Translations under genes and position numbers: made by a program
Notes under the pieces: generated by a model
Seen by the model: the letters and a program-made list of their open reading frames with translations, nothing else
What the model was told of the DNA's origin: nothing
The model's database searches: none
Shown here: positions 1 to 64,000 of the stretch, piece by piece
How positions within the stretch are numbered: position 1 is the first letter of the stretch
Layout: every line of letters starts with the position of its first letter
Virus record (IMG/VR): IMGVR_UViG_3300050821_001527
Span: 1-64,000 of that record
DNA length: 64,000 bases
Source: a virus
Reading direction: 5' to 3' (one strand)

Positions 1-18
1 CCGTCAGACTACTTTTAT

Positions 19-26
19 GTGTAATT
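19..26 (+). promoter_or_regulatory. Late-type promoter motif GTGTAATT
   Basis: GTGTAATT lies 6 nt before the ATG at 33. It matches the GTGTAAT motif that heads many late units in this window. No -35 box is visible, though only 18 nt lie upstream. Confidence 0.45.
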
Positions 27-32
27 GATGTT

Positions 33-584
33 ATGACACATCAAGGATACAGAGTAGATTTGACGGGGAAAAAGTTCAACCATTTGACCGTGCTAGGGTA
101 TGCGGGACAGATGGCAAACGGTAGAAAGAATAGCGTCTGGAATACCCGTTGCGATTGCGGGCGAGAGAAAATAATCGAAGGCAGAAGCCTTACGTCGGGC
201 AATACCAAAAGCTGTGGATGCGCGGAGTTTAAGCGCGAGTTTATGAAGGCAGCGTTGGGCAAGGGCATAGGGCAGTTGACGGGTGCAACGTGGAGCAGGC
301 TCAAGGGTAATGCAAGGGCCAGAGGCATTAAGGTAACTGTCACTAAACAACAGGTGGCAGACCTGTTTGAAAAGCAGCAAGGTAAGTGCGCTTTGTCAGG
401 TTTGTTATTGGTGCTGGACGCGCCGGTTGGTCAGGTCACGGCCTCGCTTGACAGGATAGACAGCGATAAGGGCTATGAGCCGGGTAACGTGCAATGGTTG
501 CATAAAGAAATCAACTGGATGAAAAATACGTTTAGTCAGACTCGATTTATTGAACTGTGTAAAGCAGTTTCAAACACTGTGTAG
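33..584 (+). CDS. HNH homing-type endonuclease (183 aa)
   Basis: Likely a free-standing phage HNH endonuclease that cuts DNA and promotes its own spread. The N-terminal half has a CxC...CxC zinc-ribbon-like pattern (C40, C42, C61, C63) after the segment FNHLTVLGY. The C-terminal half has the phage HNH signature SLDRIDSDKGYEPGNVQWLH (138-157) followed by EINWMKN. The start is the ATG directly after a late-type GTGTAATT motif. The next gene has a sigma70-like promoter of a different class, so this gene looks like an independent insertion. The family call is firm; the target is unknown. Confidence 0.8.
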   Translation: MTHQGYRVDLTGKKFNHLTVLGYAGQMANGRKNSVWNTRCDCGREKIIEGRSLTSGNTKSCGCAEFKREFMKAALGKGIGQLTGATWSRLKGNARARGIKVTVTKQQVADLFEKQQGKCALSGLLLVLDAPVGQVTASLDRIDSDKGYEPGNVQWLHKEINWMKNTFSQTRFIELCKAVSNTV

Positions 585-591
585 TCATAAC

Positions 592-609
592 CCCAGTTGG
601 CGGACTGGG
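592..609. repeat. Short inverted repeat after the HNH gene
   Basis: CCCAGT and ACTGGG form a 6-bp stem with a 6-nt loop, 8 nt after the HNH stop codon. No T-tract follows, so it is not a clear intrinsic terminator. Confidence 0.3.
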
Positions 610-634
610 CAACAGAAACCGCCCTCGATTTTCC

Positions 635-662
635 TTGACAATAGGTGAGAAGTCTATAGGAT
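635..662 (+). promoter_or_regulatory. Early promoter, leaderless layout
   Basis: TTGACA (635-640), 16 nt, TAGGAT (657-662), then 6 nt to the ATG at 669. The transcript should start at the start codon. Confidence 0.8.
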
Positions 663-668
663 AGATAC

Positions 669-839
669 ATGAACAGTGATTACCTTAATGGCCGTTTGGG
701 TGTTTACCACCTGATTAATACCAAGACCGGCAAGAAGATTGGCCGCTCGGTTGAACTGCGTTCCCGCGAGGCCAGCGCCAAGAACGAAGCTTTCGGAATG
801 AACAAGGTCAGCAAGAAATACGTCCTCTACGTCGAATAA
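669..839 (+). CDS. Small hypothetical protein (56 aa)
   Basis: Not recognised. The frame from 669 encodes 56 residues rich in Lys and Arg, with the segment VYHLINTKTGKKIGRS. Support comes from the early promoter placed exactly 6 nt before the ATG and from the short 12-nt gap to the next ORF, which suggests a shared transcript. The longer reading frame on the other strand here has no promoter. Confidence 0.7.
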   Translation: MNSDYLNGRLGVYHLINTKTGKKIGRSVELRSREASAKNEAFGMNKVSKKYVLYVE

Positions 840-851
840 CCTAATCCAACA

Positions 852-1202
852 ATGAAACCCCATAACGGAACCCGCACCATCACCACCCTCGTCCCCACCA
901 TTGTCCCCGTCATCGTCTTTACCGAGCAGGAAGTCAAGCTCGAACTGCGCCCTTGGAAAATCAGTGAAGTCCCTGTCGGGGCGTTCATCAAGTGCCACGG
1001 CGACCGCATTCAGCGCATCATCGGGGTTGACCCGAAGCATTCCAATATTCAGGAGCCTGCCGTGCTTCTGAGCAATGCCAAGTATCGTGGCGGCGACGAC
1101 CATTACTTCCTCTGCGACTTGGTAACGCGCATCTTCGACCACACCTATTCGCTGGATGGCGTCAACTGGCACCGCTGCGGCGTGTGGGAAATCGTCAAGT
1201 AA
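852..1202 (+). CDS. Hypothetical protein (116 aa)
   Basis: Not recognised. It begins 12 nt after the preceding stop with no Shine-Dalgarno sequence and is probably co-transcribed with it. A Val/Ile/Thr-rich stretch near residues 9-24 is followed by a soluble-looking domain with several His and Cys (CHGDRIQRIIGVDPKHS, then YFLCDLVTRIFDHTYS). No signal peptide or transmembrane segment is obvious. Confidence 0.65.
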   Translation: MKPHNGTRTITTLVPTIVPVIVFTEQEVKLELRPWKISEVPVGAFIKCHGDRIQRIIGVDPKHSNIQEPAVLLSNAKYRGGDDHYFLCDLVTRIFDHTYSLDGVNWHRCGVWEIVK

Positions 1203-1206
1203 TTCC

Positions 1207-1235
1207 TTGACACGAAACGAAAGTTACCCTAAGAT
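1207..1235 (+). promoter_or_regulatory. Early promoter with leader
   Basis: TTGACA (1207-1212), 17 nt, TAAGAT (1230-1235). The ATG at 1269 is 33 nt downstream, so this is one of the few early transcripts with a 5' leader. Confidence 0.75.
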
Positions 1236-1268
1236 TTAGTAACGTCAAAAACAAACAACCCAAATCAA

Positions 1269-1475
1269 ATGAATAAACTACTCTGGTTCCTGTTCAACTG
1301 TTTCATCGCCCTCTGCGCGTGGACGATTCATGCCGCCGATGGTTACGGCCCCGTCGGAAACTTCCTGTGGTGCATCGTGGACTGGCTGTTCTCGCCCATC
1401 GTGTTCCTCTACTGGCTCTGCACCCACCAGTTGACCCTGCCCGTCATCAAGGCCACCTTCGCGTGGTTCTGGTAA
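1269..1475 (+). CDS. Small membrane protein (68 aa)
   Basis: Function unknown. Two hydrophobic aromatic-rich segments (about residues 4-22 and 32-50) suggest two membrane passes or a signal-like helix plus one pass. The protein is rich in Trp and Phe. The stop is followed after 3 nt by the start of a prepilin-like peptide gene, so the two are probably translated from one mRNA and may act together in the envelope. Confidence 0.65.
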   Translation: MNKLLWFLFNCFIALCAWTIHAADGYGPVGNFLWCIVDWLFSPIVFLYWLCTHQLTLPVIKATFAWFW

Positions 1476-1478
1476 GCC

Positions 1479-1631
1479 ATGCGCTTCAATAAATCCAAGA
1501 GGGGCTATACCCTTATCGAGTTGATTGTCACAATCGGCATCGGTATAGTCCTTCTGAGCCTGCTGGTCGAAGCAATCATCGTGATTGGCGGGTTGTGTGT
1601 CGGTGCCCATTTCATCCACAAATATTGGTAA
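1479..1631 (+). CDS. Prepilin-like membrane peptide (50 aa)
   Basis: The start reads MRFNKSKRGYTLIELIVTIG, a short basic leader followed by a close match to the type IV prepilin signature, G(F/Y)TLIE. Cleavage by a prepilin peptidase would fall after Gly9, leaving Tyr as residue 1 and Glu at mature position 5, as in type IV pilins and pseudopilins. A hydrophobic helix to about residue 42 follows, and the protein ends in HFIHKYW. There is no globular pilin domain, so it is far shorter than a normal pilin. It starts 3 nt after the preceding membrane protein gene. Role unknown; interference with host pilus or secretion machinery is only a hypothesis. Confidence 0.65.
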   Translation: MRFNKSKRGYTLIELIVTIGIGIVLLSLLVEAIIVIGGLCVGAHFIHKYW

Positions 1632-1641
1632 AGCGACCATT

Positions 1642-1839
1642 ATGGAATTGACCAAACAAGACGCCTTAAAAGCGATTCAGGACGACAAGGCAAAGTTCAT
1701 CGAGGAAGCCCATATCGCCAAAGACTGTTGGGAGCTAACATACGAGTTCAATGGATACCGTATTTTTGTTGGGGCGTTTGGGTATGACCGTTGGCTGGAC
1801 GATGACGCCAATAATGTTCGTATTGAAAAGATTTCTTGA
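1642..1839 (+). CDS. Hypothetical protein (65 aa)
   Basis: Not recognised. An earlier in-frame ATG exists at 1585, but it lies inside the prepilin-like gene. The ATG at 1642, 10 nt after that gene's stop, gives a sensible acidic protein starting MELTKQDALKAIQDDKAKF and ending in an aromatic-rich region (YRIFVGAFGYDRWLDDD). The stop codon overlaps the -35 box of the next early promoter. Confidence 0.65.
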   Translation: MELTKQDALKAIQDDKAKFIEEAHIAKDCWELTYEFNGYRIFVGAFGYDRWLDDDANNVRIEKIS

Positions 1840-1864
1840 CAACAACCGCGTAACCTGATAGTTT
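1836..1864 (+). promoter_or_regulatory. Early promoter, leaderless layout
   Basis: TTGACA (1836-1841, overlapping the upstream stop codon), 17 nt, TAGTTT (1859-1864), 6 nt, ATG at 1871. Confidence 0.8.
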
Positions 1865-1870
1865 AATGCC

Positions 1871-2077
1871 ATGAACAATAATACCAAGTCCCGCAATGCC
1901 CGCCGTCACAAGGAACTCCGCAAGTCGGGGTTCGCCAAGCCGGTTTACCGCAAGAAAGCCAAGCCGTTCCCCCTCGTCAACAAGGGCGAGAAGGCCGAAG
2001 CCTTGGTCACTCTGCGCCACCAGCGCCACGTCTTTCACGGGACGCCCTGTGACTGCGCCGTCCTCCAACCCAAGTAA
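1871..2077 (+). CDS. Basic hypothetical protein (68 aa)
   Basis: Not recognised. The first 40 residues are very rich in Arg and Lys (KSRNARRHKELRKSG, then YRKKAKPF), so nucleic acid binding is plausible. Two Cys occur near the end (TPCDCAVLQ). It is the first gene of a short unit with a lipoprotein and a small zinc-ribbon-like protein. Confidence 0.65.
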   Translation: MNNNTKSRNARRHKELRKSGFAKPVYRKKAKPFPLVNKGEKAEALVTLRHQRHVFHGTPCDCAVLQPK

Positions 2078-2080
2078 CCC

Positions 2081-2371
2081 ATGAACAAGATTGCATTGAT
2101 ACTGGGGGTTGTGGTTGTTGGTTTGCTGGTTGGCTGCTCCCCACCGGACTTCATCGGCGGCGAAGTCGTCACGACTAAGAGCCAAATCAATTCGGACGTA
2201 TCAAGGGAGTCTTTGATTCGCACGGATGGGGCGGTTTATTCGTTCCTTCACACCGGGAACCTCAACAGTCCCACGGTCATCCTGCCCGCTCGTTTCGCGG
2301 AAGTCGGGGACACCATCAAGTTCACCAACGGGGTGCTGTCCGCATTCCCGCCCAGCCGAAACAGGGAATAA
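2081..2371 (+). CDS. Predicted lipoprotein (96 aa)
   Basis: The N-terminus MNKIALILGVVVVGLLVGCS is a typical lipoprotein signal: basic start, hydrophobic core and lipobox LVGC with Cys19 as the lipidated residue. The remaining ~77 residues have no recognised domain. It starts 3 nt after the preceding stop. Phage lipoproteins are often involved in superinfection exclusion, but nothing here shows that directly. Confidence 0.75.
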   Translation: MNKIALILGVVVVGLLVGCSPPDFIGGEVVTTKSQINSDVSRESLIRTDGAVYSFLHTGNLNSPTVILPARFAEVGDTIKFTNGVLSAFPPSRNRE

Positions 2372-2377
2372 CCAAAT

Positions 2378-2560
2378 ATGAGCAAAAAGAACACCAGTCC
2401 CACACCCGAGAAACCCACCCGCATTGATGGTCTGTGCCGCTGCTGCGGACGCGGATTCCTGTTGGAGAGGGGTTTGACGCCCGAACACACGATTCGCAAG
2501 GCCACGTCCCCGGCCACCGTCCTGTGTAGGGGTTCGCACACCAAGGCCGAAGGGGTGTAA
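2378..2560 (+). CDS. Small zinc-ribbon-like protein (60 aa)
   Basis: Function unknown. The segment LCRCCGRGF (19-27) gives a CxCC knuckle and a further Cys lies near residue 50 (VLCRGSH), so zinc binding is possible but incomplete. It starts 6 nt after the lipoprotein gene. Confidence 0.6.
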   Translation: MSKKNTSPTPEKPTRIDGLCRCCGRGFLLERGLTPEHTIRKATSPATVLCRGSHTKAEGV

Positions 2561-2577
2561 ATACCCGCCAAAATAAA

Positions 2578-2606
2578 TTGACTTTGGCAGAAATACAGCG
2601 TAGAAT
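2578..2606 (+). promoter_or_regulatory. Early promoter, leaderless layout
   Basis: TTGACT (2578-2583), 17 nt, TAGAAT (2601-2606), 6 nt, ATG at 2613. Confidence 0.8.
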
Positions 2607-2612
2607 ATTATT

Positions 2613-2987
2613 ATGTTAATCTCCATCAATCCCGCGTTGCTGCGAAAGCTCAACGCAATTCGTCGTCAGAACGGTGAGCCTGAAATCGCCCGCCAATTCG
2701 TCGCCCAACTCGTTGTCGAGAACCTGATTCAATCGGCTTTCGAGGCGTCCGGCGCACCAACCGACCCGTGGGGCAACCCGATTGACCCATCGGCCATCAT
2801 CAAGACCGTCTCGTTTGTCTATGACAAGTCCGCGAATGCGTGGGACAAGAACCTCAAGTGGCGCACCGTCCAAGTCACCGAGGACACCCGAGAATATATT
2901 CAGGGCTATGACGTGGATGACGGCTTCAAGTTCAAGAAGTTCCTCAAGTCCAAGATTTTCGGCGGCAAGATTATTGTGTTGTCGTAA
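2613..2987 (+). CDS. Hypothetical protein (124 aa)
   Basis: Not recognised. A helical N-terminal part (INPALLRKLNAIRRQNG) is followed by a more beta-like, Lys/Asp-rich C-terminal part (REYIQGYDVDDGFKFKKFL). It is a single-gene unit with its own leaderless early promoter and a strong intrinsic terminator 43 nt after the stop. Confidence 0.7.
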   Translation: MLISINPALLRKLNAIRRQNGEPEIARQFVAQLVVENLIQSAFEASGAPTDPWGNPIDPSAIIKTVSFVYDKSANAWDKNLKWRTVQVTEDTREYIQGYDVDDGFKFKKFLKSKIFGGKIIVLS

Positions 2988-3029
2988 TCGGCCTCCGACC
3001 CTGAGAAAGCAAAAACTCACATGAGAGTT

Positions 3030-3066
3030 CCCCCGGTGCTGAAAGGTGCCGGGGGTTTGCTTTTTT
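3030..3066 (+). terminator. Intrinsic terminator
   Basis: CCCCCGG (3030-3036) pairs with CCGGGGG (3049-3055), followed by TTTGC and six T. It ends the unit at 2613-2987 just before the next promoter. Confidence 0.85.
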
Positions 3067-3070
3067 ACCC

Positions 3071-3099
3071 TTGACAACCATTAGCTTCCTTGGTAATCT
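3071..3099 (+). promoter_or_regulatory. Early promoter, leaderless layout
   Basis: TTGACA (3071-3076), 17 nt, TAATCT (3094-3099), 6 nt, ATG at 3106. Confidence 0.8.
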
Positions 3100-3105
3100 C
3101 TGACC

Positions 3106-3303
3106 ATGAAAATCGTATGGTCAAAACCTGATGAAGCGGACGATGGTTCGTTCGACCTGTGTGGGAAGTTCAATGGCAAATACGTTGATGTAGTTCAGCG
3201 CCACGACAGCACTTGGTCAATAAGTTTTAATGGCCAGCGTATCGAGTCAGGCATTCCCACCCGCGAAGAAGCTAAAAACAAAATCATTCAATTCCTTCAA
3301 TAA
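3106..3303 (+). CDS. Hypothetical protein (65 aa)
   Basis: Not recognised. A small, mostly beta-looking sequence (FDLCGKFNGKYVDVVQRHD, then WSISFNGQRIESG) ends in a helix with Lys and Glu. It resembles short single-domain phage accessory proteins only in general character. First gene of a two-gene unit. Confidence 0.65.
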   Translation: MKIVWSKPDEADDGSFDLCGKFNGKYVDVVQRHDSTWSISFNGQRIESGIPTREEAKNKIIQFLQ

Positions 3304-3306
3304 CTT

Positions 3307-3720
3307 ATGATTACTTGGCTGCAAGTCCGAAACGAAATCCACCGCCCCAAAGACTCCTATGACCTTGCTTTCGGCGAGCGTCAAACCATCTGGATGCGCG
3401 GGGAGTGGTCAATCGTTGAACAGATGGGACAATACAACTGCTCCTACATTCTCATGCGTAATTTCGTGCCCCTGATGCACACCGCCCTGCCCGCCGACCT
3501 CGTTCATTACATCAACGCCTTTTGGGATACCCCGGCCATCACGCCCGAAGTCCACGAAGACAACATCGAACGCATAATGCAGACCGCCTGCACCGTTGAA
3601 TGCCCTGTCAGCCGCAAGGAGCAAATCATTCATGTGGTTGGTTTCTATACGGGGTTTTGTTCGGGGCGTGGCTGGACAATCAACTGGCAGAAACTCAACG
3701 CTTGGAAGGACAGGATTTAA
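3307..3720 (+). CDS. Hypothetical protein (137 aa)
   Basis: Not recognised. It starts 3 nt after the preceding stop without a Shine-Dalgarno sequence. Soluble protein with many aromatic residues and four Cys (C45, then CTVEC near residue 95 and C119), but no clear metal-binding pattern. Confidence 0.65.
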   Translation: MITWLQVRNEIHRPKDSYDLAFGERQTIWMRGEWSIVEQMGQYNCSYILMRNFVPLMHTALPADLVHYINAFWDTPAITPEVHEDNIERIMQTACTVECPVSRKEQIIHVVGFYTGFCSGRGWTINWQKLNAWKDRI

Positions 3721-3726
3721 TTTCCC

Positions 3727-3755
3727 TTGACAATCACAATCAACCCTGATAATCT
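3727..3755 (+). promoter_or_regulatory. Early promoter, leaderless layout
   Basis: TTGACA (3727-3732), 17 nt, TAATCT (3750-3755), 6 nt, ATG at 3762. Confidence 0.8.
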
Positions 3756-3761
3756 CACACC

Positions 3762-4181
3762 ATGAACAAAGTCAAAATCACCTATCAAAGCTACGGCTCC
3801 GCGATTCTGTTGTATATCGAAGGAGCGACACCCCAAGACGCCAACGGTCAATACCTGTCCATGTGGAACTGGAATTGCACGTCCAGCAACCCCGACTGGA
3901 TTACCAAGAATGTTCTCGCGGTTTGGTCGAGCGTCGAACGCCTCAAGAAATACCTGCTCACCATGCGCCAGAACGAGCTTGAGGACACCAAGGCCCAAGT
4001 GCCCAACCGCCCGCTGGAAGCCAAGCGTCTCGCTGAACTGGACTTCGCCGGGATTGGCCGTGAGTCCTATCGCTCCGTGAACAACAACACGGAAGTCGCT
4101 GAGTTCGGAACCCCTAACGCCGAGAGGGAAGATTTGGACTTTAAGGATGAGTGTTACAAGGCTGCGTTCGCGTCCACGTAA
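3762..4181 (+). CDS. Hypothetical protein (139 aa)
   Basis: Not recognised. The N-terminal part is Trp/Tyr-rich (YLSMWNWNCTSSNPDW), followed by a Lys/Glu-rich helical region. Its last 41 nt overlap the 3' end of the convergent HNH gene at 4141-4767. The natural end of one of the two proteins may have been replaced when the HNH gene arrived. Confidence 0.65.
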   Translation: MNKVKITYQSYGSAILLYIEGATPQDANGQYLSMWNWNCTSSNPDWITKNVLAVWSSVERLKKYLLTMRQNELEDTKAQVPNRPLEAKRLAELDFAGIGRESYRSVNNNTEVAEFGTPNAEREDLDFKDECYKAAFAST

Positions 4182-4767
4182 GACTGTCGTTCTTCGACAG
4201 GTTATCTTTCTCCCACAGCGGTTGGAGATTGCTGAAATGAAAGCACTCCTTCTGCTGTCGGGGGTCAGATAAGTCGAACGAGGCACAGGGTTTTACGTGG
4301 TCAACATGCCAGTCGCCGTAATTTTCCCATGTCATTCCGAGCTGAAACTGGCCACTAATATGAGCCTTCAACTCAGAAATAGAACAACCAACCAAAGCAA
4401 AGGTTCTGTCGGTCTTACGGGTATTTTGGTCTTTAATCAAACCCCACAGCCTTCGTCGTAAATTCAGGGCGAGTCTATTATGGGGAATGCTTCTATACTT
4501 ACGTTGGTATAATAGATTTTCAAGCTTGATTTGTGGGGCGTGGGATTTTCTGTATTTCTTCCTGTGGGTTTTGATACGTTCGGGGTGGAGCGCGGCGAAT
4601 CGTTTCCAATTTGCGTTGAGTTGCTGTCTGTGGTTCGAGCCATACTCCTTTAAATAAGCAGCATTACAGGATAGGCACTGGGCACCGTAGCCAGATTTAG
4701 TCTTCTTAGTCTTGACGAACTCGTTTTCTTCTTTTAGTGTGTGGCATTTTGTGCAAATCTTCTGCAT
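4141..4767 (-). CDS. HNH endonuclease with zinc ribbon (208 aa)
   Basis: Probable phage homing endonuclease. The N-terminal zinc ribbon is C5, C8, C31, C34 (CxxC-x22-CxxC). A basic helical linker follows, and then the HNH core WENYGDWHVDHVKPCASFDL with His154, Asp156 and His157, plus N180 and N189. A near copy of the zinc ribbon is at 18,577 and a near copy of the HNH core at 23,748. The last ~14 residues after the HNH core run into the 3' end of the convergent gene and are probably not conserved. A late-type motif lies 5 nt upstream of the ATG, so it should be expressed with the virion genes despite its position. Confidence 0.85.
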   Translation of the reverse strand: MQKICTKCHTLKEENEFVKTKKTKSGYGAQCLSCNAAYLKEYGSNHRQQLNANWKRFAALHPERIKTHRKKYRKSHAPQIKLENLLYQRKYRSIPHNRLALNLRRRLWGLIKDQNTRKTDRTFALVGCSISELKAHISGQFQLGMTWENYGDWHVDHVKPCASFDLSDPRQQKECFHFSNLQPLWEKDNLSKNDSLTWTRTQPCNTHP

Positions 4768-4772
4768 ACCTT

Positions 4773-4781
4773 ATATTACAC
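4773..4781 (-). promoter_or_regulatory. Late-type promoter motif GTGTAATAT
   Basis: Read on the minus strand the bases are GTGTAATAT, then AAGGT and the ATG of the HNH gene (4767). It is the same motif as at the head of the late units. Confidence 0.55.
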
Positions 4782-4887
4782 ACGAAAACTGCATAAGGGG
4801 CAAATAATAACAAATGAAAACGCAAATATACCCAAATATGGGATGGGGTGTTTTACGGGGTTGGATAGGGGTCTAATGGGAGGGTGT
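4782..4887. other. A/T- then G-rich spacer
   Basis: Between the HNH gene and repeat element A. An A-rich stretch is followed by a G-rich plus strand (4840-4885). No supported gene. Confidence 0.4.
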
Positions 4888-4955
4888 GTAAGTGCCTGAG
4901 TATCAACGACTTGCGCGGGACGCCCCGCGTAAACCCCTGATTATCAAGGGCTTAC
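4888..4955. repeat. Three-hairpin element, copy A
   Basis: Stem 1 starts GTAAGT and ends ACTTGC, stem 2 is the CGCGGG/CCCGCG-type hairpin, and stem 3 is GTAAACCCC...GGGCTTAC. It follows the three-gene reverse unit 5455-4952. The stop codon of the last gene (4952-4954) lies in the outer arm of stem 3. Confidence 0.8.
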
Positions 4956-5125
4956 AGAAGACATTCGGGAATATCGTCCTCCCCGTAGTGTTTTTTCCAG
5001 TATGCCCACATTAAACGCATGGTCATTTCCGTCATCCAATAGCCATCGTTCATTGCATACCAGACTTTCATGCGTTCCAAACGCTTGAAGTCTTCCGGGT
5101 CGCCGATAAGGTTGGGGTTTACCAT
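4952..5125 (-). CDS. Hypothetical protein (57 aa)
   Basis: Not recognised. Starts MVNPNLIGDPEDFKRLERMK and continues with Met- and Trp-rich helices (MTEMTMRLMWAYWKKHY). The ATG lies within the last codons of the upstream gene (7-nt overlap), so translation is probably coupled. Last gene of a three-gene unit ending in repeat A. Confidence 0.65.
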   Translation of the reverse strand: MVNPNLIGDPEDFKRLERMKVWYAMNDGYWMTEMTMRLMWAYWKKHYGEDDIPECLL

Positions 5126-5322
5126 TTGATTAGGCGGTAGGTTTCAGCAAGGTAGGGGCGGGCACCGCTCGCACCAAGCAAGACGCATACCAGATGAGTG
5201 GGCAAAACCATGTGGACTCTCGCCTTGACGGATTTCCATTCCTGCCCGAAACGGCCCCGGCCATTGGGGATTTGGATTTCCACGATACTGCGGACGCGGG
5301 CTTCTTTATTGGATGTGGACAT
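5119..5322 (-). CDS. Hypothetical protein (67 aa)
   Basis: Not recognised. Basic, mainly beta-like (VEIQIPNGRGRFGQEWKSV, ARVHMVLPTHLVCVLLG). It overlaps the upstream gene by 17 nt and the downstream gene by 7 nt, typical of tightly packed phage genes. Confidence 0.6.
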   Translation of the reverse strand: MSTSNKEARVRSIVEIQIPNGRGRFGQEWKSVKARVHMVLPTHLVCVLLGASGARPYLAETYRLIKW

Positions 5323-5455
5323 AAACGATGTTGCTGTCTTTGCTGATTTTGTAGTTGACGCCGTAGTCCTGCAATTCCTTCACCAGAATAGCAAACCAGC
5401 GGGCTTGCTCAGGCTTGGCAATGTTGAACTCCATTGATTCGTCGCTCTTATTCAT
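5306..5455 (-). CDS. Small hypothetical protein (49 aa)
   Basis: Not recognised. It encodes MNKSDESMEFNIAKPEQARW, then a short alpha/beta sequence ending SNIVYVHIQ. The start is fixed by the promoter 6 nt upstream of the ATG. First gene of the unit 5455-4952. Confidence 0.7.
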   Translation of the reverse strand: MNKSDESMEFNIAKPEQARWFAILVKELQDYGVNYKISKDSNIVYVHIQ

Positions 5456-5461
5456 GGGCAA

Positions 5462-5490
5462 AGAATATCAGATGTGAATAGCCATGTCAA
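5462..5490 (-). promoter_or_regulatory. Early promoter, leaderless layout
   Basis: On the minus strand: TTGACA (5490-5485), 17 nt, TATTCT (5467-5462), 6 nt, ATG at 5455. Confidence 0.85.
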
Positions 5491-5845
5491 GCCCCAATTC
5501 CACCAGTTTGCGCTGCCACATGATTTCATTCAGGGCCGACCATGCGCTATGCAGGCGGGAATGGGGGTGCTGAATGACTTCGCGGTGCAAGTCGTGGACG
5601 TAATCATTCGTGACTGGCTTCCAGCCCACGGACATGCACTGATACCATTGCCCGTCCACTTTCACGCAGTCATTGACCGACAGTGAGCGCATACGATTAC
5701 CGAGGAAGTAATCACACTCGACTTGGGAACCCGCGTTGAACCATGCGAAGACCGCTTCAAGCACTTCCGACGCGGGGCCGGTCAGTGAACAGGTCAGCGT
5801 ATGGTATTTATCGCCGGGATAGCAGACGGTGAAGGTGCGAATCAT
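5468..5845 (-). CDS. Hypothetical protein (125 aa)
   Basis: Not recognised. The ATG at 5845 is preferred over the in-frame ATG at 5908 because it shares an ATGA overlap with the upstream stop codon, a standard coupling arrangement. The protein starts MIRTFTVCYPGDKYHTLTCS and looks like an alpha/beta accessory protein with a compact beta region near FLGNRMRSLSVNDCVKVDG. Its 3' end overlaps the promoter of the next unit. Confidence 0.65.
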   Translation of the reverse strand: MIRTFTVCYPGDKYHTLTCSLTGPASEVLEAVFAWFNAGSQVECDYFLGNRMRSLSVNDCVKVDGQWYQCMSVGWKPVTNDYVHDLHREVIQHPHSRLHSAWSALNEIMWQRKLVELGLDMAIHI

Positions 5846-6132
5846 AGGGTGGGGGCGTTCAGACGTTGTTTGAGGAAAATTTGCCAGTTGTAAACCTGCT
5901 TGTGGCATTCGTCAACCTGACAGACATGGAAGGAGATGCCTTCCGCGCCACTGGAACCGTCGCGGACGCGGACATACCAGCGGTTCATTCCATCTTCGGG
6001 CTTTTCCAGTTTGCCATGCAGACGGATATGGATGCCGTTTCCATCTTCGCAGTCATCGCCAGCGGCGACTTCGACTTCTTGACCGACCAGTTCATTCAGC
6101 TTGGCCAGTATTGCTTCGGGGGTGTTAATCAT
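5842..6132 (-). CDS. Hypothetical protein (96 aa)
   Basis: Not recognised. Starts MINTPEAILAKLNELVGQEV, then a beta-rich acidic sequence including WYVRVRDGSSG. The regular alternation suggests a small beta-barrel or OB-like fold, but this is a guess. First gene of a two-gene unit with a leaderless promoter. Confidence 0.65.
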   Translation of the reverse strand: MINTPEAILAKLNELVGQEVEVAAGDDCEDGNGIHIRLHGKLEKPEDGMNRWYVRVRDGSSGAEGISFHVCQVDECHKQVYNWQIFLKQRLNAPTL

Positions 6133-6138
6133 GGGTAG

Positions 6139-6167
6139 AGAGTATCGGGATTAGTTGTGATTGTCAA
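6139..6167 (-). promoter_or_regulatory. Early promoter, leaderless layout
   Basis: Minus strand: TTGACA (6167-6162), 17 nt, TACTCT (6144-6139), 6 nt, ATG at 6132. Confidence 0.85.
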
Positions 6168-6169
6168 GA

Positions 6170-6367
6170 CTAATTGTGTGCGGGAGAAACTTTCAGGCGG
6201 ATACAGAGCAGCACGTCACCGGGGGAGAGGATGCGCCCGCAGGCCAGTGTCACGAAACTAACCGGATACCATTCGTTGTCACTCAGTCTGGTTTCCAGTT
6301 GCGTGAATGCAGGGTCATACCGAAAAGTCATTGACTCGCCCGCAAGGTTCAAAGTGATTTCTTTCAT
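6170..6367 (-). CDS. Hypothetical protein (65 aa)
   Basis: Not recognised. Small beta-rich protein (MKEITLNLAGESMTFRYDP, WYPVSFVTLACGRI). Single-gene unit with its own promoter. Confidence 0.65.
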   Translation of the reverse strand: MKEITLNLAGESMTFRYDPAFTQLETRLSDNEWYPVSFVTLACGRILSPGDVLLCIRLKVSPAHN

Positions 6368-6373
6368 GGGGTA

Positions 6374-6401
6374 ATAATAGCAGAACCGGGGAGCGTGTCA
6401 A
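6374..6401 (-). promoter_or_regulatory. Early promoter, leaderless layout
   Basis: Minus strand: TTGACA (6401-6396), 16 nt, TATTAT (6379-6374), 6 nt, ATG at 6367. Confidence 0.85.
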
Positions 6402-6428
6402 GATATTTATTGAATTAAATTAACGACG

Positions 6429-6495
6429 CAAGTGACTCTCCATTAACGACTTAGGCGGGACGGCTCCGCGTAACCCCTTGAGCCTCAACGGGTTA
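6429..6495. repeat. Three-hairpin element, copy B
   Basis: A degenerate stem 1 (AAGT...ACTT), a GC hairpin and stem 3 TAACCCCTTGA...GGGTTA. The last arm contains the stop codon of the SleB-like gene (6493-6495). The next promoter is 28 nt away. Confidence 0.75.
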
Positions 6496-6867
6496 GCGGT
6501 AGAACGTGGTGTGGTCAATCGTCATCACCGGCTTTTTGTGCAGCTTGCCCTCGAAGTAGGCTTTATCCATCGGGCCACCCCAATATTTGCAGCCGCCCGT
6601 GGGGTCATGCTTGTCCGATTCATACCAAGCGTTCCACGTCTGGACGAAAACCCAGTCGGGTTCGCTTTTGATATGCTTGGCCGTGCCACCATAGACGCCC
6701 TTGAGGTTGCCGCGTGTTCGGATGACGGCGCAAATGGCAATCTTGCACTTGTAGGACTCACCCGCCGCCTCACCCACGACAGCGTTGACGACTTTATGAG
6801 AGTCCAGTTCGGCGAAGGCGGAATTGACCGCCAACGCCATCAGGATTATGAGCGCGATGCGTTTCAT
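6493..6867 (-). CDS. Exported SleB-like cell wall hydrolase (124 aa)
   Basis: Probable endolysin that cleaves peptidoglycan. An N-terminal signal peptide (residues 1-19, ending NSAFA) is followed by a compact hydrolase domain with GEAAGES around Glu33, then AICAVIRTRG and later KGVYGGTAKH, DPTGGCKYWGG and a C-terminal DHTTFYR. This follows the SleB/CwlJ (hydrolase_2) pattern, in which the Glu of GEA is catalytic. The export signal suggests Sec-dependent release. It is coupled to the upstream gene by an ATGA overlap, and its stop codon lies in repeat B. No holin was identified next to it. Confidence 0.8.
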   Translation of the reverse strand: MKRIALIILMALAVNSAFAELDSHKVVNAVVGEAAGESYKCKIAICAVIRTRGNLKGVYGGTAKHIKSEPDWVFVQTWNAWYESDKHDPTGGCKYWGGPMDKAYFEGKLHKKPVMTIDHTTFYR

Positions 6868-7133
6868 CGGGCAACGTAGTGTTCACCAAACACTTGCTTG
6901 AGCGTTTCGGCGGGGCCAAAGGTGCTGAACGCATTGAACTTCTGACTGCCCTTGTAATCCCAAACGCCACAGCGAACGCCGTCCACGGTGAAGCCCCATG
7001 AGTTCTTAACCTTGTCCGGGTCATCTTCGCAGTTGGCCTTGAAACCGAGTCGCTTGACGATTTCGGCAACGGTGATGTTTTGCAGACCGCCCGTTCGGGA
7101 GTCTCCGGTTTGATTGACTGGTTTGATAATCAT
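6864..7133 (-). CDS. Conserved-looking phage protein (89 aa)
   Basis: Not assigned. Sequence character is that of a small soluble phage accessory protein: NITVAEIVKRLGF, then SWGFTVDGVRCGVWDYKG and FSTFGPAETLKQVFGEHYV. It precedes and is translationally coupled (ATGA) to the SleB-like lysin, so a link to lysis control is possible but not shown. Confidence 0.7.
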   Translation of the reverse strand: MIIKPVNQTGDSRTGGLQNITVAEIVKRLGFKANCEDDPDKVKNSWGFTVDGVRCGVWDYKGSQKFNAFSTFGPAETLKQVFGEHYVAR

Positions 7134-7139
7134 GGGAAT

Positions 7140-7168
7140 AGAATAGCGGGATTAAACCGGCTTGTCAA
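7140..7168 (-). promoter_or_regulatory. Early promoter, leaderless layout
   Basis: Minus strand: TTGACA (7168-7163), 17 nt, TATTCT (7145-7140), 6 nt, ATG at 7133. The stop codon of the upstream gene lies inside it. Confidence 0.85.
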
Positions 7169-7706
7169 GCACAATTTTCAATTCATCCACGCAGCACAAC
7201 AACTGCGCTCGCACGTATTTGAACAAGTCCGGGTCGCCGTCCACCAAGTTGGGCAACACGCGGGCCTTTTCCTTGATATACGTGACGGCAAAACCGGGGT
7301 CATGCTGCACGATGGAATTGGTGTTGTTATACAAGTCGGCCAGCTTGATTTTCTTGGCCGATTTGCCGATGGTGGCCAAGCGAGCCGCTTCCAAGACTTT
7401 TCTCTCCATGCGGTTCAAGTCCGGGTAATTCTGCGGCGTGTATAAGTCGGTCAACTCATGCACAATCAGAGCAATTTCGGTGCCAAACTCGCGCTCCAAC
7501 TGCCCGAAAGTCGTTTCGGTATCTTCCAAGGTATCGTGCAAGTGCGCGGCGGCGATTTCGGTTTCGGTGCCACCGTAAGCAGCAACTATGCCAGCCACCG
7601 CATCAGTATGCGTCCAGTATGGGGTGCCGTCATACTTGCGGACTTGTTTAACCGCGTCATGGGCGGCGTGTGCGAAGGCTTGCGCTCTGGTAATCAAATC
7701 AGTCAT
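7152..7706 (-). CDS. HD-domain (p)ppGpp hydrolase, MESH1/SpoT-like (184 aa)
   Basis: Likely removes the 3' pyrophosphate from the alarmone (p)ppGpp or a related nucleotide. The HD fold motifs match the SpoT/MESH1 hydrolase pattern: His33 in PYWTHTDAV, HLHDTLEDTETT with His57-Asp58 and Glu61-Asp62, then KIKLADLYNNT with Asp124. There is no synthetase or regulatory domain, and the length is that of small alarmone hydrolases. It is a single-gene unit with its own leaderless promoter (-35 TTGACG). Substrate specificity is inferred from the motif pattern. Other HD nucleotidases are possible but fit less well. Confidence 0.8.
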   Translation of the reverse strand: MTDLITRAQAFAHAAHDAVKQVRKYDGTPYWTHTDAVAGIVAAYGGTETEIAAAHLHDTLEDTETTFGQLEREFGTEIALIVHELTDLYTPQNYPDLNRMERKVLEAARLATIGKSAKKIKLADLYNNTNSIVQHDPGFAVTYIKEKARVLPNLVDGDPDLFKYVRAQLLCCVDELKIVLDKPV

Positions 7707-7712
7707 ATTGAT

Positions 7713-7741
7713 ATACTAGCCTGTTAGACGGCTGGCGTCAA
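7713..7741 (-). promoter_or_regulatory. Early promoter, leaderless layout
   Basis: Minus strand: TTGACG (7741-7736), 17 nt, TAGTAT (7718-7713), 6 nt, ATG at 7706. Confidence 0.85.
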
Positions 7742-7760
7742 GGATTATTTTGCATCCATA

Positions 7761-7825
7761 ACCTGTTGATTACCAGCCACTTGCGCGGGACACCCCGCGT
7801 AAGTCCCTCTCCGAAAGGAACTTAC
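7761..7825. repeat. Three-hairpin element, copy C
   Basis: Stem 1 is weak. Stem 2 is GCGGG-ACAC-CCCGC. Stem 3 is GTAAGTCC...GGAACTTAC. It lies between the reverse unit 8243-7834 and the promoter of the HD hydrolase (19 nt away). Confidence 0.75.
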
Positions 7826-7833
7826 GTTGGCTG

Positions 7834-8049
7834 TTAAATGAAGCGCGAGAGGAACGCCCCCACCCACGCGGGCCAGCTAAAGGCCACAAAGAAGAACACC
7901 GCAACCAGAGCGATGAACCTGACAACGCGGGAACGGTTGCCGAAGTCGCGTTTTTCGAGGGAGTTGATTGCCGTGAATCCGACCACCGCGCCGATGAGCA
8001 GGTAAAACAGGGCGAAGGCGAACAGGATGGGGAATAGGTATTGTGTCAT
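7834..8049 (-). CDS. Small membrane protein (71 aa)
   Basis: Two predicted membrane segments: FPILFAFALFYLLIGAVVGF (6-25) and FIALVAVFFFVAFSWPAWVG (about 45-64), separated by a basic loop. It is coupled to the upstream HicA-like gene by an ATGA overlap. Holin is a possibility from size and topology, but the gene is not next to the lysin, so I leave it unassigned. Confidence 0.65.
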   Translation of the reverse strand: MTQYLFPILFAFALFYLLIGAVVGFTAINSLEKRDFGNRSRVVRFIALVAVFFFVAFSWPAWVGAFLSRFI

Positions 8050-8243
8050 AAGGTTTCGAGGTTAAGGTTCCAATTTTGTTTGGCGAATCTGCGTAGCGGG
8101 TGCAATCCACGTTCGCCGACATGGAAAGAGTAAAACGGTTGCTTGGTATCGGGCGGGTAGATTTTGACCGTGGACGCCTTTGTATAGTCCAAACGGAATC
8201 CCTGCCGTGCGAGTGCTTTTAGTAACTGCGGAACGTCTTTCAT
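8046..8243 (-). CDS. HicA-like small RNA-binding protein (65 aa)
   Basis: The pattern LLKALARQGFRLDYTKAST, a short beta hairpin (VKIYPP), then FYSFHVGERGLHPLRRFAKQ resembles the compact alpha-beta-beta-beta-alpha HicA fold found in toxin-antitoxin mRNA interferases and in many phage orphans. The usual catalytic His of HicA sits on the first strand after a Gly; here that position is not clearly conserved. No HicB antitoxin gene is adjacent: the partner is a membrane protein. So it may be a binding-only relative. Confidence 0.45.
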   Translation of the reverse strand: MKDVPQLLKALARQGFRLDYTKASTVKIYPPDTKQPFYSFHVGERGLHPLRRFAKQNWNLNLETL

Positions 8244-8249
8244 GGTGTA

Positions 8250-8278
8250 AGAGTATAGGGCTATTGCCCGGTTGTCAA
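8250..8278 (-). promoter_or_regulatory. Early promoter, leaderless layout
   Basis: Minus strand: TTGACA (8278-8273), 17 nt, TACTCT (8255-8250), 6 nt, ATG at 8243. Confidence 0.85.
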
Positions 8279-8282
8279 GGGA

Positions 8283-8792
8283 TTAAATGTCCAGATAGAG
8301 GCAATCGTAATCCACGACAATCGGCAACAGCGAGCCATCCAGAATCAACAGATTCTCGCGGTGCAAATCCCAGACGGTAATGCCCGCCTCCTCACACCTT
8401 TTGACGATTTCGCTTTTCATGGCGTAAAAGAATGTGTCATGTTCGCAACTCCAACCAAGCTGGATTGCCTTGACGAAACGGCAGACCAGCGCATACCCCT
8501 TGGAATGAATCCAGTAAACCTTGGGCGTCAGTGTGCGGTAAACGGGATTGTCCAACAGGGGCTTGACTTTCTCGTTAAACGCCGTGCTGCTGATTTTGAT
8601 GACGAAACGGCCAATGCGGTAGCAGTAGCTATAGGCACCGCTGGCAAAGAATTTCAACCCCTGACTTTCCAGCCATGCGCGGGCAGTGTCTTTGAAGTTG
8701 TATGTGTCCTCGATTTGAATGGATTCGAGATGCGCGATGATGCGCTTAATCCGAAGGCGGGTGCTGGTTCCGGGCGTAGTGTTGTTATTCAT
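8283..8792 (-). CDS. Protein-kinase-fold protein (169 aa)
   Basis: Reads as a minimal kinase-like domain. A Gly/Ser/Tyr loop (FASGAYSYCYRIG, 49-61) is followed by FVIKI with Lys66 in the position of the ATP-binding lysine. LTPKVYWI...GYALVCRFV resembles the hinge region. WDLHRENLLI has Asp142 and Asn147 as in the HxDxxxxN catalytic loop, and VVDYD (Asp161) stands for the metal-binding DFG. At 169 residues it is much shorter than a full kinase. It may phosphorylate a host protein or a small molecule, or be an inactive kinase-like fold. Single-gene unit with an early promoter. Confidence 0.65.
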   Translation of the reverse strand: MNNNTTPGTSTRLRIKRIIAHLESIQIEDTYNFKDTARAWLESQGLKFFASGAYSYCYRIGRFVIKISSTAFNEKVKPLLDNPVYRTLTPKVYWIHSKGYALVCRFVKAIQLGWSCEHDTFFYAMKSEIVKRCEEAGITVWDLHRENLLILDGSLLPIVVDYDCLYLDI

Positions 8793-8798
8793 GTGAAG

Positions 8799-8827
8799 AT
8801 ATTAGTTGAATAATCGCACCGTGTCAA
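8799..8827 (-). promoter_or_regulatory. Early promoter, leaderless layout
   Basis: Minus strand: TTGACA (8827-8822), 17 nt, TAATAT (8804-8799), 6 nt, ATG at 8792. Confidence 0.85.
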
Positions 8828-8859
8828 GGGAATATTTTGCATAAATGAATCAATCTTCA

Positions 8860-8926
8860 TAAGTGTTTGAGGCGCAGGCACTTGCGGCGGGCCACCCGCG
8901 TAACCCCCTGAGTTGCAGAGAGTTAC
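8860..8926. repeat. Three-hairpin element, copy D
   Basis: Stem 1 is AAGTG...CACTT, stem 2 GCGGG-CCA-CCCGC, stem 3 GTAAC...GTTAC with an inner CTG/CAG. This copy follows a predicted non-coding transcript, not a protein gene, which shows that the element does not depend on a stop codon. Confidence 0.8.
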
Positions 8927-9119
8927 GAAACTAGCGCCGTCACGACCTACGCCGTCCCCTCCGGTGTTATCCAGAGGACGGGAGTTGCACCCGTCTTATC
9001 ACGACAATTTCTTTAAATTGGTGGAGACTATCGCGCCCCGCTACGCCGGATTTTTACCGGAAGGTGCTACATTTTGGCTACAGTCTTGAAACATTTTGCC
9101 TACAGTCCGCACTCTCAAC
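8927..9119 (-). ncRNA. Candidate structured RNA 1
   Basis: A sigma70-like promoter (9126-9153) reads into about 190 nt without a convincing ORF; the longest start gives only ~24 codons. On the minus strand the RNA would contain two 17-nt direct repeats, a CCGG-TAAAAAT-CCGG hairpin, a perfect CAATTT-AAAG-AAATTG hairpin and a GACGGG-TGCAACT-CCCGTC hairpin, then run into repeat D. The last hairpin resembles a tRNA T-arm, but no matching acceptor stem was found. Ends are inferred. Confidence 0.5.
9069..9107. repeat. 17-nt direct repeat inside candidate RNA 1
   Basis: ACATTTTGGCTACAGTC (9069-9085) and ACATTTTGCCTACAGTC (9091-9107) are identical at 16 of 17 positions and are spaced 22 nt start to start. 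Confidence 0.7.
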
Positions 9120-9125
9120 ATCTAT

Positions 9126-9153
9126 ACTCTAGCAGATTATTTTAATCTGTCAA
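9126..9153 (-). promoter_or_regulatory. Early promoter of candidate RNA 1
   Basis: Minus strand: TTGACA (9153-9148), 16 nt, TAGAGT (9131-9126). No ORF begins at the expected position, so the product is probably RNA. Confidence 0.65.
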
Positions 9154-9164
9154 GAAAAATCATG

Positions 9165-9386
9165 CCGTATTATCGTTTAATGTCGCCCCGGCTGGGGATT
9201 GTCCTAGCGCATTATGTATAAGGGGACAGCCCATGCTCGCTTCAAAGTCCCGCCACATTCTCTAGGTCAGACAGTTGGTTTTTGTGACCGCGTTTAACCG
9301 CCTGTATCGAGTCCCTACTGACCGATTACCACGCCACGCGAGGCATCATTGTTCATCTACTTACCCGATACCACCCATAACCAACT
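9165..9386 (-). ncRNA. Candidate structured RNA 2
   Basis: The predicted transcript starts at about 9386 with AGTTGGTT, which pairs perfectly with AACCAACT further along the minus strand (plus-strand arms 9379-9386 and 9273-9280). Nested inside is a second long-range stem, GTATCG/CGATAC (9366-9371 with 9304-9309). The 3' part has a CCCC-AGCC-GGGG hairpin and a GTCC/GGAC pairing. The first ATG gives only five codons. The nested stems and the start of the transcript at the first paired base argue for a folded RNA. No match to a known family was recognised. The 3' end is a guess. Confidence 0.55.
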
Positions 9387-9392
9387 ATAAAG

Positions 9393-9420
9393 ATACTAAC
9401 AGATTTGCCCGGAACGTCAA
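9393..9420 (-). promoter_or_regulatory. Early promoter of candidate RNA 2
   Basis: Minus strand: TTGACG (9420-9415), 16 nt, TAGTAT (9398-9393). The predicted start 6-7 nt later is the first base of the AGTTGGTT stem. Confidence 0.7.
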
Positions 9421-9428
9421 GAACTATT

Positions 9429-10118
9429 TTAAACTTTCTCAACTGTCGGCTTGAGCCATATCCCGCGCTCACCCAACAGGCCGAACAAATCAAATTCATC
9501 CAGCAAGCGCAGAGCCTTGCCCGTGTCAGCGGCGAACATCTTCAAGGATTCTTCGCGGATACGCTCGGTTGAGACGTTCGCAAAGTGCTTGTAATTACAG
9601 CAGAACCCGTGCATGGCATTGGCCGTATTGCGCTCAATCCTGAATCCCTTGGTAATGGCGAAACGGATTGCACGAATCACGCGCAACGCATCTTCCCCGA
9701 AACGCACACGCGGGTCGCCTACACAGCGAATCAGTCTGTCCGTAATGTCTTCAATCCCCTTGTGCGGGTCGAGAACATCGAACTCGTTCGCGGCGTTTAC
9801 GGCAATCGCGTTCATCGTGAAGTCACGACGGGCGAGGTCATCAAAGATTGTGCCAATCGTGACGCTCTCAGGGCGGCGACCGTCGGTATAACAGCCATCC
9901 TTACGACAAAGGACGTAATCTGCCGAGCCGAGTGCGGGGACGTTGGCACGTATAGTGAAAAATTCGGGTGTTTCGAGGAAAATCTTTCCCCCGAGCGCAA
10001 TAATCGTTTCGCGCATGGAATCAAACGAAGGGGCTTCAACGGCGAAATCCATATCCTTGGACTTGACGCCCAAGAATGTATCTCTCACACTTCCGCCCAC
10101 TCTGAAAATCTTATTCAT
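9429..10118 (-). CDS. CCA-adding enzyme / poly(A) polymerase-like nucleotidyltransferase (229 aa)
   Basis: Class II tRNA nucleotidyltransferase-like head domain. IFRVGGSVRDTFLG (4-17) is the GGSVRD nucleotide-binding motif, and KDMDFAVE has the metal-binding DxD (Asp22, Asp24). RRDFTMNAIAV is the next signature, and RCVGDPRVRFGEDALRVIR, with IRAIRFA, is the conserved neck. At 229 residues it keeps head and neck but lacks most of the body and tail (family members are about 400 or more). It could repair or tag tRNA ends, or polyadenylate RNA, during infection. No phage tRNA was found in this window. The promoter lies 7 nt upstream of the ATG. Confidence 0.85.
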   Translation of the reverse strand: MNKIFRVGGSVRDTFLGVKSKDMDFAVEAPSFDSMRETIIALGGKIFLETPEFFTIRANVPALGSADYVLCRKDGCYTDGRRPESVTIGTIFDDLARRDFTMNAIAVNAANEFDVLDPHKGIEDITDRLIRCVGDPRVRFGEDALRVIRAIRFAITKGFRIERNTANAMHGFCCNYKHFANVSTERIREESLKMFAADTGKALRLLDEFDLFGLLGERGIWLKPTVEKV

Positions 10119-10125
10119 TCCACTT

Positions 10126-10154
10126 ATCCTATGGGATTAGGCCCGAACTGTCAA
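10126..10154 (-). promoter_or_regulatory. Early promoter, near-leaderless
   Basis: Minus strand: TTGACA (10154-10149), 17 nt, TAGGAT (10131-10126), 7 nt, ATG at 10118. Confidence 0.8.
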
Positions 10155-10378
10155 GGATTTATTCGCTTGGTGTAGGATTTGATATAGGGTTTCAGGTCAG
10201 AGGCAATAGACGCGGCAATCGCGTCAACTTCACCTTGACCGGCAGAATGGCCGCGTTCGTAGGCAGCGAATTCAATGTATTGAATGAATTCGGGCGGCAA
10301 GTCGTGATATTCAGCCTGCTTCCGTGCTGCGGCGTCCGCGTCCGCTTTGTCAACCATCGCTTGTAATTCTTTAGTCAT
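10151..10378 (-). CDS. Hypothetical protein (75 aa)
   Basis: Not recognised. Helical and Ala-rich (KADADAAARKQAEYHDLPPE), with a second helix FAAYERGHSAGQGEVD that is common in small phage proteins. Its stop overlaps the -35 region of the CCA-like gene promoter. Confidence 0.65.
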   Translation of the reverse strand: MTKELQAMVDKADADAAARKQAEYHDLPPEFIQYIEFAAYERGHSAGQGEVDAIAASIASDLKPYIKSYTKRINP

Positions 10379-10384
10379 GCTTAG

Positions 10385-10412
10385 AAGATAGCAGAATTTG
10401 CACCATTGTCAA
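10385..10412 (-). promoter_or_regulatory. Early promoter, leaderless layout
   Basis: Minus strand: TTGACA (10412-10407), 16 nt, TATCTT (10390-10385), 6 nt, ATG at 10378. Confidence 0.85.
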
Positions 10413-10422
10413 GAACTATATC

Positions 10423-10485
10423 TCGTTGTCCATCAAGGACTTGCGCGGGTGCCCCTGCGTAACCCGTTGTGGCTCAGTGGGTTAC
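10423..10485. repeat. Three-hairpin element, copy E
   Basis: Stem 3 is clear: GTAACCC-GTTG...CA-GTGGGTTAC. Stem 2 is shortened and stem 1 weak. It lies between the winged-helix gene and the next promoter (10 nt away). Confidence 0.75.
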
Positions 10486-10497
10486 GAGGTTTGCCGC

Positions 10498-10830
10498 TTA
10501 CAGCGAGAACCAGTAGCGTTTGCTGTGGCCGGTGCCGGTGAACTTGATTGCGCCGGAATTGCGGAGTTGCTTGACAGTTTGGGTGAGGGTATGGCGGGTG
10601 TAGGTGGTATAGCCGGATTCCTGAATTGCCGTTTCGATTTGCGTGACCGTCATCCCTTGGGCCTTGCGGGTGGGGAGGACATTAACGACGAGCTTTTGCA
10701 GCGGGAACGGATTGCGGGGCAACTGGCAGTTGGTCGCCCCCACCGTCCGATAGTTGGCGCGGAGATTGTCGGCGATGGTGAGGATTGCGGAGATGACGTT
10801 GGAATTCAGACCGAGCGTGTTGTTTTTCAT
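10498..10830 (-). CDS. Winged-helix DNA-binding protein (110 aa)
   Basis: Probable transcription regulator. The C-terminal half (about residues 58-110) reads as a winged helix: MTVTQIETAIQESGYTTYT, a recognition-helix-like HTLTQTVKQLRNSGAIKF, then a wing ending SKRYWFSL. It is one of the few early genes with a 5' leader (about 40 nt). That leader contains the inverted repeat AGGC-N6-GCCT, so autoregulation through an operator or RNA hairpin is plausible. Confidence 0.65.
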   Translation of the reverse strand: MKNNTLGLNSNVISAILTIADNLRANYRTVGATNCQLPRNPFPLQKLVVNVLPTRKAQGMTVTQIETAIQESGYTTYTRHTLTQTVKQLRNSGAIKFTGTGHSKRYWFSL

Positions 10831-10851
10831 ATTCGTTATTTTTCTTCTGTC

Positions 10852-10865
10852 AGGCGTGATTGCCT
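10852..10865. promoter_or_regulatory. Inverted repeat in leader of the winged-helix gene
   Basis: AGGC (10852-10855) and GCCT (10862-10865) flank GTGATT, a few nt downstream of the predicted start site. Candidate operator or mRNA hairpin. Confidence 0.4.
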
Positions 10866-10876
10866 TTGATGTAGAA

Positions 10877-10904
10877 AGAATAACAGAATTTTGTTTTGAG
10901 TCAA
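10877..10904 (-). promoter_or_regulatory. Early promoter with leader
   Basis: Minus strand: TTGACT (10904-10899), 16 nt, TATTCT (10882-10877). The ATG of the winged-helix gene is 46 nt past the -10 box. Confidence 0.75.
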
Positions 10905-10941
10905 GGTATTTATCGAATTTTATTGAAGTATTTTTCGAGAC

Positions 10942-11009
10942 ACAAGTTGTTGACTATCAAGGGTTTGCACGGGACGCCCCGCGTAACCTCCTCTGTGGCA
11001 AGGGGTTAC
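10942..11009. repeat. Three-hairpin element, copy F
   Basis: Stem 1 has TTGACTATCAA at its tip, stem 2 is CGGG-ACGC-CCCG, stem 3 is GTAACCTCCT...AGGGGTTAC. It lies between gene 11257-11030 and the winged-helix promoter. Confidence 0.75.
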
Positions 11010-11029
11010 GGGGTTTGTTTCAGCAGGTT

Positions 11030-11257
11030 CTATGCCACCTTGCGGGCCACGCTCTTGATGTCAGCAAGGTAGGTGTCGCCATATTCCCCGTCCGGGCACA
11101 TGGGGGACGTGACGAAACAAAAGACGCGGGCGAAGGGATTCGCGGCCTCTTTGTCAGGGGCTTGATAGTGTTTCAGGACTTTCCACGTCCACGAACCGTT
11201 AGACCACGTTTCGTAAGGATTGGAAACCGGGCGGGTTTTGGCACATTCGTTTTTCAT
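11030..11257 (-). CDS. Trp-rich phage accessory protein (75 aa)
   Basis: No function assigned. The segment NPYETWSNGSWTWKVLKHYQ followed by APDKEAANPFARVFCFVTSP and EYGDTYLADI has the look of a small family common in phages; I cannot name it with certainty. Single-gene unit ending in repeat F. Confidence 0.65.
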   Translation of the reverse strand: MKNECAKTRPVSNPYETWSNGSWTWKVLKHYQAPDKEAANPFARVFCFVTSPMCPDGEYGDTYLADIKSVARKVA

Positions 11258-11263
11258 GGTGAG

Positions 11264-11292
11264 AGGATAGCTGTTTAGTTACGGGTTGTCAA
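11264..11292 (-). promoter_or_regulatory. Early promoter, leaderless layout
   Basis: Minus strand: TTGACA (11292-11287), 17 nt, TATCCT (11269-11264), 6 nt, ATG at 11257. Confidence 0.85.
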
Positions 11293-11295
11293 GGT

Positions 11296-11724
11296 TTATT
11301 TCACACTCCAAAGCGGGACGGTGAAGTCATCAGCGAATTTGTGTTTGTTAGACCACGATTCACGCGACAGGAAAACGCCGACACATTGAGCCGTGGCGAT
11401 GCGTTTGGTGACTTCCTCACGGATGATTCGCAGCGTGTTACCGGAGCAAATCAGGTCATCAATGATGATATATCGCTCGCTGGATTCAACCCCTTCAAGA
11501 TTGGAGCCGAAATGGTTGCCGTCATCCTTGCGAACCATGAGCATATTCTTTTTGAGCTTCATGGCGATGATGGGGGCAATCAACGCCCCGGACATTCCAC
11601 GAAAGGCGATTGCATCAAACTCAACTTCGGAATCCTTAATGAGCTTGACCAGTTTGGTTACGGTTTCCGGCAACCGGGCAACGTCAACCAGATGTTTCAG
11701 ATAGTCAGAACGAATGGCGGGCAT
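11296..11724 (-). CDS. Phosphoribosyltransferase, type I (142 aa)
   Basis: Transfers or removes phosphoribosyl groups using PRPP. The PRPP-binding signature is RYIIIDDLICSGNTL (about 84-98), preceded by FDAIAFRGMSGALIAPIIA, the helix-strand of the type I PRTase fold, and a flexible-loop segment MLMVRKDDGNHFGS. The ATG at 11724 is chosen because it follows the stop of the upstream gene by 4 nt; the in-frame ATG at 11757 lies inside that gene. The substrate base is unknown. Adenine or orotate types are possible. Confidence 0.8.
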   Translation of the reverse strand: MPAIRSDYLKHLVDVARLPETVTKLVKLIKDSEVEFDAIAFRGMSGALIAPIIAMKLKKNMLMVRKDDGNHFGSNLEGVESSERYIIIDDLICSGNTLRIIREEVTKRIATAQCVGVFLSRESWSNKHKFADDFTVPLWSVK

Positions 11725-11728
11725 AGTA

Positions 11729-11899
11729 TTAGGAGAGTTGGTTTTCGATTTCGACAATCACGTTGCGGTGCTGGGAAATGCCAACGTGTTTTTCCATCAC
11801 CAGAAAACGCTCGATGGAACCATAGGACACGCGGCCAGTGAAGACCTTGCGGTATTTTACGCCGCCCAATTTGTAAACCAGAATGGTGTTTTTATTCAT
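11729..11899 (-). CDS. Small hypothetical protein (56 aa)
   Basis: Not recognised. Starts MNKNTILVYKLGGVKYRKVF and continues as a small beta-rich protein. The promoter is exactly 6 nt from the ATG, and the phosphoribosyltransferase follows after 4 nt, so the two form one unit. Confidence 0.7.
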   Translation of the reverse strand: MNKNTILVYKLGGVKYRKVFTGRVSYGSIERFLVMEKHVGISQHRNVIVEIENQLS

Positions 11900-11905
11900 G
11901 TGTAA

Positions 11906-11934
11906 AGAGTATCGGAATTGTTTGCGGTTGTCAA
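11906..11934 (-). promoter_or_regulatory. Early promoter, leaderless layout
   Basis: Minus strand: TTGACA (11934-11929), 17 nt, TACTCT (11911-11906), 6 nt, ATG at 11899. Confidence 0.85.
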
Positions 11935-11942
11935 GGAAAATT

Positions 11943-12293
11943 TCAGCCGTAAATTACTTCACCAAAGGCGGCGAGTTGGGCAAAGGCGTCGAAGTCGAAG
12001 GCGTCAGACTGACAAAGCCAGTTGTCCCAATCTTCCCAGTTGGCACTGAAAGGCGGTTGCGTCAAACCCTTGGGCCATTTGGTAGGGTCGAACAGCAGCG
12101 GGAACGCGGCAATCAGTTTGGCCTTGTCCAAGTCATAGGTTTTGCCGTCCTCCGTGTCCACAAATTCAAATTCCATCTTCTTATAATCCCAGCCACGGCA
12201 TTTCAGCGTCATACCGGCTTCGGGGTGGTTGTCCATGATGGCGCGGACAATCTTTTCAACGGTTTCGTCAGGGATGACTAAGGTAATATTCAT
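11943..12293 (-). CDS. Hypothetical protein (116 aa)
   Basis: Not recognised. An N-terminal alpha/beta segment (ITLVIPDETVEKIVRAIMDN) is followed by an acidic, Trp-rich C-terminal part (WEDWDNWLCQSDAFDFDAFA). Such acidic aromatic tails occur in DNA-mimic or inhibitor proteins, but there is no direct evidence for that here. Confidence 0.65.
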   Translation of the reverse strand: MNITLVIPDETVEKIVRAIMDNHPEAGMTLKCRGWDYKKMEFEFVDTEDGKTYDLDKAKLIAAFPLLFDPTKWPKGLTQPPFSANWEDWDNWLCQSDAFDFDAFAQLAAFGEVIYG

Positions 12294-12299
12294 GTGTAG

Positions 12300-12328
12300 A
12301 GATTAGCGGATTGATTACCGCTTGTCAA
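12300..12328 (-). promoter_or_regulatory. Early promoter, leaderless layout
   Basis: Minus strand: TTGACA (12328-12323), 17 nt, TAATCT (12305-12300), 6 nt, ATG at 12293. Confidence 0.85.
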
Positions 12329-12329
12329 G

Positions 12330-12641
12330 TTAAAAATCTTGGTTAATTGTGTTCAAATCGGCTTGCCAGCGGGCTAACCTGTCGCCTGCTTTTCTCAGGG
12401 CAATGCAAGCGGCCATGTGGGGATGTTTATGGGTCGCCTGAAATGATATGGCTTCGCCCAAGCTAACCGAAAAATGAAAATCAGTATCGTCATACAAACT
12501 GCATGAGATATGACACTTGCCCCTTGTCCAAGTCGCGTTGACGTTGCTGTCATCGGGCAATTTAATGCAGTTCATTTGCCACCCGTCGCCCAAAGTGGCA
12601 CGAATGCGGCTATCACGTTTCATGGCAGTTTCCAATGTCAT
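12330..12641 (-). CDS. Hypothetical protein (103 aa)
   Basis: Not recognised. Helical start (MTLETAMKRDSRIRATLGDG) followed by a beta-rich centre (CHISCSLYDDTDFHFSVSLG) and a helical end. Single-gene unit. Confidence 0.65.
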   Translation of the reverse strand: MTLETAMKRDSRIRATLGDGWQMNCIKLPDDSNVNATWTRGKCHISCSLYDDTDFHFSVSLGEAISFQATHKHPHMAACIALRKAGDRLARWQADLNTINQDF

Positions 12642-12647
12642 AGGGAT

Positions 12648-12675
12648 AGAGTATCAGAGTTTAAGGGATTGTCAA
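12648..12675 (-). promoter_or_regulatory. Early promoter, leaderless layout
   Basis: Minus strand: TTGACA (12675-12670), 16 nt, TACTCT (12653-12648), 6 nt, ATG at 12641. Confidence 0.85.
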
Positions 12676-12681
12676 GCTTTC

Positions 12682-12748
12682 TAAGTCGTTGACTATCAGG
12701 CACTTGCGCGGGGCGTCCCGCGTAAACAGTTGACTATCAACAGGTTAC
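12682..12748. repeat. Three-hairpin element, copy G
   Basis: Stem 1 is TAAGTCGTTGACTATCAGG plus CACTTGC, stem 2 GCGGGGCGTCCCGC, stem 3 GTAAACAGTTGACTATCAAC plus AGGTTAC. The outer arm contains the stop codon (12745-12747) of the adjoining gene. The next promoter is 6 nt away. Confidence 0.85.
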
Positions 12749-13029
12749 GCTCTCAACTGCGCCCAAACTTCGTGGGCAATCTTGATGGACTTGGCATAGA
12801 TTTTACTCTTGTGGGCCGCACCGGAGCAATTTTCATTCACCCATTGAATATCCTGCGCGTCAAGCATCAGGCAAACTTCATCCATGATTGCCGCCTCAAT
12901 CGTGCTTTCAATCCACAGGGCGAAGTTGTCAACGTGATTGACCAGCGCACGGAGTTTGGCTTCGGGATGTTTCAGAGCAGCTTTCTTGCCAATCTGCATC
13001 AACTGGGCTTCGTATCTTTCAGCGTTCAT
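12745..13029 (-). CDS. Hypothetical helical protein (94 aa)
   Basis: Not recognised. Almost all helical (MNAERYEAQLMQIGKKAALK, then IESTIEAAIMDEVCLMLDAQ). Overlaps the 3' end of the upstream small gene by 11 nt. Confidence 0.65.
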   Translation of the reverse strand: MNAERYEAQLMQIGKKAALKHPEAKLRALVNHVDNFALWIESTIEAAIMDEVCLMLDAQDIQWVNENCSGAAHKSKIYAKSIKIAHEVWAQLRA

Positions 13030-13147
13030 TTTGACCTTTGTGTTTGGGGTGGCGGGTGTAAGCCTTTTTGCTTTTGACGATACGGGAAGCGGGATTGAAG
13101 TCCCATTGTTTCCGAACCGATTTTATGATTGAGATTTGCTTACTCAT
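13019..13147 (-). CDS. Small basic peptide (42 aa)
   Basis: Not recognised. Very basic: MSKQISIIKSVRKQWDFNPA, then Lys/Arg-rich KSKKAYTRHPKHKGQNER. The start is fixed by the promoter 6 nt upstream. May bind nucleic acid. Confidence 0.65.
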   Translation of the reverse strand: MSKQISIIKSVRKQWDFNPASRIVKSKKAYTRHPKHKGQNER

Positions 13148-13153
13148 AGGCAA

Positions 13154-13181
13154 AGTGTATCAGGTTTCGTCAGGTTGTCAA
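13154..13181 (-). promoter_or_regulatory. Early promoter, leaderless layout
   Basis: Minus strand: TTGACA (13181-13176), 16 nt, TACACT (13159-13154), 6 nt, ATG at 13147. Confidence 0.85.
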
Positions 13182-13185
13182 GGGA

Positions 13186-13221
13186 AAAGAAAAAACCCGT
13201 CACGCTCCGAACGCGACGGGT
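13186..13221 (-). terminator. Intrinsic terminator (minus strand)
   Basis: On the minus strand ACCCGTC (13221-13215) pairs with GACGGGT (13201-13195) with inner CG pairs, followed by a T-run. It ends the gene at 13242-13610. It is the only clear intrinsic terminator I found among the reverse units. Confidence 0.85.
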
Positions 13222-13241
13222 CAACTACGGCCTAATTTCGC

Positions 13242-13610
13242 TTAGGCGGCGGCAGGTTGTGCGGTGAGTGTTTTGGCGTGGGTCTTGTAGCCTTCCGGCG
13301 ACAGAACCGCGAAACCGGAGAAACGAACCTTGCGGACGCGGGAAAAGCGGAACGTCAGATATTCCTTGTCGCGGCTCGTATCAATCGCGGTAAACACCGC
13401 ATTGCCCGCCGCCGAAGTCCACTTGTGGGTAACGGGGTGGCCGATGACGTTGTAACGCTGGACGGGAAGATTCGGGTGGCGGGAATCAGCCGGGGCGTAG
13501 GTCACGCGGTAGGTGGGAATGAAACGGTAGCCATTGGCGAGCATGGTGCCGAGAACGGCGAGGCCGATGATGAGCAGGAGGATGGAACTGATTAGGAGGT
13601 TTGGATTCAT
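13242..13610 (-). CDS. Membrane-anchored protein (122 aa)
   Basis: N-terminal membrane segment LLISSILLLIIGLAVLGTML (about 5-24), then a basic, mainly beta soluble domain (FIPTYRVTYAPADS, YLTFRFSRVRKVRFSGFAVL). No function recognised. It differs from its neighbours in having a ~36-nt leader and an intrinsic terminator. Confidence 0.65.
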   Translation of the reverse strand: MNPNLLISSILLLIIGLAVLGTMLANGYRFIPTYRVTYAPADSRHPNLPVQRYNVIGHPVTHKWTSAAGNAVFTAIDTSRDKEYLTFRFSRVRKVRFSGFAVLSPEGYKTHAKTLTAQPAAA

Positions 13611-13652
13611 GTTATTTTATTGTCTTTCGTTTGTTGTTTAACTTATGTGAAA

Positions 13653-13681
13653 AGATTATCAGGTTTGGCAACCGTTGTCAA
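13653..13681 (-). promoter_or_regulatory. Early promoter with leader
   Basis: Minus strand: TTGACA (13681-13676), 17 nt, TAATCT (13658-13653). The position where ATG normally sits reads ATA; the actual ATG is 42 nt past the -10 box. Confidence 0.75.
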
Positions 13682-13687
13682 GGGATT

Positions 13688-13897
13688 TCAGTAAGAACCA
13701 TACCCGAAAACAGTAACCACTTCGCCCACACGGTTTTCACAGTCCGCGCCGTTTGCGGCGTTTTCCTTGGTGATTCTTCGATTGGTCTGGAAATTGATTG
13801 TGCGTGGTTCACCGCCGCCATTCCAACCGTCCAAAATCATTACGTCACGGTCAGCGGGGAGTTTTTGTAAAAGTTCGATAAGGATTGATGCTTTCAT
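13688..13897 (-). CDS. Hypothetical protein (69 aa)
   Basis: Not recognised by name. MKASILIELLQKLPADRDVM resembles the opening of small phage proteins with a LPxDxxV pattern; the rest is Asn/Gly-rich (GWNGGGEPRTINF). Single-gene unit with a weaker promoter. Confidence 0.6.
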   Translation of the reverse strand: MKASILIELLQKLPADRDVMILDGWNGGGEPRTINFQTNRRITKENAANGADCENRVGEVVTVFGYGSY

Positions 13898-13903
13898 GCG
13901 TTA

Positions 13904-13932
13904 AAGATAGTCGAAACGCCACGACCAAACAA
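13904..13932 (-). promoter_or_regulatory. Early promoter, weak -35
   Basis: Minus strand: TTGTTT (13932-13927), 17 nt, TATCTT (13909-13904), 6 nt, ATG at 13897. Spacing is kept although the -35 box is poor. Confidence 0.6.
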
Positions 13933-13968
13933 GGAAACAATCTCGCTATAGTTATTCACATTCCCTCC

Positions 13969-14006
13969 ACTTGGCACGGCTCCCGCTAAAGCACAATCCA
14001 TGCCAT
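13969..14006. repeat. Extra imperfect hairpin before element H
   Basis: TTGGCACGGCTCCCGCTAAA and CCATGCCA form an imperfect stem with a long loop. The first arm is shared with 15,422-15,444 (TTGGCAYGGCTCCYGCTARA). Confidence 0.45.
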
Positions 14007-14009
14007 CCA

Positions 14010-14075
14010 TAAGCCCTTGACTATCAACGACTTGCGGGGTTCCCCCGCGTAACCCATTGGTAATCAACGAGTTAC
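14010..14075. repeat. Three-hairpin element, copy H
   Basis: Stem 1 is AAGCCCTTGA-CTA-TCAACGACTT, stem 2 GCGGGGTTCCCCCGC, stem 3 GTAACCCATTGG...CGAGTTAC. It follows the three-gene unit 15079-14084. Confidence 0.8.
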
Positions 14076-14083
14076 GGGGATGA

Positions 14084-14320
14084 TTAAGTTTGCTGAATGC
14101 GCCTGATTAGGGCGGCTAAGGCGCGTCCCTCAAAGTTCTCAATCGGTTCGCGCAGACTACGCCCGTCAGTTGTCGAATGATTGCACTTGTCGGCGAAGTC
14201 GGCGAACAGCAGGGGCTTTGCCCAGTCTTCGGCAAAGTTTTTTCTGTCCCATCCGTCCGGGTCAAGAATGTGAATGCCGAGCAACTCACACCACGTTTCA
14301 GGCTGTAGGTAGATTTTCAT
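14084..14320 (-). CDS. Hypothetical protein (78 aa)
   Basis: Not recognised. MKIYLQPETWCELLGIHILD, then aromatic and acidic helices. Its ATG shares an ATGA overlap with the stop of the 26-residue membrane peptide gene. Confidence 0.65.
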   Translation of the reverse strand: MKIYLQPETWCELLGIHILDPDGWDRKNFAEDWAKPLLFADFADKCNHSTTDGRSLREPIENFEGRALAALIRRIQQT

Positions 14321-14397
14321 TTGTGTTTCCTCAGTTCGTAAAGGAAGATTGCGCCAAAGATTAGCGCAACCCCTAGCGACAGGTAAAAGTAAAGCAT
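14317..14397 (-). CDS. Short membrane peptide (26 aa)
   Basis: MLYFYLSLGVALIFGAIFLY then ELRKHK: one hydrophobic helix with a basic C-terminus. It is 4 nt after the gp88-like gene and coupled by ATGA to the next gene, which supports translation despite its size. Confidence 0.55.
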   Translation of the reverse strand: MLYFYLSLGVALIFGAIFLYELRKHK

Positions 14398-14401
14398 ACG
14401 T

Positions 14402-15079
14402 TTAGGCGACTACAAACCCAGTCGCATCAGCTTTCGCCTTGCCCTTCATAGACAGGCCGACAATGACACCGCGAGCGTCCAGAAAACGCAAATCGTTTTC
14501 GTCCCCGGAAACAACCGGCTTGCCCAAGTAAGACGCGGGCAATTCATTTCGGAAAACAACCGCGATGTTTACATTTTGCGCGGCCAGCTTTTCAACGTCA
14601 GCCTGATTGCTTTCCGAACGGGAAAAGGTCAGGTTATAGTTTGCGGGCAACTTGCCAGCGGCGAACATGCCAGCACGAAACGGATTTTTCGTGTAATCGT
14701 AAAAGTTGACCGTGGGGAATTTGTCCATGAATCCGAACCTTTCCCAAGCAACATCAGAGAGGACATTAAGGCGGATTGCCAGCTTTTTACCAAGCTTGCC
14801 AGCCTTGCGGACACCCGCCGCAATTTCCTTTTCCAGCATGGCGAGAAATTCCGCTTGGCGCTCGTTAAAGAATTTGGCTTTCGCAATACGAGCCGCTTGC
14901 ACGTTGGGGAATACGCCCATGCCGGAAGTATTCAGGCAGGCAGCAGCGCAACCCGCAGAGGCATGGGGGCAAAGATTGCGCCCGGACAAATTGAACGGCG
15001 CAAGCGACAAGCCAAGCGTAAAGTAGCCTAGCGACTCGCCTTTAAGCAGTTTGGTGTTATTGGGGGATAGTAATTTCAT
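14402..15079 (-). CDS. gp88-like conserved phage protein (225 aa)
   Basis: Resembles the phage 'gene product 88' family. An N-terminal part with Gly/Leu-rich FTLGLSLAPFNLSGRNLCPH is followed by a Cys cluster (C37, C44, C48 in NLCPHASAGCAAACLNTSG), then KAKFFNERQAEFL and a C-terminal alpha/beta region (LAIRLNVLSDVAWE, VNFYDYTKNPF, YNLTFSRSE). The Cys cluster and repeating beta-alpha units suggest a metal or cluster-binding barrel; the biochemical role is not known to me. First gene of a three-gene unit. Confidence 0.65.
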   Translation of the reverse strand: MKLLSPNNTKLLKGESLGYFTLGLSLAPFNLSGRNLCPHASAGCAAACLNTSGMGVFPNVQAARIAKAKFFNERQAEFLAMLEKEIAAGVRKAGKLGKKLAIRLNVLSDVAWERFGFMDKFPTVNFYDYTKNPFRAGMFAAGKLPANYNLTFSRSESNQADVEKLAAQNVNIAVVFRNELPASYLGKPVVSGDENDLRFLDARGVIVGLSMKGKAKADATGFVVA

Positions 15080-15087
15080 GTGGGGAG

Positions 15088-15116
15088 AGTGTAGGGGATT
15101 GCGCGGCCAATGTCAA
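15088..15116 (-). promoter_or_regulatory. Early promoter, short leader
   Basis: Minus strand: TTGACA (15116-15111), 17 nt, TACACT (15093-15088), 8 nt, ATG at 15079. Confidence 0.8.
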
Positions 15117-15325
15117 GAGTAAATTACCGCATTGTGCTTTTCCAGAGCCGGGGCAATTTCGGCGTGAATGGTGGCTTGCAATTCCGCCATTGCCAACCGA
15201 CGGCGAACGACTTCACAGCGCAGGCGGATACGGTCAGAAACCGACTGGCGGTAATTCATGGGGATGCTCAAATTTGCCTTGACAAGCTTGGCGATGTTCG
15301 CGGGAGAGTTGATTTCAGTTTGCAT
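15113..15325 (-). CDS. Hypothetical helical protein (70 aa)
   Basis: Not recognised. Basic and helical: SPANIAKLVKANLSIPMNYR, then VSDRIRLRCEVVRRRLAMAE. Expressed from a promoter with a ~30-nt leader. Its stop lies in the -35 region of the gp88-like unit promoter. Confidence 0.6.
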   Translation of the reverse strand: MQTEINSPANIAKLVKANLSIPMNYRQSVSDRIRLRCEVVRRRLAMAELQATIHAEIAPALEKHNAVIYS

Positions 15326-15361
15326 ATATTGTTATACTGTTATTGTTTTATTGACTGCGTA

Positions 15362-15390
15362 AGTATGGGGCGAAAATGTTAGACGGTCAA
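15362..15390 (-). promoter_or_regulatory. Early promoter with leader
   Basis: Minus strand: TTGACC (15390-15385), 17 nt, CATACT (15367-15362); the ATG at 15325 is 36 nt past the -10 box. Confidence 0.6.
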
Positions 15391-15421
15391 GGGTTTTTTG
15401 AATTATTTTTTCAGGCAAATA

Positions 15422-15460
15422 TTGGCATGGCTCCTGCTAGAGCAATTCGTGTGCCAACCA
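15422..15460. repeat. Extra hairpin before element I
   Basis: TTGGCA and TGCCAA form a 6-bp stem around a loop containing GGCTCCTGCTAGAGCA, a sequence shared with 13,969-13,991. Confidence 0.45.
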
Positions 15461-15484
15461 GCCGCAGCATTTATCGTGCCATGC

Positions 15485-15551
15485 GTAAGTCGTTGTGGCT
15501 CAGGCACTTGCGCGGGGGCACCGCGTAACTCGTTGATAATCAACAGGTTAC
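15485..15551. repeat. Three-hairpin element, copy I
   Basis: The clearest copy. Stem 1 is GTAAGTCGTTG-TGGCT-CAGGCACTTGC, stem 2 CGCGG-GGGCA-CCGCG, stem 3 GTAACTCGTTG-ATAAT-CAACAGGTTAC. The outer arm contains the stop codon of gene 15548-15715. It is preceded by CGTGCCATGC, as is copy J. Confidence 0.9.
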
Positions 15552-15715
15552 AGATTACAGAAGTGTTCGGGGAACTGGCTTTCAATTTGAAACCTCGCCG
15601 CATCCCTAGCCAAGAAACCGGGGCGGGCCTGAGCGCGGGGATGTTGCATGTAGTAGTTGATTTCACGGCGCACACGGCGCACGAAACGAATTTGCGATGA
15701 TGTTGGGCGGTTCAT
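15548..15715 (-). CDS. Small basic protein (55 aa)
   Basis: Not recognised. Starts MNRPTSSQIRFVRRVRREIN, Arg-rich, then a helix ending PEHFCNL. It lies 4 nt after the upstream gene; its stop codon is inside repeat I. Confidence 0.65.
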   Translation of the reverse strand: MNRPTSSQIRFVRRVRREINYYMQHPRAQARPGFLARDAARFQIESQFPEHFCNL

Positions 15716-15719
15716 AGGA

Positions 15720-15962
15720 TTACGCGGCGAAGGGATTGGGGATTGCCTGCAATTTCTGTTCCAGTTTCCAGATGGTTTTGCGGGTCTTGTTTATCTTCTT
15801 GCGGTTGGGCTTGTCGTCACCCAACATCCAGCGCAGATTGTTTTGCGCCCATGTGATTGCGAAACCCAGTTTCTTGCGGGCTTCCGTCAATTCCAGTATC
15901 CGCATGGTTGCGGGGCTTGGCGCGTAGTGAAAGGTCGAATCGGTAAAGGGGTCGCGTTTCAT
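15720..15962 (-). CDS. Hypothetical helical protein (80 aa)
   Basis: Not recognised. Residues 20-75 are helical and Lys/Arg-rich (LTEARKKLGFAITWAQNN, NRKKINKTRKTIWKLEQKL), suggesting a coiled hairpin. Middle gene of a three-gene unit. Confidence 0.65.
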   Translation of the reverse strand: MKRDPFTDSTFHYAPSPATMRILELTEARKKLGFAITWAQNNLRWMLGDDKPNRKKINKTRKTIWKLEQKLQAIPNPFAA

Positions 15963-15970
15963 GTGATTGA

Positions 15971-16180
15971 TTAGTTGAGTCCGCAGGCCGCGAAAAAACG
16001 AGCTTTGTTAAAACGGGGGTTGTCGGCAAGGGCGACTTTCGCAACCATTTCGGCGGCGAATCGGGCGTTGTCGTCCGCAATGTTCATGTCAATGGTTTTG
16101 ATGCCACCGGGAGCGGGTTGGGCCGCGTCAACTTGCGCTTTGATAATCCGGGCGAATTCGATGAAATGTTTCTTTGTCAT
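15971..16180 (-). CDS. Hypothetical protein (69 aa)
   Basis: Not recognised. The ATG at 16180 is chosen over the in-frame one at 16240 because the leaderless promoter ends 6 nt before it. Starts MTKKHFIEFARIIKAQVDAA and ends NKARFFAACGLN. This resembles a small phage family with a FIxxAxI opening and a DNPRFDxxRF-type end; no function known to me. Confidence 0.7.
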   Translation of the reverse strand: MTKKHFIEFARIIKAQVDAAQPAPGGIKTIDMNIADDNARFAAEMVAKVALADNPRFNKARFFAACGLN

Positions 16181-16186
16181 GGTGAT

Positions 16187-16215
16187 AATGTAGTTGATTA
16201 TTGGTTGCGTGTCAA
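16187..16215 (-). promoter_or_regulatory. Early promoter, leaderless layout
   Basis: Minus strand: TTGACA (16215-16210), 17 nt, TACATT (16192-16187), 6 nt, ATG at 16180. Confidence 0.85.
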
Positions 16216-16424
16216 GGTTTATTTTCTTCGATTTTTTCAACCATTACCCAGCTTGTGTTTTCCAGCGCGGCGTTAATGTCGTTCAAGCGCGATTGGTGCA
16301 GGGTAGCAAGGATATTGAGATTAGAAGCCTTGCAATCGTTCACTACCCCTTCGCACTCGCATTGCGCGATGATTAGGGCGGAACGGATTTGCCGGAACTG
16401 GTCTTCTGTCATCTGAATTTTCAT
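16212..16424 (-). CDS. Hypothetical protein (70 aa)
   Basis: Not recognised. Helical: MTEDQFRQIRSALIIAQCEC, then LNILATLHQSRLNDINAALE. Single-gene unit. Confidence 0.6.
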   Translation of the reverse strand: MKIQMTEDQFRQIRSALIIAQCECEGVVNDCKASNLNILATLHQSRLNDINAALENTSWVMVEKIEENKP

Positions 16425-16430
16425 GCCTCA

Positions 16431-16459
16431 AGTATCGGTTAAAAAAATGCGGTTGTCAA
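16431..16459 (-). promoter_or_regulatory. Early promoter, leaderless layout
   Basis: Minus strand: TTGACA (16459-16454), 17 nt, GATACT (16436-16431), 6 nt, ATG at 16424. The -10 box departs from TAnnnT but the spacing is exact. Confidence 0.7.
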
Positions 16460-16462
16460 GGT

Positions 16463-16657
16463 TTATTTCACGTAGTATTCGCTAATGAATTCCCCGTCGC
16501 ATTCAACGCGGGAACCACAGCCCCAGCCCAAAAGCTTATAGGCCATTCCCAGCGCGGCATTCAAAGCACTCCGCACGGGGCAAGCGGTTTCGGCGAACTC
16601 GGAAGCGGAAAACTCGAAAACTTGGCTTTTGCTTATTACTTTGTAAGTCTTATTCAT
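16463..16657 (-). CDS. Hypothetical protein (64 aa)
   Basis: Not recognised. MNKTYKVISKSQVFEFSASE followed by an Ala/Leu-rich helix and a beta end. Single-gene unit. Confidence 0.6.
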   Translation of the reverse strand: MNKTYKVISKSQVFEFSASEFAETACPVRSALNAALGMAYKLLGWGCGSRVECDGEFISEYYVK

Positions 16658-16663
16658 GGTCTA

Positions 16664-16691
16664 AATCTAGTCCTTTTTGGGATAATGTCAA
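16664..16691 (-). promoter_or_regulatory. Early promoter, leaderless layout
   Basis: Minus strand: TTGACA (16691-16686), 16 nt, TAGATT (16669-16664), 6 nt, ATG at 16657. Confidence 0.85.
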
Positions 16692-16744
16692 GGATTATTT
16701 TTGCGATTTATTACGATTTTTGCGTAGCAAGTTACGTGCCATGC

Positions 16745-16811
16745 GTAAGTGCCTGATTATCAACGGGTTGCGCGGGCCGTCCGCGTAAGTGCCTCTGTCA
16801 CAAGCACTTAC
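16745..16811. repeat. Three-hairpin element, copy J
   Basis: Stem 1 is GTAAGTGCCTGA...GGGTTGC, stem 2 CGCGG-GCCGT-CCGCG, stem 3 GTAAGTGC...GCACTTAC. It follows the unit 17244-16821. Confidence 0.85.
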
Positions 16812-16820
16812 ACTGGCGAT

Positions 16821-17084
16821 TTACCAGATGCCATCCAAGGCGCGTTCCTGCGCGGAAACCCCGTAGTAATCCCCATCACCCTGCGGGCCACAGCACCCAC
16901 AGCAGGGCGCGTCCTCACAGCGGCCAGTCCTGCGCTTATGCTCCGTGCGCCAGTCGTCGGCCTTGGCGGGCTTGGGTATGCCTGTAACACAGGTCTTGCA
17001 GCGGCCACCATGCTGGCGGGCATAGGTGCGTGATGTGAGTGCGCCACAGGCGCAACGTATGGTGAATTGACGATAATTACTCAT
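16821..17084 (-). CDS. Cys-rich zinc-ribbon-like protein (87 aa)
   Basis: The ATG at 17084 overlaps the stop of the upstream gene by 8 nt; the earlier in-frame ATG at 17168 lies inside that gene. Cys pairs RCACG (CxC) and GGRCKTCVTG (CxxC) could form a zinc ribbon; a second cluster EDAPCCGCCG lies near residue 60. Probably a metal-binding nucleic acid or protein contact domain; function unknown. Confidence 0.6.
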   Translation of the reverse strand: MSNYRQFTIRCACGALTSRTYARQHGGRCKTCVTGIPKPAKADDWRTEHKRRTGRCEDAPCCGCCGPQGDGDYYGVSAQERALDGIW

Positions 17085-17244
17085 TGCAGTAGTCGTTGGC
17101 TTCGTTCTGGTTGTAATCGGCGAGGTCATCCGAACCGTCACCACAGCCGGGGAAGCCAGCGCCATCATAGGGCTGTTCTTCGGGCGTGACGTGTGCGAGC
17201 CGGTGTTCGGGGTTCTGCGGGTCTAAGTCAGAGTTATTGTTCAT
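17077..17244 (-). CDS. Acidic small protein (55 aa)
   Basis: Not recognised. MNNNSDLDPQNPEHRLAHVT, then very acidic (GDGSDDLADYNQNEAND). The net negative charge could suit a DNA mimic, but nothing more supports that. First gene of the unit, with a leaderless promoter. Confidence 0.65.
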   Translation of the reverse strand: MNNNSDLDPQNPEHRLAHVTPEEQPYDGAGFPGCGDGSDDLADYNQNEANDYCNE

Positions 17245-17250
17245 GGGTAT

Positions 17251-17278
17251 AGAGTAGCACGTATGGCTAACGTGTCAA
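17251..17278 (-). promoter_or_regulatory. Early promoter, leaderless layout
   Basis: Minus strand: TTGACA (17278-17273), 16 nt, TACTCT (17256-17251), 6 nt, ATG at 17244. Confidence 0.85.
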
Positions 17279-17339
17279 CAAGTATATTTGCATCCCAATC
17301 ATCACATTGGCACGATGTATGCTATGCGTATTGGCGTGT

Positions 17340-17406
17340 GTAAGTCGTTGTGTATCAACGGGTTGCGCGGGGGAGCCGCGTAAGTGCTTGGTAATCAACG
17401 ACTTAT
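17340..17406. repeat. Three-hairpin element, copy K
   Basis: Stem 1 is GTAAGTCGTTG-TGTAT-CAACGGGTTGC, stem 2 CGCGG-GGGAG-CCGCG, stem 3 GTAAGTGCTTGG...CGACTTAT. It follows the unit 18075-17469, with about 60 nt of additional imperfect hairpins between it and the stop codon. Confidence 0.85.
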
Positions 17407-17468
17407 GACTCGTATCACAGCAGGATGTATGCCAACCACGCTCCGAACGCGATTGGCACACTATATGC

Positions 17469-17636
17469 TTACTCAACCATCGTCAGGTTGGACGTTGCAA
17501 CGCGCTTCTGTTGTCCGTCAGGCAGTAAGATGGTAGATTGACCGTTGCGCGAATGGGCAACCACGACAACCAAGATTTCAACGGCCAGCTTGCCCGCCTT
17601 GTAGTTCGCCATTCCTTGTATGTGGTTCATGGTCAT
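17469..17636 (-). CDS. Small hypothetical protein (55 aa)
   Basis: Not recognised. MTMNHIQGMANYKAGKLAVE, then a beta-rich part ending VATSNLTMVE. It starts 4 nt after the upstream stop. A second ATG 6 nt later is also possible as the start. Confidence 0.6.
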   Translation of the reverse strand: MTMNHIQGMANYKAGKLAVEILVVVVAHSRNGQSTILLPDGQQKRVATSNLTMVE

Positions 17637-17640
17637 GGTG

Positions 17641-18075
17641 TTAGTCCAGTGAACGGCCAGCTTTGCCGTCCGTCACATAGAACGGCTCGCCAGTCATGGG
17701 TTTAATGTCAATCCTGTCCGCATTGTGGAAAGCCGCGAACGTCAACGCCGCTTGGCGATGCTCGAAAGACTGCATTGTCTGGACGGGATTGGGCAAACCG
17801 TATTCCGTCCATTGGCTCAGGTTCGCATAACGATTAACGCACACATGCCACACGTTGCCGATGCACTCGGTAACGTTCGCACGGGTTTGACCAGCAACGC
17901 CCGCTTGGGGATTGCTCCAAACATACTCACCCGTTGCGGTGGTGATGACAACCGCCACGCCCCGCTTGTCGCACTTCTCCGCAAACTTCATGGCCGCGTT
18001 CAAGCTCTCGCGGGGAGTGGGGGCGATAAACTCCAATTCAATCCCTTTCGTGGTTGCAATGTAATTCTTATTCAT
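17641..18075 (-). CDS. Hypothetical protein (144 aa)
   Basis: Not recognised. The ATG at 18075 is chosen because the promoter ends 6 nt before it (the in-frame ATG at 18093 would lie in the promoter). Alpha/beta protein: IATTKGIELEFIAPTPRESL, then VAVVITTATGEYVWSNPQAG. It is the first of the reverse genes counted from the control region. Confidence 0.65.
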   Translation of the reverse strand: MNKNYIATTKGIELEFIAPTPRESLNAAMKFAEKCDKRGVAVVITTATGEYVWSNPQAGVAGQTRANVTECIGNVWHVCVNRYANLSQWTEYGLPNPVQTMQSFEHRQAALTFAAFHNADRIDIKPMTGEPFYVTDGKAGRSLD

Positions 18076-18081
18076 GGATAC

Positions 18082-18109
18082 AAGATAGCACACGCAAGGG
18101 GCATGGCAA
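18082..18109 (-). promoter_or_regulatory. Early promoter, leaderless layout
   Basis: Minus strand: TTGCCA (18109-18104), 16 nt, TATCTT (18087-18082), 6 nt, ATG at 18075. Confidence 0.75.
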
Positions 18110-18129
18110 GGGATTTCTTCAACTATCTT

Positions 18130-18153
18130 CTGTTGATAATCAACGATTTACAG
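18130..18153. repeat. Remnant of the three-hairpin element
   Basis: CTGTTGATAATCAACGATTTACAG looks like stem 3 alone, 20 nt upstream of the last reverse promoter. Stems 1 and 2 are absent. Confidence 0.5.
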
Positions 18154-18373
18154 ACCCCCTACCCTATTAACGGAAAAAAAACCATTTCGGGACGCGCAAA
18201 AGGGCTGGGGGGTGGTTAATACATAACGTCACCCCTTAAAATAACCAACCCTTTCTGAAATCTACCCCCTCCAATCCTCTCCCCTAATCATCTTGCCTCC
18301 CTGATGCTTCTCTTGACCCCTGAAAAATACGGGCGGGTATGTTTTCTCCGGGTAATTTGTTGAAATCGCGGGC

Positions 18374-18494
18374 TTCCGGCAGTTTCCGGCAATGAATTTC
18401 ACCCAAAACCCCAACAATATTGGCTTTCCATCACTCTTTCCGGCAGAATCCGGCAAGTCGAATGAGCGCCGGATGTTTCCAGATGGTGCCGGAT
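18374..18494. repeat. Cluster of six TCCGGC-type motifs
   Basis: TTCCGGCA at 18374 and 18384 (10-nt period), TTCCGGCA at 18438 and ATCCGGCA at 18448 (again 10 nt), and inverted GCCGGAT at 18468 and 18488 (20 nt). The helical spacing suggests binding of one protein on one DNA face, as in iterons or operators. Confidence 0.7.
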
Positions 18495-18544
18495 ACTATA
18501 AAATTCGATTTATTGATTAAAATATCACCCTCCCGAACAAAAAC

Positions 18545-18572
18545 TTGTTGAAATCAGTCTCCCTCCTAGTAT
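18545..18572 (+). promoter_or_regulatory. Possible promoter for the zinc-ribbon ORF
   Basis: TTGTTG (18545-18550), 16 nt, TAGTAT (18567-18572), 4 nt, ATG at 18577. A weaker form of the early layout on the plus strand. Confidence 0.45.
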
Positions 18573-18576
18573 AAGT

Positions 18577-18831
18577 ATGGCCGAAGTCACGAAAACTTGC
18601 AACTCTTGTTTCCAACCCAAGCCCCTTTCCGAGTTCAGTCATCAAAAGGGAACGCCTGACGGTTTGAAATATCGCTGCAAGACGTGCGACAAACGCTACT
18701 ACGACTCTTACTACGCAAAACAATCGGCCCATATCATGTCAACCGTTCGAGCGTGGCAGCAAAAGAATCCCGATGATGTCTCAAGGCACAAAGCCAACTA
18801 TCGTCGCAAGCAATCCCAGAAAAAAGTGTAA
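18577..18831 (+). CDS. HNH-family zinc ribbon without HNH core (84 aa)
   Basis: The N-terminal zinc ribbon C8, C11, C34, C37 has the same CxxC-x22-CxxC spacing as the HNH endonuclease at 4141-4767, and the following basic helix (MSTVRAWQQKNPDDVSRHKA) matches its linker. The protein stops before any HNH motif, so it looks like a truncated endonuclease. It may be a remnant or a small DNA-binding protein in its own right. It is the first forward gene after the control region. Confidence 0.6.
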   Translation: MAEVTKTCNSCFQPKPLSEFSHQKGTPDGLKYRCKTCDKRYYDSYYAKQSAHIMSTVRAWQQKNPDDVSRHKANYRRKQSQKKV

Positions 18832-18833
18832 TT
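18826..18833 (+). promoter_or_regulatory. Late-type promoter motif GTGTAATT
   Basis: A run of A then GTGTAATT, 7 nt before the ATG at 18841. It overlaps the end of the zinc-ribbon ORF. Confidence 0.55.
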
Positions 18834-18840
18834 ATCGAAT

Positions 18841-21800
18841 ATGAGGCTCTTAGCAAATTTCGGCAAAAAGGTTTTTAGTGTTCTGGCAATGGTTATGTTG
18901 CTGGCTATCTCCGTTCAAGCTGGCCCTTGGTCTTCTTATCCAACTTACAGCAACCCTGATGGGTCTGACACCTTCTTGGTGCAAGGCTCAGGGACAATGA
19001 AGCAGATAACGGCTGCGAATATGGCCGCTTGGTTTGGGACTCAACTCATCGGCGTTGACCCAAGCAATGTTAAAAACGGCACCCATAACTCGATTACCGG
19101 GGGCTATGGCAACACCACTTACAACGACAATACGGTCATTGCGGCTGGTTTGAACAATACCGCCAATGGTGCGGGTGACTTTATTGGCGGCGGCTATAAC
19201 AATACCACAACCGGAGACAATGCCTCAGTTGTAGGCGGCACTCAAAATACAGCAAGCAATCCGGGTTCCGTGGTTGGCGGGGGATGGCTCAACGTTGTCG
19301 TAGGAAACAATGGCGGTGTATTTGCCGGTTACAACAACCAAACAGCGAATAATTCTGACGCTTCCGTGATTGTTGGTGGGGCCGGAAACTACATTTACGG
19401 TTCGGTCAATTCTGCGATTTTGGCCGGTTTTGAGAATGAAGTGGATACCTTGGGAAGCGTCATCCTCGGAGGCGATGGGAATTTTGTTGCTGGAAACAAC
19501 GCTGGGATTGGAATTGGGTTTGACAACTCAACCCGTGGAGATTCTTCCTTCGTTGCCGGTGGCGAACAGAATATTATTGACGGCAGTTCTCCGTCAGCTT
19601 TCATCGGAGGGGGCGTCGGGAATCAGATTACCGACGATGGGATAGATTCTTTCGTTGGGGGCGGCTATCAAAATACCGTTAAATCAGTCGCCAGCAGTAT
19701 CGTAAATGGGTCGCAGAACACCATTGATGTATCTTCTATCAATTCGTTCATTGGCGGCGGGCAAGGCAATGATATTCGTGGCAACCACGCGGGCGACTCT
19801 ATCGTCGGCGGCTTAAACAATTATATCCAGCAAAACTCGGGTAGTTCCCCCGACAATGCCTTCATCGGGGGCGGCGATAACAATGGTGCGGAAAATCAAA
19901 ACGTCGGTATTGTCGCGGGTATTAATAATACGGCGTCGGGTGTCAGTTCAATCATCGGGGGCGGAACAGTCAATACCATCAACACTTCTTCCGATAACGC
20001 AGGCATCTTGGCTGGATATAGCAATGAAATTGGGGATTCCAGTGCTAATTCAGACTCGTCCTTCATCGGCTCTGGTTCGCAAAACACCATTCGTTCTCAA
20101 AACGCCGGTATAGGTTCCGGCGTCCAAAACGAAGTATATCCCAACGCCGATGGTTCTTTCATTGGAGCCGGTAATGTCAACTCCATCCAAAACGGCGTCA
20201 ATCAATTCATCGGCGGCGGCTCAGGCAATTTGGCTCATAATGATGATGCCACCGTGGTTGCGGGTCTTAACAACTCAACCTATGGAAAAAGCAGCTTCAT
20301 CGGTGGCGGCGTCCAGAACCAAATTCAAAACGACTCTGAAAATGCCGTTATCGTCGGAGGATATGGAAACACTCTTGGTCAGGATGGGGCATGTGATAGT
20401 TCAATCATTGGAGCCGGAACAGCCAACAACCTTTCCAGCGGTTCTATCAACAGTGCAATTATGGCTGGATGGAACAATACCCTTTCCGGCGTCGGAGCTT
20501 TCATTGGAGCCGGAGGAAGCCACTCTATCTATGGTAATGGTAGTTTTGTCGGTGCCGGATGGGACAACGTTGTCGAAGCCGATAACAGCAGCATTGTGGC
20601 GGGTTACGGCAACCTGATTACTACTGGTGTGAATGGTGCCATCTTAGCTGGTAAGCAGAATAACATCTACAGCGGAGACAACGACATTATCGCAGGCGGC
20701 TTCGCCAACCAGATTAATAGCTCGTCCCCAAATGCGGGTATTTTCGTCGGCACCAATAACGTAATCAACAGTGGCTATAACGAAGCCATTTTGGGCGGAC
20801 ATGATAACACGGCGGCTGACGATTCAAGCTCGGTAGTTGGCGGAAGCTTTAACGTCGCGGAAGGCAATGCCGCCACAGTCTGCGGCGTATCCAACAGTGT
20901 CTATGGAGGAAGCTCCTTCGCCTCTGGTTACGGCAACGTTATTTCGAGCGACCATGTTCCGGGTTTTGGAAGTTCAAGTTCCATTTCGGGTAGCTCAAAC
21001 GTAATTGACGGAGCAAACTGCGTGGTAGAAGGAGCATTAAACTATGCAGGCGTCAACAACAACATTCACGTCGGCGGTTTGAACAGCGCAGGTTTTGGCG
21101 ACACTTCATTTGTGTTCGGCTATCAATCTTATTCTGATTTGGGCGCGACCAACGCTTTCGCCTTGGGAGTCCAAGCCTCGGCCTACAAGACCAATTCCTT
21201 TATTTGGGCTTCCCAGCCGGAAGAAAACTGGGACGAAAAATCGTTCAGAATCAACGCGAGCGTGGCTGATGTCGTCCTTAACAACGACTATCCCAGCCAT
21301 TCATCTTCAAGCCCCGAGTTTGATATTATGAGTGTGGGAAGGGCTAATGCCCAACCGACCTTAACCATTGGTCAGGGCGCTTCTCTAATGACCAGCTTCA
21401 CCATTTCAGGACTTGCTAACAGCTTGGCGGCTTACAACGGTGTTTATACGAACAATCAGTTGAGTGAATTTTCCCTTGTTGCTGATATGTCCTTCAATAT
21501 CTATTATCTAACCACGGATAGTTCCAAGACAATTAGTTGGACTGGCTCTGCTTGGATAGTGGGCGACGGAAGCTGTTTTGCGACATCTGGTTCGACTACT
21601 TTAAGCACCGTCAGAAACACGACGGATGATGGAGCGCATTGGGTTGACGATTGCAGCGGGGCGAATGGAGAAATTGTTCTGACTCCGGGCAGCTTCCACA
21701 CTTATCTATTAAGAAACTCAGACGGTTTGAATACTTCCATGTCGTTCAATTCTTCCACTCATTCCATTACGGCTAAGAACGGCGGTTCGGATACGGCGGT

Positions 21801-22101
21801 TAATTTCCCTTATGGGCAAATTAATTTGAATGGCTCGCCCTTTAAGGGATTCAATTCCGGTTCCGTTACTCACACAATCGCACCTGTATCCGCAAATTCC
21901 TGTAACGAATTTACCATGACGGTGACAGGAGTTGCCGCTGGCGACCCGGTAATGTTGGGACTCCCACCGGGTATTGAAAACGGTCTTTCTGTAACGGCCT
22001 ATGCTTCTGCAACGGATACTGTGACAATTAGAGCGTGTAACGTCACGCTGTTGACGATTACCCCCGCATCCCACGGTTTCACCGTCAAGAGCATTAAATA
22101 A
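18841..22101 (+). CDS. Exported beta-roll adhesin-like protein (1086 aa)
   Basis: Signal peptide: basic start (MRLLANFGKKVF), hydrophobic core, cleavage probably after SVQA at about residue 27. Residues ~85-755 are short repeats of the type GGGYNNT, VVGGTQN, VIAAGLNN, each about 14-16 residues, as in the left-handed beta-roll heads of YadA-like trimeric adhesins. The C-terminal ~330 residues change character (LTIGQGASLMTSFTISGL, then Thr/Ser-rich beta domains). No YadA membrane anchor and no peptidase S74 chaperone were recognised. It heads a three-gene cassette whose members all have signal peptides. It may coat the host surface, bind other cells or block receptors. A virion fibre is less likely because of the signal peptide. 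Confidence 0.75.
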   Translation: MRLLANFGKKVFSVLAMVMLLAISVQAGPWSSYPTYSNPDGSDTFLVQGSGTMKQITAANMAAWFGTQLIGVDPSNVKNGTHNSITGGYGNTTYNDNTVIAAGLNNTANGAGDFIGGGYNNTTTGDNASVVGGTQNTASNPGSVVGGGWLNVVVGNNGGVFAGYNNQTANNSDASVIVGGAGNYIYGSVNSAILAGFENEVDTLGSVILGGDGNFVAGNNAGIGIGFDNSTRGDSSFVAGGEQNIIDGSSPSAFIGGGVGNQITDDGIDSFVGGGYQNTVKSVASSIVNGSQNTIDVSSINSFIGGGQGNDIRGNHAGDSIVGGLNNYIQQNSGSSPDNAFIGGGDNNGAENQNVGIVAGINNTASGVSSIIGGGTVNTINTSSDNAGILAGYSNEIGDSSANSDSSFIGSGSQNTIRSQNAGIGSGVQNEVYPNADGSFIGAGNVNSIQNGVNQFIGGGSGNLAHNDDATVVAGLNNSTYGKSSFIGGGVQNQIQNDSENAVIVGGYGNTLGQDGACDSSIIGAGTANNLSSGSINSAIMAGWNNTLSGVGAFIGAGGSHSIYGNGSFVGAGWDNVVEADNSSIVAGYGNLITTGVNGAILAGKQNNIYSGDNDIIAGGFANQINSSSPNAGIFVGTNNVINSGYNEAILGGHDNTAADDSSSVVGGSFNVAEGNAATVCGVSNSVYGGSSFASGYGNVISSDHVPGFGSSSSISGSSNVIDGANCVVEGALNYAGVNNNIHVGGLNSAGFGDTSFVFGYQSYSDLGATNAFALGVQASAYKTNSFIWASQPEENWDEKSFRINASVADVVLNNDYPSHSSSSPEFDIMSVGRANAQPTLTIGQGASLMTSFTISGLANSLAAYNGVYTNNQLSEFSLVADMSFNIYYLTTDSSKTISWTGSAWIVGDGSCFATSGSTTLSTVRNTTDDGAHWVDDCSGANGEIVLTPGSFHTYLLRNSDGLNTSMSFNSSTHSITAKNGGSDTAVNFPYGQINLNGSPFKGFNSGSVTHTIAPVSANSCNEFTMTVTGVAAGDPVMLGLPPGIENGLSVTAYASATDTVTIRACNVTLLTITPASHGFTVKSIK

Positions 22102-22103
22102 TT

Positions 22104-22604
22104 ATGAAATACATCAAATGTCTCATTCTGTCCTTGCTTATCTGTCTGTCCGCTTCAGCGCAAAGCATTCGTGTGGATGCTGGTGCATGGAAGCCCCACA
22201 CCAATAGCCTCGGCCAAGTTTGGGTCAAGGATTCTGGTTTCGGCGGCGGCTCGGGCATGTATCGCGGCAAGATTTCCATTGCGGGCACCACTGACCCCAT
22301 CATCTACCGCACCGAACACTATAGCATGACCAACTGGATTGGCCATCTTCCAAATGGTAGCTATACGGCCCATCTCTACTTCGCGGAAACTTTTGAGGGC
22401 ATTACTAACTCCGGTATGCGCGTTTTCAGTGTAAATGTTAATGGAAGAACGTTGTCGCACTTGGATATTTATGCTTTGGCCGGTGGCCGAAACATTGCCC
22501 ATGTCGAAACGGTTCCGGTGACAGTTACTAACGGAGAGGTCAATATCCAGTTCGTTAAGGAAACTGAAAACCCGGAAATCAACGGAATCGAAATCACTAA
22601 ATAA
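22104..22604 (+). CDS. Exported malectin-domain protein (166 aa)
   Basis: Signal peptide MKYIKCLILSLLICLSASAQ (cut near residue 19-20), then one malectin-like carbohydrate-binding domain. Matching elements are SIRVDAGAWKPH at its start, DPIIYRTEHYSM, LPNGSYTAHLYFAETFEG, GMRVFSVNVNGR, HLDIYALAGGRN and the ending NPEINGIEI. This domain binds diglucosides and related glycans in other proteins. The ATG lies 2 nt after the stop of the adhesin-like gene, so both are made from one mRNA. It probably acts outside the cytoplasm on a surface glycan. Confidence 0.8.
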   Translation: MKYIKCLILSLLICLSASAQSIRVDAGAWKPHTNSLGQVWVKDSGFGGGSGMYRGKISIAGTTDPIIYRTEHYSMTNWIGHLPNGSYTAHLYFAETFEGITNSGMRVFSVNVNGRTLSHLDIYALAGGRNIAHVETVPVTVTNGEVNIQFVKETENPEINGIEITK

Positions 22605-22606
22605 AT

Positions 22607-22984
22607 ATGAAACTAGCCAAAATTGTAATCGGTGTAGCTCTGGCGGCGGGCATTGCTGCCTCCCCATTGCTAATTGACAAGGCGGGTGGGCAGAACCTAA
22701 CGCCTGTGCCAAGCGGCCCTATTACGTGCGCCACGGTTCTTCCTACGCAAGAAGCCCAATCCATTCTGTCGAATGCGTCCATCCAAAATGGAACCATTCG
22801 CGTGGTTGGGACAAACGTTTGGATTGAAGGCCGCGCAAGAATCATCGTTCCACTGAGCCAGATTGGTTCATTGGCAAACATCAGCACTTGCACGGGAGCC
22901 TACACCACGAACCTAACGGGCGGCACCTTCACCCAAGTCACTAATGGCTGGGCGGTAACCGTTTCGTTCAATCCTGCTCATTAA
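22607..22984 (+). CDS. Small exported protein (125 aa)
   Basis: Signal peptide MKLAKIVIGVALAAGIAASP, then a Thr/Val/Ile-rich beta domain (TIRVVGTNVWIEGRARIIVP, GGTFTQVTNGWAVTVSF) with two Cys near residues 41 and 94. No family recognised. Third gene of the exported cassette, 2 nt after the malectin gene. Confidence 0.7.
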   Translation: MKLAKIVIGVALAAGIAASPLLIDKAGGQNLTPVPSGPITCATVLPTQEAQSILSNASIQNGTIRVVGTNVWIEGRARIIVPLSQIGSLANISTCTGAYTTNLTGGTFTQVTNGWAVTVSFNPAH

Positions 22985-22995
22985 CCGGACATAGT

Positions 22996-23003
22996 GTGTA
23001 TTT
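22996..23003 (+). promoter_or_regulatory. Late-type promoter motif GTGTATTT
   Basis: The same variant occurs at 49,898. It lies 20 nt before the PhoH-like ATG, with an inverted repeat between. Confidence 0.4.
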
Positions 23004-23018
23004 GGGGATTATATCCCC
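23004..23018. repeat. Perfect hairpin before the PhoH-like start
   Basis: GGGGAT-TAT-ATCCCC, 5 nt upstream of the ATG at 23024, where a ribosome would bind. Possible translation control or operator. Confidence 0.55.
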
Positions 23019-23023
23019 TCCCT

Positions 23024-23743
23024 ATGAAACAAAAACGCCGCGACGACTCACCATACGTTTATCAGGGCAAAAAATTCGGGGGTTCCCTTCAATTCAGGGA
23101 TAAAATAAAGTGGACTGACAAACAAAAAAAATTCATAGACCTAGCCACAGACAAGAACACCAAGATTCTTTTTGTCAAAGGGCCAGCAGGTTCCAGCAAG
23201 TCCATTCTCTCCGTTTATACCGCACTCAAGCTATTGGACGAGAAACGTATCTCTGAAATCATGTATGTTCGTTCCGCCGTCGAAAGTTCTGAGTCGAGCA
23301 TGGGATTCTTACCCGGTTCGGCAGACATGAAAATGGCGTTTTACAACATGCCGTTCTTGGACAAACTTAACGAGCTTCTGATTTCTTCTGACGTATCCGC
23401 ATTACAAAAACAGGGCAGCATATCCTGCTTCTCCCCAAATTTTGCAAGGGGGGTGAGTTGGAACGCCAAGGCTATCATCATGGACGAAGCTCAAAATTCC
23501 ACGCGTAAGGAAATCGTCACAATTTTGACCCGTTTGGGACAATTTTCCCGTGGATTCATATTAGCCGACCCGTTACAAACAGACTTAAACGGTAGGGCGG
23601 GTGGATTTGAAGACCTATATTCAATTTTTGATAACGAGGAAAGTCGTATGCAGGGTATCCATGTATTCGAGTTCGATGAAAACGATATTATGCGTTCAGA
23701 ATTAGTCAAGTTTATCGTGCGTAAATTGACCCACCACACTTAA
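23024..23743 (+). CDS. phoH: PhoH-like ATPase (239 aa)
   Basis: P-loop NTPase of the PhoH family, common in phages and predicted to act on RNA or nucleic acid. Walker A is GPAGSSKS (about 52-59) and Walker B AIIMDEAQN (about 150-158); the sensor-like stretch FILADPLQTDL follows. The ATG at 23024 is preferred; an upstream in-frame GTG at 22994 would place the promoter motif and hairpin inside the gene. It stands alone between the exported cassette and an HNH gene. Confidence 0.85.
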   Translation: MKQKRRDDSPYVYQGKKFGGSLQFRDKIKWTDKQKKFIDLATDKNTKILFVKGPAGSSKSILSVYTALKLLDEKRISEIMYVRSAVESSESSMGFLPGSADMKMAFYNMPFLDKLNELLISSDVSALQKQGSISCFSPNFARGVSWNAKAIIMDEAQNSTRKEIVTILTRLGQFSRGFILADPLQTDLNGRAGGFEDLYSIFDNEESRMQGIHVFEFDENDIMRSELVKFIVRKLTHHT

Positions 23744-23747
23744 TCGT

Positions 23748-24344
23748 ATGGAGCTTCGACATATTTTAATAGCTATTCTAAGCAAGAAATATCGAGACAG
23801 GCTCGCTTCCGATAAACAAAGGCTTGCTGATTGGAGACTCAAAAATCCACAACGCTTAAAGCAAGTCAGCAAAGTCAATGCGGCGAAATGGAGAAAATCC
23901 AATCCCGGCGATTATCTTGAGCAAACCGGCCAATGGAGAAAAGAGAATCGAGAAAAATGTATCCAATCTACGAAGACGTGGCAGGAGAATCATCCTGATT
24001 ACATCCAAAGTAAAAGGTCTTCAAATCCAAATTTTAAAATGGCGGGGAACCTGAGAAATAGAATCCGTAGGGCTTTGGAAGGCGGCTATAAATCAGGAAG
24101 CGCGGTTACGGACTTGGGATGCTCTATCGTAGAGTTCAGAGAATACATTACCGCCCAGTTCGCCGAAGGAATGACGTGGGAAAATTACGGACAATGGCAC
24201 TTAGACCATAGAAAACCCTTGGCTGCATTTGATTTAACTAATAGAGGGCAATTTCTACAGGCCGCTCATTATACCAATTATCAACCATTATGGGCCGTGG
24301 ATAATATCAGAAAAGGGGCTAAAATTTCTCCGCAAGCCTATTAA
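23748..24344 (+). CDS. HNH endonuclease without zinc ribbon (198 aa)
   Basis: The C-terminal HNH core NYGQWHLDHRKPLAAFDL has His151, Asp153 and His154, followed by YTNYQPLWAVDNIRKG, closely similar to the core of the gene at 4141-4767. The N-terminal ~95 residues are basic and helical with DNA-binding-like repeats (QRLADWRLKNPQRLKQV, AAKWRKSNPGDYLEQ), but the zinc ribbon is missing. It starts 4 nt after PhoH. Its end overlaps the convergent ORF at 24,319. Confidence 0.8.
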   Translation: MELRHILIAILSKKYRDRLASDKQRLADWRLKNPQRLKQVSKVNAAKWRKSNPGDYLEQTGQWRKENREKCIQSTKTWQENHPDYIQSKRSSNPNFKMAGNLRNRIRRALEGGYKSGSAVTDLGCSIVEFREYITAQFAEGMTWENYGQWHLDHRKPLAAFDLTNRGQFLQAAHYTNYQPLWAVDNIRKGAKISPQAY

Positions 24345-24765
24345 GGTCGTAAATTTTGAATTTCCCACGTCGGGAGAAGGATATTTTTTGGATTTCTCCT
24401 TGAAGCTCCTGTTGAATGAGGCTTTTTATGTCTGTCTTTTGGCTATCGAAGGTAGCAAAAACAATGAGAATTGTATTGCCAACACCGTCCGATGGTTTAT
24501 CATATTTCGCGTAGATTTCTTCTATTCCCTTCTGAATATCAAGAATTTTAAAGAAAATCAGTGTATCTTCCTTTAGAAGAACGCTACCATTAAAATTACG
24601 GTAGAGTTTTACCAATGTTTCCAAGGTCTTGGGAGGTGTTTTAGAAAGGAAGCTACGACGGACGACGAACTCGCTTTCCGGGTTATATCTCAGGAGAAGC
24701 TCTTGGCACCTCTGGAAAATCCTGATTTTCTCGGCTTGGGAGAGCGATTGGTAAATGTAGGTCAT
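24319..24765 (-). CDS. Hypothetical protein on the opposite strand (148 aa)
   Basis: Not recognised. It is the only convincing reverse gene in the forward late block. Composition is protein-like: helical start (LSQAEKIRIFQRCQELLLRY), a central alpha/beta part (GNTILIVFATFDSQ) and a basic end. It overlaps the HNH gene by 26 nt at their 3' ends. No early-type promoter is visible. It may have arrived together with the HNH gene. Confidence 0.6.
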   Translation of the reverse strand: MTYIYQSLSQAEKIRIFQRCQELLLRYNPESEFVVRRSFLSKTPPKTLETLVKLYRNFNGSVLLKEDTLIFFKILDIQKGIEEIYAKYDKPSDGVGNTILIVFATFDSQKTDIKSLIQQELQGEIQKISFSRRGKFKIYDLNRLAEKF

Positions 24766-24797
24766 TCTGAATTATTTTAGTTAGAACATGAGGGTTC

Positions 24798-24803
24798 TAT
24801 AAT
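24798..24803 (+). promoter_or_regulatory. TATAAT box before the zinc-ribbon and sigma genes
   Basis: A consensus TATAAT with no clear -35, 4 nt before the ATG at 24808. If used, it would let host sigma70 make the putative late sigma factor. Confidence 0.4.
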
Positions 24804-24807
24804 AATT

Positions 24808-25284
24808 ATGCAAATGCAATTCTGTCATCAGTGTGGTAAACAAACGCCACAAGTTTCCGTCAAGTTCTGTCCGCATTGCGGAACGAACCTAACTTCGTTG
24901 GCTTCGGTTGCCCCCGTGGAGGAAACGCCGCAGCAGCAATTCCATCAGGAACGACCACAAAGATTTACGGTCAGACCTCCTACCCGAAGGCCGGTGGGAC
25001 AAACCCCCATCGCTGATGACGAGGAAAACGACGACGACCCATATTTACACGCACAGTCCCTTGACGTTACCATTGACGGACTGGACATTGAAATCGCCAA
25101 GCCAAGAGCCTTTAGGGAAACCATCGGCGGGCTGGTCGCCAGTGGCCCGAACGACAGCCCGGATATTAGAACTCCGACAAAGCTTACCAAAAAGGCGCAA
25201 AAAGAGCAAGTCAAGGCTCTGTTAAGTGAAGGCTCCGCGCTAAGGCCCGAAACGAAACAGAGAAAGACCGTCAAGAATGGTTAA
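24808..25284 (+). CDS. Zinc-ribbon protein (158 aa)
   Basis: The N-terminal zinc ribbon FCHQCGKQ...FCPHCGTN (CxxC-x13-CxxC, residues 6-25) is followed by a Pro/Gln-rich linker, an acidic stretch (DDEENDDDPY) and a C-terminal Lys-rich tail. Such layouts suit a transcription or assembly adaptor. Its last 8 nt overlap the putative sigma gene, so the two may work together in late transcription. Confidence 0.65.
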   Translation: MQMQFCHQCGKQTPQVSVKFCPHCGTNLTSLASVAPVEETPQQQFHQERPQRFTVRPPTRRPVGQTPIADDEENDDDPYLHAQSLDVTIDGLDIEIAKPRAFRETIGGLVASGPNDSPDIRTPTKLTKKAQKEQVKALLSEGSALRPETKQRKTVKNG

Positions 25285-25960
25285 GCCAAAACTGACCTTT
25301 GAGGACTGCTACGAAACGATTAGCAGGGAGATTAACAAGAAGAAGTATAAGTGGACTCTGAGTTCACTTAGCTGGCTTGGCTGGGAAGATATTTCCCAGA
25401 TACTTCTTATTCATATCAACGAGAAATGGGCGCTCTATGACCAAAGCAGGCCGTTGCAGCCTTGGTTGGCGACTGTAATTTCTAGTCAGATAAAGAACAT
25501 CATTCGCAATAACTACTCCAATTTCACGCGCCCCTGCTTGAAGTGCAAGGCGGCTGAACCGGGGGATGGGTGTTCTATTTACAAGACCCAATGCGCGGAT
25601 TGCCCCGCTTTCGCGGTGTGGGAGAAGCGTAGGAAGCCAGCGTATAACGTCAAGGTGCCGGTATCCATCGAAAGCCACACCAACGAAGTCCATAATATGT
25701 CCGAATCAGATTTTACGTTGGAACGAAACGTGGAATCGGTTCACAGGAAGATGAAGGAAGTTTTGAAGCCCCTCGAATACAAGGTTTACGAGGGGTTGTT
25801 CATTAGAAACGAATCCGAGGAAGCTTTAGCCAAACGTCTGGGCTATATATCCAACGAGCGTAATCGAACACCCGGATACAAGCAGTTAAAAAACATCCGA
25901 AAGATAATCATTACCAAGGTCAAGAAATGCTTGGCCAACGAAGAACTGGACATCTACTAA
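25277..25960 (+). CDS. Putative late sigma factor (227 aa)
   Basis: The first ~75 residues resemble sigma70 region 2: LGWEDISQILLIHINEKWAL, then LQPWLATVISSQIKNIIRNN. The C-terminal ~60 residues resemble region 4: EYKVYEGLFIRNESEEALAK, then a helix-turn-helix and a basic helix. In between is a Cys cluster (RPCLKCKAAEPGDGC and CADCPAF) that could bind zinc. If correct, it would direct RNA polymerase to the GTGTAATAT-headed late units, playing the part of T4 gp55. The sigma call rests on pattern, not on a search. A general helix-turn-helix protein is the alternative. Confidence 0.55.
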   Translation: MVKPKLTFEDCYETISREINKKKYKWTLSSLSWLGWEDISQILLIHINEKWALYDQSRPLQPWLATVISSQIKNIIRNNYSNFTRPCLKCKAAEPGDGCSIYKTQCADCPAFAVWEKRRKPAYNVKVPVSIESHTNEVHNMSESDFTLERNVESVHRKMKEVLKPLEYKVYEGLFIRNESEEALAKRLGYISNERNRTPGYKQLKNIRKIIITKVKKCLANEELDIY

Positions 25961-27049
25961 ATGGAAGAAGTTACTCAACTTACCGACGCTCAGAAAGCCC
26001 AAATACTTGAACTTTGGAGGGCCAACCCGCAAGCCCCGCCATTTCTCAAGGATTTGTCCAAGGCTGTTTTCAACAAGGAGGTTGACGGGCGCAGTAACGA
26101 GGGAAAGGCCATCAAGAAGTTCCTCGCCGAACAAAATTTGGTCGCAAAACCAGCCAAGGCCGAACCGCTTGAGGAATTAGTTCTCACTGACCCACAAAAG
26201 GAGTTCATTACCAATAATGCGGCCATGATGAATGCCCTTGACATGGCCAAGGAACTGTTTCATAACCCGATGCTGTCCAACCTGCACAGGGAAACCCGTG
26301 CAGTCAATGATTTTATCAAGACCTTGGACAAGAAGGTCATTTACGGGGATACCGCCGACGTTCCAGACGAGGAATCTTACAAACCGCCGCGCACGTTCGA
26401 CAGAATGCTGTTGAAAGTCAACAAGTTCATCCATGAGGGTATTGATAAGGACAGGATGACGGGTCGCCAGAGGAAGGAAATCAACGCCCTAATCGGATAC
26501 GTCAATACTTACCGCTTCATCCACCAAATCAATACTTACACGACGAAGACCAATAGGGATTTGTTCGAGAGTAGCTTCATCCGTTACACCTATGACAAGT
26601 CCGACCTTTCTCAAGAGGAAGTTGACCAGTTCCTTACCCTGAGCGTCGAAGTTGTTATCTCGTCCGATATTCAGGCGGTCATCGTGCGCCTGCAAGACCT
26701 GTTGAATAGTGCCACGGACAACCCCGAGAGCGTCAAGATTTCCATGAGCTTGGTGGAGGCCATCAACACGGCTCGAACGGAATACAACCAGTCCGTCACC
26801 CGTCAACAGAAACTCTTGAACGACTTGAAAGAAAAGCGTTCTGACCGTCTCAAGAATCAAATCAGGGAAAACGCCAGTATCCTCAACCTTGTCCAGTTAT
26901 TCAAGGAGGAGGAGAGTCGTAAGAAGCTTATTAAGCTGGCCAACCTACGCAGGGAGGTCGTCAAGGGCGAGGTCGAGAGACTTTCATCTATGGATGAAGT
27001 CAAGTGCCGCATCATGGGTATCAGCCCGGAGGAGGTTCTCAATGGTTAA
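25961..27049 (+). CDS. Helical protein before the terminase genes, possible small terminase (362 aa)
   Basis: No firm family. The N-terminal ~60 residues could be a DNA-binding domain (LTDAQKAQILELWRANP...), and the remainder is strongly helical and charged, with likely coiled coils (RQQKLLNDLKEKRSDRLKNQ). Directly after the sigma-like gene and one gene before the large terminase, it is a candidate small terminase subunit or packaging accessory factor. Longer than most small terminases. Overlaps the next gene by 8 nt. Confidence 0.55.
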   Translation: MEEVTQLTDAQKAQILELWRANPQAPPFLKDLSKAVFNKEVDGRSNEGKAIKKFLAEQNLVAKPAKAEPLEELVLTDPQKEFITNNAAMMNALDMAKELFHNPMLSNLHRETRAVNDFIKTLDKKVIYGDTADVPDEESYKPPRTFDRMLLKVNKFIHEGIDKDRMTGRQRKEINALIGYVNTYRFIHQINTYTTKTNRDLFESSFIRYTYDKSDLSQEEVDQFLTLSVEVVISSDIQAVIVRLQDLLNSATDNPESVKISMSLVEAINTARTEYNQSVTRQQKLLNDLKEKRSDRLKNQIRENASILNLVQLFKEEESRKKLIKLANLRREVVKGEVERLSSMDEVKCRIMGISPEEVLNG

Positions 27050-27977
27050 GTGTTTGGTATGCAATGCTGAATTCGCGGACGACAAATCCTTGCATCGTCA
27101 TGTCAAGGCTCATGGCTTTCACGTCTTTGAATACTACCAGCACGTAACTCCGCGAAGGGATTTGCACGATGGGAGTTTAATACTGTTCAAAAACAAAGAG
27201 CAGTATTTCAAAACCGACTTCAATTCGATAACGAACATGCGCTTGTGGCTCGACGCGCAGACGCCCGAGAAAAGGGCGGAATACATGAAGGCTCTCCTTT
27301 CCAAAAGGCAGACGGAAAAGCATCTGGAATTCGCTCCGACGCAGGTTGAACTTCGTTCCTTGAAAATGCCGGGGATGTTCTACTACAATCAGGTGTTTGT
27401 GGACTATTACGCCCTGACGGACTCAATGGGGTTTCGTAGCCGATATGAATTCGTGGAAAAGTTGGACTGCCATGACTTGTTCAGGGATGCCGGTGCCAAA
27501 ATCTTTATTGACACGCGAGAGCAGTTGCCTTTGGAGTTCGATTGTCCGACGGAAACAGTAACGTTGAAGTTCGGAGACTACTCTTTTAGCAAGCCCGACC
27601 CGAGCGGGGCTGTCCACGTTGAACGAAAGTCCATAGGAGATTTTATTGGAACTTTGTCGGGTGGCAGGGAAAGATTTGAACGAGAAATCGTTCGCGCCAA
27701 GGAAGCCGGGGCATACTTGGTGGTGTTGGTTGAGGAAAACTTGGCCAACGCCATCAAGTTCAATACCTTGGAGTCGGTGTATCATAAGAATACCAAGGCA
27801 ACGCCGGAATTTGTGTTCCATAACGTTCGTGAACTGATTCAGCGATACGAACATATCCAGTTCTTGTTCGTAAAAGACAGGAAGCAGGCATCCAGCATGG
27901 TTAAGAGGCTTTTTTGCTGTGGCAACCAGATACGCAAGATTGATTTGCAGTATCATTATGATATAGGGCTACTCTAA
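27042..27977 (+). CDS. ERCC4/XPF-type nuclease with C2H2 finger (311 aa)
   Basis: The ATG at 27042 overlaps the upstream stop (ATGGTTAA); earlier in-frame starts lie inside the previous gene. A C2H2 zinc finger is at the N-terminus (C4, C7, H20, H24). The C-terminal half is an ERCC4-type nuclease domain: IFIDTREQLPLEF, then LKFGDYSF (about 174-181), HVERKSIGDFIGTLSGG (about 191-207, the ERK-xxx-D metal site) and YLVVLVEEN. These enzymes cut branched or flap DNA. Its place directly before the terminase suggests resolving replication or recombination intermediates before packaging. Confidence 0.8.
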   Translation: MVKCLVCNAEFADDKSLHRHVKAHGFHVFEYYQHVTPRRDLHDGSLILFKNKEQYFKTDFNSITNMRLWLDAQTPEKRAEYMKALLSKRQTEKHLEFAPTQVELRSLKMPGMFYYNQVFVDYYALTDSMGFRSRYEFVEKLDCHDLFRDAGAKIFIDTREQLPLEFDCPTETVTLKFGDYSFSKPDPSGAVHVERKSIGDFIGTLSGGRERFEREIVRAKEAGAYLVVLVEENLANAIKFNTLESVYHKNTKATPEFVFHNVRELIQRYEHIQFLFVKDRKQASSMVKRLFCCGNQIRKIDLQYHYDIGLL

Positions 27978-29806
27978 TGTGGTATTCGGCTGAGAAGTAT
28001 ATAAAAGGCGATTTAGTTGACGTAAACGCCGAACTGGAACAGATAGCTGGCGAGATGGAGGACAAGGAAGCTAAAATCGCCCTAGCTAGGTTCCTTCGCG
28101 CCAACATCGGATTCACAGTTGAACTGATTTCCGGCATAAAACTGGCCCCTTATCAGGAAATCATCCTCAAGGCCATGTTGCAAAGAAATTTCAGCATGAA
28201 CGTCTGGGGCCGTGGTTGCGCCAAGACTTTCGTGGCGAGTGTATTTTGCTTTCTGCAATGTATCTTTGAACCTAATTCCAAAATCCTGATTGCTGGCCCT
28301 ACTTTCAGAACGGCCCGATTCATATTCAGTAACTTGGAGAAGATGGTGTCGTCTCCCGGCGCACAGCTTTTGCAACAGGCTTTTTCCACGAAGCCGTCCA
28401 AGCGTGGTGACCAGTTTGAATGGTTGGTGAATGGAGGTTCCATTACGGCCATTCCGTTGAACGGAGAAAAGATTCGTGGTTTCCGTGCAAACATCCTTGT
28501 CTTGGACGAATACCTTCTTCTGCCGGAAGAAATCATCAAGAACGTCCTGATGCCGTTCTTGGTGGCTCCACAGGACATGACCGAGCGTTTGAGGATTCGT
28601 GAAGCCGAAGACGCCGCGATTAAGGACGGGCTGATGGGAGAGGCTGATAGGCAAATTTTCGAGAACAACTCGAAGATGATAGCCCTGTCCTCTGCTTCGT
28701 TCACATTCGAGAACCTTTATAAGACTTATCTGGAATGGACGGAACAGATAATGAGAAAGGAAAATGGGGACGCCACCTATTTCATCAGCCAGTTTGGGTA
28801 TGAAGCCTTACCGCCCGACATGATTGATAAAACAATCATCGAAGAAGCCCAAGCCGGTGGACAGTCCAATTCCTCGTTCCAGCGAGAATACTGCGCTCAG
28901 TTTACGGACGGTTCCGACTCTTATTTCAGCGCGAAAAAGATGCACGAATGCACGGTTCCCGATGGGCAGGAACCCACCCTAAGACTTACGGGCATTCCCG
29001 ACGGAAAATACCTGATTTCCATTGACCCAAGTTTCAGCAACGCTCCAAACTCCGACGATTTCGCCATGTCGGTATTTGAAATGGGCGAGGAAGAAAAAGA
29101 TGCCGTGCTGGTTCATAATTATGCCGTGGCCGGGGCCGACTTGAAAGAACATATCCAGTATTTCAAGTATCTGATGGATTCGTTCAAGCCTGAAATGATT
29201 ATTATTGATAATGCCGGGTTCCAGTTTATTGATTCCTGTAATGAGTCTGATTATTTCAGGAGCCAGCAGTATCCCATGACCTTCTTCGATTTCGACAGCG
29301 ATTTGGAAGGCGTGGACTATGAGTTGATGGTCAAGCAGGCCAGAAACCAATACAATAAGGAGAAAAACTGCATTTGCTTCAAGCAGAATTTCAGCAGTGA
29401 TTTCATCCGAAAGGGGAATGAGCATCTACAGGCTTGTATTGACTATAAGAAGATTTGGTTTGGCTCCCGCATCTCTCCCAACGGAGCGGCTTTCGACAGG
29501 GCCACCAACTCTACCCTTCGCATCCCGTTAAAGCCGGAAGAAACCATCATTGATGCCATTGACACGCAGGACGACCGAATTTATCAGGTTAAAAAGCAAT
29601 GCGCCCTTATCGAAGTCAAGTCAACGGTCAAGGGCACCCAGTCTTTCGACCTACCTCAACATCTAAAAAGAAACACGTCTGCCAACCGAGCGCGTAAAGA
29701 CAGTTACACGGCCCTGATGCTTGGAAACTGGCTGTTCCGTTGCTACAAAGACATCAAAACCGCCCCAATCGAACAGGTTGGGACTTTCACCCCGTTCTTT
29801 GTATAA
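27977..29806 (+). CDS. terL: Terminase large subunit (609 aa)
   Basis: DNA packaging motor: an ATPase that pumps DNA into the prohead and a nuclease that cuts it. The Walker A variant is WGRGCAKTF (about 77-85) and Walker B ILVLDEY (about 174-180). The C-terminal RNase H-like nuclease begins YLISIDPSFSNAPNSDDFAM (metal Asp at about 350) and continues IIIDNAGFQFIDSC. Length is normal. It overlaps the ERCC4 nuclease by 1 nt (TAATG). The portal follows after one fibre gene. Confidence 0.9.
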   Translation: MWYSAEKYIKGDLVDVNAELEQIAGEMEDKEAKIALARFLRANIGFTVELISGIKLAPYQEIILKAMLQRNFSMNVWGRGCAKTFVASVFCFLQCIFEPNSKILIAGPTFRTARFIFSNLEKMVSSPGAQLLQQAFSTKPSKRGDQFEWLVNGGSITAIPLNGEKIRGFRANILVLDEYLLLPEEIIKNVLMPFLVAPQDMTERLRIREAEDAAIKDGLMGEADRQIFENNSKMIALSSASFTFENLYKTYLEWTEQIMRKENGDATYFISQFGYEALPPDMIDKTIIEEAQAGGQSNSSFQREYCAQFTDGSDSYFSAKKMHECTVPDGQEPTLRLTGIPDGKYLISIDPSFSNAPNSDDFAMSVFEMGEEEKDAVLVHNYAVAGADLKEHIQYFKYLMDSFKPEMIIIDNAGFQFIDSCNESDYFRSQQYPMTFFDFDSDLEGVDYELMVKQARNQYNKEKNCICFKQNFSSDFIRKGNEHLQACIDYKKIWFGSRISPNGAAFDRATNSTLRIPLKPEETIIDAIDTQDDRIYQVKKQCALIEVKSTVKGTQSFDLPQHLKRNTSANRARKDSYTALMLGNWLFRCYKDIKTAPIEQVGTFTPFFV

Positions 29807-29809
29807 AAA

Positions 29810-29818
29810 GTGTAATAT
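29810..29818 (+). promoter_or_regulatory. Late-type promoter motif GTGTAATAT
   Basis: AAAAA then GTGTAATAT just after the terminase stop. The ATG at 29841 is 22 nt downstream, with AAGG close before it. Confidence 0.6.
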
Positions 29819-29840
29819 ATGGAGAATAGCGGGCTAAGGT

Positions 29841-32390
29841 ATGGCATCAAGTCTCATAAAATTAAGGCAGATTGACACTACGGAACTGGCAGCGTGGTTG
29901 CAGCAGTATTTGGCTGGAACTCCCACGCCTTCCGGCTATACCTTTGACGAAGACATCATCCCGTTGCAGTCGGGACTACAAAGTCTCGGCGACACCTCTG
30001 GATACTGGGCGAATCTCTACGCCAATAGCATTACCCTTCCTTCCGGCTCTGGAATCAATTTCGGAAATCAGTTTTTCACCACTAGCGGCAATTCTTTGAT
30101 TATTAGGGATGGCCTTGGCGGGACTACCATCATTTCTTCAACCACCCAGTATGTCACCTACATCGGGCCGTCGGGTGCCCCCGGCCCTACAGGGGCTACC
30201 GGCGCGGTTATCACGGGCGCGGTTCCGAGCGGAGACAATTCCGTAGTTTTCTATCTAAGTGATGGCTCAAATACAAACCCAGTTGCCCTTCCTTCCGGTT
30301 CCATTGGCCCATCTGGTAACATGGGGCCGTCGGGAGCCTCTGTAACAGGAGCGGTCACTGGAAGCGACATAACCGGGGAATATTTTCAATTCCTATTCTC
30401 CAATGGCAACACGGGTAAGGTCATTTATATTCCAAGCGGTCTTCCGGGCAGGGACGGTGAAATCGGAGGAGTGACAATTAGCTTCTATGGGATGACTGGT
30501 TTGTTCACGGGAGAACAAATGCCGTATGTCCACGTTAATGGAATAGCTGATGCTGCTTTGGGTGGGCCTACCATCAACCTTCTGAAAGGTTTCAGTTACA
30601 GGTTCGGTTTTAGTGGCATCAATTCCCTTTACTACAACGCCGACTCCGTTACCCAGCAAACCAACTTCATTGCGTATGGCTCGAACGACACTATTCGTTC
30701 CATGTTTGTCGGTTCGGAATTCCAAAACGGAAACGGGAACCCTCTCACTGACGTTTCCAATTCCGGGGTATTGCTGTTCACTTTATTTACGGCGGATACT
30801 CAGACCGGAAGATATTTGTGGAATGATGGTAACGCTCCCGCCTTATCAACCGTCCAAGGCAACGTAGTTGACATCAATACGGTATTCGAGGACTATGCCT
30901 ACATCCCCGAAACGCTCCAAATCGCGGGCAGCGGGTATGACTTCTACTGGAAGACGAACGGAGCGGTCAGGTTCTCCGACTCCATAGCAACGGGATACAA
31001 ATACGGATTTGCCCTCTATAACCCCGACCCATCCAACCCGCCCGTATTGGCTGATTCTCCTGCTTTCTACGTTCTTGGGGACATTGCCCTTTCTTACGCG
31101 CCCTTGGCTGGCCCACAGGGTTTGCAGGGCATCCAAGGTATTCCGGGGCCGGGAGGGGGTCTAGGGCCGTCAGGAGGGCAAGGGCCGACGGGAATCGGTG
31201 TTTCCGGGCTGGATACCATCGTTACAGATGGAATCCTCAATGGTTTTCGATTTGTATTGACCGATGGCAGCATTGTGGGGCCATATTTCATCCCTACTGG
31301 TGGAGCTATGGGGCCGTCGGGTGGAATTGGGCCTTCTGGAAACACCGGGGCTACGGGAGTCAGTGTAACCGGGGTTATCCAAGACAACCCTTCTGGAATT
31401 CGATTCTCTTTGTCGAACGGCAATACTACCTCCGAAGTATCCCTACCAGTTGGGCCAATGGGCCTAGCGGATAGGTATTCAACCTCGTTCTACAATTCAA
31501 TTTCAAAGGTTTCTGGACAGATAAGCTACCCAACTGGGTTCTATACGGGAAGCGATGGTGTTAATTGGACAGTGGCTTCGGGTGCGGGCAGGGTTCTCAA
31601 GACCGGCATCTACATGAAAATCTATGACCAGCCGACTGACTTCTTCGCTGGCATGTCTTATACCCCGGCTCAGAAATTGGTTTTCGCCAAGGTCGGTGCA
31701 TACGATTCTTACTTTCAAGGGGATGTGGTTTCCTTTGATGGACATGCCTTGACGGTTTATATTGACACGCAACTTGGGGCTTATACAACTCCGGGGCTTT
31801 CCATACTGAACGATGATACTGTTGCTGGGCTGATTTCGGTCAACCTCTCTAGTGCTGCGGCTGTTGGGCCTACCGGAATATCTGTGACCGGCATCGAAAG
31901 TTATACCAGCGGTGGTGCCGCTACTGGGATTCAATTTCAGTTCAGTAACTCTACCACTTCCCCGGTTTTCGCCCTTCCAGTTGGCCCGCGTGGGCCTGCG
32001 GGAACGAATCAGGTCTTCAACACCGTCCAGTCGGGGGTTGATACTTCGATGGTTCCGAACCAACTGCTCCGTTTCGACACCTATGACATGTATGACCTCA
32101 ATGTCACGGGGGATGGAACAGCTTTACAGGTTTCCTTCCATTCGGGAACGGTTTCCGTGGGACAGGTATTCTCTGTCCTGCTTAGAAACAGCGGAATTGG
32201 GACAACGAACGTCTCTTTTTACCCAAACAACCAGATTTACTACGTCAACGGGGTGCCTCCTGCATTCCCGGCCACCCCTATGATGTTCAACATTTATACA
32301 TTTCAGAGGGGAAATGACTATAATAATGGTGTGGAAACACATCCGGTGTATTATTGCACATACGCGGCGAATTACCCCGCGCTAAACTAA
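29841..32390 (+). CDS. Collagen-like tail fibre or virion surface protein (849 aa)
   Basis: Structural protein with several short Gly-X-Y collagen-like tracts, such as GPSGAPGPTGATGA (about 110), GPSGNMGPSGAS (about 155), GIPGPGGGLGPSGGQGPTG (about 434) and GPSGGIGPSGNTGATG (about 490). These separate beta-rich Ser/Thr/Gly domains. Near-identical segments recur (ITGEYFQFLFSNGNTGKV, IRFSLSNGNTTSEVSLP, IQFQFSNSTTSPVFALP). The first ~20 residues (SLIKLRQIDTTELAAWLQQY) look like a virion attachment helix. Placement between terminase and portal fits an appendage or neck fibre. Confidence 0.7.
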   Translation: MASSLIKLRQIDTTELAAWLQQYLAGTPTPSGYTFDEDIIPLQSGLQSLGDTSGYWANLYANSITLPSGSGINFGNQFFTTSGNSLIIRDGLGGTTIISSTTQYVTYIGPSGAPGPTGATGAVITGAVPSGDNSVVFYLSDGSNTNPVALPSGSIGPSGNMGPSGASVTGAVTGSDITGEYFQFLFSNGNTGKVIYIPSGLPGRDGEIGGVTISFYGMTGLFTGEQMPYVHVNGIADAALGGPTINLLKGFSYRFGFSGINSLYYNADSVTQQTNFIAYGSNDTIRSMFVGSEFQNGNGNPLTDVSNSGVLLFTLFTADTQTGRYLWNDGNAPALSTVQGNVVDINTVFEDYAYIPETLQIAGSGYDFYWKTNGAVRFSDSIATGYKYGFALYNPDPSNPPVLADSPAFYVLGDIALSYAPLAGPQGLQGIQGIPGPGGGLGPSGGQGPTGIGVSGLDTIVTDGILNGFRFVLTDGSIVGPYFIPTGGAMGPSGGIGPSGNTGATGVSVTGVIQDNPSGIRFSLSNGNTTSEVSLPVGPMGLADRYSTSFYNSISKVSGQISYPTGFYTGSDGVNWTVASGAGRVLKTGIYMKIYDQPTDFFAGMSYTPAQKLVFAKVGAYDSYFQGDVVSFDGHALTVYIDTQLGAYTTPGLSILNDDTVAGLISVNLSSAAAVGPTGISVTGIESYTSGGAATGIQFQFSNSTTSPVFALPVGPRGPAGTNQVFNTVQSGVDTSMVPNQLLRFDTYDMYDLNVTGDGTALQVSFHSGTVSVGQVFSVLLRNSGIGTTNVSFYPNNQIYYVNGVPPAFPATPMMFNIYTFQRGNDYNNGVETHPVYYCTYAANYPALN

Positions 32391-32391
32391 C

Positions 32392-34389
32392 ATGAAGAAG
32401 AAGACAATACTCAAAACCGCCAAAGCCAGCGCAGCAAAGAAGCAAATCATCGTGGAATCCACGCCATTGATGGTTTCTGAGGCGTCCTCGGAATCTAGGA
32501 CTAGCACCAGAGGCAACGCTGCCGGTCTTATCGAGCGCACGGCCAGATATAAGAACATTGATGATGGATTGGTGCCCTTCAAGATTAACACGGGATATGG
32601 CAGCGGAGAATCCACGGTTGACATTAAGGATGCAATCATTCTATGTCAAAAAGCCTACTACAATTTTTCCCAGTTCCGTAACGTCATTGACATGATGACG
32701 GAATTCTCGGTTTCAAACATCTACCTTCGCGGTGGAACGGCGAAGGCGAGAACGTTTTTTGATGCGTTGCTCAAGAAGCTGAATATCCTCTCCTTCCAAG
32801 ACAGGTATTTCAGGGAATATTACCGTTCTGGCAACGTGTTCACTTACCGTTTCGACTCCCTTGTCGAGCCGGAAGATATAGCGAAAATCACCCAGTTGTT
32901 CGGGGCGGTTCCTCCGTTGCAGAAAACCCCCATCGCCCAGCCTCCTGCTAGACCGGCTGCTGCTCCAAAGGGCGGTAAGAGAACGATTGCTTTGCCGGGG
33001 CAAGAAGACAGTGGATTGAAATTGCCGGTTCGTTACGTTATTCTGAACCCTGCCGACGTTCGCCTATTGGGAACAGCTAACTTCGGTATCGCCATCTACC
33101 AGAAGATTCTTACTGAATACGAACTGATGCGCCTGCGTTATCCGCAGACCCCGGAAGACGAAGAACTTTACCAATCTCTGCCGGACGACACCAAGAAACT
33201 CATCGAAAACAAGAAGATGACTTTCGTTCCCCTGTTCCTGCAACCGGGCAAGATGTATATTACGTTCTATAAGAAGCAGGACTACGAACCGTTTGCCGTG
33301 CCGATGGGCTTCCCTGTTCTTGAAGACCTCAACTACAAGTATGAGTTGAAAAAGATGGACATGGCCATCAGCCGCACGATGCAGCAGATGATTCTGCTCG
33401 TTACAGCCGGTGCCAAGCCCGACGAAGGCGGAATCAACCAGAAGAACCTTGACGCTCTCAAGAAGCTGTTTGAAAATGCCTCGGTGGGACGTGTTTTGGT
33501 CGCGGACTATACAACCAAGGCTCAATTTGTCATCCCTGAAATTGCGGACATTCTCGACCCGAAGAAATACGAGGTCGTTGACCGCGACATTAACAACGGG
33601 CTGAACAACATCTTGTTGGGCGGTGAGAAGTTTGCCAATCAGGTGCAAAAGACCGACGTGTTTTTGGCTCGTTTGAACCAAGCCCGTCAGACGTTCTTGA
33701 ACGACTTCCTATTCCCTGAAATCAAGAGAATTTCTCAGGAGTTGGGCTTCAAAAATTACCCGACGCCGTATTTCGAGGACTTCGTTCTCAAGGATAATGA
33801 CGTGCGCTCAAAGATTTACACCCGCTTGATTGAATTGGGTATTTTGACCCCGGAAGACGGTATTCGTGCCATCGAAACCAACGTCTTGCCGTCCAAGGAA
33901 GAAAATGATGTTTCTCAGCAGGCTTATAGAGAAGCCCGCGACAAGGGATATTATCTTCCTCTCGTTGGAGCGTCTGTCCAAGACCCAGCGGGGGCTGGTG
34001 CAGGAAGACCGACTGGAACGCCTGCTCCTAAGATGACCAATACCATTGGGCCAATGGGAGGCAAGGCTTCCGTGGACGATTCCTATAGCCTACTCAGGTT
34101 GAAAGAGAATATGGTCTTGGCTCAAACCTTGGACGAGGGCGTCCAGAGTCATCTCAAGAAGAAATTCAAAATCAAGAAGCTAAACAAGCAGCAAGCCGAA
34201 GTAGCGGAATGTATTTCCAGCACCATCATGGTCAACGAGGAGCCAGCAAAATGGATTGAAGCCGTTGCGTCATATTGCGACAAACCGGATGGCTCGAACC
34301 CCGAAAGAGCCAAGAAGGTTGATGAAATCGCCGCGCAACACGGAGTCAATCTTTACATTGCCAGTCTGCTTATGGCCAGCAAGCAGTAA
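32392..34389 (+). CDS. Portal protein (665 aa)
   Basis: Portal ring subunit through which DNA enters and leaves the head. Portal-like features are the long helical C-terminal half, NGLNNILLGGEKFANQVQKT, then a helix RLNQARQTFLNDFLFPEIKR and LIELGILTPEDGIRAIETNV. A Pro/Ala/Gly-rich insert is at about 183-200. Position after terminase and before protease and capsid agrees. Starts 1 nt after the fibre gene stop. Confidence 0.75.
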   Translation: MKKKTILKTAKASAAKKQIIVESTPLMVSEASSESRTSTRGNAAGLIERTARYKNIDDGLVPFKINTGYGSGESTVDIKDAIILCQKAYYNFSQFRNVIDMMTEFSVSNIYLRGGTAKARTFFDALLKKLNILSFQDRYFREYYRSGNVFTYRFDSLVEPEDIAKITQLFGAVPPLQKTPIAQPPARPAAAPKGGKRTIALPGQEDSGLKLPVRYVILNPADVRLLGTANFGIAIYQKILTEYELMRLRYPQTPEDEELYQSLPDDTKKLIENKKMTFVPLFLQPGKMYITFYKKQDYEPFAVPMGFPVLEDLNYKYELKKMDMAISRTMQQMILLVTAGAKPDEGGINQKNLDALKKLFENASVGRVLVADYTTKAQFVIPEIADILDPKKYEVVDRDINNGLNNILLGGEKFANQVQKTDVFLARLNQARQTFLNDFLFPEIKRISQELGFKNYPTPYFEDFVLKDNDVRSKIYTRLIELGILTPEDGIRAIETNVLPSKEENDVSQQAYREARDKGYYLPLVGASVQDPAGAGAGRPTGTPAPKMTNTIGPMGGKASVDDSYSLLRLKENMVLAQTLDEGVQSHLKKKFKIKKLNKQQAEVAECISSTIMVNEEPAKWIEAVASYCDKPDGSNPERAKKVDEIAAQHGVNLYIASLLMASKQ

Positions 34390-35093
34390 TGCTCCAATTT
34401 CTGTTCTTGGGTCAGGATACGGGGAGCCTGTTCTCGTCCTATTCTGGTATCCTGTTCAATGCTGCCATCAATTTCAGCAACGAACTGTTCTACCCAAATT
34501 ACGTCATCCTCCGAGACGCTTTCGGGGACGTGATTTTGGATTTCCCGTCCACCGGCATTACGTTTCTGCCCGCGCCGGTAGTTGACGAAACCAATTACAG
34601 CATTGTATTTGCTGGGGATTTCTTTGGTTTTGGGGATTCTGGAAGATTTACGACTAGGTTTTCGGGTGACGCGTATGGGGGTTTGAAAGACTTTTACCAG
34701 ATTTCATATTCGCTGGCTGGCTACCCATCAGGGATACTCTATGACCGACCGAATTACTCGATACTGGTAAACGGGATTATCGAGTCGGGTCTGACAGACA
34801 GGCCCACTTATTCGACGTTTGTGAACTATGGACAGGTTTCCGGCATTCTGACCGACCGACCTGTTTTCTCCTTTTCTGTGGCCTATGGACAGGCAACAGG
34901 AATCCTTGTGGACGCCCCGAAATACGAGGTAGATTTGTTTGGGAAAACAGACTCGATTCGCTACGATAAGCAGACTGTCGGGATGTTGTTTTTCGACGGA
35001 TTTATCAGCAGGGGTGCGCTGGTAGTGAACTTCGCAACGGGCGATAACATGAATCTCAGCCTTTCTTTCGTGCATGGAAGCATATCAAGATAA
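34389..35093 (+). CDS. Beta-repeat virion protein (234 aa)
   Basis: Overlaps the portal gene by 1 nt (TAATG). Residues ~112-200 hold about four tandem ~22-residue repeats of the type SGILTDRPVFSFSVAYGQ, suggesting a beta-solenoid or stacked hairpins. Probably a small fibre or decoration protein; no family recognised. Confidence 0.6.
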   Translation: MLQFLFLGQDTGSLFSSYSGILFNAAINFSNELFYPNYVILRDAFGDVILDFPSTGITFLPAPVVDETNYSIVFAGDFFGFGDSGRFTTRFSGDAYGGLKDFYQISYSLAGYPSGILYDRPNYSILVNGIIESGLTDRPTYSTFVNYGQVSGILTDRPVFSFSVAYGQATGILVDAPKYEVDLFGKTDSIRYDKQTVGMLFFDGFISRGALVVNFATGDNMNLSLSFVHGSISR

Positions 35094-35102
35094 GGCTAAA
35101 AA

Positions 35103-35109
35103 GTGTAAG
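35103..35109 (+). promoter_or_regulatory. Late-type promoter motif GTGTAAG
   Basis: AAAAA then GTGTAAG, 8 nt before the ATG at 35118. Confidence 0.5.
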
Positions 35110-35117
35110 ATAATAGT

Positions 35118-36794
35118 ATGGACATTAAACAGAACGTGAAATACGCTCTTGAAGGGAAGTTCAAGGTTGATATTTACAATAAGGAAGGGAAGTTGATTGA
35201 ATCAACCGACTGGTTCAACAATTTCATCACTCCTACTGGGCTGTCCTACATCTACAAATACAATTTTGCCGACTGTTTCAGGTTTCTGTCCTTGGGTAAT
35301 GGAACCGCGCAAAACTCGGGCAATAAAGACGGAACCGGGCCGGGAACTACTGGCCTTTCTTCTCCAATCCCTTTCGTCCTCACAAATCTTGGATACGACA
35401 CGTCAATCACGGGATACCCCGGCGTCGTGAATCCGAATTCTTGGAGCGGGGCTTTGAGCCTGCAATATATCGGGCCTTGGGGCTACGCGGTTGGGGCCGG
35501 AATCACGGAAGAACTTACCGGCCCTCGTTTCTATCGAGCATGGAGAATTCCTTACTACCAGCAAGAGGGTTCGCCGACCTTGATTACTGGCGGGGACTTG
35601 CAAGTCCAAGAATTTTCTGTATTCCCTTCCAGCGGAGAAGACCCTACTGGCCGTTACGCTTTCAGCCGTGTCAGAAAACCAGTTACCATCCCAAACGGCA
35701 CCTATGCTTACGTCTCATACCAACTGGCCATCAATTTGACCAGCAATATCATCCAGCCGCTTACGGGTGGGACTTTCAATACGGGCAACGCCGATGTTTC
35801 CTTCGAGAGTTTGCAGGTAGGGGAATGGGCGAAACTAAGCGGAAACTACCGACAGGTGTATCATGGTTTGGCTTGGATTGATGCAAATGGTGCCTCTCTG
35901 GTTCCTCAATACGGGGCAATTATGGAGCCTTCCTGCACGGGTTTGCACGAAGCCAGATTCTACCTTTCCCCGGACAATGGGCAATTTGACGTTTCTACCA
36001 CCGGGGGGGCGCAGTCTGACGAATCCTCGGCTTATGCCGCCGATGGGCTTTATGGTTTCTCCCACCAAACTCCGGTTTGGAGAGGACAGGCCAATAACAC
36101 CTACGAGATTGATTACACTTTCACCAATACGATTGTCCCTACAGTATATAACAACACCATCCCGACTCTTACCGCCAAGACGTTAAAGGCCAACATCAGG
36201 ATGGGACACGTAGGAAACATTCAGGACGTGATACCGTTTGCAATATACGATTACGATGTTTCGCCAAGCTTGGCTAGAAACATGTCCCCTATCGTTGACC
36301 CTATTGACTACGAGTATCAGACATATTCCAATGCGACTCCGGGCGTGAATGCGGACGCTACAGGAATAAACCCGGCCTATCCAGCGCACGGAAACCAAGC
36401 CCTGATTTCGACCAGAGGTTTCAATTTACCAATCACGGGATACCCGACTACCGGACGCAGCCGTCAGTTGATAAGAAGGCATTCATTCATGCCAGCCCAA
36501 TCGCTAGGAAAAAACACTAGATTTGGCTCTCTGGTTTATGCTTTCGTAGCCAACGGGAATTTCACGAATGACTTTTTCCCGACTCTCGACTGTCTATTCT
36601 ACGACTCTTCCGGTCAATATCTCATGTCTCACTATCGAGAGATTACGGGCTTATACTTCACCAACAGGGGCAGCGGAATCGTGGACGCCGCCACATATAC
36701 TGTTCCAGCGTTGAGTTTACCGTTCACACACAGGACATTTCAAGGGCCGGGAACCGGCGACCTGTATGGACACCCTGCGGAGCTAGGAGGCTAA
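35118..36794 (+). CDS. Virion structural protein, paralogue 1 (558 aa)
   Basis: Large beta-rich protein. The N-terminus (FKVDIYNKEGKLIESTDWFN, then FADCFRFLSLGNGT) matches the start of the protein at 38514 (YRIKVFGSGDVLKSDTDFID, FADTFRYLNLGTST), so the two are paralogues. Both also share ALxEPS and Y/F-S-HQ-type segments in mid-protein. Probably fibre or appendage subunits. Confidence 0.65.
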   Translation: MDIKQNVKYALEGKFKVDIYNKEGKLIESTDWFNNFITPTGLSYIYKYNFADCFRFLSLGNGTAQNSGNKDGTGPGTTGLSSPIPFVLTNLGYDTSITGYPGVVNPNSWSGALSLQYIGPWGYAVGAGITEELTGPRFYRAWRIPYYQQEGSPTLITGGDLQVQEFSVFPSSGEDPTGRYAFSRVRKPVTIPNGTYAYVSYQLAINLTSNIIQPLTGGTFNTGNADVSFESLQVGEWAKLSGNYRQVYHGLAWIDANGASLVPQYGAIMEPSCTGLHEARFYLSPDNGQFDVSTTGGAQSDESSAYAADGLYGFSHQTPVWRGQANNTYEIDYTFTNTIVPTVYNNTIPTLTAKTLKANIRMGHVGNIQDVIPFAIYDYDVSPSLARNMSPIVDPIDYEYQTYSNATPGVNADATGINPAYPAHGNQALISTRGFNLPITGYPTTGRSRQLIRRHSFMPAQSLGKNTRFGSLVYAFVANGNFTNDFFPTLDCLFYDSSGQYLMSHYREITGLYFTNRGSGIVDAATYTVPALSLPFTHRTFQGPGTGDLYGHPAELGG

Positions 36795-36795
36795 C

Positions 36796-37422
36796 ATGTA
36801 TTATTACGCTTCTGAACTAACAGGATTTGCAATGCCGGGTGTATCGTTGAACGCCAACGACGCGCTTGGGCAAACTGGAAGCTTGCCGTCGCTTACCAAT
36901 TCCGGGGTGGGAGAAATCTATGGAATCTTCATCAGCACGGGGTTCCCGTCCATTGGATTGATTCCTCATATCCCAAGCGGGGTAAAGCCTTCCGTTTCGG
37001 CCAATGTTTACTACCCACAGGTTCCGCCATTTGAAACTGGGGCAGTTGCTCTCTACTTTTTTATCATGGGGATTACCGGGCTTCCTTCTTGGTTGGCTCC
37101 GGGCGGATATGCCGACCTGACTCATCCGTTACTTTCGGGAACTGGAAACACCAGTTTGAACTGTGAAGTCCTAACGAACGGGCAAGTCAAATATGCCGGG
37201 ACAAGCGGCTACTTGCGCCCAAGCGGATATTTGCTCCATAAGGAAGTTTACGCCCTCCTGCCGAATTATGCCCTGCCCGACATTGGGATTACTGGGGCTA
37301 CCGGGGTCAATTATCCAACTAGCGTAGGTGGAGTATATCCTGCTATGTTGCAGGACAACATCCTGAGTATCAATGTCGAAATGACATGGTGGGCCGATTC
37401 GGGTGACGCCATCAACTGTTAA
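36796..37422 (+). CDS. Virion structural protein, small paralogue 1 (208 aa)
   Basis: Beta-rich. It shares with the next protein the opening (GFAMPGVSLNANDALGQTG versus GIPFSGVPLNPDITGS), a mid segment VYYPQVPPFETG versus VYWPAPCPFGQK and the ending YPAMxxxxxxxxVxMTWxAD(S/C)xDAxNC. Starts 1 nt after the previous stop. Likely a partner of the 558-aa protein. Confidence 0.6.
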   Translation: MYYYASELTGFAMPGVSLNANDALGQTGSLPSLTNSGVGEIYGIFISTGFPSIGLIPHIPSGVKPSVSANVYYPQVPPFETGAVALYFFIMGITGLPSWLAPGGYADLTHPLLSGTGNTSLNCEVLTNGQVKYAGTSGYLRPSGYLLHKEVYALLPNYALPDIGITGATGVNYPTSVGGVYPAMLQDNILSINVEMTWWADSGDAINC

Positions 37423-37431
37423 AATGCAAAA

Positions 37432-38514
37432 ATGCCTATTTACAATGAGCCTGTCGGAATCCCGTTCTCAGGTGTCCCGTTAAATCCAGACATAACGGGT
37501 TCGTTGGATACTGGCGTTTACCCGCACGGCTTCGGACAAGTTTTTGGAATCTACTGGAATCAAATAGCCTATCCTTCCGTCGCCTTGGCGAAGCACTCCC
37601 TTGATAGTCTGTCCCCACCCGGAGAAAGCGGGGATGTTTATTGGCCAGCCCCGTGTCCATTTGGGCAAAAAGTCATTCTTGGATTCAATCAAATTGAATA
37701 CTACGACCCTGTATTGGGTGTGTATCTCTACGATGAGTCGGGGGTGTTGAGGCAGAATAACCAACCAGTCGTTGACTTCAATTTCTCCTCAATCTTGCCC
37801 ATGCCGTCTGTAACCGGGCAAACACTGGGTTCAAACAACGGGTATTTTCTAACTACAGCTAGAGTCGGGAGAACCGGGGACGGAAGCTGGTCTAACTTCG
37901 CCTCTTTATCCATAGCCTCACCCAACTTCACGGGATATATCGCTTACAAAAGTGGAACGGGGATGCAGGCATTTGATGGCGGCGGGAACTTTGGAGATTA
38001 TACTGACAGCGGGGTGCTGAAAATCAAAATTGAGAACTCAACCCTCTACTTCAAGCCATTTACCCCCATGCTTTACCATGACGAAGTTCCACATGGAACA
38101 GGACTTGTCCCTTGTTGGAGGGTGACCGGACTTTTCGAGACATTGGCCGATATGACGGGAGATTTCAACAGAAGAATCTCTTTTACCCAACCGGGGAATC
38201 AATATTGTGTTTTCTTTTCCGGTTACGATGGCTCAACGCCTTTGTTTATAACCTACTTAAATGGAGGGTCTGGAATCGGGTATTTCAATGCCCAGCCCGT
38301 GATTCCGGCGTTCCAGCCACCCGAAGCCGTCCTTTTACACGTTGAAAACTCGGGGCTTTTGCCCAACTATGGACAGCCGACAAGCGATACTTTTCCTGAA
38401 TACGCGATTGTCAGGGGCGGATATTATCCAGCCATGCCGGTGTCGGTTGGTGTAAATATTTACATGACGATGGCGTGGGAAGCGGATTGCAGCGATGCGG
38501 AGAATTGCAGATAA
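37432..38514 (+). CDS. Virion structural protein, small paralogue 2 (360 aa)
   Basis: Paralogue of the 208-aa protein at 36796 with about 150 extra residues in the middle (including GNNGYFLTTARVGRTGDGSW), perhaps an inserted receptor-binding domain. Ends WEADCSDAENCR. Overlaps the next gene by 1 nt. Confidence 0.6.
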   Translation: MPIYNEPVGIPFSGVPLNPDITGSLDTGVYPHGFGQVFGIYWNQIAYPSVALAKHSLDSLSPPGESGDVYWPAPCPFGQKVILGFNQIEYYDPVLGVYLYDESGVLRQNNQPVVDFNFSSILPMPSVTGQTLGSNNGYFLTTARVGRTGDGSWSNFASLSIASPNFTGYIAYKSGTGMQAFDGGGNFGDYTDSGVLKIKIENSTLYFKPFTPMLYHDEVPHGTGLVPCWRVTGLFETLADMTGDFNRRISFTQPGNQYCVFFSGYDGSTPLFITYLNGGSGIGYFNAQPVIPAFQPPEAVLLHVENSGLLPNYGQPTSDTFPEYAIVRGGYYPAMPVSVGVNIYMTMAWEADCSDAENCR

Positions 38515-40088
38515 TGATTACAAAGGCTAAACTTAACCTCAAGGGCCAATACAGGATAAAGGTCTTCGGTTCCGGGGACGTTCTGAAGTCGGATACAGAT
38601 TTCATTGATAATCTGATTACCGATTCGGGAATCCTGTTCCCATTCGACATGGCCTTCGCTGACACGTTTCGTTATCTCAATCTCGGAACAAGCACGACCC
38701 CGCCCTCCAATAGCGACACGGGGGTTTTCAGCCCTATTTCAGAATATTCGTATTTGGGAGCTTACGCAGCAGTTACAGCCGGAATATCCAATCCAGCAAG
38801 CCCAATGCAGATTCCCGATGACGCCTCTTATTCGCCCGAAGGCTGTGGAACTACATACCAGTTTGACTCAATTTCTCTATTCAGGACGTGGAGGGTTCCG
38901 TCCGGCGTTGGTTCGGCTACCGATGGAAATATCATTACCGAGTTTGCGGTTTCCCCCTCTGCTCCAATCGAGCTTGGAATCGCTACTTCTGGATATGCCG
39001 ATACCATTCCTTTTACCGTAAAGCCAGAGCATTCTTTGGCGTTTTCGAGAACTACTGGCAGAGTCGTATTGGACGCGGGAGACTATGCTTTGGTGACTTA
39101 CCGACTCAACGTGTATCCTTCCACCGGAGCGGCCCCTATCAGCGTCAACTTGAATACTGCTGGATTCGACCACGGGGCTTCCGATACATGCACGGGATGG
39201 TTGGGTCAGTTGACGGGGGTTCAGGGCATCGTTCATGCCGGAATCAAGGTTATCTCTGGCCCAATTCCGGTGGACACATCAACAGAACTTTCCACTCATT
39301 TTGTTCCACAAAGCCCTCATTACGGAAACAATTACTTCGGGGTGAGTTATACTCCCAGAGTTGGGGCATTGCTTGAGCCTTCCCATTCGACTTTGAATGA
39401 TGCTTTTGACTATGTTGCGTATTCGTCGAACGACCTTACTCAATTTGTGGCCACTCCCAGCGGCGGGCATATTGACCCGGCTATTCAAAGCCGTTTCTTT
39501 CCGTTTAACCCTGCTGGAATTAAGACAAGTGGAATTTGCGGGTATATCTACAACGTCCTTGGTCAATCGTCGCCAGTTCTCCCGAATAATATCCGCATAG
39601 GGTCTTCGCCCTCGGTTGTAGGGTATTCGGTTGCCCCAAACCAGTCCACGGATTTCCCTTCTTCTACCGACATTACGGTTGCGGCGAGTCCGGTGCCTTC
39701 TACCACAAACATTTTCAATGCTTCTCTGAACTTCGGCGTTGTCAATCGAGTTTATGGCTCGGATACTCAGTCACGCGCCCTGAATTTCACTTGGCTGGCC
39801 GGGGTTACAATTCCGGGCAGTCCAGATTTCATATCCTCCGTGGTAATTGCCCATCCAGACATTTACCCGCCTTCTCCAAGTCCGTCAGTCAGGAATACCC
39901 CGGCTACATTGTTCCCAGTGTTTGAAATGATGCTGAACACTATTGACGGAAGATGTATTCCTCCGTTGGTCGTAGATGGTTCCGCTACGGGATTCAATCA
40001 GTGGGCCGACGATACGGCGATAAAGCTGTTCTTCGATGGGACGCACAACTTGGGTCTAAGCTTTAACATAAGCTGGTCGAGGGTTTAA
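38514..40088 (+). CDS. Virion structural protein, paralogue 2 (524 aa)
   Basis: The ATG at 38514 (TAATG with the previous stop) is preferred over the in-frame one at 38475, which lies inside the previous gene and would add 13 residues. Paralogue of the 558-aa protein at 35118, with matching N-terminal and mid-protein segments. With 36796 and 37432 it forms a large-small-small-large set, consistent with duplication of a two-gene fibre module. Confidence 0.65.
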   Translation: MITKAKLNLKGQYRIKVFGSGDVLKSDTDFIDNLITDSGILFPFDMAFADTFRYLNLGTSTTPPSNSDTGVFSPISEYSYLGAYAAVTAGISNPASPMQIPDDASYSPEGCGTTYQFDSISLFRTWRVPSGVGSATDGNIITEFAVSPSAPIELGIATSGYADTIPFTVKPEHSLAFSRTTGRVVLDAGDYALVTYRLNVYPSTGAAPISVNLNTAGFDHGASDTCTGWLGQLTGVQGIVHAGIKVISGPIPVDTSTELSTHFVPQSPHYGNNYFGVSYTPRVGALLEPSHSTLNDAFDYVAYSSNDLTQFVATPSGGHIDPAIQSRFFPFNPAGIKTSGICGYIYNVLGQSSPVLPNNIRIGSSPSVVGYSVAPNQSTDFPSSTDITVAASPVPSTTNIFNASLNFGVVNRVYGSDTQSRALNFTWLAGVTIPGSPDFISSVVIAHPDIYPPSPSPSVRNTPATLFPVFEMMLNTIDGRCIPPLVVDGSATGFNQWADDTAIKLFFDGTHNLGLSFNISWSRV

Positions 40089-40096
40089 GTGTAATT
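40089..40096 (+). promoter_or_regulatory. Late-type promoter motif GTGTAATT
   Basis: Overlaps the end of the preceding gene; 6 nt to the ATG at 40103. Confidence 0.55.
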
Positions 40097-40102
40097 CATA
40101 GT

Positions 40103-40654
40103 ATGCAGACCGTCGCTGATACCATCAAAAAAGCCCTAGAAACGAAAGCCGATGAACAGGTTTACGTGGATGGCATTGGTGGCAAGACAACCAAGAAGCC
40201 TGATACCAAATGGCGTAGTTTGGATTGGGTTAAGGAATTTCCGGGCATGGCCCCAAAAACCACGGAATCCAAACCCAAGAATGTCGAGAAGAAATTCGCA
40301 GAAAAGCAGAAAGAGCAGAGCGTTCAGACCCCTCAAAAGCCGGGGGGCGGTATGCCGGTGGCTACAGCGGAACCGGAACATTACGTGGATTTAACCAAGT
40401 ATGGCAACTCCGACTTCTACATTGATGAATACCCCGGTTTAGGCGGGTTTGCGAAAGCGGAAGAAATCACGCACTACGATGGACTCTACCAAGACGAGGC
40501 TACTAAACAGACCAAGCCAAAAAATGTCCCCAAAAAGTTCAAGTATAAGCTGGGAGAGCGTAAGAATTACACAAATCAATACCGTGTCCTGATTGAAGCT
40601 CCAATGAAGCTTTACAAGGATTTTATGGTCGCAAAAGCAGTAGTTACCGTGTAA
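40103..40654 (+). CDS. Hypothetical head-region protein (183 aa)
   Basis: Not recognised. Lys/Pro/Gln-rich and probably partly disordered. Two similar short segments, SKPKNVEKKFAEK and TKPKNVPKKFKYK, flank an aspartate/tyrosine-rich centre (YGNSDFYIDEYPGLGG). Position directly before the prohead protease suggests a head morphogenesis or internal head protein. Confidence 0.6.
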   Translation: MQTVADTIKKALETKADEQVYVDGIGGKTTKKPDTKWRSLDWVKEFPGMAPKTTESKPKNVEKKFAEKQKEQSVQTPQKPGGGMPVATAEPEHYVDLTKYGNSDFYIDEYPGLGGFAKAEEITHYDGLYQDEATKQTKPKNVPKKFKYKLGERKNYTNQYRVLIEAPMKLYKDFMVAKAVVTV

Positions 40655-40667
40655 TAGATGGGGAGAT

Positions 40668-42329
40668 ATGGAATTTAAGTTCAAAACGTGCTTTAGCTCG
40701 ACAGTAAAACCACTTGTCACCGAAGAAAGGGATAAATACCTTTCGCTCGCAAGCATTTCCAATCTTAGCTCCTTCATCCCGAACATTGATACGGCCAGAA
40801 ACATTGATTTATTGCCAGCCGCCTTCAATGCCTGCGTAATCAACCGAGTCAATCTAAACGGGGACATCGTTGATACCGCTACAGCGATGGACATGGCCGA
40901 CTATTTCATCAACAAGCCGATTGACGTAGAGCATAACAGGCAGCACCTTATCGGCGTTATTTTGACGGTTGGATTCAGCAAATTTGGAACGGACGAACCG
41001 CTTTCCCGCGCAGAAGCCAGCCAGATGACTACTCCGTTCAACCTTACTTTGGGGTGCGTATTCTGGAAGGTCGTAAACCCTGAATTGACTGACAGGATTG
41101 AGGAATCCAATGACCCATCAAGCCCGTATTACTTGACTGTTTCTGCAAGTTGGGAACTTGGTTTTAGTGAATTTGATGTAGCCGTAGCTTCTGCGGGTGG
41201 TAAGAATTTGGAAGACTGCGCGATTGTTTCCGACGCTAAATCCATCTCCGTGATTGAGAAGTATCTCAAGTGTAATGGTGGGACAGGCAAGCTCCAAGAC
41301 GGAAAACTTATATATCGTAAAGTGGTTGGGCAGGTTGTTCCTTTGGGTGTTGGTATTACTGGAAACCCAGCCGCAGATGTTGTAGGAATCGCTGTAAATA
41401 CGGCCACTCCATCGAAGGATATTACCATTTGTGATTCTGCGGAATCGCACGGGCACAGCATAGATAAATGCAGTTGCGGTAAAATCATTCGTCAATGCAG
41501 ATGTTCTTTCGCTGGCAAGCCAGTCAACGTTATTGAAAACGGTTGTAAAGATTGCCAAGAAAGTTCAAAAAAGATTTCACAATCATCGAATTTGGTTGTA
41601 AATACAGATAGCAAGAAACTTATGAAGCTCAATTCTCTGTCAGACATTAACGAAACGAACTGGAAGGAGCTTACTGCTTCTGTCGTTACCGAGTTCGTCG
41701 CTCAGGAAATGAAGAAGGCGAACGAGCAATTCATTGCTGACAAGAACAAGGATGCGGAAAACTTGAAGGCGTCCCAAGCGGCACAAAAGCAGCTTGAAGC
41801 CGACCACGCAACCATGAAGGCTTCTCTGGAACTCGTTCAGACCGAACTCGGAACTCTCAAGACTGAGAAGACCGAAAGGGAAAAGGTTGACAAGTTCAAT
41901 CACCGCATGAGCGACATCCACGCGTCTTACACTCTGTCGGATGACGTTTCCAAGGTTATCGCCTCCCAAATCAAGGACTTGGGCACAGCCGACGAAGCTT
42001 TCGCAAAGTATAAGGAAAGCATGGCCGTTTTCTTGACCCCGTTCAAGAAGAAGACCGAGGCTGAAATCGCCGCCGAAGCTAAGGCTTCCGCCGATGCCAA
42101 AATCGCCTTGGAAGCTAAGGCCACAGCCGATGCCGCAACTGCCGAAGCGAAGAAACTTTCCGAAGCCCAAGCTCAAAAGGTCATTGATGACGCAATCGAG
42201 AAGGGCAAGAAGGACAAGGGCGGTCTGCCGAACACAGCAGCAGGGCAGAAGCCGACTCTGATTGAGAAATACGCCGTAGCGTTCTCTCTCGAAGAAGGAT
42301 TTGAATTCCGCAACACCAGCAGGAGATAA
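40668..42329 (+). CDS. Prohead protease fused to scaffold (553 aa)
   Basis: The N-terminal ~190 residues look like a prohead maturation protease: PIDVEHNRQHLIGVI carries the likely catalytic His, and YYLTVSASWELGFSEFDV the likely Ser. A Cys/His-rich linker follows (residues about 245-300: HGHSIDKCSCGKIIRQCRCS, GCKDCQ). The C-terminal ~210 residues form a long charged coiled coil with Ala/Lys/Glu repeats (EIAAEAKASADAKIALEAKA), as in scaffolding proteins. Protease-scaffold fusions are known in other phages; the Cys cluster is unusual. GGGGAG 5 nt upstream serves as ribosome binding site. Confidence 0.7.
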   Translation: MEFKFKTCFSSTVKPLVTEERDKYLSLASISNLSSFIPNIDTARNIDLLPAAFNACVINRVNLNGDIVDTATAMDMADYFINKPIDVEHNRQHLIGVILTVGFSKFGTDEPLSRAEASQMTTPFNLTLGCVFWKVVNPELTDRIEESNDPSSPYYLTVSASWELGFSEFDVAVASAGGKNLEDCAIVSDAKSISVIEKYLKCNGGTGKLQDGKLIYRKVVGQVVPLGVGITGNPAADVVGIAVNTATPSKDITICDSAESHGHSIDKCSCGKIIRQCRCSFAGKPVNVIENGCKDCQESSKKISQSSNLVVNTDSKKLMKLNSLSDINETNWKELTASVVTEFVAQEMKKANEQFIADKNKDAENLKASQAAQKQLEADHATMKASLELVQTELGTLKTEKTEREKVDKFNHRMSDIHASYTLSDDVSKVIASQIKDLGTADEAFAKYKESMAVFLTPFKKKTEAEIAAEAKASADAKIALEAKATADAATAEAKKLSEAQAQKVIDDAIEKGKKDKGGLPNTAAGQKPTLIEKYAVAFSLEEGFEFRNTSRR

Positions 42330-42337
42330 ATAAATTT

Positions 42338-42916
42338 ATGTCACAGAAACTACTACAACTCAGAACTTACGACGAACGCGACGTTATCAACGTCTATGCT
42401 CTGTCCGGCTATGTAGCCGACACTACCACTGTCATCTACAGGGGGCTGGTAGTCAAGGTCGCCGGAAACGGCTGGATGGCCGACGCTCAGAACCCAATCG
42501 AATTCCTCGGTGGGCCAAGCGCGTTCCAGCCAAGCAACGTTGTCTCGCAGCGTTACGGTGTGGGGCCGAAGATGGTTCCGACCAACGCGGGCGATGTCGC
42601 CCTCGGTATGACGCTTTACGATATTCGTGAAACCGACGAAAACGGCGAACTCTTGAAGTTCCGCCCGCGCAAGGCTGCTGAAATGGAAGCCTGCATCAGC
42701 GGTCAAGCTGTTCCGGTTGTTCGCAAGGGTATGTTCCATATCTCCGGTCTGACGACTGGAAATGGTATCACCGGCGCGATTACGGCTGGTTCCCAGCTTT
42801 ATGTCGGAGCGAACGGAACTTTGAGTTCCCTCGCCTCTGGTGCTGCGGTTGGTATCGCTCTGGGAAGCACTGATTCCCACGGTGGAACCATCGTGTATTT
42901 CGATGTTGGTGTCTAA
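42338..42916 (+). CDS. Head decoration-like protein (192 aa)
   Basis: Beta-rich, with a C-terminal half typical of capsid decoration proteins (ITAGSQLYVGANGTLSSLAS, then GIALGSTDSHGGTIVYFDVG). Lies between protease-scaffold and major capsid protein, the standard place for a decoration or stabilising protein. Confidence 0.65.
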   Translation: MSQKLLQLRTYDERDVINVYALSGYVADTTTVIYRGLVVKVAGNGWMADAQNPIEFLGGPSAFQPSNVVSQRYGVGPKMVPTNAGDVALGMTLYDIRETDENGELLKFRPRKAAEMEACISGQAVPVVRKGMFHISGLTTGNGITGAITAGSQLYVGANGTLSSLASGAAVGIALGSTDSHGGTIVYFDVGV

Positions 42917-42949
42917 TACGGTCACTAAATCACACAAGGACAAAAATTT

Positions 42950-44092
42950 ATGTCATTCATCAAACTAAAAGAAACGCCGGAACAAATCGAGCTTATCAAG
43001 GCTATGGGGTCTAAGAACCTCGGCATCTCCCGCGAGGCCACGGAAGCGGTTGCCGCGTTCCTTGGGCCTGTCATTAAGAAGGTCTTGATGACCCTCGGCA
43101 CGTCTTCGGCCATTTACCGCGATGCGGAATTCGACGAAGATTCTGACCCGTCCCTGCCACTCGACTTGTTCTATGATGCTGCCGAAGGCTACATCACGAC
43201 TTGGGCGCAGTCTCAGGCCGGTGGTCTTCCGACCAGCCAAGTCAACGGTGTCGCTGAACTGAAGTTCCAGACCTATCGCCTCGACAGCGCGGTCAGCTTC
43301 AACAAGCGTTACGCCCGCAAGAACCGCCTCGACGTTGTTTCCAAGGCTATCGAACGCTTGGTCAACGAAGTGCTTATCAAGCAGGAACGCAATGCGTGGT
43401 CTGTCATCTTGATGGCTCTCGCGCAAGCGTCCACGACTGTTCCGACTGGAAGCTCCAACACCCTGTCGCACACCATCGCGTCCGCGACTGGTGGGACATT
43501 CCTGTTGCAAGACTTGAACAAGCTGTTCACTCGCATCAAGAGAATCAACGAATCCTACGCGGCTATGACGCCGACGAGCGTGTTCTCCAACGGCCCGACG
43601 GACTTGTATGTCTCGCCGGAAATCAAGGAGCAAATCCGCGCCTTCGCCTTCAACCCTATCCGCACGGATGCGGCTGCGACGAACTCCAACTCCCAGTTCC
43701 TCACGGACAGTCAGCGTGAAGAAATCTGGCGCAACGGTGGTATGCAGTCCATCTTCGGTGTCGTTATCAACGAACTCGTCGAATTGGGCTTGAGCCAGAA
43801 GTATAACACTCTGTTCGACCAGTTCACTGGTGGTCAGTCCGTCGCCGGTCACAGCACTGGCGCTTGGGCTGGAACCGCCTCCGACCAGATTGCGATTGCG
43901 ATTGACAACTCCCGTGGGTCGTTCATTCGCCCAGTCTCTCGTCAGGCTGAATCCGGTGGAACGTTCTCCGTCCTCCCTGACGGTCAGTGGGATGGATACG
44001 GTGCCCGCGTCGAGAAGGTCGGCTTCTACGGCTTCGTCGAAGAAGGTCGCCTCTGTATTGATGCCCGTGCAATCACCGGTATCGTAGTCTAA
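42950..44092 (+). CDS. Major capsid protein (380 aa)
   Basis: Main head subunit, presumably of HK97 fold. Size, position after protease and decoration genes, and sequence character fit (FNKRYARKNRLDVVSKAIER, VLIKQERNAWSVILMALAQA, then a beta-rich end with GFYGFVEEGRLCIDARAI). AAGGA 10 nt upstream acts as ribosome binding site, and a strong terminator follows, as expected for a highly expressed gene. Codon use is biased to C-ending codons compared with neighbours. Confidence 0.8.
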   Translation: MSFIKLKETPEQIELIKAMGSKNLGISREATEAVAAFLGPVIKKVLMTLGTSSAIYRDAEFDEDSDPSLPLDLFYDAAEGYITTWAQSQAGGLPTSQVNGVAELKFQTYRLDSAVSFNKRYARKNRLDVVSKAIERLVNEVLIKQERNAWSVILMALAQASTTVPTGSSNTLSHTIASATGGTFLLQDLNKLFTRIKRINESYAAMTPTSVFSNGPTDLYVSPEIKEQIRAFAFNPIRTDAAATNSNSQFLTDSQREEIWRNGGMQSIFGVVINELVELGLSQKYNTLFDQFTGGQSVAGHSTGAWAGTASDQIAIAIDNSRGSFIRPVSRQAESGGTFSVLPDGQWDGYGARVEKVGFYGFVEEGRLCIDARAITGIVV

Positions 44093-44114
44093 CTCATAAC
44101 CCCAAGTTTCAGAA

Positions 44115-44149
44115 AGAGGGGCGGGATTTCCCGCCTCTCTTTTTTTTTT
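44115..44149 (+). terminator. Intrinsic terminator after the capsid gene
   Basis: AGAGGGGCGGGA pairs with TCCCGCCTCT (2-nt bulge), followed by a run of ten T. Confidence 0.9.
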
Positions 44150-44178
44150 GTTTTGGAGAGGGTTTTATTACAATAAAT

Positions 44179-44526
44179 ATGGCCGCTAAAAAGAAACTAT
44201 CAGAATTGAAGCAGACGGACGGAAAAGTCGAAACCTTCCGCCCAACGACCCTCGAACAAGTTTGGGGAGAGTCGGGCAGAAGCAAATACGGAACCGACAG
44301 TCTGGAAGAATACGAATCCACCCTCAAGGGGATGAACAAGTCCGACTTACACGCCCATGCCCGCAAGCTGGGATTCCGCCCGGACGACAACTACGACCTT
44401 CTCCGACGCAAGTTGAAGCAGGAGTTTATTACCCACACGAATGGCTTCAAGGCTCCTCTGGCCCCACCGAAGCCACCGACCAAGATTTCCCCTGCTGTTG
44501 CCAAAATCCTCGCCGAAGGGCGATAA
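44179..44526 (+). CDS. SAP-like domain protein (115 aa)
   Basis: The centre (LKGMNKSDLHAHARKLGFRP, then NYDLLRRKLKQEF) resembles the two-helix SAP DNA-binding motif. Flanks are Lys/Pro-rich. Lies between capsid and connector genes; possibly a head-associated DNA-binding or head-closure protein. TACAAT sits a few nt before the ATG. Confidence 0.6.
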   Translation: MAAKKKLSELKQTDGKVETFRPTTLEQVWGESGRSKYGTDSLEEYESTLKGMNKSDLHAHARKLGFRPDDNYDLLRRKLKQEFITHTNGFKAPLAPPKPPTKISPAVAKILAEGR

Positions 44527-44549
44527 GCCCATCTCCTTTTAGGAGAATA

Positions 44550-44558
44550 GTGTAATAT
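44550..44558 (+). promoter_or_regulatory. Late-type promoter motif GTGTAATAT
   Basis: 5 nt before the ATG at 44564. Confidence 0.6.
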
Positions 44559-44563
44559 CATGT

Positions 44564-44899
44564 ATGGCTAACCGATATGATATTTGCATTGAACAAGGGT
44601 CGAACCTCAGTTTCCAAATCACCGTTGCTGACGCGACAGGTGCCCCTCTAAATCTTTCCGGTTACGCCGCATCCGGTCAAATTCGATATGGATATGGATG
44701 CACTGGAATGCTTGTTGCTTTAACCGTGGGAGTTGATAGCTCCTACGTCAGCGGACTTTTGAACGTCTCTCTGACCCCGGAACAGACTTCTGCGCTGCCG
44801 GTCACAAAAGCGGTTTACGATATTGAAGTGTCGCAAGGAGACTCTACCTTCAAGGCGGTCAAAGGATACGCAGAAATCTATCCCGAGGTAACGCAATAA
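44564..44899 (+). CDS. Small Ig-like/baseplate-type virion protein (111 aa)
   Basis: The pattern IEQGSNLSFQITVADATGAP, LNLSGYAASGQIR and ending FKAVKGYAEIYPEVTQ resembles small beta-sandwich phage structural domains (for example N-terminal domains of baseplate upper proteins). Overlaps the next gene by 1 nt (TAATG), so the two probably form one appendage. Confidence 0.6.
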   Translation: MANRYDICIEQGSNLSFQITVADATGAPLNLSGYAASGQIRYGYGCTGMLVALTVGVDSSYVSGLLNVSLTPEQTSALPVTKAVYDIEVSQGDSTFKAVKGYAEIYPEVTQ

Positions 44900-46389
44900 T
44901 GAATGATTTCCAAGTCACGGTCAACACGAATCCGGTAAATGTCACGGTTATTAAACAACCGATAGACGTAACTGTTTCTGTTGTCGGTGTGCAAGGCCCG
45001 TCGGGGTCTAGTGACGGCGGGGGAGGAATTCAGAAAGTTTTCGAGGTCTATCTACACGCTGATTACATCGTTGACCCTGCGGTTGGCATTCAACCCGCTT
45101 TGACTTCGGGGTATAACGTCCTTCTTACACAGCCTACCAGTGGGGACAGGGGCATCTATTCTGTCAATGGAGATAACTCTTTATCGTTAAGGACGAGTCT
45201 TGAAACTACGAGTTACGATGGCTCTATTGTATGGGCCTATCTAAAGCAATCAGAGGATAATGGAACCCAAACTGGCCCGTTTACTTATGGAGTTTATTTC
45301 AGCGAATTTTGCTTTCTTGTTCCATTGATGACTCCAAATTTCCTTCCTATAAACGGTGGGAATATGGTTGGCCCCATTTTCTTTGGTAACTATGGGCAAA
45401 ACATCAATGTAGGTTCTTTCGATAACGGGCTTGGGGGTGGGAGTGGTATTAGTTTAAACTGCGCTGTCAATTACGAACTGAACTGGCAAGCTGGGCATTT
45501 AAAAAGTTGGTATAACGGAGCTACTCAGCCACTCATGCTGGACTCCTCGCTCATTATTGACATTGGCGGCGGGGCTTCTCTTGGCTCTGCCACGAAATAT
45601 AGAAATAATGGATTCAGCCATTATACCGCAGGAGTCTCGGGTAATAGTTTCATAGTCGCAGATACCAGCGATTACGGAGGGTCGCCTTGGGGAAATAGTC
45701 CTCTAGTCAAATTTATAATTTCTACAGGAGAAGTCCAAGTTCCCGTTAATTTCAAGAACAACTCAATGAGTAGTCTTGACGTGAGTGGGAATAATTCCGT
45801 CGGGCCTTACATCCTAATCAACGCTTATAACTCAGCAGAGAATTCTGGGGACATTTCGTTTCCTAACCATTTCTTACAGCAACCAAGTTTCAATCCTGAC
45901 CTATTGGGCATAGCTGTTCTTGATGAACCGCAGCCTACTGGCGGGGCGTATCCTCTTTATATCAATATTCTTGATGCTTCTGGCGTTGATAATACGAGCG
46001 TGTTAAACGCATTAACGGGGGTAGTGACTTATTTTAGTCTTACTCAGAATGGGAAGACGGCGATTTATCAAACGGCCACGGGTTCCTTTACATTGGCTCA
46101 GGGACAGGCGGCTTATGACCCCTACTATATCGGAAGCCAGCCAGTCACGTTGATTCAACCGGCTGGCGTGTCGTTTAATACGACCGACCCGATTTACTTT
46201 GGCGTTGGGCCAATGGAAGCATTCTGTATCGTAAGCGGCTCCGGTAACTTTTTTGGCCTGTCTGTTCAGGGAAATCCGGTGGCTGTTACGTCAGACTTGC
46301 TTAACCAAGTCTCAATTTTACAGGCTCAAATTGACCTTTTGAGCGGAATGCTCAACACATTGAGTGGTCTAGCAATTTTAGGACAGTAA
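44899..46389 (+). CDS. Tail or neck fibre (496 aa)
   Basis: Starts NDFQVTVNTNPVNVTVIKQP and has a short GVQGPSGSSDGGGG hinge, then a beta-rich body with no enzymatic motif. The C-terminal ~30 residues form a hydrophobic trimer-like coil (LNQVSILQAQIDLLSGMLNT). Likely a fibre attached through the preceding small protein. Confidence 0.65.
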   Translation: MNDFQVTVNTNPVNVTVIKQPIDVTVSVVGVQGPSGSSDGGGGIQKVFEVYLHADYIVDPAVGIQPALTSGYNVLLTQPTSGDRGIYSVNGDNSLSLRTSLETTSYDGSIVWAYLKQSEDNGTQTGPFTYGVYFSEFCFLVPLMTPNFLPINGGNMVGPIFFGNYGQNINVGSFDNGLGGGSGISLNCAVNYELNWQAGHLKSWYNGATQPLMLDSSLIIDIGGGASLGSATKYRNNGFSHYTAGVSGNSFIVADTSDYGGSPWGNSPLVKFIISTGEVQVPVNFKNNSMSSLDVSGNNSVGPYILINAYNSAENSGDISFPNHFLQQPSFNPDLLGIAVLDEPQPTGGAYPLYINILDASGVDNTSVLNALTGVVTYFSLTQNGKTAIYQTATGSFTLAQGQAAYDPYYIGSQPVTLIQPAGVSFNTTDPIYFGVGPMEAFCIVSGSGNFFGLSVQGNPVAVTSDLLNQVSILQAQIDLLSGMLNTLSGLAILGQ

Positions 46390-46393
46390 TAAA

Positions 46394-46401
46394 GTGTAAA
46401 C
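46394..46401 (+). promoter_or_regulatory. Late-type promoter motif GTGTAAAC
   Basis: 6 nt before the ATG at 46408. Confidence 0.5.
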
Positions 46402-46407
46402 AATAGT

Positions 46408-46923
46408 ATGAAAGTAGTAGATATTGCCAACGAAATTTATCTGGAAAACGCGTCTCCAAGCGATACGGGCCTTGCCGCCATTGCGTTTTGGGTTCGCTCG
46501 AACGTTGGCAGGTTGAACACCCTTTTGTATGAAGACTTCTACGTGGACGAAAACACGTATGAAATATTCAAGGGAGACAGGAACAACCCATGTCGTATTC
46601 ACCCGCTTGCGGTGGCGATTGTGAAAACGATGTATAAGCTTTACAGGGCGGAACTAGATATTCGCGCCTTGCTTACGACTCTGCAAACAGATACAATTTT
46701 GGAAGCCTCGGATGAAGGCTTTACGGTCAAGAAAGTCAATCGCAGCGAAATCCTTAAAACGCTGACCGCGTTGAAAAAGGATGCCATGAAGGAATTGACC
46801 GACATGGTTCATTATTACCGCAGCTATCACGCTGAACCGTCTCAGGTTGCGGGTAACGACACCGTTCCGGGCAGGTTCCCTCCCTACGATAACGCGATTG
46901 CTTTTCAAAGGTGGTATTACTAA
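46408..46923 (+). CDS. Head-tail connector protein (171 aa)
   Basis: Mainly helical protein in the usual place of a head-completion adaptor: first of four compact genes between capsid/fibre and tail tube. Segments LAAIAFWVRSNVGRLNTLLY and HPLAVAIVKTMYKLYRAELD fit the helical adaptor type. The assignment rests largely on position. Confidence 0.55.
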   Translation: MKVVDIANEIYLENASPSDTGLAAIAFWVRSNVGRLNTLLYEDFYVDENTYEIFKGDRNNPCRIHPLAVAIVKTMYKLYRAELDIRALLTTLQTDTILEASDEGFTVKKVNRSEILKTLTALKKDAMKELTDMVHYYRSYHAEPSQVAGNDTVPGRFPPYDNAIAFQRWYY

Positions 46924-47382
46924 ATGTCATTGGTATCAGATGCAGAAGCGGCAATTTTGTCCGGTAATTTTCTTGAGGTTTTTCAAGCCTTCTCGAAAAA
47001 CAGGACGATTACTGTCCATAAGGAGCCGCTAAAGACCTTCGTTTCAACACCCGACCCGAACACAGCCCTGTTTGGATTCGGAGAAACGCAGCAACAGGCC
47101 GTCTATAACTATACCCCTCAAAATCAATCCTTCAATGCCATCGTTCGTTACGGGGCGAGTTACCGCACGAACATGTCCTCAGAACCAACCGAAGCGGACA
47201 TCTTCTTCTCCAAGGGGATGGTTCAAATCATGGTTCAGAGAGACTGTCACGATTACATCGTGCAGGACAAAACTTTGAAGATTGAACTGGACGGCAGGGC
47301 TTGGATGGTGGTCGGGGAACCAAGAGCCAAGAAATTTTTGCTGAATGATTACTATGTTTTCTACCTGCAAAACCTACAATAA
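46924..47382 (+). CDS. Head-tail stopper-like protein (152 aa)
   Basis: Directly follows the adaptor (stop then ATG). Beta-rich second half (FNAIVRYGASYRTNMSSE, ELDGRAWMVVGEPRAKKF) resembles small barrel-like stopper proteins. Position-based. Confidence 0.5.
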   Translation: MSLVSDAEAAILSGNFLEVFQAFSKNRTITVHKEPLKTFVSTPDPNTALFGFGETQQQAVYNYTPQNQSFNAIVRYGASYRTNMSSEPTEADIFFSKGMVQIMVQRDCHDYIVQDKTLKIELDGRAWMVVGEPRAKKFLLNDYYVFYLQNLQ

Positions 47383-47384
47383 TC

Positions 47385-47990
47385 ATGCTGACGGTTACAG
47401 TAAAGGCAGACAGGAACGCCATACTTCAGAAGATTCTGAGCAGCAGAGCCTTCGTGGAGAAGGGATGGGTCGCGGCAGAGAAAGTAGCCCGCAAGAGGTT
47501 TAATCAGCAGAAGGAGTTGTTCTTTAGAGATTTTGACGAGCATCCGGTCACTCAGGAAATCAAGGCGGGGCCGGAAATCGAAGGGAATCCAAGCGGGCTG
47601 TTGGGCGGGGAAGGGAACCTGTTCAGCTTCTTCGGATTCAATGAAGGTGAAGACCCCATTGGGGACGTAAAGTTGTTTATGGAGTCCTTGTTCGACATAG
47701 AACGCGGCTCATACCGCTCAAAACAATGGACGTTCAGAGTCAAAATGCCGGACGAGGAACAGGTAGCGGCATACGTGGTCGGAAAATACGGCGCGGACTA
47801 TACAAGCGAAAGCTGGATAGACGGGGTGGAAAAGGGATACTCCGGTTTGAACTATTATCTCAGGTTCAGGGACAAGGGACGCTCTGGCGGTGGTATTGAA
47901 GTGTCGTCGCCGGTAAGAGAACTGAATTTCTCGACTACGCCGTATCTGTCGGAAATGGTGAAGAATTTTAGACGTAACATACAAACATGA
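47385..47990 (+). CDS. Neck/tail-completion protein (201 aa)
   Basis: Third connector gene. Basic helical start (RAFVEKGWVAAEKVARKRFN), then GFNEGEDPIGDVKLF, which recalls neck or minor tail proteins of the HK97 gp10 kind. Overlaps the next gene by 4 nt (ATGA). Position-based. Confidence 0.5.
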   Translation: MLTVTVKADRNAILQKILSSRAFVEKGWVAAEKVARKRFNQQKELFFRDFDEHPVTQEIKAGPEIEGNPSGLLGGEGNLFSFFGFNEGEDPIGDVKLFMESLFDIERGSYRSKQWTFRVKMPDEEQVAAYVVGKYGADYTSESWIDGVEKGYSGLNYYLRFRDKGRSGGGIEVSSPVRELNFSTTPYLSEMVKNFRRNIQT

Positions 47991-48823
47991 ATGCCCAATT
48001 AGATGCAAGAATTTTAAGCAGCCTCGCTCTCTATCTTGATTACAAGTTATTGAAGCAGGCACAGGCTTACACCAATACATCGGGGGCATTGTATTCCATC
48101 ACTTCGGAGATTGTCGGGATGTATGCGTATTCCACTCCCCACAAGCAGTTGGTCAATGACACATCCATAACTGGCGCAAACGTGATGACCGGGGTATGGC
48201 TGGACGGAAATTTCATTGTCCCCGGACAGAGCGGCCTGTATGGAATCAATCATTACGAGGGCACCGTTTATTTCAACCACAAGATTACCAGCCCGGAAAC
48301 GAGGCTATCGGGAGTCTATGCCTTCAAGGACTTCTCTGTCAAAATCACCGACCAAACGGATTACAAGCTCATTTTCGGAAACAAATACATGAGCAACGAC
48401 CTCTACGCCCAAACCCCAACCGGCTTGGAGGAAGATGTTGAAATTTACCCGATTATCTACATCCGTCCAACGACCATTGAAAACAAGCCGTTCGGACTGG
48501 CCGGACTGGACGACAATACGATGCTTGCCCGCGCTGTTATCATTTCTGATGATATGTATGACGCTATCGGGGCGGCAAATGTAATGAAAAACCTGAATTT
48601 GAAGGTTTTGCCGGTATATTCCAGCCTACCGTTCAACCAAATGGGGCTATACACCGGGGGTGCGCCTTACAACTTTGAGCAACTGCCCCAGCACGGGGAA
48701 ACCCCGATTATCTGGAAGGTTAAGACCAGTTCCCTGACTCCAAAGGGGGACGAACTCAATTTGCTGAACATTAAGACCATGTTTGCTGATTTTGAGGTCA
48801 GAACATTGGCCACCCATCCTTAA
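47987..48823 (+). CDS. Tail terminator-region protein (278 aa)
   Basis: Alpha/beta protein without recognised family, in the slot of the tail terminator or completion protein directly before the tail tube gene. Longer than typical terminators (about 130-150), so an additional domain is likely (the middle part has GLYGINHYEGTVYFNHKI). Confidence 0.45.
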   Translation: MNAQLDARILSSLALYLDYKLLKQAQAYTNTSGALYSITSEIVGMYAYSTPHKQLVNDTSITGANVMTGVWLDGNFIVPGQSGLYGINHYEGTVYFNHKITSPETRLSGVYAFKDFSVKITDQTDYKLIFGNKYMSNDLYAQTPTGLEEDVEIYPIIYIRPTTIENKPFGLAGLDDNTMLARAVIISDDMYDAIGAANVMKNLNLKVLPVYSSLPFNQMGLYTGGAPYNFEQLPQHGETPIIWKVKTSSLTPKGDELNLLNIKTMFADFEVRTLATHP

Positions 48824-48851
48824 TTTTGCTGTTCACATTTCCGTCTAACAG

Positions 48852-48860
48852 TTGTAATAT
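48852..48860 (+). promoter_or_regulatory. Late-type promoter motif TTGTAATAT
   Basis: Precedes the tail tube gene; the ATG at 48887 is 26 nt downstream with AAGGA in the leader. Confidence 0.5.
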
Positions 48861-48886
48861 AGAATGAATAAGGAACACATCATTTT

Positions 48887-49834
48887 ATGTCAAAACCGAC
48901 AAGAACACTTTACGCAACGCAGAACGCGGTCATTTTCCCTTCTGGAAGCAATGTTGACCCGGCGTTCTATTGTCTGCCCATCAACAGCGTTAGCTTGGAT
49001 GTCACGAATCCAATCGAAAACGTTCTGGTATTCGGCACATTGGGCGCTGCCGCCCGTGTTCAGAAGGAGCCTTCCAAGACGAGAATGTCAATCAAGTCTT
49101 ACCTCGTCGCCGGAAGCGTTTCTGGCGGTTTGGGAGCATCTTTGCCGTTCGACGCTACCGCTGTCGGAGTCCTTACCGGAAATTCCATTACGGCGCAGGC
49201 TGCGGAAGTTCGCCTCGAACCTTACGGTTTCACGGGTTACGGCATCTTGACGAAGCTCGACCTTGACGCTTCCACGAACAATTTCGTTACCCTCGACCTG
49301 ACGTTTGAAGGACTTGGAACCCCGAACTACGGCGGAATCAATACCGCTGGCGTTGGCAACACAAGCTATGCCGGTCAGATTCCTGTTATTACGGGTGTCC
49401 AGCCGGTCACTTCCGACCTCGTTGCTGCCGGTGTTATCTCCACGGATTCCTTGTTCACGGGAGCCATCGGAACCAACATTACTGGTTTGGGCAATGCTGC
49501 CTGCGTCAATTCCGCCAAGTTCTCCTTGGACATTCCTACGGACACAATCATGTGTCTCGGTTCTCAGATTACCGGCAACCAGCTTGCGGTTCAGTCTGGA
49601 AACGTTATGATTGCCAAGCCTCCGTTCAAGGCAACCCTTGTCGTCGAAGGAACTGCGGCCACGGCCTGTGACGCGGTTGACTTCGGAACCATCGTTGTTT
49701 CGCTCCCGACCCCTCGCCTTATCTCGAACACTGTCAACCAGTCTGTCGGTGCGGCTGGCGTTACTTACAACTACACTGTCGAAGACATCACGGCTACCTT
49801 CAGTCCTTCGACCATCACCGGAGTCGCAATCTAA
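48887..49834 (+). CDS. Major tail tube protein (315 aa)
   Basis: Beta-rich protein in the position of the tail tube: after the connector genes, before chaperone candidates and tape measure, with its own late motif and a strong terminator, as for other abundant virion proteins. Repeated short segments such as FTGYGILTKLDLDAS and ITGNQLAVQSGNVMIAKPPF suit a tube fold. No tail sheath gene is adjacent. The other start at 48864 opens a different frame and is rejected. Confidence 0.65.
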   Translation: MSKPTRTLYATQNAVIFPSGSNVDPAFYCLPINSVSLDVTNPIENVLVFGTLGAAARVQKEPSKTRMSIKSYLVAGSVSGGLGASLPFDATAVGVLTGNSITAQAAEVRLEPYGFTGYGILTKLDLDASTNNFVTLDLTFEGLGTPNYGGINTAGVGNTSYAGQIPVITGVQPVTSDLVAAGVISTDSLFTGAIGTNITGLGNAACVNSAKFSLDIPTDTIMCLGSQITGNQLAVQSGNVMIAKPPFKATLVVEGTAATACDAVDFGTIVVSLPTPRLISNTVNQSVGAAGVTYNYTVEDITATFSPSTITGVAI

Positions 49835-49854
49835 CCCTCCTAATCGTGTTTCAA

Positions 49855-49888
49855 GGGGAAGCTCCCAATCCGGGGGCTTCCCTTTTTT
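49855..49888 (+). terminator. Intrinsic terminator after the tail tube gene
   Basis: GGGAAGC pairs with GCTTCCC, with further CCC/GGG pairs inside, followed by six T. Confidence 0.9.
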
Positions 49889-49897
49889 GTTTTTCAG

Positions 49898-49905
49898 GTG
49901 TATTT
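49898..49905 (+). promoter_or_regulatory. Late-type promoter motif GTGTATTT
   Basis: Directly after the tube terminator; 19 nt to the ATG at 49925. Same variant as before the PhoH-like gene. Confidence 0.4.
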
Positions 49906-49924
49906 CCTTTTAGGAATAAGGCGT

Positions 49925-50281
49925 ATGGTTTCACCTGAGAACAACATTATCTATCTGCAAACATCCAAGGAGATAACCTCCTTGTTCAAAAGCTTCTTGG
50001 AAGACCTCGAAAACCAGAAGAAAGACCACGACTTGATGATGGCCAAGGTCGCTGAGAAATGCGGCCAAGACTACGCCAACTCCATCAACTTCTTCTCGGA
50101 CGAGAAATACAACCACATACGCAAGAGAGTCCTAGACCACGGAAACGAAACCTCCCGCCAACTATCCGCGTTCCTAGACTACTTCGATTTCCAGATTAAC
50201 ACCCAAAAGCTTGATGAAGCCGTCAAGAACAAGGTGACCCACAAAAAAATCATCATTGCCGGACAGATTGGCGTAGAATAA
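49925..50281 (+). CDS. Tail assembly chaperone candidate 1 (118 aa)
   Basis: The ATG at 49925 is preferred over the in-frame start at 49898, which would put the promoter motif inside the gene. Helical, charged protein (KEITSLFKSFLEDLENQKKD). Small helical genes between tail tube and tape measure are usually assembly chaperones. I did not find a clear slippery sequence linking it to the next gene. Confidence 0.5.
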   Translation: MVSPENNIIYLQTSKEITSLFKSFLEDLENQKKDHDLMMAKVAEKCGQDYANSINFFSDEKYNHIRKRVLDHGNETSRQLSAFLDYFDFQINTQKLDEAVKNKVTHKKIIIAGQIGVE

Positions 50282-50297
50282 TCAGGCGTAAGGCACT

Positions 50298-51065
50298 ATG
50301 AGCAAGAAATTTATCTACGAATTTACCGTTGACAAGATTGTCGAAAAAGACGTTCCCGTCGAACGCAAGCCGGAAGACGACCCTAGCGTTACCGCAACGC
50401 GCAAGGAGAAAGTCGCGGAGCCTGTCAAATTCCGCATCCTCAAGCCGACCCGCAAACTTTACGACTTGGCCGAAATCTTCTTGGCCAAAACAATTTCCGA
50501 TTACGTCCGTGAAGGCATTATGCCCATCACTTTGGTCGCCAAACGATTCGGTGATGACGGCGGCGTCCTTACTACCAAGGAGCAGGAATACATCGTTGAA
50601 CTGCAAAAACGCATTGACGAAAATCAGAAGAAACTGATTGCCCTTTCCGCACCGAAGAAGGAAGGAGAACCGGAACCCGAAACCATTTCCCCGCAGCAAC
50701 GCGCCGACCTGTTCGTGGATATGATGAAGACTCAGGTGGAGATTGACAACATCCGAAATTCCTACCTGTCTCTTTACGAAAATACAGCCGAAATGAAGGC
50801 TCGTAAGAAGACGATTGAATGGTGGATTACGCAATTAAGCTACCACGGCGAGGGTGAGAAGGAATATTTCCCGCAGACCTCCTTCTTCGAGCGTTACAAG
50901 GCATACGTTGATACCTTGGACGGAGACAGTGATTTCGATAAGAAAGTCGTGTCGAAGTTTTCCTACCTGATAAGCACTTGGTTCTCCAACATCAACACCG
51001 CGCTTACCGAAGAAGACTTCAAAGCCGCCGACAAGCACTTTGAAGAAAATGTAGCCGATGAGTGA
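50298..51065 (+). CDS. Tail assembly chaperone candidate 2 (255 aa)
   Basis: Charged helical protein (FRILKPTRKLYDLAEIFLAK, KTQVEIDNIRNSYLSLYENT). Same positional argument as its neighbours. AAGG about 7 nt upstream. Overlaps the next gene by 4 nt (ATGA). Confidence 0.5.
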   Translation: MSKKFIYEFTVDKIVEKDVPVERKPEDDPSVTATRKEKVAEPVKFRILKPTRKLYDLAEIFLAKTISDYVREGIMPITLVAKRFGDDGGVLTTKEQEYIVELQKRIDENQKKLIALSAPKKEGEPEPETISPQQRADLFVDMMKTQVEIDNIRNSYLSLYENTAEMKARKKTIEWWITQLSYHGEGEKEYFPQTSFFERYKAYVDTLDGDSDFDKKVVSKFSYLISTWFSNINTALTEEDFKAADKHFEENVADE

Positions 51066-51949
51066 AACCATTTTCCCCATTAACCGAGATAGAGAATCTC
51101 AAGCTGATATATCACGATATTCTCAATGGTTATTCGCTTGACGACAGCGGTGTTTATGTCAAGCACTTCTCCGAACAGTCCTACGCCCGAGTCCTAGAAA
51201 GAAAGAGGACGCTCGCCCTGTCCTTTAGGGTCGAAGGGCTTCCGACCAATGACGAGCGCGAGAAGGAAATGCTCGAACAGGGTCTATGGACTCAGGATAA
51301 GGAGGACAGGATTGAGCAGTTGAAGGTGAACATCGCCGACAACGAGAAATATTCCCAAGGCATCATCCCCTCCCAAAAGGGCGCGATTACAGCCATACTG
51401 GACAACCTCAAAACAGAACTCGCTTCCTTGGTAAATGACAAGCATGATATTGTCGGCCCCACATGCGAGAAATTCGCAGACCGTGAAGTTGAGAACTTTT
51501 TCCTGTTAGAACTGTTTTACAGGGACAGCGGACTGGCTCATAAATATTTCTCCGAGGACGAGTTTGCGGACTTGGACTATCAAGAGCTTGCCAAGTATAA
51601 GAAAATCCTCAATGCCGCCCTGACTAAGATAGGCGAGGAACATATCAGGCAGCTAAGTTGCCTGCCATTCTTTCTTAACTCCCTTCAAGTTGTAAAAGAA
51701 CGCCCGGAAAAATTCTTCGGCAAGCCGATTTCCGAGTTGACATTCCACCAGCATAACTTGCTCATGGGAGGACTCAGAAGCCACAACATCCACTCCCAAG
51801 CCGAAGGCTCGCCGCCTAGTTTGGCCGATTCCACGATTCAAGGGCTGGTGGAGTGGTATGACAAGCAGCACTCCATTATCCTCGGCAAGAACAGCAAGGG
51901 AGTCGCCACCAGCGGCCTTAGCATCACCAATACTGACGTGGTGCGATAA
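51062..51949 (+). CDS. Tail assembly chaperone candidate 3 (295 aa)
   Basis: Helical protein, starting MKPFSPLTEIENLKLIYHDI, with a coiled middle and a region LSCLPFFLNSLQVVKERPEK. Third gene between tube and tape measure. A two-part chaperone plus one accessory gene is a reasonable reading; the exact roles are not visible. Confidence 0.45.
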   Translation: MKPFSPLTEIENLKLIYHDILNGYSLDDSGVYVKHFSEQSYARVLERKRTLALSFRVEGLPTNDEREKEMLEQGLWTQDKEDRIEQLKVNIADNEKYSQGIIPSQKGAITAILDNLKTELASLVNDKHDIVGPTCEKFADREVENFFLLELFYRDSGLAHKYFSEDEFADLDYQELAKYKKILNAALTKIGEEHIRQLSCLPFFLNSLQVVKERPEKFFGKPISELTFHQHNLLMGGLRSHNIHSQAEGSPPSLADSTIQGLVEWYDKQHSIILGKNSKGVATSGLSITNTDVVR

Positions 51950-51963
51950 CCGACCACAAAAAA

Positions 51964-51972
51964 GTGTAATAT
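51964..51972 (+). promoter_or_regulatory. Late-type promoter motif GTGTAATAT
   Basis: AAAAAA then GTGTAATAT; the ATG of the tape measure gene (51992) is 19 nt downstream with AAGG in the leader. Confidence 0.6.
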
Positions 51973-51991
51973 ACCATAGTAAAAGGTTACT

Positions 51992-54900
51992 ATGGCAGCA
52001 CCCGAGATTCTATTGGCGGTAGGTGGGGATTTAACAGCGTTGAACAACGCTATTGATTCCGCATTGAGTCGTCCAAGGAACTTCAGGGGCATCAACGCCA
52101 ATTCCTTTACCGAACCTCTCGGTAGAATCACTGGAAAAGCCTCCGAATTCTCCAAGTCTATGGAGGCGTCCAACGCCCGTGTTTTGGCGTTCGGTGCTTC
52201 TGCCGGTGCGATTTACGCCGTTCACAAGTCCTTCGAGACTCTCCTGTCCTCGACGATTGAAGTCCAGAAGTCAATGAACCTTTTGGGCACGTTGTTCAAC
52301 GCGAGCAACGCCACGCTCAAGAACTTCTCCAATAGCCTGTTCGACGTGGCCAATCTGACCGGGCAGAGTTTCAGGTCTGCCACGGAAGCCGCCAACACGT
52401 TCGCCCGTCAGGGCTTGAGCGCGGCGGAAACGCTTCGCAGAACCAGAGACGCCCTGATTCTTGCTCGTATCGCCGGTATGGACTTCGGAGATTCGGCGAG
52501 GGTCATTACCACGGCCATTAACTCGTTCAACAAGGAAGCCCTAACAAGCACCGAAATCATCAACGCCTTGAGCGCGGCGGAAACTCACTTCTCCGTCAAC
52601 TCGTCCGACTTGGCTCAAGCCATTTCCCGTGTAGGAACGTCTGCTGAAAACGCGAACGTCACCCTGAACGAAACCATTTCCTTAATTACTAGCGCGGCCC
52701 AAATCACTGGCCGTTCCGGTTCGGTAATCGGTAACTCGTTCAAATCCATCTTCACCCGTCTCGAACGCCCGAAGGTTTTGGAAGACTTACAGCAAATCGG
52801 TGTTACAACCAGAGACGCATCTGGTAATGTTCTTCCGTTGGTTCAGGTTCTCAAGAACTTGGCATCTACCTACGACTTGCTGACCCCAAGCCAGAAGTCA
52901 TTCATCACGGAAGCTGTTGGTGGTGTCTATCAAATTAACACGTTGAAAGCCGTCCTTGGTGACTTGGGAAGCGGCTTTAGTGTCTATGACCGCGTTCTCA
53001 AGACGGTTGAAGGTTCGACTTCATCCGTCATTGACCGTAACAACCAACTCAACGAAACAATTTCCGCGAAGCTCAATGCCACCCTCAACAACCTAATCCA
53101 AGCCGGTTCCAAGGTTGGAAACTTGGTTATTGCACCTTCGCTCGGCAAGGGAGCCGATTTGGGCGCGAACTGGATGAAGGGTATTTCGGAAGCCATTGAT
53201 TCAAAGTCCTTGGGCGGAGATTTGGCGCGTGGGCTGCTCAAGGGTCTTGGAGACGTTATCAGCGGGCCGGGAGTCCAGTTTATTACGTTTGCCATGCTCA
53301 AGTTGTTCCAGAACCTTGCGACGTTCGCGGCCAAGTCTGTTGGAGAATTCACCGGGGTTTCCACAAAGGCGAAGGAACTTGAACTTACTCAGGTTCAGGT
53401 CTTGCAGCAGTTGCTCCAACAGCCAAAGGTCTTGGAGTCCATCAAGACTGGGACGATGACGGTTGACCAAGCCGCCAAGCAAGTTTTCAGAGATATTCAG
53501 GCGCAGAATTCCGCCTTGGAAGCCCAGTTGGGACTTGCGCGTTTGATTGCCAAAACGGGCATGACTGGCGGCGTGTCTGTTCAGGGAACCAAGTATAGGG
53601 CCGCTTCGGGTTATGTTCCGAGTTTCTTTGACGAGTTCGCTATGGAAGAAGCCCACGCCAAGTCCTTGGGTGCGGCGGCTCCTAGAGCGCACTTCGGCAA
53701 GGGAACCATTGGTGGCCGCAAATTTATTATGAACTCTCAGGAGACTGAGATTCCTAATTTTGGCTCCAACGGAGACTCGGCGGTTATACCGAACTACTCG
53801 AAGGGCTTTGTTCCTAATCTCGCTGTTGGCCGCGAAGACATCTTGACATCCAGAGATAAGCTTAGAAAGCACACCGGCAGAGTCGCCAGCTTGTTTGTCG
53901 CTGAAAAGGGTGCGAGGGAATACGGCGAATTCTACAACGTATTCCGCTACTCCGATAAGGAAAAGGTCAACTTCCTGCCGGAAATCGAAAAGTTCGTATC
54001 AGAAAGAACGGACAAGGCACCAATTCCTACCGGGGGAAGGGGAGCTATGTCTGCTTTGGCGGGCGTCATCTTTGAAGCTCTAATCAGAAAAAAGGCCCAA
54101 ATCGGAAACGTCGAAGACGCTAACTTCGACATTCCAAGTGTTAGGGCTGTCAAGAAAAACCTGACTCCATTTTTCGGAGATTCCGTTGATGGCGGGTTGC
54201 TGGATGCCGGTGACTTCAAAATTTCCGACTCGGTTCGCGCCAGAAAGAGCCTAGAAAAGAAAATCATCAACAGACTCGATTCCATGCCTAACATGAAGGC
54301 GGAAGGTCACTACCCTGATTCCGCTTACGGGCCATACGGAAAGACAATCACCAACGCTTCTTCCCAAGGTCTTCCGGGTATGCTCGAAGGCGCGGAATTC
54401 ATCGGCAGCGGAGTCCAAGGGGTTGTATATAAATACACTCTGCCAAGCGGCAAACAGAAGATTGTCAAAATTCCTAGAAAGCAGGAAGATGTTGGCCGTC
54501 TGCATGACGATGTAAGAAAGCAGAGGGCGTTCTATGGCTCCTCCCCTGACCTTGGAGGATATGTTAATCCGAACAAGCCATCCCTTTACCTAAACTACGG
54601 AGACTACAAAGAAGGCAGAGGAGCCGGTATTTCCGAATTGGAAATGCTGACAGGTGAAAAAAGGGTCAACGGCCTGCACAATCAGCAGGAGAGCAGCCTA
54701 CATCAGTCGTTCATGGGACGCCTAAAGGGTAATCCTAACGCGGAAGCCATCGCAAGTAGGGCTACCCGCATGACTCTATCAGATGTGAAGCGTAACTTCT
54801 CCAAGTATAACAAGGTTTACAGCAAACAGGGCAGGGGATTTTACTATGGCCGTAATGGGGCGGTAGGAAACTATACCCTCAATAATCTTCATCCAGCCAT

Positions 54901-57900
54901 CACTCCAAGCGGATTGATTTTCAAGGACTATGTTGAATCCAACGGCCAGAATTTAATTAAGGGACACTTGCTTGATGGGGTCGCCAAGGCGTATTCAAAC
55001 GTAGGTGGATACCCGGACATGATTCGCGGTATCAGGGAGAGTTACGTCAACCCGAACAATGGTCAAGTTTCCGTTTACGACTTTGCTGACGGATATATTC
55101 CAAGGTCTGACCTTTACAGTCTGCCTTGGAGACAGCGTGTGCGCGGCCATGACCGCCCGGTTCCTCCTACTGAAACCGCCGACAGATTCAGGGAGTATGA
55201 AACATATCTCTTGCAGGCCGGTTTGCCGAAACTGGGCTTTGAAGGAGTCCACGACCTAAACTCGGTTTTGGGAACAAATTCCAGAGCGGACTTCTTTGCC
55301 CGCCGAAGCGGAGTCCCTCACATCGTTGACGCCAAGGGTGGCTACAATGACGCCCAGCCTAGCGACATTGCTGCCAAGGAAGAAAGCTTCGCCATGCTCA
55401 AGCAGAATCCGAAGTTCTTGTCATTTCTCCGCAGCCAAGGCATCGTAAACCCGGACGAAGTTCGTGAAGCCATCGTGTTCGGAAACATGGGACACGGGCA
55501 GCGCAAGAAGCTGGCGGAAACTGGCAAGTTGATGATGGCCAATGGCTTCATGCCGAATCTTGCGGGTCTTTCATTCCAGCAATCCTTCGATAAGGAGTTC
55601 GGCATCACTAAACTCACCGGGACAATGGGTGGGAAAACAGTCGGTGACATTGAATACAGCGGCAACGATGAAAAGGAAATCGAAGGCTTTGAAATCAACA
55701 AGGCATTTCGTGGAAAGGGACTGGCCAAGAAGTTCTACAAGGCTTTGGGCAGAGGTCGCGTATCGGGAACCCTTCTTCCTCAATTCGGCAATAATGGAAA
55801 TGCGTTCTTCCCTCAGTTGTCCCGCGCTAGAATGGCAAAGTCTGCAACGGTGCAGGGGTTTGACGGCTCGGAAATGACTGTTGCCCAATTCGAGAAGCTT
55901 GTCCAGATGAACTCTGGTAATCAGGGCTTCTGGAATGATAACTCTTTTAACTTAATCTCTCACCACGCTCAGGGGTTCGTCCCGAACTTGGTTGACCCCG
56001 GATATATTTCCTCCACCTTGGAAAGAATCAAGAATGGAACCAGTGGTTTCTCTGACGCGGAGAAGGCGATGTTCCTAAAGAAGTTCGCTGGAAAAACCGG
56101 AGCCTTGGGTTCTCCGTTTGGTGTGGATATTTTGGGAATTGATGATTTGCCGCCGATGGTTCCTTTCTGGATTCAGAACGCAGCACGTAAGAAGTATGGG
56201 AAGGATGCCTATGTCAGTGTCCAGCCGCATTTGGCTGAAAAACTTCGTGCCGCCATAAAGCAAGACCCAAGCATTGTTCATAATTTCAGTGCATTGGAGG
56301 GGTTGTTCAGCGGCGGCATCGCGGCGACCTCGTTCGCGCAAGGATTCGTTCCGAACTTCTCCAACCCGCTCACTTCCGCCATCAATAGGGAAAGAGCGGC
56401 TGGATACAGTTCTTCCCAAATCCGCGTTGGGCATGATTCCGCATTGGTTAGCGCGATGAACCCGGATGGAGTTGGTGTTTATAACTCTACAGAAGGCTCT
56501 CTCTCGAACGGTATTGGCCTTGCTCGTCGCGCCGGTATTGACCCTAAGACAAAGGGCATGGCCAAGGGTAACATCCCTAACTTCGCCGATGTTGGAACTT
56601 CGATGGCTTTGGGAGGAATGCAGTTCTTGTTGGCTATTCCTCTTATCAGCGGTGCATTGCAGAAAATGACTTCTCCGTCGAAGCAGGCTGCGGAAGCTAT
56701 GGAGAAGCTTGAGGGAAGAATCACGAAGCTTACAAAGGTAAGTGCCCAATACGACAGTCGCTTGGAAAAGACCAATCAGTCTTACGAAATCACGATGAAG
56801 GCTATTGATGGTCTTTATCAGAAAGCGGCTAAGACGGGATACCTGAGTGGGGCCGAAGTATCCGCGCTAACAATGCTCGAAGGTAAGGCGGCGAAGGAAG
56901 AAGGGGCCATGAAGTTGTATGCCTCTGGAAAATCCAGAGCGGAATTGCAAAAGACCACTTCCCTAAGCGAGTTAATCTCAGAGCAGAAGAAAACTACGTT
57001 CGGACAAAAACTCTTTGGTGGAGAAAATTACGAAAAGACCTTCGCTGGCAAAGCCCAAGGATTCGGCTTGGTAGCGGGCATGGGTGCGGGAATAGGGATG
57101 AATGTCGCTGGTGAAATGATTGGCGGCGACAAGGGTAAGGCTCTTGGCGAATTTGGTTCAACCATTCAGACGGCAGGGCAAGTTATGGCTACAATCCCCG
57201 GCCCAGCAGGGCTTGTAGCGGGTGCCCTTGTGGTGATGAAAGGAGCGATTGATTTCGCTGATAAGGCCGCATGGGGATTCGCAGAGAAGATTAAGGACGC
57301 CGCGCAGGAGAAATTGACCGGCATTGATAACATGGATGCTGCGTCAAACGGACTTGCCCAAGCGATGTCGAATTACCAAACTTTACTTGACGACTCCCAC
57401 GCCACGAATACCGCATTATTGAAGGCTCAAGAGAAATACAAGACAGCCTTGAATAATTTCGTCGCAAGCGGATTTTCCAAAGACGACATTACGAAGGTCA
57501 CCGGTGCTGGAACAATGTCCGAACGACAAGCCGCGCTCCAAGAGCTTAACGAAAAAAATGCCAGAGAGAAGGAGAAGCAGACGACGATTTCCCAATCTGC
57601 GGATTTGGCAGAATCCATTGCAATCAATACTAAGAAGGATAACGTATTCAATCAATCTCTTTTTTCTTGGGGAGGAATGGGGAATTTTATATCGGGAAGG
57701 AAGGATATAGACGGCATTGAATCTTTGTGGAGCGGCAAAGCCGGGAAAAGTATCTTTGATGAGAAGTTCTCCAAAGAAGGTGGTGGCAATAACCTCCTCA
57801 CGAAGATGACTCAAGAGGCTATGGATAGCGGGGATTCCAAAGGATATATCGCGGATATGAAGGAGAAGGGCGTCCTTGATGACCAATCCGCTGGAATTCT

Positions 57901-59467
57901 ATCCAGAAACATACAAGCAACCAAAAAATATGTCACCGCTGCCGAAGAAATGGGCAAAATTATAGACCAGAACGTCGGGCAGCAGAGGGCGCAGCAACAG
58001 TCAATGGAACGCTACGCCCAAGGTCTAAAGCAACTCCAAAACGAATTGAGGACATTCGCGGGTGACGCGTTCTTCAAGCAGATGGACAATATTTCCGAGA
58101 GAATGAAAAGCGGAGCGAACGCTCGTCACGGTGATGCGGAAATTGCCGGGGCTTTGGCTTTAAGCTTGACAAAGGGCGGTGGGGTAAACAGAAACGGCAT
58201 CATTATGAACTCGGACGAGAAGGCTCTGACCGAGATTGATAACACGATGGCTAAAATTGGGGCCGACATGGATGTCGCGCTATCTGGCGTCAACGCCAAT
58301 TTCACCAAGGGTTTGACGGACTTGGTTAAGGGGGAATTCGCGGGGGCCAAGGGTGGGGCTAATGGAAACAATCAAGCTACATTCACAAACGAGCAATACA
58401 ACACTTCCGCTCAAATCATCAATCAGATTACCCAAGACCTTTTCAAGAATGGAAAGCTTAACGGCAGCGCGGAACAGACTCGCGGAACAATCGCCAACGC
58501 CATAGATGCAAGAGGCAGGGTGCTTCAAGGTGCTGACCCCGGCATCAGCGCGTTGTTGAGACAGTCCGCGAACTCATTGGTTGGTTCCAAGGGGCAAGAG
58601 CTAATCCAACAGCAGTTGCTCGAAACACAGAAGGTATCCACCGAATATTTGGAGCAGACTGCCAAGGCTACAATCGAGTCCAAGGACAAGTTGCAGCAGA
58701 TGATTAACCAGAGAATCCTTGCTGCGGGCGGGGGTGTAAGCTCGTTCACTCAGGATTTCGGAGCTTCCTATAGGAGAAGCCTCAGACAAGACATCAGCGA
58801 GTCTCGCTCTGGTGTCCCAGAAATGGCCGGTGTCGGCGCAATCAACTTCCTCAAGAAAGCCAAAAACGACTTGGGTATTGGCGAAGGGGACGCTTTGTTC
58901 ACGGACATGAAGGCCAAGGCTATTACCGGAGTCGAATCCGAACTCAAGAAAACCTATGGGGTTTACGCAAGACAGGGCTATAATACTCCGTCGGATGCAG
59001 GCATCCATGATATTGCCAGCAGACAAGTAGAGAACGAAGTCGGCGGGGCGTCGGTGAACGAACTGATGCAAAAGGGCAACGACTTGCAGGATAAGGCGAA
59101 TGGCTACTTGGTTCAGATTTTGGAAAGAAACGGCATGGCTAGTGACCAAACCAGTCGCATAAAGCTTCAAAATGACTTGTTCACCGGCAAGGGTATCACG
59201 TCGTTCCAGAACCAGTCGAACGTGGCGATAGACTCTCAGGTTACGAGGTCTATTGATTACGCATCCATGCAAATGATGATGGTGGCTGGCAAGATTGAAA
59301 AGGCGTCGGAAAATCTCAAGTCTCTCAAGGGAGAAATTGACATTACGATTACGCAAATTAAAGAAAACGACCCAGCGGGCAAGCGCACGACAAGACAGAG
59401 CGCGATTCTCGAATCGGTAAAATCCGCTCAGACTAAGGCACCGTCTGACGTATATCAGAACATGTAA
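51992..59467 (+). CDS. Tape measure protein with embedded domains (2491 aa)
   Basis: Sets tail length and is ejected with the DNA. Residues 1-~520 are helical and resemble the tape measure core (TEAANTFARQGLSAAETLRR, SVIGNSFKSIFTRLERPKVL). Short motifs of the type G(F/Y)(V/M/I)P(N/S/R)x then recur at 540, 605, 1034, 1185, 1328, 1451 and 1526. Between them lie distinct domains: ~612-790 nuclease-like (GVIFEALIRKKA, LLDAGDFKI); ~795-1030 kinase-like (FIGSGVQGVVYKY, IVKIP); ~1050-1182 restriction-like (SRADFF, PHIVDAKGG); ~1190-1325 GNAT-like (INKAFRGKGLAKKFYKALG); ~1330-1450 unassigned. Residues ~1451-1526 carry the NFSNPLTSAINRERAAGY module seen in other long-tailed phages. Two Gly-rich hydrophobic segments (~1535-1555, ~1690-1750) could enter the host membrane. 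The rest is helical. Confidence 0.85.
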   Translation: MAAPEILLAVGGDLTALNNAIDSALSRPRNFRGINANSFTEPLGRITGKASEFSKSMEASNARVLAFGASAGAIYAVHKSFETLLSSTIEVQKSMNLLGTLFNASNATLKNFSNSLFDVANLTGQSFRSATEAANTFARQGLSAAETLRRTRDALILARIAGMDFGDSARVITTAINSFNKEALTSTEIINALSAAETHFSVNSSDLAQAISRVGTSAENANVTLNETISLITSAAQITGRSGSVIGNSFKSIFTRLERPKVLEDLQQIGVTTRDASGNVLPLVQVLKNLASTYDLLTPSQKSFITEAVGGVYQINTLKAVLGDLGSGFSVYDRVLKTVEGSTSSVIDRNNQLNETISAKLNATLNNLIQAGSKVGNLVIAPSLGKGADLGANWMKGISEAIDSKSLGGDLARGLLKGLGDVISGPGVQFITFAMLKLFQNLATFAAKSVGEFTGVSTKAKELELTQVQVLQQLLQQPKVLESIKTGTMTVDQAAKQVFRDIQAQNSALEAQLGLARLIAKTGMTGGVSVQGTKYRAASGYVPSFFDEFAMEEAHAKSLGAAAPRAHFGKGTIGGRKFIMNSQETEIPNFGSNGDSAVIPNYSKGFVPNLAVGREDILTSRDKLRKHTGRVASLFVAEKGAREYGEFYNVFRYSDKEKVNFLPEIEKFVSERTDKAPIPTGGRGAMSALAGVIFEALIRKKAQIGNVEDANFDIPSVRAVKKNLTPFFGDSVDGGLLDAGDFKISDSVRARKSLEKKIINRLDSMPNMKAEGHYPDSAYGPYGKTITNASSQGLPGMLEGAEFIGSGVQGVVYKYTLPSGKQKIVKIPRKQEDVGRLHDDVRKQRAFYGSSPDLGGYVNPNKPSLYLNYGDYKEGRGAGISELEMLTGEKRVNGLHNQQESSLHQSFMGRLKGNPNAEAIASRATRMTLSDVKRNFSKYNKVYSKQGRGFYYGRNGAVGNYTLNNLHPAITPSGLIFKDYVESNGQNLIKGHLLDGVAKAYSNVGGYPDMIRGIRESYVNPNNGQVSVYDFADGYIPRSDLYSLPWRQRVRGHDRPVPPTETADRFREYETYLLQAGLPKLGFEGVHDLNSVLGTNSRADFFARRSGVPHIVDAKGGYNDAQPSDIAAKEESFAMLKQNPKFLSFLRSQGIVNPDEVREAIVFGNMGHGQRKKLAETGKLMMANGFMPNLAGLSFQQSFDKEFGITKLTGTMGGKTVGDIEYSGNDEKEIEGFEINKAFRGKGLAKKFYKALGRGRVSGTLLPQFGNNGNAFFPQLSRARMAKSATVQGFDGSEMTVAQFEKLVQMNSGNQGFWNDNSFNLISHHAQGFVPNLVDPGYISSTLERIKNGTSGFSDAEKAMFLKKFAGKTGALGSPFGVDILGIDDLPPMVPFWIQNAARKKYGKDAYVSVQPHLAEKLRAAIKQDPSIVHNFSALEGLFSGGIAATSFAQGFVPNFSNPLTSAINRERAAGYSSSQIRVGHDSALVSAMNPDGVGVYNSTEGSLSNGIGLARRAGIDPKTKGMAKGNIPNFADVGTSMALGGMQFLLAIPLISGALQKMTSPSKQAAEAMEKLEGRITKLTKVSAQYDSRLEKTNQSYEITMKAIDGLYQKAAKTGYLSGAEVSALTMLEGKAAKEEGAMKLYASGKSRAELQKTTSLSELISEQKKTTFGQKLFGGENYEKTFAGKAQGFGLVAGMGAGIGMNVAGEMIGGDKGKALGEFGSTIQTAGQVMATIPGPAGLVAGALVVMKGAIDFADKAAWGFAEKIKDAAQEKLTGIDNMDAASNGLAQAMSNYQTLLDDSHATNTALLKAQEKYKTALNNFVASGFSKDDITKVTGAGTMSERQAALQELNEKNAREKEKQTTISQSADLAESIAINTKKDNVFNQSLFSWGGMGNFISGRKDIDGIESLWSGKAGKSIFDEKFSKEGGGNNLLTKMTQEAMDSGDSKGYIADMKEKGVLDDQSAGILSRNIQATKKYVTAAEEMGKIIDQNVGQQRAQQQSMERYAQGLKQLQNELRTFAGDAFFKQMDNISERMKSGANARHGDAEIAGALALSLTKGGGVNRNGIIMNSDEKALTEIDNTMAKIGADMDVALSGVNANFTKGLTDLVKGEFAGAKGGANGNNQATFTNEQYNTSAQIINQITQDLFKNGKLNGSAEQTRGTIANAIDARGRVLQGADPGISALLRQSANSLVGSKGQELIQQQLLETQKVSTEYLEQTAKATIESKDKLQQMINQRILAAGGGVSSFTQDFGASYRRSLRQDISESRSGVPEMAGVGAINFLKKAKNDLGIGEGDALFTDMKAKAITGVESELKKTYGVYARQGYNTPSDAGIHDIASRQVENEVGGASVNELMQKGNDLQDKANGYLVQILERNGMASDQTSRIKLQNDLFTGKGITSFQNQSNVAIDSQVTRSIDYASMQMMMVAGKIEKASENLKSLKGEIDITITQIKENDPAGKRTTRQSAILESVKSAQTKAPSDVYQNM

Positions 59468-59469
59468 TT

Positions 59470-61131
59470 ATGTCGAACGTAGTAAATAGGGAAGGTTTAA
59501 ACCTAGAACTACTCGGATACACTTCAAAAAGGGAGTATTTCGGGGGCGAATCCGTCGTGTTCAGAAGGGTCGAAGCCTACGTATATGATTACGTCACCAC
59601 TGACCTTGCCAATTACGCCAGCGGACTAAGCCCGTTGATAGCTTCCGGTATCAGCGGACAGATAGCCAATTTCTCGGGTGATGTAACTATTCGCGGACTG
59701 GATATTCCAAATTCCTATGACTCATTGGAAGAACAAATCCGCACAGCCCGATATAAGATTACTGTTGAAGTCAGAACGTCCATCGGCTCGGGGGACTCGA
59801 ATTATTACACTGGGCTGAATTACATCACTCAATCCGGGTTTGCGGCTCTTGATGGGTTTAGCGAAAGTTTCGATTTCGAGAATGCGGAAGACGCCCAAAA
59901 GCTCAACCACTCCATCAGCTTCTCCCTAAGAACCGGGGACATGGGATTCGCGCAAGCCTTGGCTTCTGGACTCATGCAGGAATCTGAGCCGCAGAATCTC
60001 GGAATCGGAGTTTTGTCTGGATACCTTGGGCAATACAATGATGCTAGTTCAGAGAACTACTACACGGAAGCTTATGATACTTTCAAGAACACGTATTCCT
60101 TCAAGAAGACCAAAAACCTTTACAAGATTACCGGGGTTGGTTTTACCTTCGATACCAACACCCGATACGAGTTCAATGATGGCATCAGCACCGTCATAGA
60201 CGAAATCAAAGTCAGGGGGAAACAGAATTTTACTCAGGCTTCTGACGGACTTAATGCCCTCATTGGTTCTTCCGAGTCAAGATGCGCTGATGTCTATGGG
60301 GCGTATCAGGGATTCTCCAATCTGGATGGAGCCGGGACTCTATTCTCTACGCCTTTGAAAAAGGTTCTCAAGTATAACCAGCAGGCTCTCGCTGCCGAAG
60401 CCTCGTTGACCTTTACGGACAATCCTCTCTACGCCAACGACTACAAACTAGACGAGGTTATGAATTTGACGGTTGACCAAAACGGTATTGTCAAGGTCAC
60501 TGATGACTATACCATGACCCTGCTGGATTTCGTGGACTCGGACATGGCTTCCACACATAAGGACGAGTTTAATAACGCCACGAGGTCTGACTTCAGCCAA
60601 ACCCAGTCTAATAAATTTTACGCAAGCTTTCTATATGGGCGTTCCCTGTATCCTGTCGGGCTGACCAAGAAACTGCCTTTGAGAAAAAGGGTTTTCACAG
60701 CGAATTACGAATATTCTGATGACCCGAGATATGGAGTAACTTTGACTTCCATTAGCGGGGCCACGAAAACGTTCCCGAACGTGGATATGAAGTTGACGGA
60801 AACTGCACCGAAGGATTCTCTGACTGAATACAAGGTCATCAACAAGCCTGAAACTTTGGTGAACTATGCCTATCAGCAGGTTCCCGGTTCCAAAACAATG
60901 TCAATCACCGCCATACGCACAAGGCCGGATGGCAACCAGTTAGTGTCACTGGATGTCCCGGTCACGGAAGTCCAGTGCTTGTATGCCACGGCGTTAAACA
61001 AAATCAGTCAGACTTTTGAGAACTTTAATGGCCTGAACTATTTTTTATCGAACGTGGTCGTCAACCTGAATTCGGAAAATAAGTTGGAACTGAACGCGAC
61101 GGTGAGCTACACTAAGAAGAAGTATGTCTAA
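59470..61131 (+). CDS. Distal tail/baseplate protein (553 aa)
   Basis: Starts 2 nt after the tape measure. Beta-rich, with LNHSISFSLRTGDMGFAQAL and later LRKRVFTANYEYSDDPRYGV. Its position and pairing with the similar-sized next gene fit the distal tail or hub proteins that cap the tail tip. Overlaps the next gene by 8 nt. Confidence 0.6.
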   Translation: MSNVVNREGLNLELLGYTSKREYFGGESVVFRRVEAYVYDYVTTDLANYASGLSPLIASGISGQIANFSGDVTIRGLDIPNSYDSLEEQIRTARYKITVEVRTSIGSGDSNYYTGLNYITQSGFAALDGFSESFDFENAEDAQKLNHSISFSLRTGDMGFAQALASGLMQESEPQNLGIGVLSGYLGQYNDASSENYYTEAYDTFKNTYSFKKTKNLYKITGVGFTFDTNTRYEFNDGISTVIDEIKVRGKQNFTQASDGLNALIGSSESRCADVYGAYQGFSNLDGAGTLFSTPLKKVLKYNQQALAAEASLTFTDNPLYANDYKLDEVMNLTVDQNGIVKVTDDYTMTLLDFVDSDMASTHKDEFNNATRSDFSQTQSNKFYASFLYGRSLYPVGLTKKLPLRKRVFTANYEYSDDPRYGVTLTSISGATKTFPNVDMKLTETAPKDSLTEYKVINKPETLVNYAYQQVPGSKTMSITAIRTRPDGNQLVSLDVPVTEVQCLYATALNKISQTFENFNGLNYFLSNVVVNLNSENKLELNATVSYTKKKYV

Positions 61132-62752
61132 GGGAAACGTCCAAGTCATCTATAATGGCAACGTGATTTCGCCCACTCCGTTCGTGAGCAGGGTGGAAAA
61201 CGCGATTGACTATGGGCATCGCTGGGGCGTGTCGGACGCCATTACGCTCAAAGGTCTGTATCCGACCAGCGGCTTAATTAGCGGTGTGATTCCCCAATTC
61301 CTAAACCTGTTCTCAGGAGACTTCGCCAGATTCTCAGTTATAGACACGGGAGAGCATGTCACGGTCTTGGACTACCCGCACGTCATTCTTGAGGAAATTT
61401 CTTTTGACTCGAACCATTTCTTTCCAAACACCTATGTCCCATACACGGTGAAGCTGAAGAATATCAATGTCCCAAGCGGTGTTACCGAACCCGTAAACGA
61501 ATATTCGTTCGTTCAAAACGAAGACGGAACCGTTACTGTAAACCACAGGGTTTCCGCCAAAGGTGTTGTAACGAGCGACTCTTTTGATTCGGCGTTACAG
61601 AATGCGGTAACATTTGTTTCGGCTTTTACGGGATTTCTACCATTCAATCCGGTGTTTGTAAGTTTTGGTTCTGGTGTTCTGCTTTCCCAGTCCGAATCTT
61701 TGGATAGACTTACATCTGTTTACTCCGTGGCGGAAGTCTTCAAGTATAATTCGGGAGAAAGCCTTCCTTATGTTTACACTCACAGTTTGGATATAGACGA
61801 ATCGCCGGATTCGGACTATGTGACTATGAGCCTGAAATACAATCGCCAAGGTTCGTCAATCACGTCAAATTTGGAAGCCTTGAGGGTCGGGCTTGAGGGG
61901 TTTGATGTTGTTGGATTTCTTTCGTCACAATACGGAATCGGGAACGCCGACTGCTATATCAACAACCTGAATGTTGTTGAATCTTCCGGCAAAAACAACA
62001 TCCAGATTAACGCGAGCATCGTATCCGGGGTCGGCGATGAATTCAACGGGTTTTTCGATTTCGACTTGGATATGAGATGGGATAGGGTGATGGATGTAAA
62101 GCAGTTTTCTTTAAATGGAAAATTCATCAGCAAGGCTCCAATCTCTTTGAGGAAGACTTTCCTTAACACGTTCAAGACAAACGTTACCACCGCCTATGGT
62201 GATTATCGTAACTACGTCTATTCCTTGATTACGGGCGAGAGTCCTAACATGGGCGTTTCTCTGAGAAGTTTAAACCCGATTCCTACATCCCTCAGTATCA
62301 ACGAGAACACGGGACTTGCAGAATTGTCCATCACGGCCACGTTCAATGACAAGGACTTCTTGGATGGGATTGGCGAGTCGTCCTTCAACGCGAGCTTTGA
62401 TGTCCCGAAAAACATCTACGAATTTAAGCCGTCCGCGAACATCGAAGGAAACTACATCATTCAGGACTTGCAGACCAACACCCGAGAAACCTTGAAACTC
62501 ACGTCGAGCTTCAAGACCACGGGAAACATGGATTACGCGCTTTCAAATGGGCCGCAAGTTCTCACCCAAATCGGAAATCAAGTATTGAGCAATTTCTTCC
62601 TGACCGAAAGCGGGTTCAGCACGGGGGTCTTTGACTTGGACATCAATGCCTCTTACCTAAACAGCGGCAGCGTATTCGGACTTGACACCAGATACTATCT
62701 TTCCTCGAACCCTAGCTCGATTAGGCCACCGGGATACAAGTATGGTCTGTAA
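61124..62752 (+). CDS. Distal tail/baseplate protein (542 aa)
   Basis: Companion of the previous protein. It has comparable segments (TVTVNHRVSAKGVVTSDSFD; SVYSVAEVFKYNSGESLPYV; a second half AELSITATFNDKDFLDGIGE) and similar size, so the two may be distant paralogues that form a ring together. Tail tip location inferred from order. Confidence 0.6.
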   Translation: MSKGNVQVIYNGNVISPTPFVSRVENAIDYGHRWGVSDAITLKGLYPTSGLISGVIPQFLNLFSGDFARFSVIDTGEHVTVLDYPHVILEEISFDSNHFFPNTYVPYTVKLKNINVPSGVTEPVNEYSFVQNEDGTVTVNHRVSAKGVVTSDSFDSALQNAVTFVSAFTGFLPFNPVFVSFGSGVLLSQSESLDRLTSVYSVAEVFKYNSGESLPYVYTHSLDIDESPDSDYVTMSLKYNRQGSSITSNLEALRVGLEGFDVVGFLSSQYGIGNADCYINNLNVVESSGKNNIQINASIVSGVGDEFNGFFDFDLDMRWDRVMDVKQFSLNGKFISKAPISLRKTFLNTFKTNVTTAYGDYRNYVYSLITGESPNMGVSLRSLNPIPTSLSINENTGLAELSITATFNDKDFLDGIGESSFNASFDVPKNIYEFKPSANIEGNYIIQDLQTNTRETLKLTSSFKTTGNMDYALSNGPQVLTQIGNQVLSNFFLTESGFSTGVFDLDINASYLNSGSVFGLDTRYYLSSNPSSIRPPGYKYGL

Positions 62753-62765
62753 AGGGCCGAATGCG

Positions 62766-62774
62766 TGTAATATA
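62766..62774 (+). promoter_or_regulatory. Late-type promoter motif GTGTAATAT
   Basis: 16 nt before the ATG at 62791, with GAGG just upstream of that ATG. Confidence 0.6.
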
Positions 62775-62790
62775 CTGAGAGGTTTGAGGC

Positions 62791-64000
62791 ATGAATTGTA
62801 GCGGTTTTCTACTTGGGATGAGCGGCAACGGTTTCCGAACAGGAAGCCTGCTGGCATATTATGATTTGACCGTGCCCGAAAGCCTGCTATATCCGAACCT
62901 CAAATTCGACCCGTCTTTCTCCTTCGTTGAGGCCGGTGAAGATGCTTTGGAAGATAATTCTGATGACGTAATCACAGATATTTCAGGGGATGCTATTGAG
63001 GTCGCGGCGGCGTTTTACATCAACCTAGATGCGGTTCCGGGCGTTATTCTCGGAACGATTCCAAATATCAGCGGCCAAATGTCCGTTCAAATCGGACGAG
63101 ACTTGGAACTCCAGAATCTTCATTGCCTTTTCGACTTTGACTTTAATGCCTGTAGCAATACCGGAGCTACCGAAGCCACCATTCTCTTGACTTCCAGACG
63201 AGAGCATAATGACACTTCCGGCTTCGTGTTCGGAATCAATTCAAGCAATCGCTTGTTCTTCGAGAATAATGGGAAAATCAGGACTCTCAACCAAGAACTC
63301 AGGGATAAAAACATTATTGGCTTGAGTATCGCCCAAAATCAATACGTCAATTTCGGGGTTTTTGACTTCACGACCAATTCGTTCGTAAGCGAAAGCCTGA
63401 CGAACCCATTATCCAAGAGTTTGGACGACCTTTTCCTGATTAGCTACCCAAGCGGCGACCATTCCGTATATTCCGGGGCAATGGGCAATCTTAACCATTT
63501 CGCCATCCTTGATGACGTGATTTTGGACAGGTATGACCTAGCCCTCTCTCTTTTCTGCACAAACGCCTCCACAATCGCCTATACGACCACGGGAAGGCTC
63601 ATCTCGGTAAATGGGGTAACGGGCGTCAACATCTATGAAAGCGGCGTGACGGGCTTCCAGACGTTTACTGGGGCCATCCTAAAAGAAGATAGCACGACGG
63701 TCACGGGTATCTACACTTTGGGGGTCAGCGGGTTGATTTTGACGGACACTCGTATTTTACCCATCGTCATTACTGGTGGAGCGGTAACTTTCACTTCATA
63801 CTCATCTGTTTTGGGGTATAATCAAAGCGAAATCAAGGGATATTCCCGCTTTGACGGTATTTTTGGTAATGATTTGAACGGTAGTCAAGTCGAAGTTTAC
63901 TACTACGACAAATTCCAGCCATATAAAAATATCAATTTATCGAATTTTATATTGCCAAACGTGGGAAATTCACTTCATCCAAATCTCTATGTAAATGGCC
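62791..64000 (+). CDS. Tail fibre/tip protein, partial (more than 403 aa)
   Basis: Open from ATG 62791 to the end of the window without a stop. Starts MNCSGFLLGMSGNGFRTGSL. Residues ~60-260 look like a concanavalin/LamG-type beta sandwich (AAAFYINLDAVPGVILG, FGINSSNRLFFENNGKI, YSGAMGNLNHFAILDDV), often used for glycan binding in phage fibres. Beta-rich continuation follows. Likely a receptor-contacting tail tip protein; the domain call is by pattern only. Confidence 0.6.
   Translation, partial: MNCSGFLLGMSGNGFRTGSLLAYYDLTVPESLLYPNLKFDPSFSFVEAGEDALEDNSDDVITDISGDAIEVAAAFYINLDAVPGVILGTIPNISGQMSVQIGRDLELQNLHCLFDFDFNACSNTGATEATILLTSRREHNDTSGFVFGINSSNRLFFENNGKIRTLNQELRDKNIIGLSIAQNQYVNFGVFDFTTNSFVSESLTNPLSKSLDDLFLISYPSGDHSVYSGAMGNLNHFAILDDVILDRYDLALSLFCTNASTIAYTTTGRLISVNGVTGVNIYESGVTGFQTFTGAILKEDSTTVTGIYTLGVSGLILTDTRILPIVITGGAVTFTSYSSVLGYNQSEIKGYSRFDGIFGNDLNGSQVEVYYYDKFQPYKNINLSNFILPNVGNSLHPNLYVNG

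Follow-up and report, generated by a model that had tools for sequence, protein, structure and literature searches.

Phage-encoded small and non-coding RNAs are a known general kind of transcript. The orphan unit described here resembles them in having its own predicted promoter, no ORF, and a predicted structured 5′ part; it differs from them in that it has no Rfam sequence or structure match, no defined 3′ end, and no identified target or chaperone site. Leaderless transcripts offer a second point of comparison: a review lists phage phiYS40 of Thermus as an example (PMC3594737), and the AR9 paper states that such transcripts are often found in phages (PMC5312081). The early genes around our locus likewise have start codons that coincide with the predicted 5′ end, a likeness that serves as context only and implies no relationship to those phages. 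In contrast, the orphan promoter breaks that layout.

Early promoters of the record and their predicted leaderless layout

We analyzed bases 1 to 64,000 (the window) of IMGVR_UViG_3300050821_001527, a virus record of 202,882 bases. The pattern TTGAC...TANNNT gives 63 matches on one strand of the record and 51 on the other, versus 12 and 16 for a reversed control. As a comparison set, we used 68 TTGAC promoters from the window's first 18.3 kb (635 to 18109) and four other stretches of the record (L121 to L124). In 42 of the 68, an ATG lies exactly 6 nt past the −10 box and so coincides with the predicted +1; it is the first ATG in 39 of those, while in the other three an earlier ATG occurs at offset 1. 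The genes concerned are predicted to be leaderless, mostly with one promoter per gene, and this promoter layout is a firmer by-product of our analysis than the RNA-gene reading developed below. The same ATG spacing was seen in part in the related contigs L013 and L117. Two spacer styles were also apparent: GAAA is often present in the spacers of plus-strand promoters at 108 to 202 kb, and the minus-strand promoters at 5 to 17 kb have spacers without it.

An early promoter facing a non-coding gap

One promoter of this class lies on the minus strand within a gap of 636 bases, in a region that is otherwise dense in genes. The gap and its borders contain the following features.

8283 to 8792: unassigned gene, at one flank of the gap
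8860 to 8927 (about), minus strand: copy of a three-hairpin intergenic element, the likely end of the gene-free unit (putative 3′-end role)
9126 to 9153, minus strand: second promoter, TTGACA-16-TAGAGT, with only a 26-codon frame downstream
9386, minus strand: predicted +1 of the orphan promoter, placed by the spacing seen for ATG in 42 of the 68 promoters
9393 to 9420, minus strand: orphan promoter, an early sigma-70-type consensus match (TTGACG-16-TAGTAT) of the same class as 67 others
9429 to 10118: gene for a CCA-adding enzyme (tRNA nucleotidyltransferase; PHROG and Pfam matches), at the other flank

The orphan promoter is predicted from its consensus and belongs to a class enriched in the record. 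It consists of TTGACG (9420 to 9415) and TAGTAT (9398 to 9393) separated by a 16-nt spacer, and its −10 box is preceded by TG, as in extended −10 promoters. The predicted +1 is the seventh base past the −10 box, the position at which leaderless genes carry the A of their ATG; here, unlike in 42 of the 68 promoters, there is no ATG. The original prediction had described an early-type promoter with no ORF behind it, and this description holds: counting from start codons within 75 nt of the promoter, the longest frame has 13 codons, the shortest of all 68. Against the record's own promoter layout, this promoter is a true outlier.

Codon usage is not gene-like in any frame of the gap, and stops interrupt every one. 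Two candidates, a 32-codon frame at 9258 to 9160 and the 26-codon frame after promoter 9153, score −0.246 and −0.235 for codon usage; true early-gene stretches have their 5th percentile at −0.10, and both values fall below it and within the wrong-frame range. Although both frames are present, neither has a well-spaced ribosome-binding site, and the 32-codon frame starts away from +1, unlike the other early genes. A small protein encoded by either frame is thus very improbable, and on codon usage we reject a small peptide from the interval that had been proposed as the transcript (9165 to 9386). These controls within the record lend good support to the view that the early promoter has only non-coding sequence downstream, and promoter and absence of coding are both direct results of computation.

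Pairing of the predicted 5′ end

A perfect pairing of the first eight transcribed bases some 106 nt downstream, around a second nested stem, had also been proposed. Both stems were recovered by computation, and their arms are as follows.

9379 to 9386, minus strand: 5′ arm of the outer stem, AGUUGGUU (AACCAACT), 8 of 8 paired
9273 to 9280, minus strand: 3′ arm of the outer stem, AACCAACU (AGTTGGTT), 8 of 8 paired
9363 to 9371, minus strand: 5′ arm of the nested stem, GUAUCGGGU, 8 of 9 paired, with six core pairs at probabilities of 0.94 to 0.99
9304 to 9312, minus strand: 3′ arm of the nested stem, ACUCGAUAC, 8 of 9 paired with 9363 to 9371
9273 to 9386, minus strand: 114-nt domain closed by +1 to +8, z −2.8, its ends set by the stem

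The arms of the outer stem are 98 nt apart (106 nt from start to start), and its pairing probability is 0.93 when 222 nt are folded and 0.81 when 527 nt are folded. Among the 68 promoters, only this one has a perfect 8-mer match from +1, the next longest match being 6. The mean pairing probability of its first eight bases, 0.94, is likewise the best of the set (next, 0.80; median, 0.37), so that the least-coding promoter also has the best-paired 5′ end, a coincidence of ranks with a probability of about 1/68. A perfect match to the first eight bases arose in 41 of 20,000 dinucleotide shuffles. Since the case was picked for its pairing, this rate of 0.002 per promoter must be set against 68 promoters, giving about 0.14 expected occurrences, which makes the match suggestive without being decisive. 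Taken whole, the 222-nt interval is no more stable than its shuffles (z +0.28 and +0.30); the extra stability is confined to 9273 to 9386, boundaries that were chosen by the stem.

Searches for known families and relatives

No Rfam family matched the interval at the gathering threshold, and a permissive search up to an E value of 10 gave a single weak match, outside the interval (17.1 bits versus the 40 required); known RNA families are ruled out on this basis. A tRNA or tmRNA is ruled out as well, since ARAGORN with introns allowed found none in the interval. Nothing similar was found in named phages, and the sole other copy detected is an identical contig, which provides no covariation. Searches by blastn, covariance models, and exact patterns found no counterpart in the searched records related by terminase (53 to 76% identity) or by the CCA-adding enzyme (31 to 55%); this absence is weak evidence, since most of these records are fragments or distant. 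At one dense leaderless locus found via the CCA-adding enzyme (L013), coding frames follow that gene in place of an orphan unit.

Within the record, no convincing alignment linked the unit to the other gene-free units. A motif of TAGTCTCC plus hairpins shared by the transcripts from promoters 9153 and 186203 was unsupported, as 164 of 200 shuffles scored as high. The latter promoter, which has no ATG at +1, precedes a second gene-free unit of about 450 nt at record positions 186,238 to 186,689 on the plus strand (L122 6239 to 6690), with no Rfam match. A further gene-free stretch, at 187,240 to 187,515 on the plus strand (L122 7241 to 7516), has ends that form an 8-bp acceptor-like stem adjoined by a T-arm-like hairpin, GCAGGTTTAAATCCTGC; neither Rfam nor ARAGORN matched it, and it is possibly a tRNA-like RNA. 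The record also has 27 tRNA matches overall, including an array at 116,682 to 131,150, and a tmRNA with the tag ANKVALRNAVDCGVVRGFAAFAMA at L121 1119 to 1502.

Extent of the candidate transcript

No terminator-like site was found on the minus strand between 8000 and 11000, including near 9165. The defined 3′ end of a phage small RNA, such as an intrinsic terminator, is thus lacking here, although the end may lie at a signal of another kind. Behind promoter 9153, a gene-free unit terminates in one of 11 copies of the three-hairpin element. Because there is no terminator and because this unit runs to the element, we consider it more likely that an RNA starting at 9386 would end near 8860 (about 530 nt) than at 9165 (222 nt).

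The 11 copies of the element lie between early genes at window positions 4889 to 17405 (for example, 12682 to 12748 and 8860 to 8926). In helix 1, pairing reaches 90%, and 6 of the 11 pairs show changes on both sides; the structure as a whole has a covariation score of 0.186, versus 0.142 for shuffles and 0.063 to 0.105 for slid versions. The arms of hairpin 3 are often mismatched within one copy yet match the arms of other copies.

Two further minus-strand elements were observed within the second gene-free unit. A direct repeat, GACTGTAGGCAAAATGT / GACTGTAGCCAAAATGT, occupies its start (9066 to 9106), and a T-arm-like hairpin, GACGGGTGCAACTCCCGTC, lies at 8977 to 8995, with a weak match, far under threshold, to a Tymovirus tRNA-like family.

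Interpretation of the orphan unit

Three origins deserve comparison for a promoter that faces no gene. Our preferred reading, held tentatively and unproven, is a non-coding RNA gene specific to the phage, in which the first eight bases close the 5′ end. It can draw on a parallel within the record: promoter 116433 on the plus strand likewise has no ATG at +1, and the first tRNA of the array sits about 220 bases downstream, which makes RNA genes behind such promoters plausible here. The main rival is a gene relic. Under this view, a leaderless early gene once stood between the gene for the CCA-adding enzyme and its present neighbor, decayed after losing its start codon, and left its promoter behind; the pairing would then be due to chance. 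Elsewhere in the early region, almost every promoter has a gene behind it, the 636-bp gap stands amid dense coding, and the fold of the whole interval is unremarkable, all as a relic would predict. Yet no frame retains gene-like codon usage, stops cut every one of them, and the 5′ pairing is the best of 68 promoters; we regard a relic as unlikely.

Alternatively, the gene at 8792 could receive long 5′ leaders from promoters 9420 and 9153 as a further layer of regulation beyond its leaderless promoter, with the fold as leader structure. The strand is the same, and no terminator-like site intervenes from 9386 to 8792. However, that gene has its own promoter at 8827 with an ATG at the predicted +1, the three-hairpin element lies in between, and leaders this long are not typical of the record, which leaves this explanation distinctly unlikely.

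Of the stable small RNA originally proposed, the non-coding unit stands, as does the strongest +1-anchored pairing of the 68; the end near 9165, where no terminator was found, and the stability of the whole interval find no support here. From these features we infer the transcription, 3′ end, stability, and function of the candidate RNA. If the unit is indeed an RNA gene, transcription by host RNA polymerase would begin at 9386, driven by the same class of promoter that serves the leaderless early genes, and the first eight bases would fold onto 9280 to 9273, closing the 114-nt domain. Burial of the 5′ end in this stem may hinder 5′-dependent decay, and its closure may stop 30S subunits from accepting the transcript as a leaderless message. 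The RNA would probably run past 9165, cross the second gene-free unit, and reach the three-hairpin element at 8860, and the product would act as a structured RNA, not as a message. A more specific proposal, which we consider a long shot, takes 9386 to 8860 as a new structured phage RNA with two domains, one closed at +1 and one containing the T-arm-like hairpin, followed by the three-hairpin 3′ element; made early and encoded beside the CCA-adding enzyme, it would perhaps interact with tRNA-handling enzymes.

If made, the RNA would be an early non-coding RNA of a large uncultured phage. Moreover, given the leaderless layout seen at 42 of the 68 promoters, looking for promoters that lack an ATG at +1 offers a practical search for RNA genes in such phages.

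Follow-up and report, generated by a model that had tools for sequence, protein, structure and literature searches.

A fixed slot for exchangeable enzyme-like cassettes in the tape measure protein of a clade of uncultured tailed phages

The tape measure protein (TMP) analyzed here carries a series of cassettes between a conserved N-terminal core and a proline-poor C-terminal part, and in related phages whole cassettes are swapped, gained, and lost with breakpoints at the short repeated motifs that separate them. We think it fairly probable that this TMP has a fixed cargo slot from which exchangeable enzyme cassettes are delivered to the host cell. The gene lies in a stretch of 64,000 nucleotides (the window) taken from a virus record of 202,882 bases (IMGVR_UViG_3300050821_001527). 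Its ORF, frame, and coordinates (51,992–59,467) are as given in an earlier note made from the letters of the window, and the tape measure identity proposed there is borne out. Indeed, PhageMin_Tail (PF10145) matches residues 123–307 with an E-value of 4.6e-31 and 108.7 bits, against a Pfam cut-off of 33.2, and ten PHROG tape-measure families match within the first 570 residues. The features of the gene are as follows:

51,992–59,467, + strand: TMP ORF, 2,491 aa, carrier of the cassette array (PhageMin_Tail, PHROG)
51,992–53,581, + strand: N-terminal core, residues 1–530, conserved across the family
53,609–53,626, + strand: border motif 1, GYVPSF, residue 540
53,639–53,818, + strand: linker module, residues ~550–609, EEA...GKGTIGGRKFIMNSQETEIPNFG...DSAVIPNYSKGFVPN, kept in relatives
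53,804–53,821, + strand: border motif 2, GFVPNL, residue 605
53,825–54,346, + strand: nuclease-like cassette 1, residues 612–785, core 664–770 (profile, conserved residues)
54,344–55,090, + strand: kinase-like cassette, residues ~785–1033 (motifs)
55,091–55,108, + strand: border motif 3, GYIPRS, residue 1034, degenerate
55,109–55,543, + strand: nuclease-like cassette 2, residues 1040–1184 (motif only)
55,544–55,561, + strand: border motif 4, GFMPNL, residue 1185
55,559–55,966, + strand: GNAT acetyltransferase-like cassette, residues 1190–1325 (homology to relatives' cassettes)
55,973–55,990, + strand: border motif 5, GFVPNL, residue 1328
55,991–56,341, + strand: cassette with no assigned fold, residues 1334–1450 (partial relative)
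56,342–56,359, + strand: border motif 6, GFVPNF, residue 1451
56,360–56,566, + strand: closing module (mod2), residues 1457–1525, kept in relatives
56,567–56,584, + strand: border motif 7, GNIPNF, residue 1526
56,585–59,467, + strand: C-terminal part, residues 1532–2491, proline-poor

Upstream of the TMP, the window encodes TerL (27,977–29,806) and tail-fibre-like genes. The large genes around the TMP (44,899–46,389 and 59,470–62,752) have no PHROG or Pfam match. Within positions 1–18,800, the longest ORF on either strand is at most 229 aa, and the long late genes start after 18,841; no tRNA was found in the window.

Related TMPs were collected with queries of increasing reach: eight came from a DNA pattern of the linker module, 27 loci from an alignment of the same module, and three scans with TMP-core alignments confirmed 455, 561, and 562 loci, that is, more than 560 related loci from uncultured phages. 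The best 80 of the confirmed loci were kept per TMP-core scan, and the working set comprises 168 non-redundant TMPs, of which 120 are complete. The 168 proteins share a common plan, which starts at the N terminus with a core of ~540 aa, continues with a linker, a slot holding one to ten cassettes, and a second module, and ends in a C-terminal part poor in proline. The window TMP core is 35–48% identical over ~500 aa to those of 27 related TMPs, and its linker module is 57–74% identical in the same number of proteins, always at residues ~530–560; in other TMPs, a linker of a different sequence type occupies the equivalent place. Of the 168 TMPs, 119 contain the closing module mod2, which nearly always ends the row ahead of the C-terminal part and is 37–51% identical between the window TMP and the first 27 relatives. 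Core length is 543 ± 26 aa (89 TMPs). The cassette region extends over 311–1,815 aa, and its length is uncorrelated with that of the C-terminal part (r = 0.01). Fifty-six cassette clusters were found among 96 TMPs, and the complete TMPs divide into 93 with at most one long cassette and 27 with at least two. In one relative (L047), the same TMP has a second slot far downstream, from residue 1829, with a second linker, a cassette bearing a peptidase-like AHEAHH motif, and then another mod2.

Proline makes up 5.0% of the cassette region of the window TMP, 1.7% of the core, and 0.9% of the C-terminal part. This contrast in composition is as would be expected for globular domains placed between helical parts, and the C-terminal part is presumably helical and length-setting. 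Among 50,697 named phage records, the TMP core alone finds matches: the linker, mod2, and the window cassettes have none, and no similar cassette architecture was found there. YomI of SPbeta is 31% identical to the core of one relative (L159). One related TMP lies on a contig of 6.9 kb that was binned as Flavobacteriales, and a search of 298 other genomes from this order gave no further one.

The seven repeated motifs described in the earlier note conform to G[FYN][VMI]P[NSR] and are well beyond expectation, as shuffling the TMP 2,000 times yields a mean of 0.027 motifs and a maximum of two. The 120 complete related TMPs most often carry four motifs and up to 11, against 0.017 per shuffled TMP. 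Chance is not the explanation, since the related TMPs carry the motif at the same borders; indeed, GF[IV]PNF is present at nearly every one of their cassette borders. Among the window ORFs of at least 100 aa, the seven-fold motif G[FYN][VMI]P[NSR] was found in the TMP ORF only. The idea of a general virion-protein tag was rejected, three further matches at related loci also looking like TMPs.

Exchange of the cassettes was followed in 45 TMP pairs with N-termini at least 88% identical, 34 of which show breakpoints. Of 71 distinct homology edges in the slot, 58% lie within 4 aa of a motif centre (7% at random) and 77% within 8 aa (14% at random), with a median edge-to-motif distance of 3.7 aa against 35.8 aa expected; as all of these edges stem from 26 TMPs and pairs that are related do not count independently, we describe the excess without a P value. 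Individual pairs illustrate the process. L115 has two cassettes more than L114, and the alignment blocks stop and resume on the same GFVPNF. In the pairs L159/L165 and L169/L188, flanks of 81–96% DNA identity enclose middle cassettes without detectable similarity. Where a single cassette is replaced, both alleles match the nuclease-like profile, one divergent allele taking the place of another. One cassette is 96% identical between L106 and L115, where it stands in rows that otherwise differ. The segments between the motifs are thereby supported as separate exchangeable units in a fixed TMP slot. Inserts that vary between fixed motifs are what the comparison of related TMPs proposed in the earlier note was to look for, and its suggestion that the motif is a domain border is supported by the breaks in DNA homology and the swapping of whole cassettes. 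Polymorphic toxins, too, are built from a constant carrier and variable domains, with a constant border where they join. The adjacent immunity gene that varies with the toxin in such systems was not found at the pair L159/L165: outside the TMP cassette, the two are collinear over ~15 kb, and hence no immunity gene nearby differs along with it.

One widespread cassette family is represented in the window by nuclease-like cassette 1 (profile E-value 1e-15) and occurs in 104 of the 120 complete TMPs. The window copy has the signatures GVIFEALI (residue 691), NFDIPS (711), and AGDFKIS (739). In an alignment of 80 sequences with an overall identity of ~20%, Gly690 and five putative active-site positions are conserved at 94–100%: E694 (94%), D712 (97%), D/E740 (97%), K742 (97%), and K756 (96%). 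An AF2 model (pLDDT 79, pTM 0.73) places the Glu in a helix, the D-x-K at the end of a strand, and the last Lys in the following helix, with a further helix between the Asp and the D-x-K. A Foldseek search of this model against PDB and BFVD gave no match at E ≤ 0.001, and the alignment profile found no nuclease in the PDB; its match to plant lectins was judged spurious. Thus, of the first PD-(D/E)XK-like metal site claimed in the earlier note, the residue pattern E-D-(D/E)xK-K stands, conserved at 94–97%, and the fold search added no match to it. In this putative nuclease, the conservation pattern is of an enzyme type, most like that of PD-(D/E)XK proteins. Two copies of the nuclease-like domain per TMP are seen in L089, L090, L093, L099, and L104.

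The GNAT-like cassette is 34–39% identical to GNAT cassettes of L172, L183, L106, L115, L114, and L090 (phmmer E-values down to 2.8e-12). The window copy scores 13.1 bits with Pfam Acetyltransf_1, below the cut-off of 20.7, which is exceeded by the cassettes of L172 (29.7 bits, 8.3e-7), L183 (26.2 bits, 1e-5), L106 (21.2 bits), and L115 (20.8 bits). The acetyl-CoA loop RGKGLA at residues 1240–1245 (FRGKGLA from 1239) fits the Q/RxxGxG/A pattern, and its Arg, Gly, and second Gly are invariant in the seven homologous GNAT cassettes. Homology to cassettes that pass the Pfam cut-off, together with the kept loop, supports the GNAT identity first proposed from the loop.

The kinase-like cassette and the second PD-(D/E)XK-like one are both orphans and, as motif-based leads, may be enzymes of these types. 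In the former, GSGVQGVVYK at residue 805 and IVKIP at 824 provide the Gly loop and Lys826 noted earlier; VYDFADG at 1028 is possibly DFG-like, and no clear HxD is present. No Pfam kinase family matches the segment. The latter contains RADFF...VDAKGG at residues 1098–1117. Neither has homologues in any search of phage records or related TMPs, and scans with exact peptides retrieved one contig with an identical copy and nothing else. Among the first 27 relatives, these two segments and the GNAT segment had no match. Two weak kinase matches in genomes of the order Flavobacteriales were rejected, as the ORFs look like unrelated repeat and TPR proteins. A joint model of the kinase-like, second nuclease-like, and GNAT cassettes is of low confidence (pLDDT 42), with only a β-β-β-helix around the Gly loop well predicted (local pLDDT 81–84), and a fold search with it was uninformative. 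Joint alignments of the kinase-like, GNAT, and mod2 segments (A11–A13), in which GNAT rows are partly misplaced, were left out. For both claims, then, the motifs are real, and neither relatives nor a reliable model accompany them. Of the cassette at residues 1334–1450, the first 46 residues are related to a cassette of L034 (phmmer 2.9e-7).

Several cassettes of the relatives pass Pfam cut-offs for enzyme families: PolyA_pol in L253 (2.9e-19, with tRNA_NucTran2_2) and L224 (3.2e-14), HIGH_NTase1_ass in L202 (1.5e-7), and AAA_33 in L102 (4.7e-8). The CCA-type cassettes, which have a border motif at either end, retain GGAPRD, DWDVE, and an HD-type segment. Judged by such profiles and residues, some of the relatives' cassettes are true enzymes, namely GNAT, CCA-adding enzyme/poly(A) polymerase, a HIGH-type nucleotidyltransferase (by its associated region), and an AAA_33 P-loop kinase. 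Many other cassettes have no Pfam match. Inspection by eye, without profile support, picked out ADP-ribosyltransferase-like cassettes in L063 and L093, metallopeptidase-like motifs in L063 (HEEFGH) and L115 (HEASH), HAD-like cassettes in L060 and L106, and a ParB-like cassette in L060 (ParB_N 0.007, under the cut-off). L183 combines the GNAT domain with a subthreshold HIGH-NTase match in one TMP.

Two further observations concern these cassettes. An apparently complete CCA-adding enzyme is present within the TMP at residues 1536–2058 of L253 and 1206–1680 of L224; a tRNA-repair cargo in a TMP would be striking. A P-loop segment paired with an HxGH-type nucleotidyltransferase lies upstream of the nuclease-like domain in two TMPs (L038/L063, residues 547–1360; L202, residues 1050–1476), and this pair is possibly NAD- or nucleotide-related.

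The swapping of cassettes across hundreds of related phages suggests that the tail delivers a changeable enzyme set along with the DNA. The slot, bracketed by the linker and the closing module between the conserved core and the C-terminal part, would be carried in the virion and, as the TMP in the tail tube enters the cell envelope at infection, its cassettes would reach the cytoplasm ahead of or together with the DNA. There they may act on nucleic acids, tRNA, proteins, or nucleotides, so that a defence would be disarmed or the host taken over. In phage lambda, the TMP aids entry of the genome across the inner membrane and was labelled during injection by means of a fusion to the host channel protein ManZ (PMC13190303). 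Points against this reading are the orphan kinase-like and second nuclease-like cassettes, the missing fold match of nuclease-like cassette 1, the many cassettes with no Pfam match, and a tail tube through which folded enzymes may not fit, so that the cassettes would need unfolding or processing. The motif could be a hinge or a cleavage site, with the cassettes folding or being released singly, and its repeated DNA might supply short homology for recombination. The constancy of the motif fits a hinge, a protease site, a tube- or chaperone-binding site, and a recombination anchor alike.

The cassettes could instead be structural, as globular inserts in the tail lumen or tip that contact the baseplate or envelope, resemble enzymes, and vary with the host in the manner of receptor-binding domains. 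That most cassettes match no enzyme family, that the model of nuclease-like cassette 1 matches no enzyme fold, and that TMP sequence is linked to a host membrane partner (PMC13190303) would all agree with such a role, which we nevertheless consider unlikely: the CCA-adding enzymes keep both catalytic and HD residues, the GNAT domains keep an intact acetyl-CoA loop, and E-D-(D/E)xK-K is near-invariant in otherwise divergent sequences. Less likely still is that the cassettes act late in the producing cell, for instance after proteolytic release from the nascent TMP, and are never delivered into the next host. Fusion to a TMP is not needed for late expression alone, and a single polypeptide with the cassettes at a constant place between the core and the length-setting part favours co-packaging; on the other side, tail proteins can undergo processing during assembly, and no linked immunity gene swaps with the nuclease-like cassette.

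This last point weighs differently on the possibility that the TMPs are polymorphic toxins, in which the nuclease would be the main killing domain, aimed at competing phages or bystander cells and not an aid to infection. The constant carrier, the swapped units, and the nuclease-like domain in 104 of the 120 complete TMPs do resemble such toxins, and the MuF polymorphic toxins are phage-borne (PMC5576092). However, L159 and L165 differ in the cassette alone, with no change in an adjacent immunity gene, and repair-type enzymes such as the CCA-adding ones are unlike toxins; we regard this as the least likely of the three. For the uncultured clade as a whole, we see about an even chance for the full form of the delivery reading, in which the TMP is a cargo rack, the GF[IV]PNF-clipped cassettes are fired into the host as a counter-defence and takeover kit, and the motif serves as both joint and recombination site.

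Injection of multi-domain effectors by phages is a known kind of system, and so are polymorphic carriers. In phages and conjugative elements, polyvalent proteins (Iyer, Burroughs, and Aravind 2017, PMC5512222) likewise join several conflict-type catalytic domains in one polypeptide (kinase, GNAT, ART, nuclease, peptidase, and others) and are presumed to be injected along with the DNA. The window TMP compares with a supported GNAT, a probable nuclease, and a kinase-like segment that, unlike their kinase domains, has no Pfam kinase family match. Recombining cassettes were suggested for them, whereas swapping at a motif is seen here on the DNA; here a TMP is the carrier, with a fixed slot, a standard border motif, and closing modules, and the word "tape" is absent from the main text of that paper. 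Sle1-type effectors, loaded in actinobacterial contractile injection systems (PMC13277306), are also TMP-related and modular, carry a diverse functional domain in a tail-like particle, and are exchangeable by design. Sle1 belongs to a cellular injection system, whereas the TMPs here are from tailed phages and have up to ~10 cassettes joined by GF[IV]PNF and set between core and C-terminal part. The MuF toxins (PMC5576092) are phage-encoded constant domains with variable toxin-like extensions; they are encoded next to the portal gene and extended at the C terminus, whereas the cassettes here are multiple and internal to a TMP, with no immunity gene seen changing with them. TMPs with peptidoglycan-hydrolase domains, such as SPbeta YomI and those with enterococcal lytic transglycosylases (PMC10194240), share the presence of an enzyme within the TMP; theirs act on the cell wall, whereas the domains recognised here are of cytoplasmic type. 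Among the papers listed when the open literature (without subscription papers and preprints) was searched for TMPs with acetyltransferase, tRNA nucleotidyltransferase, effector, or toxin domains, none reports such an array.

Phages inject some enzymes, and the TMP is usually viewed as setting the tail length and carrying, at most, a hydrolase for the cell wall. In a survey of phage protein modularity, TMPs looked mosaic and genuine recent cases were not confirmed (PMC10684548); the pairs described here look like genuine recent mosaicism, with breakpoints at a defined motif. Should delivery prove true, the cassettes would amount to a collection of new enzymes for takeover and counter-defence, and the combination of slot and motif would allow protein delivery through the phage tail to be studied in laboratory strains.
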